A stretch of 37,818 nucleotides of DNA from Alphaproteobacteria bacterium (GCA_019242395.1 JAFAVP010000246.1:1-37818); one strand, 5' to 3'; positions 1 through 37,818 are shown, counted from the first letter of the stretch. The notes: a model not told the origin generated them from the letters alone. Made by a program: numbers and translations.

Positions 1-1
1 C

Positions 2-490
2 ATCGTCTACGCCGTGTCCGGCTCTGCCCTCACGGTGCTGCACAGCTTCTGCACGTTGAACCAGTGCTGGGATGGCAGCCAAGGCGAGGGCCTCGTCAAG
101 GATGCACAGGACAATCTCTATGGCGTTGCCGATTCCAACAAGGGTGGTGCCGCTTTCCAGGTTACGCCGGCGGGGCAATACAATCTGCTCTACGCATTCT
201 GCCAGACTGACGGTTGCGCCGATGGCCAATCGCCCTCCGGGCAGTTGCTGCTTTCCGGCGCGGATATTTTCGGGACAACGATCCTCGGCGGAGCTAATGG
301 CAAAGGCGTGGCCTACAAGCTGAGGGGCAGTGCGGAGAGCGTGCTCTATGACTTCTGCGTGCAATCGGGCTGCACGGACGGTAGTGGCCCGGACTCCGCA
401 ATGGTTATGGACGGCGCAGGCGATCTGTTCGGCACGACGCTGTACGGCGGCGCGGCGGGCGAGGGCTCGGTGTTCGAACTGATTCCGTAG
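2..490 (+). CDS. GloVer-type tandem-repeat secreted protein, C-terminal part (5' truncated by window edge)
   Basis: Frame is open to the window start (IVYAVSGSALTVLHSFC...). Repeats of the form 'xVLYxFCxxxGCxDGxxPxxxLxxxGxxLxGTTxxGGxxGxGxVFEL', as in the complete paralogue at 31227-32504. Confidence 0.8.
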   Translation: MVYAVSGSALTVLHSFCTLNQCWDGSQGEGLVKDAQDNLYGVADSNKGGAAFQVTPAGQYNLLYAFCQTDGCADGQSPSGQLLLSGADIFGTTILGGANGKGVAYKLRGSAESVLYDFCVQSGCTDGSGPDSAMVMDGAGDLFGTTLYGGAAGEGSVFELIP

Positions 491-511
491 ACAGGAACTT
501 CGCTGGCGACG

Positions 512-1993
512 CTATTGCTGCGGTGGGTTGTCTCTCAAGAAAGGATAGCCGCCGTTGATAGCGGAATTCTGCCGCCAGTAGCGTTTATCGAAGCCCGTCG
601 GCAGCCCGGATTGTAGCTTGTTGCTCGTCAGACCAGTGATGCCGGGATCGTATTTTGGAAAGCCGGCACCATCCCCGCGGTTGGAAAACCCGCTGGTGTC
701 TACATCCCAGTACGCGGTGTCGATCGCCTCGTTGGCATCGTAGCCGGCAAACCCGCCCGTGTACTTCTTACTGCCAGTAACTGCCCCGATGCTGTAGGCG
801 TACTCGACGGAACCAACATTGTAGCCGACGAAACCGCCAGCCGCGCCACCTGCGCCGTTCACACTTCCCATGGCGTAGCTGTTTGTGATGCTCCCGCGGT
901 TCGAACCGGCAAACCCTCCCGTGTTGTTCTTGCTTCCGGAGACACTACCGGTCGCGTAGGAGGATTCGATATCGTAGCTGTTGTTGCCGACGAGCCCGCC
1001 GCTGTCGATCACCCCGTTCACCGATCCGCTGGCGAACGAATCGTAGATGTACCAATCATTTTGCCCTGCAATGCCGCCCGCCTGACCTCCTCTGACCGTC
1101 GCCGATGACCTCGTTAATGCGATGGAAGCGGCGTCGTTGATTCCGGCAACGCCTCCTGCATCGGCCTGGCCGCTGCCGCTGATCTGCCCCGAAACGGCAA
1201 CGTGGCTGATGCTGCCGCCATTACAGCCGGTTACACCGCCAACATGCTGGCTGCTCCTGTCGAGCAGAACTGTCAGGTTGCTGAGGCTGAAATATGAGAT
1301 GTAACCCTGATTGGCGGCAATCATGCCCTGGCAGAGCTTCCGGCCCTTCTGAATGGTGAGATCGCTGATGGTGTGACCGAGGCCCAGAAACACCCCTGAA
1401 AAACTTTCAATCGGAGCTTTGGAGAACTGGTCGTTTGCCGCATCGTAGTCACCGGCCAGTGCAAAGTAGCCACTGGGATTGGCGGTGATGCCGCTTGCGA
1501 GCGTGGGGAAATCTGCCGCTAGTGTATAGGCATGGCCTCCGATCGAAAAGACGCTGTTCGTGCTCGAGAAGGTCACTGCAATGCCTTCCACGAAAGCTGC
1601 CCCGCCCGATATGACCAAGCCGCCGCCGCCGAGGACAGAAACAGGAGCATCGATCTTGACATACGCTCCGTAGGTTCCGCCCAGCGAAAGCTTGCTCACG
1701 GTGGACCAACTCAAGGGCGCTGCGATCCGGATGTTTCGAACGTCTTTATAGCGGTGCCCCACCAAGAATTGCGTGCTGACCGTTAGATCCGACGCGGCCA
1801 GCAGGTTTTCCAGATCGGTCACGTTCAAAACGGCATGAAAGTTCGTCGGACTGCACACACCCGCCGAACAGGTCATGTTCTGCGTCGGATCGTTGGAAAT
1901 GACGATCTCCCCGTGCGGCCTACTGGCCCATGCCACGGACGAACCCTGGAGCGCGACAATGGTGGCGGCGAGTAAGGCTTTGCGCGTGTCCAT
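512..1993 (-). CDS. Secreted GLUG-motif repeat protein (paralogue 1 of 4)
   Basis: 493 aa, signal peptide MDTRKALLAATIVALQGSSVAWA. GLUG-like repeats (GGVAGxNxxxIxxSxAxGxVxG). C-terminal YWDVDTSG...GLTSNKLQSGLPTGFDKRYWRQNSAINGGYPFL signature. Confidence 0.85.
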   Translation of the reverse strand: MDTRKALLAATIVALQGSSVAWASRPHGEIVISNDPTQNMTCSAGVCSPTNFHAVLNVTDLENLLAASDLTVSTQFLVGHRYKDVRNIRIAAPLSWSTVSKLSLGGTYGAYVKIDAPVSVLGGGGLVISGGAAFVEGIAVTFSSTNSVFSIGGHAYTLAADFPTLASGITANPSGYFALAGDYDAANDQFSKAPIESFSGVFLGLGHTISDLTIQKGRKLCQGMIAANQGYISYFSLSNLTVLLDRSSQHVGGVTGCNGGSISHVAVSGQISGSGQADAGGVAGINDAASIALTRSSATVRGGQAGGIAGQNDWYIYDSFASGSVNGVIDSGGLVGNNSYDIESSYATGSVSGSKNNTGGFAGSNRGSITNSYAMGSVNGAGGAAGGFVGYNVGSVEYAYSIGAVTGSKKYTGGFAGYDANEAIDTAYWDVDTSGFSNRGDGAGFPKYDPGITGLTSNKLQSGLPTGFDKRYWRQNSAINGGYPFLRDNPPQQ

Positions 1994-2002
1994 GTGATCT
2001 CC

Positions 2003-3649
2003 TTACTTACTTTGCTGTGGCGGGTTGGCGAGCAGGTACGGGTAGCCGTTGTTGATATCAGGCGATTGGCCCCAGATGTTCGGATCGAACCCGTCTGGCA
2101 ACCCGGATTTCAGCTGCGCATCGGTGAGGCCGGCGATCCCCGAGCAATTGCCAACTCCACAACCTTTGCTCAGGCCGCTGGTATCCATGTCCCAATAGCC
2201 CGCTGAGGCCGTGGCGTCCTTGTATTCATATCCCACAAACCCGCCGCTGTAGGTGGCACCTCCCGCCGTTCCGAGCGCGTAAGCCTGATCGACCGGCCCA
2301 TCGTTGAAGCCCAGCAATCCGCCGGCATACAGCTTGCCGGAAGCGGAGACCTTGCCGGTGGCATAGGACTGCGAAATCGCAGTACCGCCATTGTCTCCGA
2401 CCAGGCCCCCTATGGACGCGGAGCTGTCGCCGCCCTTTACGTTGCCGGTGGCGAAGGATTGAACGATCTGCCCGGCTTCGGCACTCGAACCCACAAGGCC
2501 GCCCAAATTGGTCGTTTCGCTATCGCCGGCAACGTCGCCGCTCGCCGACGACCGAAGGATGGTGCCGCCGAAGATCACGCCCACCAGTCCGCCTGCGCCA
2601 CCGTTCAGTCCTAGGGTGTCGCGAACGTTGCCGCTGGCGTGCGAGTCCTGAATCGTCCCGCGGTTTATGCCGGCCAATCCCCCGGCATCGCCTTCGCCCA
2701 CCACATCGGCGCTGCTGCGGGAAGAACTGATGATGCCGTTGTTGGAGCCGGCCAGCCCACCGGCCGCGACATAGTCAGTAGACACCGTTCCCGAGCTTTG
2801 AGATTGATCGATGGTGCCGTAATTGTCGGCCACCAATCCGCCGCCGTTCGCACCCGTGATGGTCGCGGCAATGGCGGAAGCATAGCGGATGGTTCCGCTG
2901 TTCTGGCCAGCCAGTGCGCCGCCCTCACGATTGCGCGCATCCACAACGGCGTTCGACAGAATGATGTCCCGGACCAAAGCGGACTTCTTCATCTGGCCGA
3001 ACAGGCCGACATACTTCTCACCCGACTGAATTTTCAGGCTGTCGATCGTATGCCCCAAGCCTTCGAAGGTTCCTTTGAGGAGCGGAACAGGCGGAAGCTT
3101 GTATGTGCCATCCGCACCCGCCGCGTAATCCACCGCGAACGCAAAACTGCCGGATGGATTGGCCCCAACGATGCTGGCCAGTGTCTTGATGTCCTTCGCA
3201 AGGGCGTAGCTCCTGCCATTGATGATGAGGCTGCTGGAGGTATCCCAGAAATCGATCTTGCCCTTGTCGAAGAACCTGAGGTCCCCACCCGTGCCGCCGT
3301 CGTTGTAGGTGAGGGTGAGGGCGCCTTGGCCGGCAACGGTCACTGGCTTGCGCAGGCCGATACTGGTCTTTGCATCCAACGTCAGGCGGCTGGTGCTGGT
3401 CCAGGAGAATCCATCGTTGACCTGAATGGCCAGCGCGCCGCCGCCGTACTTCACGGTGACATCGCCGGCGGAGAGCATGTCCGTCAGTTCACTGACGTTC
3501 AGGTTGGCGCTCTTCGCAGTAGCCGTACAAACACCCGCGTTGCAACTCACATCGTGCGTCGGCTTCTTGGAGACCGTCAGGTCAGCCCGCGCGCCGGTCG
3601 CGAACACCAGCGCCAGCATCGGAATGAAGAAGCGGATATCGTTGTGCAT
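2003..3649 (-). CDS. Secreted GLUG-motif repeat protein (paralogue 2 of 4)
   Basis: ORF runs to 3994, but the signal peptide MHNDIRFFIPMLALVFATGARADL starts at 3649. The upstream extension is out-of-frame sequence of the next gene. Shares KPTHDVSCNAGVC...ANLNVSEL and the C-terminal signature. Confidence 0.87.
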   Translation of the reverse strand: MHNDIRFFIPMLALVFATGARADLTVSKKPTHDVSCNAGVCTATAKSANLNVSELTDMLSAGDVTVKYGGGALAIQVNDGFSWTSTSRLTLDAKTSIGLRKPVTVAGQGALTLTYNDGGTGGDLRFFDKGKIDFWDTSSSLIINGRSYALAKDIKTLASIVGANPSGSFAFAVDYAAGADGTYKLPPVPLLKGTFEGLGHTIDSLKIQSGEKYVGLFGQMKKSALVRDIILSNAVVDARNREGGALAGQNSGTIRYASAIAATITGANGGGLVADNYGTIDQSQSSGTVSTDYVAAGGLAGSNNGIISSSRSSADVVGEGDAGGLAGINRGTIQDSHASGNVRDTLGLNGGAGGLVGVIFGGTILRSSASGDVAGDSETTNLGGLVGSSAEAGQIVQSFATGNVKGGDSSASIGGLVGDNGGTAISQSYATGKVSASGKLYAGGLLGFNDGPVDQAYALGTAGGATYSGGFVGYEYKDATASAGYWDMDTSGLSKGCGVGNCSGIAGLTDAQLKSGLPDGFDPNIWGQSPDINNGYPYLLANPPQQSK

Positions 3650-3666
3650 GCTGATCCCCAGGTTGC

Positions 3667-5319
3667 CTATTGTGGTGGATTGGCGAGGAGGTACGGGTAG
3701 CCATTGTTGATGTTCGGGTTGCTGCCCCAGATGTTCGGATCGAAACCTTCCGGCAGCCCGGATTTCAGCTGCGCATCGGTGAGGCCTTTCACACCGCCTT
3801 CGCCATGTTTGTTTCCGAAAGCCCAGTCTGTGCCGCTCGTATCTCGATCCCAGTACATGGACTGGAAGACCGCGCGGCGAAGGTCGCGCCCGTAACCGGC
3901 AATTCCGCCGCCCCTGGAAAGAGCGCCAACTGAGTACGAGTTGGTGCTCGAGATGAAGCGGCCATAATAATCTCCCACTAGCCCGCCTATGCAACTGCTG
4001 GGCCCTCCGATGACAGAACCAGTTGCGTATGAATCGTCGATTACGTGCACATAGCTCTTGCTGGAAAAGTTCCCGGACACACCAACCAATCCGCCGGCAG
4101 CGAATCCGCAGGGAGAAGCAACGCCGCCACCGACAGTGACGGTGCCTGTGGCATAATCATTGGTCAGGATGCCGCTTGAGTTTACGCCAACCAATCCGCC
4201 GACCCATTGAATCGAGCTGCTCGCGGCGCCGGCGGCGTGGGAAAACGAAATCGTGCCGTGATTTTCGCCTACCAGTCCTCCCACCTCAGTTATGCCCACA
4301 GCGGTCACGGGACCGCTTTCGAAGGAATGATCTATCAGTGCCGTCTCTGTGACATATCCGGCAAGTCCTCCCACCGTGCCGTAAACGCCCCCTTCGGGTC
4401 CTCTGACATAAACCCTCATTGTCGAACTGGATCGCTCGACAAGGCCGCCCACCATGCCCGCAAGCCCGCCAACGGATTCCGTCGGAACGGCACCCTGAAC
4501 GGTAAGAGAACCGGAAGAAGATATCCCCACCAGCGCACCATTGTTGGTGCCGGCGAGCGAGCCCACCACCGCGACGTTGTTGTCACCCCCCTTGCTGGAA
4601 ATCCTTGCATCCGTAATGGCCAGGTCCCGCACAGCTCCTCCTGCCAAGATATTGGCGATGAAGGCCGTAGCCGCTGAATTGCTGCTCGAGATTTTCAGGT
4701 TTCGTACGGCATGTCCCAGACCTTCCACGATTCCACCCACCGCGGCCGAAATTGGGGAAGCTTTGTATTTGCCGTCCGCGGCTGCATCGTAATCCTGGGC
4801 TAGGGCGAAAAGTCCGCGAGGGTTGTTTGCCACGCTTTTTGCCAAGGACTTGATGTTGGTTAGGAGTACGTAGGAATTGCCGTTGATGGTCAGCCTGCTG
4901 CTGGCAGGCGATAAGAAGTCGATCCTTCCCTGATCGGAGAATTTGAGATCGCCTGTCGTGCCGCCATCGTCGTAGATAAGGCTGAACGCGCCGCCGCCAT
5001 TCACGAACACAGGCTTATGGAATCCCACCGAGGTATTGGCGTCCAGTGTCAGCAGGCTGGTGCTGCCCCAGGAAAATCCATTTACTACCTGAATGGCGCT
5101 GGCACCGCCGCCGAACCTCACCGTCGCATCGCCGTCAGCTAAGAGGCTTTCAAGCTCGCTTACGTTCAGGTTCGCATTCTTCGCGGTGGCAGTGCACACA
5201 CCGCTCACGCAGCTCACATCGTGCGATGGTTTTGCTGAAATCAACAGGTCTGCATGTGCGGCTGTTGCTACTGTCAGGGCGGCAGAGGCAAGCAGGATGC
5301 TGCGAACGAGCGATTCCAC
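3667..5319 (-). CDS. Secreted GLUG-motif repeat protein (paralogue 3 of 4)
   Basis: 550 aa, signal peptide MESLVRSILLASAALTVATAAHADL. KPSHDVSCVSGVC head, GLUG repeats, SGLPEGFDPNIWGSNPNINNGYPYLLANPPQ tail. Confidence 0.87.
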   Translation of the reverse strand: MESLVRSILLASAALTVATAAHADLLISAKPSHDVSCVSGVCTATAKNANLNVSELESLLADGDATVRFGGGASAIQVVNGFSWGSTSLLTLDANTSVGFHKPVFVNGGGAFSLIYDDGGTTGDLKFSDQGRIDFLSPASSRLTINGNSYVLLTNIKSLAKSVANNPRGLFALAQDYDAAADGKYKASPISAAVGGIVEGLGHAVRNLKISSSNSAATAFIANILAGGAVRDLAITDARISSKGGDNNVAVVGSLAGTNNGALVGISSSGSLTVQGAVPTESVGGLAGMVGGLVERSSSTMRVYVRGPEGGVYGTVGGLAGYVTETALIDHSFESGPVTAVGITEVGGLVGENHGTISFSHAAGAASSSIQWVGGLVGVNSSGILTNDYATGTVTVGGGVASPCGFAAGGLVGVSGNFSSKSYVHVIDDSYATGSVIGGPSSCIGGLVGDYYGRFISSTNSYSVGALSRGGGIAGYGRDLRRAVFQSMYWDRDTSGTDWAFGNKHGEGGVKGLTDAQLKSGLPEGFDPNIWGSNPNINNGYPYLLANPPQ

Positions 5320-5331
5320 TTATTTCTCCAC

Positions 5332-6990
5332 TTATTGCGGCGGATTGGCGAGAAGGTAGGGATAGCCTTCGTTGATCTTCGGCGATTGCGACCAGACTTT
5401 CGGGTCGAGCCCCTCCGGCAAGGCCGACTTCAGCTTGGCGTCCGACAGGCCCTTGATTCCGGGGTCATTGCGCACATTGCCCGCACCCTGAGTGGGATCG
5501 GTGATACCGCTGGTGTCGATATCCCAATAGCCATGTTGAATGCCGCCTTGGTGAAGGTCGCTGCCAACGAAGCCGCCAAGTTGCGAGCCAAAATCCTGAT
5601 TTGCGGTAACAAGGCCCGTGGAATAGGCCTCTGCGATGTTGCCGAAGTTCTCTCCAACCAGTCCGCCTACGTCACCTCGGTCTGTGGCCACGGCACCGCG
5701 CGAATATGCATCGCGTACGGTACCCGTATTGTAGCCGATGAGGCCGCCGGCAGGATTAGCGCCGGACTGGACTCGCGCCGTTGCAGGGCCGGTTGCGAAA
5801 GAGGTGCGAACCGTCCCCGCGCTGGTGCCAACCAGCCCGCCAGCCCAATAATAGGAGCCGAGGACGTCGCCCGTCGCATACGAACGATCGACCGTGCCGC
5901 TGGCATTAAGCTGGCCTACCAAACCGCCTGATGGGCCTGAGTTGCCTTCCAGGCCAACATTGCCCGTGGCGTGCGAGCTTACGATTGCAGCAGAAGAGAA
6001 GCCTGCGAGCCCTCCGGCTCCGCTTCCTCCGGACACGTTGGCGGACGACGCGGATGCTTCAAGCACACCGGAGGACAGCGAACCAACGATGCCTCCTGCG
6101 GGGGAACCGGCAACCGTGCCGCTGGAGTCGCAACGGAAGATCGTGCCCGTATTCGTTCCCGCAATACCTCCGGCAGGCCCATTTCCAAGCCGGAGAATTT
6201 TTCCATTCGCCGTGTCGCCGATGAGCAAGCCAGAATTGTCCGCCACGATCCCGCCCGCCGACCCGCCATGGGATTTTATGAACACGTTCAGCAGAAGAAG
6301 ATCGCGGATTGTGCCAGACGACTGCGCGACCAGAGCTGCCGGTCGTTTGGTTTTGACCGACAGATTGGAAATGGTATGGCCCAATCCTTCGATGACCCCC
6401 TGGAGCCCAGTGCTGACGGGGCTGCGGTTGTAGCTACCGTCCAACAAGGCGTCGTGGTCTTCGGAAAAGGCGTACATTCCGGATGGATCGTCCTTTACGG
6501 CATCGTCCAATATTCGCAGGTCGTTGATGAGAACATAGCGGCTGTTGTTGATAATCAGGCTGCTGGATGTATCCCAGAAATCGATCTTGCCCTTATCCAA
6601 GAATTTGAGATCGCCGTCTGTGCCGCTGTCGCTGTAGGTGAGGGTGAGCGCGCCGGTCCCGGCAACGGTCATTGGCGCTTTGACGGCGATGTCCTTCTTT
6701 GCCTGCAGCGTCAACCGGCTCGTGCTGCTCCAGCCGAAGGCATCGGCAACGGTGATGCTTGGCGTCGTCTGATTGCCATTGCCGCTTTCTATGATGACAT
6801 CTCCGGCGGAGAGCATGTTCGTCAGTTCACTGACGTTCAGGTTGGCGCTTTTCGCGGTCGGCATGCAGACGCCGGCCGAGCAACTCACATCATGCGTGGG
6901 CTTTTTGGAGAGGGAGAAATCGGCCTGGGCGGCGCTGGAGAACAAGCCGAACACTGCCGCGAGACTTGGCAGATACGTGATATGGTGCAT
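5332..6990 (-). CDS. Secreted GLUG-motif repeat protein (paralogue 4 of 4)
   Basis: Start moved from 7164 to MHHITYLPSLAAVFGLFSSAAQADF at 6990 (signal peptide). KPTHDVSCSAGVC head and GLUG repeats. Confidence 0.85.
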   Translation of the reverse strand: MHHITYLPSLAAVFGLFSSAAQADFSLSKKPTHDVSCSAGVCMPTAKSANLNVSELTNMLSAGDVIIESGNGNQTTPSITVADAFGWSSTSRLTLQAKKDIAVKAPMTVAGTGALTLTYSDSGTDGDLKFLDKGKIDFWDTSSSLIINNSRYVLINDLRILDDAVKDDPSGMYAFSEDHDALLDGSYNRSPVSTGLQGVIEGLGHTISNLSVKTKRPAALVAQSSGTIRDLLLLNVFIKSHGGSAGGIVADNSGLLIGDTANGKILRLGNGPAGGIAGTNTGTIFRCDSSGTVAGSPAGGIVGSLSSGVLEASASSANVSGGSGAGGLAGFSSAAIVSSHATGNVGLEGNSGPSGGLVGQLNASGTVDRSYATGDVLGSYYWAGGLVGTSAGTVRTSFATGPATARVQSGANPAGGLIGYNTGTVRDAYSRGAVATDRGDVGGLVGENFGNIAEAYSTGLVTANQDFGSQLGGFVGSDLHQGGIQHGYWDIDTSGITDPTQGAGNVRNDPGIKGLSDAKLKSALPEGLDPKVWSQSPKINEGYPYLLANPPQ

Positions 6991-7298
6991 GACATCTTCC
7001 CCCCAGGCAACAGAGACAAAGCATAACCGCAGTTTTGGTGAGCGGATAGATTTGCAGGATAATTGTTGGACGGCAGGCGCAGCCTTGACCGGCTCACCTT
7101 GGGTTCCTACGTTGTTCTGGTGTGGCCTCGGACAGGTAGTGAGCGGCGGGGGGACAAACTTCACGACAACCGCGGTTCAACCGCAATTTTCTTTCCGCGT
7201 GTTGCAGGGGAGGGGGGGTAGCGAGGATTCTACGAAAACGAGTCAGAGTGGGAGCTGATGCTTAATGTACAAGATATGGAATTTCCGACGGTGAGCGG

Positions 7299-8939
7299 GT
7301 GAAAGAGCACCCGTGGTGGCGCGGCGCCATCATCTACCAGATCTATATCCGCAGCTTCTGCGACTCCAACGGCGACGGAATTGGGGATCTACCGGGCGTC
7401 ATCTCCAAGCTCGATTACATCCGCTCCCTCAACGTGGACGCGATTTGGCTGTCGCCTATTCATCCTTCGCCGGACCGCGACTGGGGCTATGATGTCTCCA
7501 ATTACGAAGGCATTCATACGGATTACGGCACCCAGGCGGATTTTGACCGGCTGCTGACCGAGGCGCATGCCCGCGGCCTCAAGGTGATGACGGATGAGGT
7601 GCTGGCGCACACCTCCGACGAGCATCCCTGGTTCGTGGACTCCCTTCAGCGGGGCCCGAAGTCGGACTGGTATGTCTGGGCCGAGCCGAAGCTGGATGGC
7701 ACGGCACCCAACAACTGGCTCTCAGCCTTTGGGGGCCCGGCATGGTCGTATCAGCCGGCCCGGCGCGAATACTATCACCACAAATTTCTGCGCCAGCAGC
7801 CGAAGCTGAATTGGCGGAACGGTAAGGCGAGGGCCGCGGCGCTCAAGGTGCTGGAGCACTGGCTCACGCGCGGCGTGGACGGCTTCCGTCTCGATGTTGC
7901 CAATGCCTATCTGCACGATGCGGCCCTGGCGGATAACCCCGCCGTGCGTATGGCGGAGCGCACCGACGCGCTGTGGAGCCATGCGCCGTACCTGCAATTC
8001 CATCATCACGACAGCAACCTACCGGAAAATATTGAGGTTCTGGATGAAATCCGGCGGGTGGTGGAACGCTACCCCGATCGCTTCGTGATGGGCGAATTTT
8101 CCGAAGACCCCGCGCGCTGCGGCTGCTTCGCCGCGCCGGACGAGGGGCTGCATTCGGGCTATAGCTTTCCGCTGCTGAAGGCGCGCGAGCTGGGCCCAGG
8201 ATTCGTGCACCTGCATTACAATCTGCTGTCGCGCTTTCCGGCGCATTGGCCGTCCGTCGCCTTCTCCAATCACGACGTCATGCGCACGGTTTCGCGCTTC
8301 GGCGGCCCCGAGCCGCCGGAAGGGTTGGGCAAGTTGCTGCTGGCGCTGCTGCTGTCGCTCAAGGGCACCGCGTTGCTGTACCAGGGCGAGGAGCTGGCGT
8401 TGCCGGAAGCAGACATTCGCCGCGACCAGATTCGCGATCCCGTCGGCGATCTCTATTGGCCCTATACCGGCGGCCGCGATGGCTGCCGCACGCCGATGCC
8501 GTGGGATGCCGCAGCTGCAAATTTGGGATTCTCGACCGGCACGCCCTGGCTCCCGCTATCCCGGAAGCACCAGGCGCTGGCTGTCTCCCACCAAGAGGGG
8601 AACGACAATTCTGCGCTGGATTTCATGCGCCGCTTTTCGGCCTTCCGGCAGAAGAGCGCCGCCCTGCGCTGGGGCGAGATCAGGTTTGTGGATGCGCCGC
8701 CACCGCTGCTCGCCTTTGAGCGCGAATACGAGGGCGATAAGTTGCTGTGCTTGTTCAATATGAGCGGGGAAGCCACTGAATTCAGAGATGAATCCATACT
8801 TGAGCGCGAGCCGCTCGGAATTGGATGCGGGGCAGCCGCACGGCGGGACGGCTTGCTGAAGCTGGGTCCTTATTCCAGCTGGTTTGCTGCCTTGTCGAAC
8901 GCATCGAGCACCGCTTCGATGGGCAACAGCACGCAGTGA
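7299..8939 (+). CDS. GH13 family alpha-glucosidase / oligo-1,6-glucosidase-like
   Basis: WWRGAIIYQIYIRSFCDSNGDGIGDLPGVISKLDYI, DAIWLSPIHPSP, GVDGFRLDVAN, VMGEF and FSNHDVMR are classical GH13 regions. GTG start. Confidence 0.93.
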   Translation: MKEHPWWRGAIIYQIYIRSFCDSNGDGIGDLPGVISKLDYIRSLNVDAIWLSPIHPSPDRDWGYDVSNYEGIHTDYGTQADFDRLLTEAHARGLKVMTDEVLAHTSDEHPWFVDSLQRGPKSDWYVWAEPKLDGTAPNNWLSAFGGPAWSYQPARREYYHHKFLRQQPKLNWRNGKARAAALKVLEHWLTRGVDGFRLDVANAYLHDAALADNPAVRMAERTDALWSHAPYLQFHHHDSNLPENIEVLDEIRRVVERYPDRFVMGEFSEDPARCGCFAAPDEGLHSGYSFPLLKARELGPGFVHLHYNLLSRFPAHWPSVAFSNHDVMRTVSRFGGPEPPEGLGKLLLALLLSLKGTALLYQGEELALPEADIRRDQIRDPVGDLYWPYTGGRDGCRTPMPWDAAAANLGFSTGTPWLPLSRKHQALAVSHQEGNDNSALDFMRRFSAFRQKSAALRWGEIRFVDAPPPLLAFEREYEGDKLLCLFNMSGEATEFRDESILEREPLGIGCGAAARRDGLLKLGPYSSWFAALSNASSTASMGNSTQ

Positions 8940-9307
8940 TGACGGTTACGGTGCGTCACCGCTCCCCGAAAGGCCGAATACGGATCGAAGGGGGCAGGAG
9001 GCGGATCGCCGTTCGCCACAAGCATTGTGCCCAGAGCATTTGCCAGGTCCTCGACATCTTCGCGGCTCGCACCTTTCAGCCGGTCGCCCAGAATGGAGGC
9101 CGACGCCTGGGTCAGCACGCAGGCTTTCGCCTCCTGCGCAATGGCTACGACGCGTCCTTGGGCGTCAGTTTCCAGATCGATGACCACCTTATCGCCGCAG
9201 GCGGGGTTATGCGCTGTGCCTGTGACGGTAGGGCTTGGCAGGCGTCCGGCGCCGTGCGCATCGGCGGCCAGCCGCAAGATTTCCTTGCGATAAAGGGGGT
9301 CGCTCAC
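8870..9307 (-). CDS. Iron-sulfur cluster assembly scaffold protein (IscU/SufU-type)
   Basis: GTG start at 9307 (MSDPLYRKEIL...). Three scaffold Cys contexts: NPACGDKV, AKACVLTQASASIL, HHCVLLP. Start overlaps the upstream stop by 4 nt (GTGA). Confidence 0.85.
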   Translation of the reverse strand: MSDPLYRKEILRLAADAHGAGRLPSPTVTGTAHNPACGDKVVIDLETDAQGRVVAIAQEAKACVLTQASASILGDRLKGASREDVEDLANALGTMLVANGDPPPAPFDPYSAFRGAVTHRNRHHCVLLPIEAVLDAFDKAANQLE

Positions 9308-10908
9308 GGGTGCGCCTTGCGATAGGCGGCAAGGTCTTCCGGTGTATCGATGTCGATCAACGGTGCTTCGCTGCCCGCGTCTACCTCGTGCACCAATTCC
9401 GGATAGCTGCCGATCAGCCCGCGCGCGCCAACATCGCCCTCGATGGCTTCGATTTCCTCGAAGAAGCGCCGCGCGAACAACACCGGGTTGCCGCGCTTTC
9501 CGCCGCGTGTGGCCACGCAGATCGCGCGTCCTGCCGCGGGATCGAAAGCGGCGATCAATTTCTCGATCAGGCTCGTACTCACATCCGGCATATCGCCGAG
9601 AACGATGACGGCGCCGTCGCAATCGTCCGGGAGCGAGCGCAGGCCGCATTTCAACGAACTACTTAGCCCATGCGCGAAGTCGGGATTGTACACAAACTGA
9701 ACCGCATGACCGGCGAGCGCAGACCTTACGTGCTGAGCGTCGTTGCCAGTGACGACTGCAACCGGATGGGCGGAACTGGCCTGCACCGCCTCCACCACGC
9801 GCCGGATCATCGGCTTGCCTTCGATCTCCACCAGTAGCTTGTTGGCACCCATCCGCGAAGATGCCCCGGCACCGAGCACAATTCCGCCGATCTTCGGCGC
9901 CCTTGCAACTGCGGGTTCATCACGGGGTTGCGGCCGCGTGGGAATCTCCATCAGCAGTCCGCCCACTCCCATCCGTGAGATGTCTTTGCTTGTGACGTTG
10001 AAGCCAGCTGCGAGCCGCCACAGAACGAAATCGAAGCCGTTCAGTTTCGGGGACCGTGCACAGCCGGGCAATCCAATCACATCGGCGGCACCGATTTTGC
10101 CGATGAGTAGAAGGTTGCCGGGATCGACCGGCATCCCAAAGCGCTCGACCCTCCCACCTGTATTTTCGATTGCGGCCGGGACAACATCGCCGCGATCTTG
10201 AATCGCGCTGACGCCGAACACGAGCACGAGATCCGCCGCTGATGGGACTTCGCGCAGGGCACCGCTCAGCGCCTGCCGGTCGTGTGCCGTTTCACGCTCG
10301 CTGACGAGCTTCGAACCGATGCTCTTCACGCGCGCGCGAATGGCGCTGCGCGTTTTCTCGAGCAGGGCAGGGCGGGTGCCTGGAAGTGTCGTCAGAACAA
10401 CCGCAACATTGCGTGGCCGGAACGCAGCCACTTGGAGAGCAGGCTTCTGCAACACTTCCTCAATCTTCTCGAGGACGATCGCGTCCACGGCAAACGGGAT
10501 CACCTTGACGGTTGCGATCATCTGCCGGGGGGATACGCGTGCGAACGGCGGCAGCGTTGCCAACGTGAGCGACTCGTCGATGGAGTTGACGGCGTCGATG
10601 CACTCCGCATTTATCGAAACCAGTCCGTCCGCGGCCGCGAACAGGTTGGCGCGGCCGGTGAAGGCGGCACCGATGCGCACATTTTCGCCCGCCAGCCTCG
10701 CCGCAAGGCGTGCCGCTGCCTCGTCTTCCGGAACATCGCCTGCATCAAGCCGCGCCACGACGATCTTTTCGATGCCCGCGGTGCGCAGCAGTGAGATATC
10801 GGCGTCGGTCAGCAGATGTCCCTTCTTGAAGATGCGCTCGGGCGTTCGCACCGAATGTGCGACGAGCGAGCCGACAGCGTCGCCGACGGAAATGGAGCCA
10901 AATTGCAT
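9304..10908 (-). CDS. Molybdopterin-binding domain / MobA-MocA-like NTP transferase fusion
   Basis: N-terminal MoeA/MPT-binding-like region. C-terminal IGGIVLGAGASSRMGANKLLVEIEGKPMIRRVVEAV nucleotidyltransferase signature and VIVLGDMPDVS. Confidence 0.85.
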   Translation of the reverse strand: MQFGSISVGDAVGSLVAHSVRTPERIFKKGHLLTDADISLLRTAGIEKIVVARLDAGDVPEDEAAARLAARLAGENVRIGAAFTGRANLFAAADGLVSINAECIDAVNSIDESLTLATLPPFARVSPRQMIATVKVIPFAVDAIVLEKIEEVLQKPALQVAAFRPRNVAVVLTTLPGTRPALLEKTRSAIRARVKSIGSKLVSERETAHDRQALSGALREVPSAADLVLVFGVSAIQDRGDVVPAAIENTGGRVERFGMPVDPGNLLLIGKIGAADVIGLPGCARSPKLNGFDFVLWRLAAGFNVTSKDISRMGVGGLLMEIPTRPQPRDEPAVARAPKIGGIVLGAGASSRMGANKLLVEIEGKPMIRRVVEAVQASSAHPVAVVTGNDAQHVRSALAGHAVQFVYNPDFAHGLSSSLKCGLRSLPDDCDGAVIVLGDMPDVSTSLIEKLIAAFDPAAGRAICVATRGGKRGNPVLFARRFFEEIEAIEGDVGARGLIGSYPELVHEVDAGSEAPLIDIDTPEDLAAYRKAHP

Positions 10909-10917
10909 GAGAACAGA

Positions 10918-12267
10918 TTACGCGGGCGAAGCTTCCCGCGGCAAACAAAGACGCGCGCGCAATCCGCCTTCCGCACGATTCTCCAGGGTGATGGTGCCGC
11001 CATGCCCTTGCGCAATCGCCTTTACCAGCGTCAGTCCAAGCCCGGTTCCGCCCGTCTCGCTGCTGCGCGATCCTTCAAGCCTCACGAATGGCTCGAACAC
11101 CCGCGCCCTATCGCTTTCGGGAATGCCCGGGCCCTCATCGTCGACGATCAGGTCGTAGGTGTTCGCCGTCTTTTCGAGATGCACCTCCGCCTTCTTGCCG
11201 TAGGCGATGGCGTTCTCGATCAGGTTGCGTGCCGCGCGGCGGATTTCGTTCGGCCGGCAGGTGAGCGGCGCCGCGCCATGCGTTTCCCACGTCACGGGCT
11301 TTCCAAGCTCTTCGAGATCGGCACACAGGCTTTCCACCAGAGCCGCCAAATCGATGCGGCGCATCTGTTCCCAGCCCACGCCTTTGGCTGCTGACAGCAC
11401 GGCTTCCGTGAGTTCCTGGAGTTCTTCGATGTTCTTGGTCAGACGCTCGCGCGTGTCGGCATCGTCGACGAACTCCGTGTTGATGCGCATAGCCGTGATG
11501 GGCGTGCGAAGGTCATGGCCAACAGCGGACAACAGCTGACGCTGGCTCTCCATGGTGCGGCTGACCTGATCGGTCATGGCATTGAAGGCTGCCGCCGCGC
11601 GGCGCACATCTTCCGGCCCCAGTTCCGGCACCCGTGGCGCGGTGCCGCCGCGTGCGACCTCGGTTGCGGCCCCCGCCAGCTTGGACAGAGGCCGGGCGAC
11701 TCTCCGGGCGAGCAATCCGGCCGCGAGCGCGGTCACTACCGTGGCAACCATAGCGGCCGCGATGGACTGAACCGGCCAGGACGGTGGTGGGGTTTCGAAA
11801 AATGTGGTGATCAACTGCGTCCCACGAACAAGCGGGATCGTTATTTCAGTTACCGAGACCGGCGAGCGCGGGCGCTTCTTCTCTTCGGCGGTTGGTGAGC
11901 GAAGCTTCACCAGGACGGTCCGGCGTGTCTTCGCCTTGGGGAGAAGGCCCTGAATGCGGGCGGCAAGCGGTCGCTCGGCGTCGGACATCGCCGCCTCTGG
12001 CGCGCGGCCGTGCCGAATGCGAAAATCCCAAACATTCGAACTTAGGGCATGCGCGGCATTCTCCCGCTGCTTGGCGGGGATGGAAGCAAGCAGTGTCGAG
12101 GCCGAGACGGCCCGATCGATCAGGCGCTCGGTCATCGAGCTTTGAGTCAGCTGCTGCTGGCCGAGTTCGAACCAGATCGCCACCGCGAGGTTCGAGATGA
12201 GGACTGCGGCCGCCGTAACGATGACGAGCTGGGCGGCGAGGGTCCGCGGCCACAGGCGGAGCGTCAT
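10918..12267 (-). CDS. Sensor histidine kinase
   Basis: Two TM segments, HAMP-like region, SAVGHDLRTPITAMRINTEF H-box, NLIENAIAYG N-box, DDEGPGIPE, GGTGLGLTLVKAIAQGHGG. ATG at 12267 overlaps the response regulator stop (ATGA). Confidence 0.93.
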   Translation of the reverse strand: MTLRLWPRTLAAQLVIVTAAAVLISNLAVAIWFELGQQQLTQSSMTERLIDRAVSASTLLASIPAKQRENAAHALSSNVWDFRIRHGRAPEAAMSDAERPLAARIQGLLPKAKTRRTVLVKLRSPTAEEKKRPRSPVSVTEITIPLVRGTQLITTFFETPPPSWPVQSIAAAMVATVVTALAAGLLARRVARPLSKLAGAATEVARGGTAPRVPELGPEDVRRAAAAFNAMTDQVSRTMESQRQLLSAVGHDLRTPITAMRINTEFVDDADTRERLTKNIEELQELTEAVLSAAKGVGWEQMRRIDLAALVESLCADLEELGKPVTWETHGAAPLTCRPNEIRRAARNLIENAIAYGKKAEVHLEKTANTYDLIVDDEGPGIPESDRARVFEPFVRLEGSRSSETGGTGLGLTLVKAIAQGHGGTITLENRAEGGLRARLCLPREASPA

Positions 12268-12992
12268 TCGAATTGCGGCTCGGCCGCGAACATGTAGCCA
12301 CCGCCCCACACGGTTTTGATGTAGCGGGGATTCTTCGGATCGGGTTCCAGCTTGCGGCGTAGCCGGCTCACATGATTGTCGATGCTGCGGTCGAACAATT
12401 CGGCATCACGGCCCTTCGTGAGATCGAGGAGCTGGTTGCGCGTCAGCGCAATTTTCGGCCGCTCGATCAGGGCTCGCAACAGGCTGAACTCACCGCTGGA
12501 CAGGGGGGTTGCGACCCCATCGGCTCCAACCAGTTCCCGCTGCCCAGTGTCGAGCGTCCAGTCTCCGAAGCGGATGCGTTCCGCCTCCGGCGGTTTCTGC
12601 CGCGGCGGCAGCGCCTGTGTGCGCCGGAGCACGGCGGCAATTCGAGCGATCAGCTCGCGCGGGCTGAACGGCTTCGCTATGTAGTCGTCAGCGCCCATTT
12701 CGAGCCCGATGATGCGATCCACTTCCTCACCCCGCGCCGTGAGCAGGATCACCGGCGTTTGCCCCGTTTCGCGGATCGAGCGGCAAAGGCTCAGGCCATC
12801 CTCGCCTGGCATCATGATGTCGAGCACCACGAGATCGATGCCCGAGCTGCGCAAAATCTTGCGCGCCGCCATCGCCTCTGGAGCCGTCGTGGTGCGGTAG
12901 CCATGCTCCCGGAGATACCGGGCCAGCGGCTCGCGGATATCGCGGGCGTCCTCCACGATCAGAATGTGCGGCTTGGCCTCTTCCCGAACCAT
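12264..12992 (-). CDS. OmpR-family DNA-binding response regulator
   Basis: MVREEAKPHILIVEDARDIREPL...VVLDIMMPGEDG...LLTARG...GADDYIAKPF receiver, and winged-helix C-terminus ending HVSRLRRKLEPDPKNPRYIKTVWGGGYMF. Confidence 0.93.
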   Translation of the reverse strand: MVREEAKPHILIVEDARDIREPLARYLREHGYRTTTAPEAMAARKILRSSGIDLVVLDIMMPGEDGLSLCRSIRETGQTPVILLTARGEEVDRIIGLEMGADDYIAKPFSPRELIARIAAVLRRTQALPPRQKPPEAERIRFGDWTLDTGQRELVGADGVATPLSSGEFSLLRALIERPKIALTRNQLLDLTKGRDAELFDRSIDNHVSRLRRKLEPDPKNPRYIKTVWGGGYMFAAEPQFE

Positions 12993-13169
12993 AAGTCGGC
13001 TCCCGACGAGACGATGCGGCGGCGCAGGCGCTCGTGCAATGGCATTTGTCGCAAATCGTCGCTGGACCGCAGGGACCTTCAGCAATGCGACCATTTGCAG
13101 GCCTCAAGACAAAGCTTCGCGACACGGCTCCGTTTATGTAAGGTCGTAGAGAGACAAGGGGGGATAATC

Positions 13170-14021
13170 ATGCGGAGCTTCATTCGCTACGGTCTGATCG
13201 CAGGCGCGGTAGTCACCGCCGCAATTGGGGTAGCAGGCGCTGGAATGCAGAACCATCCGGCACCGGTCAATTCCCGCCAGGGCGGCCACCTGCAGCAGCC
13301 GCGCGGTCATGGCCGGGGCGGTCAGCGGTTCCTTGGCGAGTATGACCTCAACCATGATGGAAAGGTCACGCGGGATGAGTTCAACAAGGCCACGGCGCAG
13401 CAATTCGCTCAGGCGGGACATGGCGCCAAGTTCCTGACCGCAGCACAGTACGAGGCGTTCCGGACGCGAACCCTGCATCAGCATGCGGATCAGATTTTCC
13501 GCCGGGCCGACTGGAATTCAGACGGCAAGCTGACCTTCGATGAGTTTGCCAACCCCATCCGGGCGAGCTTTGCGCGAGCGGACCGGCAATCGGCTGGCGC
13601 GATCTTATGCCATCCGAGAAGCGGGGACAACGGGCAGTCGTCCGGACAGCCGCACAGGCGGCGCGGTGGGTCGCGAGGCGTTGGCGCCTTTTGCGCCCGC
13701 GACGACCTGAACCACGATGGCAGGATCACCCGTGCAGAGTTGGATCAGGCACTGCATCAGCAGTTTGCGTCGGTGGCCAAGGGTGGGTCTATGACCAAGG
13801 AGCAATTCGAGGCCATGCAGCATTCCCGCGCGGAAGCCACCAGCGGACGAACCTTCGGACGGATCGACAGCGACGGTGATGGCAAGGTCAGCCTGCAGGA
13901 ATTCACGGCGTACCAGCAGCGGACCTTTACCCGCATGGACGAGAATGGCGACGGCACAATCACCCGCGATGAGATGAGCTCGCGCCGGAACTATGCCTCG
14001 CACTCGAGCAACCGGACGTAA
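13170..14021 (+). CDS. Exported EF-hand calcium-binding protein (five EF loops)
   Basis: Signal peptide MRSFIRYGLIAGAVVTAAIGVAGA. Loops DLNHDGKVTRDE, DWNSDGKLTFDE, DLNHDGRITRAE, DSDGDGKVSLQE, DENGDGTITRDE. ORF start moved from 12372 to ATG 13170. Confidence 0.88.
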   Translation: MRSFIRYGLIAGAVVTAAIGVAGAGMQNHPAPVNSRQGGHLQQPRGHGRGGQRFLGEYDLNHDGKVTRDEFNKATAQQFAQAGHGAKFLTAAQYEAFRTRTLHQHADQIFRRADWNSDGKLTFDEFANPIRASFARADRQSAGAILCHPRSGDNGQSSGQPHRRRGGSRGVGAFCARDDLNHDGRITRAELDQALHQQFASVAKGGSMTKEQFEAMQHSRAEATSGRTFGRIDSDGDGKVSLQEFTAYQQRTFTRMDENGDGTITRDEMSSRRNYASHSSNRT

Positions 14022-14027
14022 GCCCGG

Positions 14028-14738
14028 TCAGGCTGTAGCGCGGGCGGCGGATGGTTCCGAAGCGCCGCCCGTGCGCAGCTGCAGTGTTATTTCTGCCAGA
14101 ATGGCGATGGCGATCTCCGCGGGCGAGCGGGCGCCTATAGCGAGGCCGACGGGGCCGTGTATGCGGTCGATTTCGACGGCCGAAAATCCATGCTGCGTTA
14201 GCCGTTCCCGACGCGCGGCGTGCGTTCTCTTCGAGCCCAGCGCGCCGATGTAGAAGCACTGGGAATTCAGTGCTGCTGTCAGAGCCGGATCGTCCACCTT
14301 GGGATCGTGTGTGAGCGCGACCAGCGCGCTGCGCAGGCCCAGCGGCGCCGTTGCCAACGCTGCGTCCGGCCAGTCGTGCGAAATGGGGACGTCTGGGAAG
14401 CGTTCTGGCGTCGCGAAAGCTGTGCGAGGATCGATCACCCGGACGCCGTAGCCGGCCAACTTCGCGATTTCGCATAACGGCTGGGCGATATGCACTGCCC
14501 CTACGATCGCCAGGTCCAGCGGCGGATTGTAGACCCTCAGAAACCAGTGGCGGCCTTCGATCTCTGCGGTGCCGCTCTGATCGGCGCGCGCAGCTTTCGC
14601 TGCCTCCTGGCCAAGCGGCGATGTGTCGGTCGCCGGATCGACAAGCCGCTCCTCACCAGAGGAAGTGTTGAGGGCCCGCACGACGGCTCTGCCGTTCCGG
14701 CGCGCCTCATCGAGGGCGACTAGAGTTTCGCGCTTCAT
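14028..14738 (-). CDS. XdhC/CoxI family protein (Rossmann-type C-terminal domain form)
   Basis: MKRETLVALDEARRNGRAVVRA..., LAIVGAVHIAQPLCEIAKLAGYGVRVIDPRTAFATPERFP, FYIGALGSKRTHAARRERL, IHGPVGLAIGARSPAEIAIAILAEI. Confidence 0.88.
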   Translation of the reverse strand: MKRETLVALDEARRNGRAVVRALNTSSGEERLVDPATDTSPLGQEAAKAARADQSGTAEIEGRHWFLRVYNPPLDLAIVGAVHIAQPLCEIAKLAGYGVRVIDPRTAFATPERFPDVPISHDWPDAALATAPLGLRSALVALTHDPKVDDPALTAALNSQCFYIGALGSKRTHAARRERLTQHGFSAVEIDRIHGPVGLAIGARSPAEIAIAILAEITLQLRTGGASEPSAARATA

Positions 14739-15049
14739 GCCATGACCGGCTCGACAAAAACTTCGATGCGGCCGCCGCAGGCGAGCCCCACGGACCATGC
14801 TTGCTCGTCGCTGACCCCGAATTCCAGCTTGCGGAGCCGCCCATCGCGCATAACCGCTTTTGCTTCCTCTATCACGGCGCCCTCCACGCAACCGCCTGAG
14901 ACGGAACCTGCGAAAGCACCATCGTCGCGCACCGCGATCTGACTGCCGGCCGGCCGGGGCGACGAGCCCCACGTTTTCACAACAGTTCCAATCGCCACGC
15001 GATGTCCCCGTTCAAGCCAGTCACGTGCGGCGGCAAGCACATCATCCAT
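14735..15049 (-). CDS. XdhC/CoxI family N-terminal-domain protein
   Basis: VAIGTVVKTWGSSPRPAGSQIAVRDDGAFAGSVSGGCVEGAVIEEA... and VGLACGGRIEVFVEPV. Stop overlaps the next start (ATGA). Start could be 15049 or 15082. Confidence 0.85.
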   Translation of the reverse strand: MDDVLAAARDWLERGHRVAIGTVVKTWGSSPRPAGSQIAVRDDGAFAGSVSGGCVEGAVIEEAKAVMRDGRLRKLEFGVSDEQAWSVGLACGGRIEVFVEPVMA

Positions 15050-15866
15050 GCGGTCCACCGGAGCTCCGCAGTGCGACTGCAACCGCCCTCTTCGCCAAGA
15101 CGGTTACCAAGTGGGCCCGGTACTCCGCCGAGCCATGAATGTCGGAGTTCATTCCCTCCGGCCGAATAGCGATCGAGGCGACGGCATCTGGCGCGAAGCT
15201 CTGTGCGAGCGCCGTCTCCATTTCGGACGACCGGAAGACGCAAGGCGCCGCGCCCGTGATCGCGACCCGTACTCCACCGGCGGTTTCAGCCACGAAGACG
15301 CCAACCATCGCGTAGCGGGACGCGGGATTGGCGAACTTCACATATCCCGCCCGTTTCGGAATGGGAAAGTCGACTGCCGTCAGGATTTCCGTATCTTCGA
15401 GCGCCGTCGAAAACATGCCCGTGAAGAAGTCATCGGCGCTAATGCTGCGCTGGTTTGTTCTGATAGTAGCCCCGAGTGCGAGGACGGCGGCCGGGTAATC
15501 CGCCGCCGGATCGTTGTTGGCCACCGAACCGCCGACGGTGCCCATGTGGCGCACGGCGGGATCGCCAATCTCCTCCACCAGACTGGCCAGGGCCGCAATA
15601 GCCTTGTGCACCATCTCGGAGTCCGCGACTTCAAAATGCCTGACTGCTGCACCGATCGAGATTGTGTCTCCAGCGCGGCGGATGAACGAGAGGTCGGCTA
15701 TTCTGGAAATATCGATCAAAGCCGCGGGGCTAGCGAGCCGCAACTTCATCGCGGGGATGAGGCTGTGACCCCCAGCAAGCAATTTTGCGTCTGGCAAGCG
15801 CGCTAGCAGCGCTTCGGCCTCTGCTAGCGAATTTGGGCGATGGTAGGTGAAGGGGTAGGGGATCAC
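15042..15866 (-). CDS. Molybdenum hydroxylase medium subunit (FAD-binding, CoxM/CutM-like)
   Basis: [47 protein letters not shown]...[31 protein letters not shown] start at 15866. Confidence 0.92.
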
Positions 15867-16336
15867 GCAGCTTCCGCCATGGTTCGTGCAGCAGCCTCAA
15901 TTGCATTGACGATGTTATGATAGCCGGTGCAGCGGCAGAGATTTCCTTCCAGCTCTTCGCGGATAGTTTGGCGGTCGAGCTGCGGCTTGCGCCGAATCAT
16001 GTCGATTGCCGTCAGGATCATGCCGGGCGTGCAGAAGCCGCACTGGAGCCCGTGATGCTCGCGGAAAGCCTCTTGCACGGGATGCAACTGGCCATCTTTC
16101 GCCACACCTTCGATGGTGACAATCTCGCTGCCAGAGGCCTGCGCAGCGAACATGGTGCAGGACTTTACCGCTCGCCCATCCAGCAGCACCACGCAGGCGC
16201 CGCACTGGCTGGTATCGCAGCCAATATGCGTGCCGGTCAGGCGTAAGTTTTCGCGAATGAAGTGCACGAGCAGCGTACGATCTTCGACGTCTGCCTCGTG
16301 TGTACTGCCGTTCACCGTCAACCGGACACCGGTCAT
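15863..16336 (-). CDS. Molybdenum hydroxylase small subunit, 2x[2Fe-2S] (CoxS/CutS-like)
   Basis: [22 protein letters not shown] and [15 protein letters not shown]...[14 protein letters not shown] motifs. ATG at 16336. Confidence 0.94.
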
Positions 16337-16390
16337 TGCGTACTCCTTATGATCAGACTCTGCGCGCGGCATTGCAGCGTCAAGCGTTTG

Positions 16391-17002
16391 TCACAGCACC
16401 AAGCCGAAGAGGATCAGCAGGATGATAATGATGGCGATCAGCCCAACAACCCATATCTGAGGCGCCACGCCTTCCTGGATCGCCGGTGGCGACGATAGTT
16501 CCTGCACAACCTGCGGCGGCGAGGCCATATCGTTCGCGAGCGGCTGCTCGGAGGTGGACTCCACGGCGGTCAGTTCAGCCGCGAACCTAGCGAAGAATTC
16601 ATCCGCGATCTGCCGGGCCGCACCATCTATCAGCCGCTGCCCGACTTGCGCGAGTTTGCCGCCAACAGTCGCTTTCGCATTGTAGGTGAGTTCTGTGCCG
16701 TCGCCTTCCGGAACCAAGAGCACTTCCGCTTGCCCTTTCGCGAAGCCTGCAACTCCCCCTTGCCCCTCTCCCTTCAAGACACAGCGGTGCGGCGGATCGA
16801 GTTCGGTAAGATCGACGTTGCCTTTGAACGTCGCGCTCACCGGCCCGATCTTCAGTTTGGCGGAGCCGGAAAGCCGATTGTCGGCGGTACGTTCCAGCGT
16901 CTCGCAGCCGGGAATGCACTTCTTCAGCATCTCCGGATCATTGAGCGCCGCCCAGACGGCCGCAGGCGCCGTCGCGATGAGGTAGCGGCCGGTGAATTGC
17001 AT
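16391..17002 (-). CDS. CoxG-like SRPBCC protein with C-terminal TM anchor
   Basis: MQFTGRYLIATAPAAVWAALNDPEMLKKCIPGCETLE...SGSAKLKIGPVSATFKGNVDL. C-terminal helix IWVVGLIAIIIILLILFGLVL. Confidence 0.9.
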   Translation of the reverse strand: MQFTGRYLIATAPAAVWAALNDPEMLKKCIPGCETLERTADNRLSGSAKLKIGPVSATFKGNVDLTELDPPHRCVLKGEGQGGVAGFAKGQAEVLLVPEGDGTELTYNAKATVGGKLAQVGQRLIDGAARQIADEFFARFAAELTAVESTSEQPLANDMASPPQVVQELSSPPAIQEGVAPQIWVVGLIAIIIILLILFGLVL

Positions 17003-17152
17003 TCGAACCTAGCTTCCGGGGGCGAGGGACAGTCGGTCGCAGCTTTGGTAGCGGCTTCGCCCGGTGTGGACAATGGTACCTGCGCGAATCACCCTTTGCG
17101 CTTTCGTGTCGACTGTGTAAACTTATGATATAAAAACCGATGGGGGTTCTTC

Positions 17153-17692
17153 GTGAGTCTCGATGGGGGGGTGGCTGCGCTCGAAGCGGGGCAGCCGGGC
17201 TTGCAGATTACCGGCCTGGTCAAGTGGTTCGACACCACCAAGGGCTACGGCTTCATCAAGCCTTCTAGCGGCGCTCCGGGCGATGTCCTTCTGCACCAGA
17301 CCTGCATCCGGCAGTCTGGGTTCAAGGCGGCATATGAAGGCGCCAAAGTCGTCTGCGAAGCCATTCAGGGGCCGAAAGGTCTTCAGGCCCGCCGCCTGCT
17401 GGCCCTCGACAATTCCACAGCTGTTTCGCCCGGTCTCGGCTTGAAGGGATCTCGTGCCGCCCCCGAGCCGCACGGGCCAGCCTTCGAGGCCACGGTCAAA
17501 TGGTTTAATCGCGGCAAGGGCTACGGATTCGTTTCGCGCGGCCCGAACACGCCGGATGTTTTCGTGCACATGGAAACCCTTCGCCGCAGCGGAATCCGGG
17601 AATTGCGTCAGGGCCAGCGCGTTCGCGTGCGGGCGGGCGATGGGCCCAAAGGGGAACTCGCGGCCGAGGTCACCATCCTCGGTGAAGGGTGA
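17153..17692 (+). CDS. Double cold-shock-domain protein
   Basis: Two CSDs: [32 protein letters not shown] and [34 protein letters not shown] start. Confidence 0.92.
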
Positions 17693-17744
17693 GAAGTCGG
17701 TTCGGGCTCTATCGATCCTGTCCCAGCGTTGCGGAGTAACCCGG

Positions 17745-18215
17745 ATGCGTCACTTCCTTTTTGCTCTGGCAGCGACGCTCGCCTGGCCTGCTGCGGCCTC
17801 AAATCCGCAACCCCTTTCGCTGCCGCACAGTCAGATTGTGATTGACACACCCAAAGGTCCCGTGCGGCTTGAGGTTGAGGTTGCGGCAGACAGCGCCTCT
17901 CGCATGCGCGGTCTTATGTATCGAACGCACCTCGCTGCGAATTCCGGCATGCTGTTCGATTTTCACCGCGACGACTTCTGCAACTTCTGGATGAAGAACA
18001 CGGTTCTGCCGCTCGACATGATATTCATTCGCGCGGATGGCACCATCTCCTCGATCGCGGCCAACACCACTCCGTATTCGGAAAAGACGATATCCTCGAC
18101 CGAGCCGGTTCGCGCTGTTCTGGAAATCAACGGCGGCCGCGCTGCCGCGCTTGGAATCAGGCCCGGCGAAAAGGTTCATAACCCCGCCTTCGCCGCTTCA
18201 GCGCCTGCGCGATAA
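17745..18215 (+). CDS. DUF192 domain exported protein
   Basis: Signal peptide MRHFLFALAATLAWPAAAS. RMRGLMYRTHLAANSGMLFDF...FWMKNTVLPLDMIFIRADGTI...VLEINGGRAAALGIRPGEKV. Confidence 0.9.
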   Translation: MRHFLFALAATLAWPAAASNPQPLSLPHSQIVIDTPKGPVRLEVEVAADSASRMRGLMYRTHLAANSGMLFDFHRDDFCNFWMKNTVLPLDMIFIRADGTISSIAANTTPYSEKTISSTEPVRAVLEINGGRAAALGIRPGEKVHNPAFAASAPAR

Positions 18216-18280
18216 CCCGCTTGACCTTCCCGCACCCGCGCCGTCTATGACGGCCTTGAAGGTGCGAGTGGCGAGTTTGG

Positions 18281-20953
18281 ATGGCGTGGGTCTATTCGTT
18301 TGGAGGCGGCAAGGCCGAAGGCCAGGCTGGCCTGCGGGAGCTGCTCGGTGGCAAGGGAGCCAATCTTGCCGAGATGAGCAATCTGGGCCTGCCGGTGCCG
18401 CCTGGCTTCACCATCACAACCGAGGTTTGCACCCACTACTATACGCATGAGCGCACCTATCCGGATGACCTGAAAACAGTGGTCGATGCCGCGCTGGCGA
18501 GCGTGGGCGAACAAATGGGGGCGCGGTTCGGCGACGCGGCATCTCCGCTCCTTGTCTCGGTTCGCTCCGGCGCGAGAGTCTCCATGCCGGGCATGATGGA
18601 TACAGTTCTCAATCTCGGCCTCAATGCCCAGACGACAGAGGGGCTGGCGGCATTAACCTCGGACGCTCGCTTCGCCTACGACTCTTACCGCCGTTTTGTG
18701 CAGATGTACGCCAACGTGGTGCTGGGGCTCGACCACGCGCTGTTCGAGGAAATCCTGGAAGGGGAAAAGGAAAGAAACGGCGTGGAGTTGGATACCGAAC
18801 TTTCCGCCGATGACCTCAAAGGGATCGCGGCGCTTTTCCGGGAACGGGTGGAAACGGAAACGGGCCGGCCTTTCCCAGAAGATGTGCGTGAGCAATTGTG
18901 GGGTGCCATCGGCGCGGTGTTCCGCTCCTGGCAATCCCCGCGCGCGAAGACCTATCGCCGCTTGCACAACATCCCGGAAGAGTGGGGCACGGCCGTAAAC
19001 GTGCAGGCGATGGTCTTCGGGAATCGGGGTGAGACCAGCGCCACAGGCGTTGCTTTCACGCGCGATCCCTCGACTGGCGAAAAGCTCCTCTACGGGGAAT
19101 TCCTGATAAACGCCCAAGGGGAGGATGTTGTGGCGGGTATCCGCACGCCGCAGCCGGTGGCGAAGATTGTGCGCGAGCGCCAAAGGGGGCGGAAGCCTTC
19201 CATGGAAGAGGCGCTCCCCGCCGCGTACGCGGAGCTCGAGGGCATCTGCGCCAGGCTCGAGGCGCACTACCGTGACATGCAGGACGTCGAGTTCACGATC
19301 CAGGAAGGGCGCCTCTTCATGCTGCAGACCCGCTCCGGCAAACGGACGGCGGAAGCGGCGTTGAAGATTGCGGTCGACATGGTGGAAGAGGGGTTGATTG
19401 ACCGGAACACGGCCGTCCTTCGCATCGATCCCAATGCGCTGGACCAACTCCTGCACCCCACCCTCGATCCGTCCGCGCCCAAAGAACTGATTGCCACCGG
19501 CTTGCCTGCCTCGCCCGGTGCTGCGACCGGAGAAGTGGTGTTCAGCGCAGATGAGGCAGAGAAGCGTGCAGCGGACGGCCGCGCGGTTATCCTCGTACGC
19601 GCTGAAACAAGCCCCGAAGATATCCACGGCATGCATGCCGCAAAGGGGATATTGACGGCGCGCGGTGGCATGACGAGTCACGCGGCGGTGGTTGCGCGCG
19701 GCATGGGGCGTCCATGCGTATCGGGCGCTGGGGTTCTAAAGATCGATGCTGTGAACGGCAGCATGACCGCCGGCGCAGTGACGATCGGCCGGCGGGAGAT
19801 TATCACCATCGATGGGGCGACCGGTCAGGTATTCAGGGGCGCGGTGCCCATGCGGCAGCCTGAGCTCACGGGGGATTTCGGCACCTTGATGGGGTGGGCG
19901 GACTCTGTCCGGACGCTGAAAGTGCGGACGAATGCCGATACACCCGCCGATGCGGCGACGGCCCGGCGCTTCGGCGCGGAGGGCATCGGCCTTTGCCGCA
20001 CGGAGCACATGTTCTTCGAAGCCGGCCGCATCGTAGCTGTTCGCCAGATGATCCTGGCCGATGATGAGCAGGAGCGGAAAGCGGCTCTTTCTAAACTTCT
20101 GCCCATGCAGCGGGACGACTTCGCCGGGATATTTCGCGCAATGGACGGATTGGCCGTTACCATCCGCCTGCTCGACCCCCCGTTGCATGAGTTTTTGCCT
20201 CAAAAGGAAGAGGAAATCGCGGAAGTGGCGCGGGCAGCAGGCTCTACGCCAGCCAAGCTGCGCGCGCGCGCCATCGCGCTGCATGAGAGCAATCCGATGC
20301 TGGGGCATCGCGGTTGCCGCCTGGGCGTTACTTATCCCGAGATCTACGAGATGCAGGCGCGTGCGATCTTCGAGGCTGCGCTCGAAGTTGAGCAGTCCGG
20401 ATATGCGCCTGTTCGCCTCGAAATCATGATACCGCTGGTGGCCTTCAAGAGCGAGCTGGAGTTCCTGAAAGGCCGCATCGAAAGCGTTGCTCGCACGATC
20501 CAGCGGGAGCGGGGGCGCTGCCCCGCCTATTTGATCGGCACCATGATCGAGCTTCCTCGCGCGGCCCTGCGCGCGCAGGAGATCGCGGCGGCCGCCGAGT
20601 TCTTCTCATTCGGCACGAACGATCTAACCCAGACCACCTTGGGTTTAAGCCGTGACGACGCCGGCACGTTCCTCACCGAGTACCTCTCCAAAACTCTGAT
20701 TGCGCGCGACCCGTTCGTATCGATCGATCAGGACGGCGTGGGGGAGCTGGTGAAAATCGCCGCCGAGCGGGGCAGAGCGGTGCGTCCAAAACTCAAGCTT
20801 GGCATCTGCGGCGAACACGGCGGAGACCCGGATTCGATTTGCTTCTGCCATGAAGCGGGGTTGGATTACGTCTCCTGTTCCCCTTTCCGTGTGCCCGTCG
20901 CACGGCTTGCGGCCGCTCAGGCAGCGCTCCGATATCCGCGGCAGCAGGCCTGA
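18281..20953 (+). CDS. ppdK: Pyruvate, phosphate dikinase
   Basis: 890 aa. GGKGANLAEMSNLGLPVPPGFTITTEVC, SVRSGARVSMPGMMDTVLNLGLN, GGMTSHAAVVARGMGRPCVSG, ...LGICGEHGGDPDSICFCHEAGLDYVSCSPFRVPVARLAAAQA. Confidence 0.97.
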   Translation: MAWVYSFGGGKAEGQAGLRELLGGKGANLAEMSNLGLPVPPGFTITTEVCTHYYTHERTYPDDLKTVVDAALASVGEQMGARFGDAASPLLVSVRSGARVSMPGMMDTVLNLGLNAQTTEGLAALTSDARFAYDSYRRFVQMYANVVLGLDHALFEEILEGEKERNGVELDTELSADDLKGIAALFRERVETETGRPFPEDVREQLWGAIGAVFRSWQSPRAKTYRRLHNIPEEWGTAVNVQAMVFGNRGETSATGVAFTRDPSTGEKLLYGEFLINAQGEDVVAGIRTPQPVAKIVRERQRGRKPSMEEALPAAYAELEGICARLEAHYRDMQDVEFTIQEGRLFMLQTRSGKRTAEAALKIAVDMVEEGLIDRNTAVLRIDPNALDQLLHPTLDPSAPKELIATGLPASPGAATGEVVFSADEAEKRAADGRAVILVRAETSPEDIHGMHAAKGILTARGGMTSHAAVVARGMGRPCVSGAGVLKIDAVNGSMTAGAVTIGRREIITIDGATGQVFRGAVPMRQPELTGDFGTLMGWADSVRTLKVRTNADTPADAATARRFGAEGIGLCRTEHMFFEAGRIVAVRQMILADDEQERKAALSKLLPMQRDDFAGIFRAMDGLAVTIRLLDPPLHEFLPQKEEEIAEVARAAGSTPAKLRARAIALHESNPMLGHRGCRLGVTYPEIYEMQARAIFEAALEVEQSGYAPVRLEIMIPLVAFKSELEFLKGRIESVARTIQRERGRCPAYLIGTMIELPRAALRAQEIAAAAEFFSFGTNDLTQTTLGLSRDDAGTFLTEYLSKTLIARDPFVSIDQDGVGELVKIAAERGRAVRPKLKLGICGEHGGDPDSICFCHEAGLDYVSCSPFRVPVARLAAAQAALRYPRQQA

Positions 20954-21030
20954 ACACTATGGATCCGGTCAGGGATACGAAGAAGAGACCGCCGGCGGCG
21001 CAGTTCGCGTCACCGGCGATCTTCCTCACA

Positions 21031-21049
21031 CCGGCCTGGTGAGGGCCGG
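21031..21049 (-). terminator. Hairpin 10 nt downstream of secreted protein A1 (candidate terminator or processed 3' structure)
   Basis: CCGGCC-TGGTGAG-GGCCGG perfect 6-bp inverted repeat. Counterpart at 24177-24195 has an identical loop and a compensated stem. No U-tract, so termination is uncertain. Confidence 0.5.
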
Positions 21050-21058
21050 GCGATACGC

Positions 21059-21586
21059 TTAGTTCCCAGTAAAGCGTTCCGCGGATATGTCTCCGGTGAT
21101 CTCAGTCACCAAATTGCCGTTGACGTCGTAGAACTTCTGGTCGAACGGGCCCGTGTAGCTCATGCCATCGCGGCTCAACTTCAGACTTTGCTCAAGCGTG
21201 AAGTAGCCAGTTGGGTTGCTGTTGGTGTCGAACGTCCAGCCGAAATGATGTTCCTGCACCTTGCGGCCCTGGCTCTCCCAGATTCCCTGGCAGATATTGC
21301 CGGTCGTGGGGGGGAAATCGACATTGTCGAATTCCGTCCCATCGCTGTGCCAGGTGGTGATGCTGTGGGCGACAACGTTGCCGCCGACGATAAGTGAGGT
21401 CTTCCACATCCCCACGATGGAGGCGTCGCCTTGGGGCGCTACCTCCATGCGGGATAATCTGGGCTCCGGGAATTTGCTGAGTGGGTCAGACTTGCCCCCC
21501 ACAGGTGCGCCACACGAGGCGTAGGCCGAGAAGGTGCCCGCCATCCAGGCGATGGCTGAGGCAGAAATGAGAATAGATCGGTACAT
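21059..21586 (-). CDS. Small secreted protein A1 (uncharacterised; paralogue of 24210-24737)
   Basis: Signal peptide MYRSILISASAIAWMAGTFSAYASCGAP. Shared core SIVGMWK...WHSDGTEFDxVD...GNICQGxWESxGRKVxEHHFGWTFDTxxNPTGYFTLEQ...AERFTGN. Confidence 0.82.
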   Translation of the reverse strand: MYRSILISASAIAWMAGTFSAYASCGAPVGGKSDPLSKFPEPRLSRMEVAPQGDASIVGMWKTSLIVGGNVVAHSITTWHSDGTEFDNVDFPPTTGNICQGIWESQGRKVQEHHFGWTFDTNSNPTGYFTLEQSLKLSRDGMSYTGPFDQKFYDVNGNLVTEITGDISAERFTGN

Positions 21587-21677
21587 CACCAAGTCCTCCA
21601 TCATGTTGAGACGCCGCCAACCGGCGCCTTCATCGAAGGGCATGTGCCCACGACATGCGGGAGGCAAAGCGTTGCCG

Positions 21678-21705
21678 TTGGCGTTTCCGAGCGGAGCGCC
21701 TTGGC
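21678..21705 (+). promoter_or_regulatory. Conserved hairpin element upstream of B1 (A1/B1 divergent region)
   Basis: TTGGCGTTTCCGAGCGGAGCGCCTTGGC. 8-bp stem (two G-U) with 5-nt loop. Same-length counterpart at 24827-24854. Confidence 0.45.
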
Positions 21706-21764
21706 TTAAGATGGCCGTCGTCAGCGGTTAAAGGGGCTGATCTCGCGGATGTTCAGGCCTTTAG

Positions 21765-21812
21765 CTTTGCTCCTGTTGCCGTTCCGGCACCCGCCAGTTC
21801 GTGCCGCGATTG
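21765..21812. promoter_or_regulatory. Conserved block about 128 bp upstream of B1 start (candidate operator/leader)
   Basis: CTTTGCTCCTGTTGCCGTTCCGGCACCCGCCAGTTCGTGCCGCGATTG, near-identical to 24915-24963 and at the same distance from the start codon. Contains GGCAC...GTGCC dyad. Confidence 0.5.
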
Positions 21813-21892
21813 GAGCCGCCGGGCAGCGCGTTCGAAAGGACGGACAGCTGATGAATCGCCGATGATTTGCCGAGAAACCGGATGATTTCGCG

Positions 21893-24052
21893 GTGAACCA
21901 GCGGCCCACACTGTTGAAACCACTCGGCCCAGCAAGCCTCGCCGAACAGGATGATTTTCATCTCGGCGATATTCTCGTTCAACCATCGCTGCGGGAAATC
22001 CGAGCCGGTGAAACGCGCGAGATCCTGGAGCCCCGCGTGATGCAGGTGCTAGTGGCGCTGGCGCGCGCCAATGGTGCCGTGCTCTCGCGCGATGAGCTGA
22101 TCCGCCAATGCTGGGGCGGGCGCATTGTCGGCGACGATGCGATCAACCGCTGCGTCTCGAAAGTGCGGCAGCTGGCTGACCTGGGCGGGAAGGCCTTCGA
22201 GATCGAAACGATTCCCCGCGTTGGCTATCGGTTACGCAGAACGGGTACCTGTGCCACGCTGCCAGAAACGAGGCAAAACGTTCGGCAGGAGCAGGTCGCA
22301 ACCATAGCCGAGGCCGCAACTCCGGCATCGCAAGCGCGGGTTACGAATCGCCGCAGACTGATCCTCATCGCCCTCGCTGGAATACTAGTCATTCCCGGGA
22401 TCGTTGCCGCCATTTCCTATTTCCTGCCTCTAAGGCCGAAGGAATGGACGATTGTCGAATCTCACATGCCGTTCATCGCCACGCCTTTGGTGGAGAGGGC
22501 GCCCGATTTCTCGCCGAACGGTTGGATGATCGCTTATTCCGCCGGACCGGACTATCTTCACCGCAGCATCTATGTACGCTTGATAAGCGGCGGCGAGCCG
22601 CTTCGTCTGGTTGGCCCTCCATTGAGCAGCTATTCGCCGGTGTGGTCCCCAGACGGCAGCCAGATCGCTTTCCATATCTTCACTCCCCGCGAGCCATGCA
22701 AAATCATGCTCGTTGCGGCCCTGGGTGGACAGCCGCGCGAGATCGGCCGCTGCAGAACGGCAACATTTTCCACCTTGGCTTGGGATCGGCCCGGAGGGGG
22801 CATGCTCTTCACCGACTCACCGAACAATCACACTCCTGTCGCAATCTATCGTCTTGATCTCAGTGGCGGCCCCCTGCGACAGCTGACACATCCGCAGGGT
22901 GGACCGGCCGGGCGCGACGGCAGCGGCACCATTTCGCCGGACGGCAAGACCCTGGCGTTCCTGCGGCAGATTGGTGCGGCCCGAAACCAGATCATCCTTC
23001 AAGACCTGGCGACCGGAGCAGAACGCGTGCTGCTTTCGACTAAGGACGATGATGACCCATTGGCGTGGTCAAACGATTCCTCGGCGTTATTCGTGGGCCG
23101 GAACATTCCCTGGGATTCCTCGCTGTGGGCTTACCCGGTGGATGGTAGCGCAGCGCAGCGCATCACCAATCTGGCGGAGAACATCGGGTGGGTGTCGTCA
23201 GGGCCGAACGGCTTGGTGGCGATGGATCTGGAGCGAAGCGAATATGACATCGCGATCGCCTCTCCTTTGCCTGGACAGCCGGGCAAGAGTCTCGATGCCG
23301 ACGGATGGAGCCCCTATTCCCTTGCCTATTCGCGTGACGGAGTTTTGGCGGCGACCGCGCGGCGTTCCGGCGTGACCAGCTTGCTGCTTAGCGGAAGCGA
23401 TGGCGCGCTCCACGAACTGCTTCAACTTAAGAATGATACAGCCGGCTTCGTGACCTGGTCGCCTGACGGCTCGCGGCTTGCGTTCGCAGAGCCCGCCAAT
23501 GCCAGTTTCACAATCATGGTTGTGAATCGCCGCGGTGAAATTGTGAAGCGAGTACCCTATCGCGCACAGGAGATGGGGGGGCTCGCTTGGAGCGAGGATG
23601 GCCAGAACTTGCTCGTCACCAGCGAAGACGCCCGTGGTTGGCGCACATGGCAGGTCGCTTTAGCTCGCAATGGCACCCCGCAGGCTGTTATGCCGTACGG
23701 TTGGAGGTCCGTCGTAGCGCGCGGCCGCATGATGTTCGGTGTCAAAAGTGGCACGAAAGGCATATGGCGGCTGGACGGCACACCCCGAAAGATCACCAGC
23801 GAGCCCGATGACAATTCGGGTTTCTGGGAGATATCTGGCGACCGGATCATCTATGGGGATTTCAGCAATCCGGATGTACCCGTGGCGATGGCCGTGCCTG
23901 TTACTGGTGGAACCCCCAAGCCGATCGGATATCTCGCTGGACCAATTTTGGGCAGCAAGATCGCATTCAATCCGAAAACCGGGCTCGTGGCCTATTTGCG
24001 GGTAACCCGGCAGGACACAGACATTGGTTGGCTGCGCGTTGCCCGAAAGTAG
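21893..24052 (+). CDS. Membrane-anchored winged-helix (CadC-like) regulator with TolB/PD40 beta-propeller, B1
   Basis: N-terminal wHTH (PRVMQVLVALARANGAVLSRDELIRQCWGGRIVGDDAINRCVSKVRQL...FEIETIPRVGYRL), TM LILIALAGILVIPGIVAAISYFL, then repeated W-SPDG-x-(I/L)-AF propeller blades. GTG start. Confidence 0.88.
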   Translation: MNQRPTLLKPLGPASLAEQDDFHLGDILVQPSLREIRAGETREILEPRVMQVLVALARANGAVLSRDELIRQCWGGRIVGDDAINRCVSKVRQLADLGGKAFEIETIPRVGYRLRRTGTCATLPETRQNVRQEQVATIAEAATPASQARVTNRRRLILIALAGILVIPGIVAAISYFLPLRPKEWTIVESHMPFIATPLVERAPDFSPNGWMIAYSAGPDYLHRSIYVRLISGGEPLRLVGPPLSSYSPVWSPDGSQIAFHIFTPREPCKIMLVAALGGQPREIGRCRTATFSTLAWDRPGGGMLFTDSPNNHTPVAIYRLDLSGGPLRQLTHPQGGPAGRDGSGTISPDGKTLAFLRQIGAARNQIILQDLATGAERVLLSTKDDDDPLAWSNDSSALFVGRNIPWDSSLWAYPVDGSAAQRITNLAENIGWVSSGPNGLVAMDLERSEYDIAIASPLPGQPGKSLDADGWSPYSLAYSRDGVLAATARRSGVTSLLLSGSDGALHELLQLKNDTAGFVTWSPDGSRLAFAEPANASFTIMVVNRRGEIVKRVPYRAQEMGGLAWSEDGQNLLVTSEDARGWRTWQVALARNGTPQAVMPYGWRSVVARGRMMFGVKSGTKGIWRLDGTPRKITSEPDDNSGFWEISGDRIIYGDFSNPDVPVAMAVPVTGGTPKPIGYLAGPILGSKIAFNPKTGLVAYLRVTRQDTDIGWLRVARK

Positions 24053-24176
24053 AATCCAGCCAAAGTCGGACGGCGCCTCCTACCCTGGCCAGACTAGTTC
24101 AGTAGCATGTGTTGCGTGATTACGTGGGCGAAAGGGCGCCGGCGCCGCTCGGGGCAGCGCCAGCGTCCTCCTTCTG

Positions 24177-24195
24177 CCAGCCTGGTGAGGGCTGG
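24177..24195 (-). terminator. Hairpin 14 nt downstream of secreted protein A2 (candidate terminator or processed 3' structure)
   Basis: CCAGCC-TGGTGAG-GGCTGG. Same loop as 21031-21049 with a double compensatory stem change. No U-tract. Confidence 0.5.
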
Positions 24196-24209
24196 ACGAG
24201 GCTGTATGG

Positions 24210-24737
24210 CTAATTGCCGGTGAAGCGTTCCGCTTGCATCTCGCCGTTGTATTCGGTCAGCAGGTTGCCGTCATTGTCATAGTATTTCTGGTCAAAGGGG
24301 CCGCTGTAGCTCATCCCGTCGCTGCTCAGCTTCACGTTCTGCTCCAGCGTGAAGTAGCCGGTCGGGTTGCCACTGGTATCGAAGGTCCAGCCGAAATGAT
24401 GTTCCGTCACCTTGCGGCCTTTGCTTTCCCAGACGCCCTGGCAGATGTTGCCTACCATCGGCGACAGGTCGACAGTGTCGAATTCGGTGCCATCGCTGTG
24501 CCAGGTCGCGATGCTGGTCACGACAACATTGCCGCCGATGAGCCAATTGTTCTTCCACATTCCCACAATGGAAGCGTAGCCCTGCGGAGCTGCTTGCGAG
24601 GGTGATAGCTTCAGGTGCGGCATCTTATTGAGTACACCCGCCTTGCCTCCCAAAGGTGCGCCACACGACGCCTGGGCCGAAACGCTGCCCGCCACCAATG
24701 CAATGGCCGCGGCAGAAAGAATGATAGAACCGTACAT
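24210..24737 (-). CDS. Small secreted protein A2 (uncharacterised; paralogue of 21059-21586)
   Basis: Signal peptide MYGSIILSAAAIALVAGSVSAQASCGAP. Same core and AERFTGN C-terminus as A1. Confidence 0.82.
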   Translation of the reverse strand: MYGSIILSAAAIALVAGSVSAQASCGAPLGGKAGVLNKMPHLKLSPSQAAPQGYASIVGMWKNNWLIGGNVVVTSIATWHSDGTEFDTVDLSPMVGNICQGVWESKGRKVTEHHFGWTFDTSGNPTGYFTLEQNVKLSSDGMSYSGPFDQKYYDNDGNLLTEYNGEMQAERFTGN

Positions 24738-24826
24738 CACCAATGCTCCTTTGCTTGAGGCGCCGCCCACCGGCGCCTTCCATGCGAGCCGCGCGAGCCG
24801 GTGGCATTCAGCCAAAGAGCTCCCCT

Positions 24827-24854
24827 TTGGCGTTCCCGTAAGGGACGCCTTGGC
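24827..24854 (+). promoter_or_regulatory. Conserved hairpin element upstream of B2 (A2/B2 divergent region)
   Basis: TTGGCGTTCCCGTAAGGGACGCCTTGGC. 8-bp stem (one G-U) with 5-nt loop. Counterpart at 21678-21705. Confidence 0.45.
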
Positions 24855-24914
24855 ATAATGTCAGCCGTTCTATCCGGCCGAAGGGGTATATGCCGGGGAT
24901 GTCTGCGTCGCTCT

Positions 24915-24963
24915 CTTTGCTCCTGTTTGCCGTTCCGGCACGCGCCAGTTCGTGGCGCAATTG
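24915..24963. promoter_or_regulatory. Conserved block about 129 bp upstream of B2 start (candidate operator/leader)
   Basis: CTTTGCTCCTGTTTGCCGTTCCGGCACGCGCCAGTTCGTGGCGCAATTG. Contains perfect GCGCCA-GTTCG-TGGCGC dyad. Confidence 0.5.
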
Positions 24964-25043
24964 CAGAGCATTGCGGCGGCATTCGAAAGGACCTGAGCCT
25001 GACGGCACGCTTGCGGTTCGTCGACGAAGCCGGTGAATCGCCG

Positions 25044-27176
25044 ATGAACTACGAATCGCGCAACGTGAAAGCCGTTCCCGCGATCAGTCTCGCGGAGGAA
25101 GCGGACTTTTCCATTGGGCCGTTGCGCGTGTGTCCGTCGGCAAGGCTGGTCAATGTTGGTGAGCGGAGTGAGACCATCGAGCCTCGCGTCATGCAGGTGC
25201 TGGTGGTGCTGGCGCGCGCCGCGGGCAATGTGGTGTCCCGCGAACAGCTGATCGACCGCTGCTGGGGCGGCAGAATCGTCGGCGACGATGCCGTCAGTAG
25301 CACCATTGTTAAGGTGCGCGCACTGGCCAGGCTTTGCGCCGAGCCGGCCTTTGAAATCGAGACCATCCCCAGGGTCGGCTATCGCCTGATCCGGCGCGAA
25401 ACGGTTACCGGCGAGCCTCTCTCTGCTGACCCTGTCTCTTCTGCTGTACCATCCAAGTTCCCATCCTGGCGCTGGCTGCTGGCCGGGTTGGCCGTTGCTA
25501 TCGCCGCGCTCGTAGGGAGCTTGATTGCGGCGCGCTATCTTTATTCGAGCCATGAGGCCGAATGGATAGTGGCGGAATCTCACATGCCGTTCATTGCCAC
25601 GGCTGACATCGAATCGTTTCCGGCCATCGCACCGGACGGGACGATGATCGCCTATGCGGCGGGTCCAGACAGGCAAAGCCGGCACCTCTACTTGCGTCTG
25701 ATCAAGGGTGGAGATCCGATCCAGCTCACCCACGATGCATACGATGCGGCCGCCCCGGCATGGTCACCGGACGGCAAAACGATCGTCTATAGGATTTCCC
25801 AGGAAGGACATCCCTGCGGGATTATGGAAATTTCGGTTCCGGCCGGACAACCGCGCGAAGCCGGACGATGCCGGGTCAGTCAATGGTCCGAATTCTCCTT
25901 CGATCCATCCGGCCGCTCCCTCTTTTATGTCGACGCTCCTGCTCCCGGGGCACCGGAGGGAATCTTCAGGCTCGATCTCGATAACGGACGCGTCTCTGCC
26001 GTTACGCATCCTGCACGCAGGTCCGTTTCTGACGGATTTCCTGCCGTCTCGCCGGGCGGCCGCGAGTTGCTGTATGTACGCAATATCGAGTCTGCCGCAG
26101 TCGAGGTCCGCGTTCTGACATTTGCGAGCGGTGCTGACCGCCGCATTGCGGCATTCGAAGGCACCGACGCAACCGCAACTTGGTCGAAAGACGGCCAGAC
26201 CATTTTTCTTTCGCGGTCGTCGGAAGTCGACGGCGACAAATCGCTATGGGCGTATCCTCTATCGCGCGGCAATCCTTCGCGCATTCTGACAACCGGCGAT
26301 CATCTCGGCAGGCTCTCGGCTGGACCTGACGGACTGCTGGCGATGGAAATGTCCTACCCCGGCGGGCAACTTGTGGCAGTCACCCCCCATTCCGGCCTGC
26401 CGCCGAAGCCGATTCCGAGCAACGGCCTTTACACATGGTGTGTAGACTACGCTCCGGATGGGACATTCCTGGCGACGGGCCGGCGCGGGGAGACGCAGGG
26501 AGTCTGGATCGGCGGCAAGAACGGTTCTCTGCATGAGTTGCTCAGCACAGGTGCCGAGACCTGGGCTCTTCGCTGGTCGCCAGATGGGACGCGGTTTGCC
26601 TTCACCGCATGGTTGCACCGGCGCCGCTTCGAGGTGCGAGTGTTCAAGCGGGAGGGTGAGCCGATCGCGCAATTTCGCTTCCAGAGCAACGACTACTCCG
26701 GCCTTCTCGACTGGACCGCCGATGGCAAAAGCATTCTGACCAGCCGCCAGGAGACGAAAGGCTGGCGCATCTGGAAAACCGATCTCGCAACGCCGGGCAA
26801 GTCCGTCCCGATCACGCCCTATGGCTGGCGCGATCCGCGGGTCCACGGAACCATGCTGTTGGCCACAAGGGACGGAGTTGCAGGCATCTGGCGCATCGAT
26901 GGAACGCCGCGCCGCGTGGCAGATGGGCCGGCGCCGGAACGCTCTTACGTTTACACCATTGCCGGAGATCGCCTCGTCTATTCTGACACGAGCGATCCCA
27001 AACACCCGATGTTTTCAGCAGTGAGCCTCAACGGCGGTCCAAAGGAGCGGCTGGCGCCGCTGCCGGACGGGCAGTACGACTTCACGTTCGGGGTCGATCC
27101 GAAATCGGGCGACATCGTCTACACGCAAGAGACTGACAACCGGGACATCGGCCTGCTGCGGATGGTGAAACGGTAA
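25044..27176 (+). CDS. Membrane-anchored winged-helix (CadC-like) regulator with TolB/PD40 beta-propeller, B2
   Basis: ORF runs from 24801. Start at ATG 25044 chosen by alignment with B1 (MNYESRN...SLAEEADFSIGPLRV). wHTH, TM WLLAGLAVAIAALVGSLIAARYL, propeller repeats. Confidence 0.87.
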   Translation: MNYESRNVKAVPAISLAEEADFSIGPLRVCPSARLVNVGERSETIEPRVMQVLVVLARAAGNVVSREQLIDRCWGGRIVGDDAVSSTIVKVRALARLCAEPAFEIETIPRVGYRLIRRETVTGEPLSADPVSSAVPSKFPSWRWLLAGLAVAIAALVGSLIAARYLYSSHEAEWIVAESHMPFIATADIESFPAIAPDGTMIAYAAGPDRQSRHLYLRLIKGGDPIQLTHDAYDAAAPAWSPDGKTIVYRISQEGHPCGIMEISVPAGQPREAGRCRVSQWSEFSFDPSGRSLFYVDAPAPGAPEGIFRLDLDNGRVSAVTHPARRSVSDGFPAVSPGGRELLYVRNIESAAVEVRVLTFASGADRRIAAFEGTDATATWSKDGQTIFLSRSSEVDGDKSLWAYPLSRGNPSRILTTGDHLGRLSAGPDGLLAMEMSYPGGQLVAVTPHSGLPPKPIPSNGLYTWCVDYAPDGTFLATGRRGETQGVWIGGKNGSLHELLSTGAETWALRWSPDGTRFAFTAWLHRRRFEVRVFKREGEPIAQFRFQSNDYSGLLDWTADGKSILTSRQETKGWRIWKTDLATPGKSVPITPYGWRDPRVHGTMLLATRDGVAGIWRIDGTPRRVADGPAPERSYVYTIAGDRLVYSDTSDPKHPMFSAVSLNGGPKERLAPLPDGQYDFTFGVDPKSGDIVYTQETDNRDIGLLRMVKR

Positions 27177-27221
27177 GCCCCCAGACTAACATGGCGCAAA
27201 ACCGAATCGGGTGAGGGTAGC

Positions 27222-28181
27222 ATGGGACAGGGACTGGATCGGGCGTTCGCGCTGGAGGCGGTGCGGGTGACTGAGGCGGCCGCCATCGCGGCGGCGAAGC
27301 AGATCGGCCGGGGCAACGAGAAAGCCGCGGATCACGCGGCGGTCGAAGCCATGCGGGCCGCCTTCAATCAGCTGCCTATCGACGGCACGGTGGTGATCGG
27401 GGAGGGCGAGCGCGATGAAGCGCCCATGCTCTTCATCGGTGAAAAGGTGGGGAGCGGCGGGCTTGCGGTGGATATTGCCCTCGATCCGCTGGAGGGCACC
27501 ACGCTGACAGCCAAGGCGCTGCCGAATGCGCTCGCCGTGATGGCAATGGCGGAGCCCGGCACGCTTCTCAATGCGCCGGATACGTATATGGACAAGATCG
27601 CCATCGGCCCGGGTTATCCGGCTGGCACTATCGATCTCGATGCTGAGCCGGGAGAGAATGTCCGCAGGCTGGCGAGAGCCAAAGATGTGCCGCCAAATGA
27701 AATTACCGCACTCATTTTGGACCGGCCGCGCCATGCGGAGATTATCGAGTCCGTGCGCAAGGCGGGTGCGGCCGTGCAGCTGATCACGGACGGCGACGTG
27801 GCCGGCGTGATCGCCACCACCGATCCGGAAACCGGCATAGACATCTATCTGGGGCAGGGGGGAGCGCCGGAGGGCGTGCTGGCGGCGGCGGCGCTACGCT
27901 GTGTTGGGGGCCAGATGCAAACGCGGCTGGTGTTCCGCAACGATGACGAGCGTTCCCGCGCCGCGAAGTGGGGCATTACCGACCTGAAGCGCAAATATTC
28001 GCTCACCGATCTGGCCTCGGGCGATGTCATTTTCGCCGCCACCGGTGTGACGAATGGATCGATGCTGTCCGGGGTGCATGTGCACGGCGAGTTTATCACC
28101 ACGGAGAGCATTGTGATGCGCTCGGCTACGCACACGGTGCGCTGGGTGAAGGGGAAGCATCTGCGCCGCCATGCTGGCTGA
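27222..28181 (+). CDS. glpX: Class II fructose-1,6-bisphosphatase
   Basis: VTEAAAIAAAKQIGRGNEKAADHAAVEAMR, DGTVVIGEGERDEAPMLFIGEKVG, DIALDPLEGTTLTA. Confidence 0.95.
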   Translation: MGQGLDRAFALEAVRVTEAAAIAAAKQIGRGNEKAADHAAVEAMRAAFNQLPIDGTVVIGEGERDEAPMLFIGEKVGSGGLAVDIALDPLEGTTLTAKALPNALAVMAMAEPGTLLNAPDTYMDKIAIGPGYPAGTIDLDAEPGENVRRLARAKDVPPNEITALILDRPRHAEIIESVRKAGAAVQLITDGDVAGVIATTDPETGIDIYLGQGGAPEGVLAAAALRCVGGQMQTRLVFRNDDERSRAAKWGITDLKRKYSLTDLASGDVIFAATGVTNGSMLSGVHVHGEFITTESIVMRSATHTVRWVKGKHLRRHAG

Positions 28182-29955
28182 AGCCTGCGCGCCATCGCCC
28201 TATGCCTTCGCGGTCGATTCTTCCTTTTCCGGCCGCAACTGGCGGCTGCAGCGACGTCATCCTGATGCTTCGCGGGCGCTGGCACGAAGCGCCAATCTCT
28301 CACCGTTATTGTGCGACCTGCTGCTGGCGCGGGGCATCGGTGCAAACGAGGTGGCGGATTATCTCAATCCGACCTTGAAGCGGCTGCTGCCGGAACCGCT
28401 GCTCCTCTCCGACATGTACAAGGCAGTGGAGCGCACGCGCGCCGCGATCGAGCAGGGCGAGCGCATCGCCATCTTCGGCGACTACGACGTGGACGGCTCC
28501 TGCGCCTCAGCGCTGCTGTGCGAGTTTCTGACGGCAGTTGGGCAGCCGCCCCGGATCTACATTCCAGATCGCATGACGGAAGGCTATGGCCCGAATGCGG
28601 CCGCGATGCTGAAGCTGAAAGAGGAAGGCGCCTCGCTGGTCATCACTGCCGATTGCGGCGCGACGGCCAACGCGGCCATGAGCGCCGCGCGCGAAGCAGG
28701 GCTCGACGTGATCGTGCTGGATCACCACGCGGTCGAAACGCCCGTGCCGGTGCTGGCGCATGTCAATCCCAATCAGCCCAGCGATACGTCCGGCCTTAAT
28801 CATCTTTGCGCCACCGGGGTCGCCTTCATGTTCGTGGTGGCGCTGAACCGGAGTTTGCGCGCCAGCGGCTGGTACACCGCCAACGGCATCGTCGAGCCCG
28901 ATTTGCGCGAGCATCTCGACTTGGTGGCGCTCGCGACGGTTTGCGATGTCATGCCGCTGATTGGCATCAACCGCGCCTTCGTGCGCATGGGCCTGGCCCG
29001 GCTTTCACAATTGGCACGGTCCGGATTCGCGGCGCTGGCACAGATCGCCAACGTGACGCCGCCGTGCACGCCGTATCATCTGGGCTTCGTGTTCGGGCCG
29101 CGCATCAATGCGGGCGGACGGGTGGGACGGTGCAGCCTTGGCGTGGAATTGCTGACGGCGAAGGGCGATGCTAGCGCGCTCGCGCAGGCGCTGGACGTGC
29201 ATAACAAGGAGCGGCGCACACTCGAGAGCTCTATCCTCGATGAGGCTATGGCGCTCGCTTCGCTGCAGATTGATAGGTCTATCTTGCTGGTGGAGGGCGA
29301 GGCCTGGCATTCCGGCGTGGTGGGAATCATCGCCGGCCGGGTGAAGGATCGCTTCCACAAACCCACCTTTGCCATTGGCTTCGAGGGCGAGGTGGGGCGC
29401 GGTTCTGCGCGCTCGGTGAAGGGATTTGACATCGGCGCCATTGTGCGCGCCGCACGCGAGGAGGGCATTCTCGAGACCGGCGGCGGCCATGCCATGGCGG
29501 CCGGCGTTTCGCTGAGGAGGGACAAGCTGGAAGCGTTCCGCGAGTTTCTTGCTGCGCATGGCGCCACCGCGCAAACCTATTCCGCCGCCGCGAAGCAATT
29601 GCCGGTGGATGCCATTGCCTCGTGTGCGGGCAGCACGCCCGCGTTGATCGACGAGATGGCGCGGCTTGGGCCGTTCGGCGCAGGAAATGCAGAGCCGCTG
29701 CTGGCGCTGCCGCATGTCCGGGTTGCGTTTGCCGAAGTCGTAGGGCGGGATCACGTGCGCCTGCAATTGCAGGGGGGTGACGGCGCGCGGCTCGAGGCCA
29801 TCGCTTTCCGCGCAGCGAGCGCGCCCCTGGGCCAGGGGCTGATGGCCTCGCGCGGCAAGGGCGTGCATGCCGCCGGTTATTTGCGCGCCGATGACTGGAA
29901 TGGCCGCCGCCGTGTGCGCCTTCAGGTGGAAGACGCCGCACCTGCGGGCCTGTGA
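28171..29955 (+). CDS. recJ: Single-stranded-DNA-specific exonuclease RecJ
   Basis: IAIFGDYDVDGSCASALL, ADCGATANAAMSAAREAGLDVIVLDHHAVE, GPRINAGGRVG, GGHAMAAGVSL. 11-nt overlap with glpX. Confidence 0.95.
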   Translation: MLAEACAPSPYAFAVDSSFSGRNWRLQRRHPDASRALARSANLSPLLCDLLLARGIGANEVADYLNPTLKRLLPEPLLLSDMYKAVERTRAAIEQGERIAIFGDYDVDGSCASALLCEFLTAVGQPPRIYIPDRMTEGYGPNAAAMLKLKEEGASLVITADCGATANAAMSAAREAGLDVIVLDHHAVETPVPVLAHVNPNQPSDTSGLNHLCATGVAFMFVVALNRSLRASGWYTANGIVEPDLREHLDLVALATVCDVMPLIGINRAFVRMGLARLSQLARSGFAALAQIANVTPPCTPYHLGFVFGPRINAGGRVGRCSLGVELLTAKGDASALAQALDVHNKERRTLESSILDEAMALASLQIDRSILLVEGEAWHSGVVGIIAGRVKDRFHKPTFAIGFEGEVGRGSARSVKGFDIGAIVRAAREEGILETGGGHAMAAGVSLRRDKLEAFREFLAAHGATAQTYSAAAKQLPVDAIASCAGSTPALIDEMARLGPFGAGNAEPLLALPHVRVAFAEVVGRDHVRLQLQGGDGARLEAIAFRAASAPLGQGLMASRGKGVHAAGYLRADDWNGRRRVRLQVEDAAPAGL

Positions 29956-29958
29956 CTT
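29896..29958 (+). repeat. recJ 3'-end repeat copy 1 (end of intact recJ)
   Basis: TGGAATGGCCGCCGCCGTGTGCGCCTTCAGGTGGAAGACGCCGCACCTGCGGGCCTGTGACTT. 55 of 60 aligned nt match 30961-31020, plus one 3-nt codon indel. Confidence 0.9.
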
Positions 29959-30844
29959 ACTTCGGACACTTCTTTTGTTTGAGCGGGCAATAAACGAACG
30001 CGCCTATATCGGTGTTTACGGCCATAAGTCCCTGGTTGTTGATATCCCACAACGATATGGACGAGGCGCCATCGACGGCAAAGGGTGTAAAGGTGTTAGA
30101 CGCAATATCGAATGTGAAAGGAAAAGAACCGCCGCTGTTATCATTCCAGGCGCCTACAGCCACACCATTGTCATTAATCGCGCCAAGCTGCGTGCCGGCC
30201 GCGTTGCTATCGGGATAGTCCACCTCGGTTGCTACACCTTTCTGCAAGACGAAACCGTGCTTGTTGGGATCAACGCCGTAGAACCCCGTTATGATGCCAC
30301 TGCCATTGAGACCGCGCGGCCGCGTCTGTCCTTGCGTATCCAGCGACAGAATTACTTCGCTTTTGTACTTTCCATTCACGCCGATATAACCGAAAATGTT
30401 ACCTGAGTTGGGATCTGCGTCGTCGCCCACGAATTTGTCACTTGAGTTTGAGAAGTGGCCGATCACCCCCAGCACCTGAGAGCCGGACTTTTTGATCTTC
30501 TTTATGGTCCCGTCGGTCAGCCGCTCGAATTCGACGAGAGTGAACACCGAACCATTGGTATTCGCGATACCGGCAATGGTACCGTCATTGGCGATCGCGC
30601 GAGCCTCCGTGCCAGTCTTACCCACATCGAACGTTTGATACTGACCGTCGAGCGCTCCGAAAAAAGCATGCTCGCCGCCGTTGGAGTCCACATAACTGCC
30701 CGCAATGACATTTGAATCGTTGATGGCAAGCACGTAAGTAGCGGTGCTACCCGGCACGGGTGGAACGGGTATGAGCGTACCGGCAACGGCCCCCGATAGG
30801 GAAAGAGTGACAGCGGCTGTGTAAAATGCAAAGGATCGTAACAT
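29957..30844 (-). CDS. Orphan secreted protein, HAF-repeat-like
   Basis: Start MLRSFAFYTAAVTLSLSGAVAG at 30844. Repeats of 'AINDSNVIAGSYxDSNGGEHAFF', 'GLNGSGIITGFYGVDPNKHGFVL', 'AINDNGVAVGAWNDN'. Confidence 0.8.
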   Translation of the reverse strand: MLRSFAFYTAAVTLSLSGAVAGTLIPVPPVPGSTATYVLAINDSNVIAGSYVDSNGGEHAFFGALDGQYQTFDVGKTGTEARAIANDGTIAGIANTNGSVFTLVEFERLTDGTIKKIKKSGSQVLGVIGHFSNSSDKFVGDDADPNSGNIFGYIGVNGKYKSEVILSLDTQGQTRPRGLNGSGIITGFYGVDPNKHGFVLQKGVATEVDYPDSNAAGTQLGAINDNGVAVGAWNDNSGGSFPFTFDIASNTFTPFAVDGASSISLWDINNQGLMAVNTDIGAFVYCPLKQKKCPK

Positions 30845-30960
30845 CTTACCCCCCAACTCTCGGAAGATCGCGCGCTGCCGAGCTTTCGAAGCGTAGGCCC
30901 GAGGGTCCGTACAATCAAGCACGCCAGCCAGTTCGCTCCCACGGCTGTGTCATGGGCGCA

Positions 30961-31020
30961 TGGAACGGCCGCCGTGTCCGCCTTCAGCTGGAGGACGCCG
31001 CGCCTGCGGGCCTGTGACTT
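30961..31020 (+). repeat. recJ 3'-end repeat copy 2 (displaced recJ tail remnant)
   Basis: TGGAACGGCCGCCGTGTCCGCCTTCAGCTGGAGGACGCCGCGCCTGCGGGCCTGTGACTT encodes WNGRRVRLQLEDAAPAGL*. RecJ ends WNGRRRVRLQVEDAAPAGL*. Confidence 0.9.
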
Positions 31021-31060
31021 GCGTGAGTGGGCCCCCGCGCGTATAGCCCGGCAACCTGCC

Positions 31061-31135
31061 GCGCCCTTCGTCTATCGGTTAGGACTCAAGATTTTCAATC
31101 TTGCAAGAGGGGTTCGACTCCCCTAGGGCGCGCCA
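31061..31135 (+). tRNA. tRNA-Glu (anticodon TTC)
   Basis: Acceptor GCGCCCT/AGGGCGC, anticodon arm CAAGA-TTTTCAA-TCTTG, T-arm GGGG-TTCGACT-CCCC, discriminator G and encoded CCA. Confidence 0.95.
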
Positions 31136-31226
31136 TGTCTTGCGGCCGGGCTTTTCCCTGCTGCTGGTCTGAGACTCGGATTAGACCACATTTTCTGCTT
31201 AGCTTCCGCCCCCAAGAGCCGGGCTG

Positions 31227-32504
31227 ATGGCTAGCAAACTCTCTCTCCTTTGCGCCGCCGCAACAGCGGTTGGCATGTTGCTGCCGCAGGTTGCGTCAAC
31301 CGCAGCCGCCAAGGGACCTGAAACCGTCTTGTACAGATTCGGCAGCAAACCGGATGGCCGCGCACCCAGCGGCATGATCGATGTGAATGGCAGGTTTTAC
31401 GGCACCACGAGCTTCGGGGGCAGCGGGTGCAAGGGGTTCGGCTGCGGCACGGCGTTCGAAGTCGATCCGGCCACCGGTGCGGAGAGGGTGCTGTATTCCT
31501 TCTGCGAAAAATCCCAAAAGAAGATCTGCACGGACGGCAACGTTCCCGAGGGCGGGCTCGTGGTGTGGAAGGGGAAGCTGTACGGCGAAACAGAACTTGG
31601 CGGAGCCTATCAGGCAGGGACCGTTTTTTCCTTCGACCTGAAGACCGGCAGGGAGAAGATCGTTCACTCCTTCTGTGCGCAGGGTTGCGCGGATGGCAGT
31701 TACCCTGACGGTGGACTGACCTTGGCGGGCGGTATCCTCTACGGCACCACACCGTTCGGCGGCGCTTATGACAAAGGCACGATCTTTTCGGTCGATCCGG
31801 CGACCGGCGAGGAGACGGTGCTCTATTCGTTTTGCGGTCAGCAAGGTTGCGCGGACGGCGACTTGCCGAGCGGCGGCCTCCTTAACGTGAACGGCACGCT
31901 GTATGGCGCCACGGGCCGGGCGGGCGCGAACTGCCCAAACAGCATGGAGTGCGGCACGCTTTATTCGTTCGATCTGAATACCGCCGTGGAGACCACCCTC
32001 TATTCGTTTTGCAGCCAGCCGAATTGCACGGACGGAAACGAGCCCGCGAGCGGGCTCGTCAATCTGGGCGGTATTCTATACGGCGCAACCGTCACCGGCG
32101 GCGCCTTTCACAACGCCGGCACGGTGTTCGCATTCGATCCGAGCAGCGGCACGGAGACAGTGATCTATTCCTTCTGCCAAAACTTTAAGGCGGTGTGCAA
32201 AGACGGATCGAGTCCTGCCAATCTTATAGGAGTGAACGGAAAGCTGTACGGCACAGGGTCGGGTGGGAAAGCTGTTGTCGTTTGCCAGGATGGCTGCGGC
32301 ACGGTGTTTGAAGTCAATCCGGCGACAGGCGCGGAGAGGGTGCTTTATGAATTTTGCAGCGAGCGTGTATGCGCAGACGGCACCGTTCCCGATGGGCTGT
32401 TCAACGTGAACGGCACGTTCTATGGCACGACGTCGGAAGGCGGCCATTACGACGATCACCGCTGCGATTTCGGCTGCGGCACGGTGTTCAGGCTGACGCG
32501 TTAA
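31227..32504 (+). CDS. GloVer-type tandem-repeat secreted protein
   Basis: Signal peptide MASKLSLLCAAATAVGMLLPQVASTAAA. Repeats ETVLYxFC...CADGxxPxGGLxxxxGxLYGTTxxGGxxxxGTVFxxDPATG. Confidence 0.85.
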   Translation: MASKLSLLCAAATAVGMLLPQVASTAAAKGPETVLYRFGSKPDGRAPSGMIDVNGRFYGTTSFGGSGCKGFGCGTAFEVDPATGAERVLYSFCEKSQKKICTDGNVPEGGLVVWKGKLYGETELGGAYQAGTVFSFDLKTGREKIVHSFCAQGCADGSYPDGGLTLAGGILYGTTPFGGAYDKGTIFSVDPATGEETVLYSFCGQQGCADGDLPSGGLLNVNGTLYGATGRAGANCPNSMECGTLYSFDLNTAVETTLYSFCSQPNCTDGNEPASGLVNLGGILYGATVTGGAFHNAGTVFAFDPSSGTETVIYSFCQNFKAVCKDGSSPANLIGVNGKLYGTGSGGKAVVVCQDGCGTVFEVNPATGAERVLYEFCSERVCADGTVPDGLFNVNGTFYGTTSEGGHYDDHRCDFGCGTVFRLTR

Positions 32505-32519
32505 CCCGCTTGCTACTCT

Positions 32520-33671
32520 TCAGTACGATCGCGGCAAACCCAGCACGTGCTCGGCGAGGTAGCTGAGGATGAGATTCGTGGAGATGGGTGCCACCTGATA
32601 GAGCCGCGTCTCGCGGAATTTGCGCTCCACATCGTAATCCTCGGCAAACCCGAAGCCGCCATGCGTCTGTACGCAGGCGTTCGCGGCCTCCCATGAGGCG
32701 TCCGCCGCCAGCAGCTTCGCCATGTTGGCTTCCGCGCCGCTCACCGCACCCGCTTCGAACAGCGAAGCCGCGCGCTCCACCACTAGCTCGGCCGCCCGCA
32801 TCTTCGCGTAGGCTTGCGCAAGCGGAAACTGCACGCCCTGGTTCTGCCCGATGGGCCGGCCGAACACGACACGCTCCTTCGCATACGCCACCGCCTTATC
32901 GATGAACCATTTGGCGTCGCCGATGCATTCCGCCGCGATCAGGATGCGCTCGGCATTCATGCCGGAGAGAATGTAACGAAAGCCTTCGCCTTCCACGCCT
33001 ATCAATTGCGCCGCCGGCACGCGCACATTGTCGAAGAACACTTCCGTGGTGGCGTGATTCATCATGGTGCGGATGGGCTTGATGGTTATGCCGGCGCCCT
33101 TCGCCGCGCGCATGTCGATGAGGAACACCGACAATCCGTCTGTGCGCTTCTCCGCCTGCTCCTTCGGCGGGGTGCGGGCGAGCAACAGCATGAGGTCGGA
33201 CTGTTCCGCACGCGAGGTCCAGATCTTCTGGCCGTTAATGATGTAGCTATTGCCCTCGCGCCGCGCGGAGGTGGTGAGCGCCGTGGTGTCGGTGCCGCTC
33301 GAAGGCTCGGTGACGCCAAAGGCCTGCAGCCGCAACTCGCCGCTGGCGATCTTGGGCAGGTATCGCGCCTTCTGTTCGGCGCTGCCGTGCCGGAGCAGAG
33401 TGCCCATGATGTACATCTGCGCATGGCAGGCGGCGCCGTTGCAGCCGGCGTGGTGAATTTCTTCGAGCATCGCCGCGGCAGCGGAGAGCGGCTGGCCGGA
33501 GCCGCCGTACTCTTCCGGAATGAGCGCCGCCAGCCACCCGGCCTCGGTCAACGCTCGCACAAAATCTTGCGGATAGGCACGCTCCCGGTCCAACGCGCGC
33601 CAGTACGCGCCAGCAAACTGCGCGCACAATTTGCGCACCTGTTCTCGGATGGCAGTGTAATCAGCGCTCAC
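32520..33671 (-). CDS. Acyl-CoA dehydrogenase family protein
   Basis: LIPEEYGGSGQPLSAAAAMLEEIH, LQAFGVTEPSSGTDTTALTTSARREGNSYIINGQKIWTSRAEQSD, VFGRPIGQNQGVQFPLAQAYAKM, CVQTHGGFGFAEDYDVERKFRETRL. Confidence 0.95.
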   Translation of the reverse strand: MSADYTAIREQVRKLCAQFAGAYWRALDRERAYPQDFVRALTEAGWLAALIPEEYGGSGQPLSAAAAMLEEIHHAGCNGAACHAQMYIMGTLLRHGSAEQKARYLPKIASGELRLQAFGVTEPSSGTDTTALTTSARREGNSYIINGQKIWTSRAEQSDLMLLLARTPPKEQAEKRTDGLSVFLIDMRAAKGAGITIKPIRTMMNHATTEVFFDNVRVPAAQLIGVEGEGFRYILSGMNAERILIAAECIGDAKWFIDKAVAYAKERVVFGRPIGQNQGVQFPLAQAYAKMRAAELVVERAASLFEAGAVSGAEANMAKLLAADASWEAANACVQTHGGFGFAEDYDVERKFRETRLYQVAPISTNLILSYLAEHVLGLPRSY

Positions 33672-33754
33672 AGTCGTGAGCCTAGCGGGACGCCGCTATT
33701 CTGCCAAAGCTGAGCAGGACGCCGGGCGGCGAAGCTGCCGCCCGGCATTGTCCT

Positions 33755-34219
33755 TTATTGCTGCGATGGCGGCCCATCCTCCTCGGACGGGGGCGGTCCG
33801 CTGTCGTCGGAAGGCGGCGGTCCGTACTCCTGCCGCATCTGCTGCTTGGCGCATTTATGCGGATGGTTGGCGCACCACCGCGGGCCGTGCGGCCGGCGGG
33901 GCGGTGGGCCTGACATATCGCCGTTGGGAGGAGGGCCGTATTCGCCTCCACCGGCACCGCCCGACATGCCCGGGCCGGAATCGTTCGGAGGCGGGCCTTG
34001 CTCATCTCCGGGGGGCGGACCTTGGTCAGCCTCGCCAGGTGGTGGGCCCTGATCGGGCCCTCCCGGCGGCGGACCGTAGTCCCCACGCGGCGGAGGAGGC
34101 GGTGGCCCATACCCGGGCCCATTAGGCCCGTCTGGGTAGTAGACGCAGGCGGAAAGCAGGACGGCCGATCCGAGAATGGCGGCGGCCGGTGCAAGCCGAA
34201 GGCGCATGGAAGACCTCAT
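33755..34219 (-). CDS. Pro/Gly-rich putative lipoprotein
   Basis: Lipobox LLSAC after a hydrophobic stretch, then low-complexity GPPPG(x)DQGPPPGE repeats. Start could also be 34207. Confidence 0.65.
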   Translation of the reverse strand: MRSSMRLRLAPAAAILGSAVLLSACVYYPDGPNGPGYGPPPPPPRGDYGPPPGGPDQGPPPGEADQGPPPGDEQGPPPNDSGPGMSGGAGGGEYGPPPNGDMSGPPPRRPHGPRWCANHPHKCAKQQMRQEYGPPPSDDSGPPPSEEDGPPSQQ

Positions 34220-34345
34220 GAAACAGGTTGCCCGTCCAGTGTACGCAAACGCTTCAAAGGATGCTTTGGTGGCAGGGTGCCTGCCGGATGACGAATTCGC
34301 AATGTCGCTTGACCGGTGGGCGCGGCCGCGGCTGAGGTGAAAGCC

Positions 34346-35581
34346 ATGCGCACACGTGAGGACTGTCTAAAGCTCGATGCAGACGACCCGCTGGGGTTCG
34401 CGCGTGCGCGGTTCTCCATGCCCGAGGGCCTGATCTATCTCGACGGCAATTCGCTGGGTGCCCTGCCGGTTACGACGGCGGCGCGCGTAGAGGAGGTAAT
34501 CGCGCGCGAGTGGGGCGGCGATCTCATCCGGAGCTGGAACACGGCGGACTGGATCGGGCTGCCGCTGCGCGTGGCGAAACGCATCGCGCCGCTGATCGGC
34601 GCCGGCGAAGACGAGGTCATCGCGGCGGATTCCACCTCGGTCAATCTCTTCAAGCTGGCTGCGGCGGCGCTGAAGCATCAGGCGCCGCGGCGCGTGATCC
34701 TCACCGAGGGCGAGAACTTCCCAACAGACCAGTACGTACTGCAAGGGTTGGAAGCACTGCCAGGCGGTGCTGCGGAGTTGCGCACCGTCGCGCGCGAAGA
34801 ACTCCTCGACGCGCTGAACGATGACGTAGCGCTCATTGCGCTGACACATGTCGACTACAAGAGTGGCGCCATTCACGACATGGCCGCGATCACCGCTGCT
34901 GCTCACAGGGTGGGTGCGCTGGCGCTCTGGGACTTGAGCCACAGCGCCGGCGCGGTGGAGCTTGCGCTAAACGGCTGCGGCGCCGACCTCGCCATCGGCT
35001 GCGGCTACAAATACCTGAACGGCGGCCCCGGCGCGCCCGCGTACCTGTTTGTCGCGCGGCACCTGCAGGACAAACTGGTGCAGCCCTTAAGCGGCTGGAT
35101 GGGCCATGCGGCACCGTTCGAATTCGCCTCGCAGTATCGCCCCGCCGCCGGCATGTTGCGCTTCCTGTCCGGTACGCCTGTGGTGCTCGGCATGGCGGCT
35201 TTCGAAGAAGGCCTGAAGACGTTCGATGGAATTTCCATGCGCGAGGTGCAGGCAAAGGCGCGGGTGCTCGGCGATCTTTTTCTCTCGCTCGTGGAGTCCC
35301 GGTGCAGGGATGCCGGATTTGTCATCGGCTGCCCGCGTGATTCCGCCAAGCGGGGCAGCCAGGTGTGTCTGTGGCATCCGGAAGGCTACGCGATCATGCA
35401 AGCGCTGATCGCCGAAGGCGTGATCGGCGACTTCCGCGCTCCCGATGTCATGCGCTTCGGCTTCGCGCCGCTCTACACACGCTACGTCGATGTGTTTGAA
35501 GCGGTGACGAAGTTGGCCGAAATCATGCGGAGCGGCCGGTGGCATGAGGGCTGCTTTCAGGTTCGCGCCGCCGTAACCTGA
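34346..35581 (+). CDS. kynU: Kynureninase
   Basis: YLDGNSLGALPVTTAARVEEVIAREWGGDLIRSWN, WDLSHSAGAVELALNGCGADLAIGCGYKYLNGGPGAPAYLFV (PLP-Lys region), GWMGHAAPFEF. GTG starts also possible at 34316/34337. Confidence 0.93.
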   Translation: MRTREDCLKLDADDPLGFARARFSMPEGLIYLDGNSLGALPVTTAARVEEVIAREWGGDLIRSWNTADWIGLPLRVAKRIAPLIGAGEDEVIAADSTSVNLFKLAAAALKHQAPRRVILTEGENFPTDQYVLQGLEALPGGAAELRTVAREELLDALNDDVALIALTHVDYKSGAIHDMAAITAAAHRVGALALWDLSHSAGAVELALNGCGADLAIGCGYKYLNGGPGAPAYLFVARHLQDKLVQPLSGWMGHAAPFEFASQYRPAAGMLRFLSGTPVVLGMAAFEEGLKTFDGISMREVQAKARVLGDLFLSLVESRCRDAGFVIGCPRDSAKRGSQVCLWHPEGYAIMQALIAEGVIGDFRAPDVMRFGFAPLYTRYVDVFEAVTKLAEIMRSGRWHEGCFQVRAAVT

Positions 35582-35585
35582 GCGT

Positions 35586-37388
35586 TCAGCGCTGATAGGC
35601 CCCGATGTTGATCTCGCCGTGGTTCGTTCGAGAATACCCGGCAAAGTCGTACTTCCCGGTCATCGCTTTCCCAAGCATCGCTCCGGTGCCGCGCGCGGGC
35701 GATGAGGACACGACATCCAGGTCGAGCGGGTCGTCCAGGCTCACGAACTGGGGGTCGGCGAAGAGGGAGTGCTCGTCCTGACCCGTGCTTTGGCGGTACA
35801 CGTCGAAGCCGTGGTAGCGCTGCTTCTGCCACACCCACATTCCGGCGTCCGCGCCCTCCGGTGAGAAGTACAGGTTGTAGTCGAGCATCGCCGGATTGTT
35901 GGTGCTGTCGGTGAAATCGTTCACGAACAGGTTCTGTGGGCCGGCATACAGGATGTTGTTCTCGAACACATTATTCGCGGCATTGAACTGAATCTGGAAC
36001 TCGCCGCTGCCGGTTTTTTCGGTGTCGTTGGCGTAAAGTGTGTTGTTGACGATAATGCAATGATCGGTGCCGCCGCGCCTGGCCGCATAGCCGCCGATGG
36101 AAATGCCGGCGCTCTGGCCCTCGTACACAATGTTGTTCCGCGCGGCGATGAAGCTGGAGGTGTGGCCTTCATGTTCGCTCGCCAGCTCGATGCCGAGATC
36201 GACGTGATGAATCAGGTTCTGCTCGATGACGATGTTCGTGCCGCCGTCCACGTAAATGCCATCGGCGGCGTACTGCTTGCCGTAATCCGGGTTACCGTAA
36301 GAGGTGATGTTGTACACTGTGTTGCCGCGGATCACCCCATCGCGCGCTTGATCGTATTTCGGATCTTTCGAAACCCGCTCGAAGCCGATGGCGCCGATGC
36401 CGATATTGTCGTCGTCGTGGATCGAATTGTTCAATACCGCGAAGCGCTTGACGTTGCCATCCAGCGACAGTGTTTCGCTGCAGCCGGTATGCAGGTTGTA
36501 AATCTCATTCCCGGCGATCGCGATGTTTTCGATCGCCGTAGGCGCTTGCGTGCCGTATACGGTCAGTCCGAAGGCGTTTGAGCCGCACTGGCGCGGCGTG
36601 GTGTGCGCGTACGTGGCGATGTCGTGAATGCGATTGCTGACGATCTGGACGTTCTTCCCCGCACCTGTAACATAAATTCCGATGGGAACCCGGTTGCGGC
36701 TCTTGGTCTGGTAATTGCGCACTTCGAAACCGCTCACGATCACGTAACTGGCGTTGTCGAAGGTGAAAAGCCCCCATTGTCCGTGGGGAATGTTGAGGCC
36801 CGTGCCGTCCAGCACGGCGGTCTCGCCGGGGTAGCTCTGGAAGGTGATGTAGCCAGCCGATGCATTCCCCGCGACGTGCAGATGCACATGCTCGTTGTAG
36901 GTGCCCTCTCGCACCAGCACTGTATCTCCTGCGCTTACGGAGTCGGCGGCATGCTGAATGGTGGCCCAGGGTGCCTCGATGCTGCCGGAGCTCCCATCGC
37001 TGCCATCTGGCGCGACGTAGTAGGTGCTGCCCTGCGGCGGTTGCGCGAGAAGCGTCACCGTGGCGGTGGCACTGGCGGAGGGATCGGCTTTCGCGACGGC
37101 GGTGACGGTGACCAAGGCAGGCGAGGGCAGTTTCTGCGGCGCCGTGTAGAGACCCGACGGGGTGATCGTGCCGTAGGCCTTGCTGCCGCCGACCGCATTG
37201 TCCACCTCCCAGATCACATCGCTGTTGCCCCCGCCGGTAACCTGCACGGAAAATTGCAACGTCGCAGGCGCAACCAGCTGCGTATATGCCGGAGAAACAG
37301 TTACGCTAACGGCGGCTTGCGCGGGTGGCACCGGCAAAGAGGCGGCGAGTAGCGTAAGAGCGGCAACAACTTGACGCATGACGCTCAT
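35586..37388 (-). CDS. Secreted right-handed parallel beta-helix protein with N-terminal Ig-like domain
   Basis: Signal peptide, [24 protein letters not shown]...[12 protein letters not shown] Ig-like domain, [47 protein letters not shown], then repeated N-x-I/V-x-x-N beta-helix turns. Confidence 0.85.
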
Positions 37389-37818
37389 AGCTTCACCATG
37401 ATGTGGCGGGGCACGGTATAATCCTCCAGCGCATACATGCTGAGGTCCTTGCCGTAGCCGGATTGCTTCAAGCCCCCGTGCGGCATTTCGTCGGCCAGCA
37501 TGAAGTGGCAGTTGATCCAGGTGCAGCCGTAGCGCAGCCGCGCGGCCGCCTGCATGCCGCGCGAAATGTCTTTCGTCCAGACGGAGGAGGCGAGGCCGTA
37601 ATCGGAATCGTTGGCCCAGGCGATGGCCTCCTCCACGTCGGAAAAACGGGTGACGGAAATGACTGGGCCGAACACTTCGCGCCGCACGATTTCATCGGCC
37701 TGCTCGGCGCCGGCGACAATGGTGGGCTGATAATAGAAGCCGCCACTGGCGACGCCGGTGCCGCCGGTGGCGATCTCGATGTGCTTTGTTGCCTTTGCGC
37801 GATCCACGAAGCCGGAGA
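37385..37818 (-). CDS. Aldehyde dehydrogenase C-terminal part, possibly gamma-aminobutyraldehyde dehydrogenase-like (5' truncated by window edge)
   Basis: [58 protein letters not shown]...[47 protein letters not shown]. Confidence 0.9.

Follow-up and report, generated by a model that had tools for sequence, protein, structure and literature searches.

VtrA/VtrC and ToxR/ToxS are co-component pairs that form an obligate heterodimer and bind a ligand. In these systems, and likewise in TcpP/TcpH, the partner is an eight-stranded lipocalin-like barrel whose gene lies next to that of a regulator made of a wHTH and a transmembrane (TM) segment (PMC9214523). We describe here a two-gene unit, A/B, with comparable parts: a wHTH-TM-extracytoplasmic regulator (B) and a neighbouring small protein (A), for which export and a barrel fold are predicted. 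The two arrangements nevertheless differ in several respects. The partner genes of VtrA and ToxR are located downstream in one operon, often overlapping, whereas A is divergent in 60 of 75 loci; an N-terminal TM helix holds those partners in the membrane, whereas A has a predicted signal peptide. B has PD40 propellers or TPR repeats instead of a periplasmic domain of the VtrA/ToxR type, the nearest PDB folds of A are avidins and not VtrC, and in A/B the barrel is kept through exchanges of the sensor.

B also resembles the CadC/ToxR-like regulators in its PF00486 wHTH, its single TM helix and its extracytoplasmic C-terminal sensor, and the TPR-type B genes are like the TPR part of CadC. Unlike these regulators, the B genes analysed first below carry tandem TolB-like propellers and have a conserved divergent partner gene. 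The text of a survey of transmembrane transcription regulators (PMC10269533) never mentions PD40, propeller or TPR types, and in a literature search we did not find the A/B unit described.

Two divergent gene pairs in one alphaproteobacterial contig

The window, i.e. the whole stretch of 37,818 nucleotides that we analysed, contains two A/B pairs in the order A1(-)/B1(+) then A2(-)/B2(+), according to ORF calls and homologue alignment (Table 1). An earlier sequence-only reading had described a tandem two-gene module with this order, this orientation and a set of shared motifs, and ORFs and alignments agree with it. The signal peptide that it had attributed to both A proteins was recovered in the homologue alignment, and the wHTH-TM-propeller architecture attributed to B1 and B2 was confirmed by Pfam and hydropathy, with an AF2 model for B1.

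The A1 ORF covers 21059-21667(-) and its likeliest start is the ATG ending at 21586, which precedes the signal peptide; the A2 ORF covers 24210-24815(-), with a likely start at 24737. As called, the B2 ORF starts at 24801, and alignment with B1 and its relatives places the likely true start at the ATG at 25044. A1 and A2 are 69% identical. B1 and B2 share 38% identity overall; the wHTH alone reaches 58%, the propeller parts 31-38%. Two further A genes are present on other contigs of the same genome (C92 and C17), each divergent from a wHTH gene, which brings the count for this genome to 4/4, and in a second species (G056) the pairs stand in the same tandem order so far as its contigs reach. 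Since the genes on C92 and C17 are also paired with a wHTH gene and the tandem of G056 is alike, the A/B pairing exceeds chance.

Table 1. Positions of the A/B genes and of candidate regulatory elements in the window
Feature	Position	Strand	Description and basis
A1, small secreted protein	21059..21586	-	Signal peptide and predicted 8-stranded barrel; ORF call, homologues, family AF2 model
Inverted repeat, A1 leader	21610..21628	-	7-nt arms, 5-nt loop, just 5' of RBS
Candidate operator, pair 1	21850..21878	-	11-bp period, AATCATC/ATTCATC-type units; p = 0.017 for the locus alone
B1	21893..24052	+	wHTH, disordered linker, TM helix, tandem propellers; Pfam, AF2, Foldseek
A2, A1 paralogue	24210..24737	-	ORF call, homologue alignment; query of the family AF2 model
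Inverted repeat, A2 leader	24759..24777	-	Position matches that of the A1 leader repeat
Candidate operator, pair 2	25032..25060	-	11-bp period, overlaps the B2 start codon; p = 0.047 for the locus alone
B2, B1 paralogue	25044..27176	+	wHTH-TM-propeller; ORF call, Pfam, alignment

Both B proteins match Trans_reg_C (PF00486, an OmpR/PhoB-type wHTH) above the Pfam cut-off (E 9e-11 for B1 and 4e-10 for B2) and also match PD40 (E 7e-17 and 8e-18). By AF2, Pfam and Foldseek, B1 consists of a wHTH (residues 22-116), a disordered linker, a TM helix (153-180) and tandem propellers (185-718); its AF2 model (mean pLDDT 77) has about 45 strands and matches double propellers along its length in Foldseek. 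Superposed on TolB, the B1 propeller fits at 2.8 A along some 240 residues and is 22-23% identical to it. However, B is devoid of the TolB N-terminal domain, is fused to a wHTH and a TM helix and has two propellers, and the scores of B1 and B2 against the TolB model of NCBIfam, TIGR02800 (83.8 and 79.0 bits), are below the cut-off of 343.

For A, we observed no match above cut-off in Pfam or NCBIfam, no match in a profile search of PDB sequences and no homologue in the plasmid collection. Modelled with AF2 from 23 sequences (mean pLDDT 79), the family shows, besides the signal peptide and a stretch of low confidence, an antiparallel barrel of eight strands with a block pLDDT of 75-97, and from this model A is predicted to be an avidin/lipocalin-like barrel. 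Its best PDB fold matches are avidins (rhizavidin, bradavidin 2), with a probability of 1.0 and a borderline E of about 0.01, the TM-score to the target being only about 0.5-0.65; A and the avidins have the eight-stranded barrel in common, but no sequence relationship was found in the PDB profile search. The sole N-terminal hydrophobic stretch of A is a signal peptide with an AxA site, as predicted from the sequence only, and A probably resides outside the cytoplasm. Two cysteines are conserved in the family (C25 at 96% and C99 at 93%, the second being missing from some members), and judged from this conservation the pair would be compatible with a disulfide. PDB entry 8t0b was dropped as a lead, being a DUF1842 protein of another organism with likeness at the fold level only. 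A PADLOC search with A gave nothing above cut-off and lent no support to an anti-phage role.

Other parts of the window hold further gene clusters. Four successive large ORFs (493, 663, 550 and 610 aa), each with GLUG motifs, occupy 512-7164 (-) and are apparently a tandem family of surface or adhesin-like proteins. Genes for a MobA-like/molybdopterin-binding protein, XdhC, an FAD-binding dehydrogenase subunit and CoxG are clustered at 9304-17002, forming an accessory cluster of the molybdenum-hydroxylase type. The gene at 12372-14021 (+), divergent from a two-component response regulator/histidine kinase pair, encodes a protein of 549 aa in which at least four calcium-binding EF-hand motifs are present.

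Linkage of A with a regulator gene across genomes

A is present in 5 of 96 genomes of the family to which the window genome belongs and, the window's own excepted, in none of about 400 genomes drawn across its phylum; its distribution is therefore patchy. A scan of named genomes found it in Acidobacteriaceae, Candidatus Acidiferrales, Caulobacteraceae and Gammaproteobacteria, and among sampled genomes, one Acidobacterial family has it in 43 of 251 and the Acidiferrales-type order in 15 of 95. The A/B unit spans at least two phyla of soil bacteria (Alpha-/Gammaproteobacteria and Acidobacteriota).

Linkage was counted on 75 A genes of Alpha-/Gammaproteobacteria and Acidobacteriota with at least 600 nt upstream. 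The divergent neighbour was a wHTH gene at 60 of them, an ECF sigma gene at 3 and neither at 12; among other flanking genes, wHTH genes amounted to 7/415. In ten sampled genomes we found 13-36 PF00486 genes per genome, and adjacency by chance should therefore be below 1%, gene totals having been derived approximately from genome size. As the loci are related and many lie on metagenome contigs, these counts are not independent trials. The A-wHTH pairing persists across phyla while the outer flanks change.

All complete B homologues scanned have the PF00486 wHTH, except in L036, where it sits on a separate, overlapping ORF, and every B with enough sequence shows a hydropathy peak after the wHTH, as for a single TM helix. 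Only about 16 of the B genes that adjoin A have the propeller. Nearly all of the non-propeller B genes scanned have TPR repeats, weak in some, and the sensor domain of one (L023) was not recognised.

The regulator itself can also be of another kind. At three Candidatus Acidiferrales loci an ECF sigma gene replaces the wHTH gene as divergent neighbour, and a Ser/Thr kinase-propeller gene adjoins the ECF gene or lies beyond A; at a gammaproteobacterial locus (L043, 1465-3299) the divergent neighbour of A encodes a LytS-type histidine kinase, again in place of a wHTH protein. The simplest reading is that unlike regulators (wHTH, ECF sigma, LytS-type) control one output gene, A.

Two local arrangements were also recorded. 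In the relative G042 (L029, 5651-6905 (+) and about 3146-3259), two successive A genes stand beside one B and an A-gene fragment lies on the opposite side of B, which suggests repeated gain and loss of A genes. At L024 (7471-9372), the genome has a further wHTH gene, which carries a fused FGE-sulfatase-like domain and lies divergently to the gene of a DUF6923-like protein; this hints that pairing a regulator with a divergent partner may be a more general habit.

Sensor exchange and repeats in the intergenic DNA

The sensor class (propeller or not) undergoes 9 changes on the A tree, of which well-supported branches force at least 8, and the class is distributed non-randomly (9 changes of the propeller label versus 14.8 when shuffled). 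In swap pairs, protein identity stops at the wHTH/linker or TM boundary. Thus L027B (propeller) and L029B (TPR) are 62% identical over about 179 residues, covering wHTH and linker, and unrelated beyond, and the intergenic DNA of these two loci is 75% identical over 269 nt. L148B and L158B share 68% over 119 residues, in the wHTH only, and their A proteins are 61% identical; L155 and L160, which have unlike sensors, share 80% of their intergenic DNA over 185 nt. The sensor was swapped repeatedly while wHTH and A were kept together, and the A/B unit therefore probably joins an exchangeable sensor to one conserved output.

The two loci of G056 combine the parts otherwise. At G056a the wHTH of the regulator is 82% identical to that of B1 and its propeller is nearer to that of B2 (59-63% versus 30-41%); on these identities, the propellers themselves are also exchanged. 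G056b has A and propeller of the A2/B2 type, and its wHTH and intergenic DNA, the last 50 nt before A excepted, resemble those of the TPR locus of G042; A and sensor can therefore also travel together. From the swap pairs and the G056 loci it follows that operator region and wHTH move jointly, which is what binding of one by the other would predict.

Partial Mantel tests on 54 loci gave the same picture for A and for the DNA. A varies with the wHTH when the sensor is given (partial r 0.48, p 0.002) and not detectably with the sensor when the wHTH is given (0.07, p 0.10). Likewise, with A given, intergenic DNA varies with the wHTH (partial r 0.30, p 0.002) and not detectably with the sensor (0.03, p 0.19).

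An 11-bp direct-repeat spacing is a known form of PhoB/OmpR-family sites. Twelve Acidobacterial loci, with both sensor types, share in their intergenic DNA the block TTCACC-AAA-CTTCACC-TCCGG-CTTTACC-(N)-CTTCATTGCC, which is composed of direct repeats with a period of mostly 11 bp. A repeat matrix built from 11 of these loci was applied to other loci; the spacing peak was again at 11 bp, with z 10.6 for 34 held-out loci of almost exclusively Acidobacterial origin and z 5.5 for 14 proteobacterial loci. The matrix reached p<0.05 in 20 of 46 held-out intergenic regions; of 58 control segments, taken from downstream of A, 1 did so. The repeat signal is absent from many loci and is modest at both window loci taken singly. 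Because such operator-like repeats lie in the intergenic region, B is likely to control the promoter region that the two genes share.

With these data, the earlier interpretation can be divided. That A and B work as a unit is upheld by the divergent wHTH gene at 60 of 75 A genes. The same reading had expected A beside wHTH-propeller genes, which was found for the wHTH part, at those 60 loci, and only partly for the propeller (about 16). Control of the promoter region by B appears likely from the repeats. In contrast, the proposal that the propeller senses A was not supported in that form, as TPR repeats replace the propeller and A is not tracked by the sensor when the wHTH is given (partial r 0.07); on the swaps and the Mantel tests, we reject the propeller as a specific A receptor as a general rule.

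The A leader contains a further element, an inverted repeat that, in the genus of the window, precedes the start codon of A by about 25-40 nt. It is kept in 9 loci (90.5% of cells paired, few two-sided changes) and might represent either a DNA dyad or an RNA hairpin. A search of Rfam over 20900-27300 gave no match but one sub-threshold chance one.

Possible roles of B and of the A barrel

We favour, with somewhat better than even confidence, a model in which B acts from the membrane as a one-component regulator of the divergently encoded A, so that exchangeable sensors serve one constant output. The cytoplasmic wHTH of B, of the CadC/ToxR type, would bind the tandem 11-bp direct repeats between A and B, and B bound there would control the divergent A gene and probably also its own. 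The extracytoplasmic domain (two TolB-like propellers in the window, TPR elsewhere) would be an exchangeable input module, and A, as an exported eight-stranded barrel, the constant output of the unit. Both the binding of the wHTH to the intergenic DNA and the regulation of A by B are what we infer.

Alternatively, A could belong to a co-component receptor, as a periplasmic ligand-binding barrel that docks on the extracytoplasmic domain of B and relays the signal. The export and the eight-stranded barrel predicted for A and its strong linkage with the wHTH gene are in favour of this, as are the known partners, which are likewise eight-stranded lipocalin-like barrels beside a wHTH-TM gene (PMC9214523), and G056b, which keeps A and propeller type together. 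However, A is retained when the sensor is swapped for an unrelated fold, i.e. when the supposed partner surface is replaced, and, for a given wHTH, A and sensor do not vary together; moreover, A and B are divergent rather than in one operon, and the signal peptide of A looks cleavable, no membrane anchor being seen. A co-sensor role of A in the style of VtrA/VtrC or ToxR/ToxS is weakened, and we consider the docking receptor rather unlikely. We also hold it unlikely that unrelated and interchangeable sensor folds (propeller, TPR and kinase-propeller with ECF sigma) all read A as a common periplasmic receptor or messenger, in a new co-component class extending across phyla.

The exchangeable sensor and constant output would also fit a negative-feedback or ligand-carrier loop, where A, induced by B and then secreted, captures or clears the stimulus that B senses and makes no contact with B itself. 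Small ligands are commonly bound by the barrel fold, and avidins are the best PDB matches of A, but unlike sensor folds would then need to sense related stimuli, and to us such a loop seems quite improbable. Finally, B might regulate itself or distant genes, with A hitch-hiking beside it. The 12 of 75 A genes that have no divergent wHTH or ECF gene fit this explanation; against it stand a linkage that persists across phyla with changing outer flanks, a unit rebuilt again and again with other sensors or with ECF sigma, and the joint variation of A and wHTH, and we give it hardly any credit.

If A were, after all, a shared receptor or messenger, one barrel ligand would plug into several signalling chassis. 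With B as the regulator of A, an unnamed exported barrel family would gain a regulator and a candidate operator, and the natural pairs that differ only in their outside sensor would make signalling across the membrane by membrane regulators testable.
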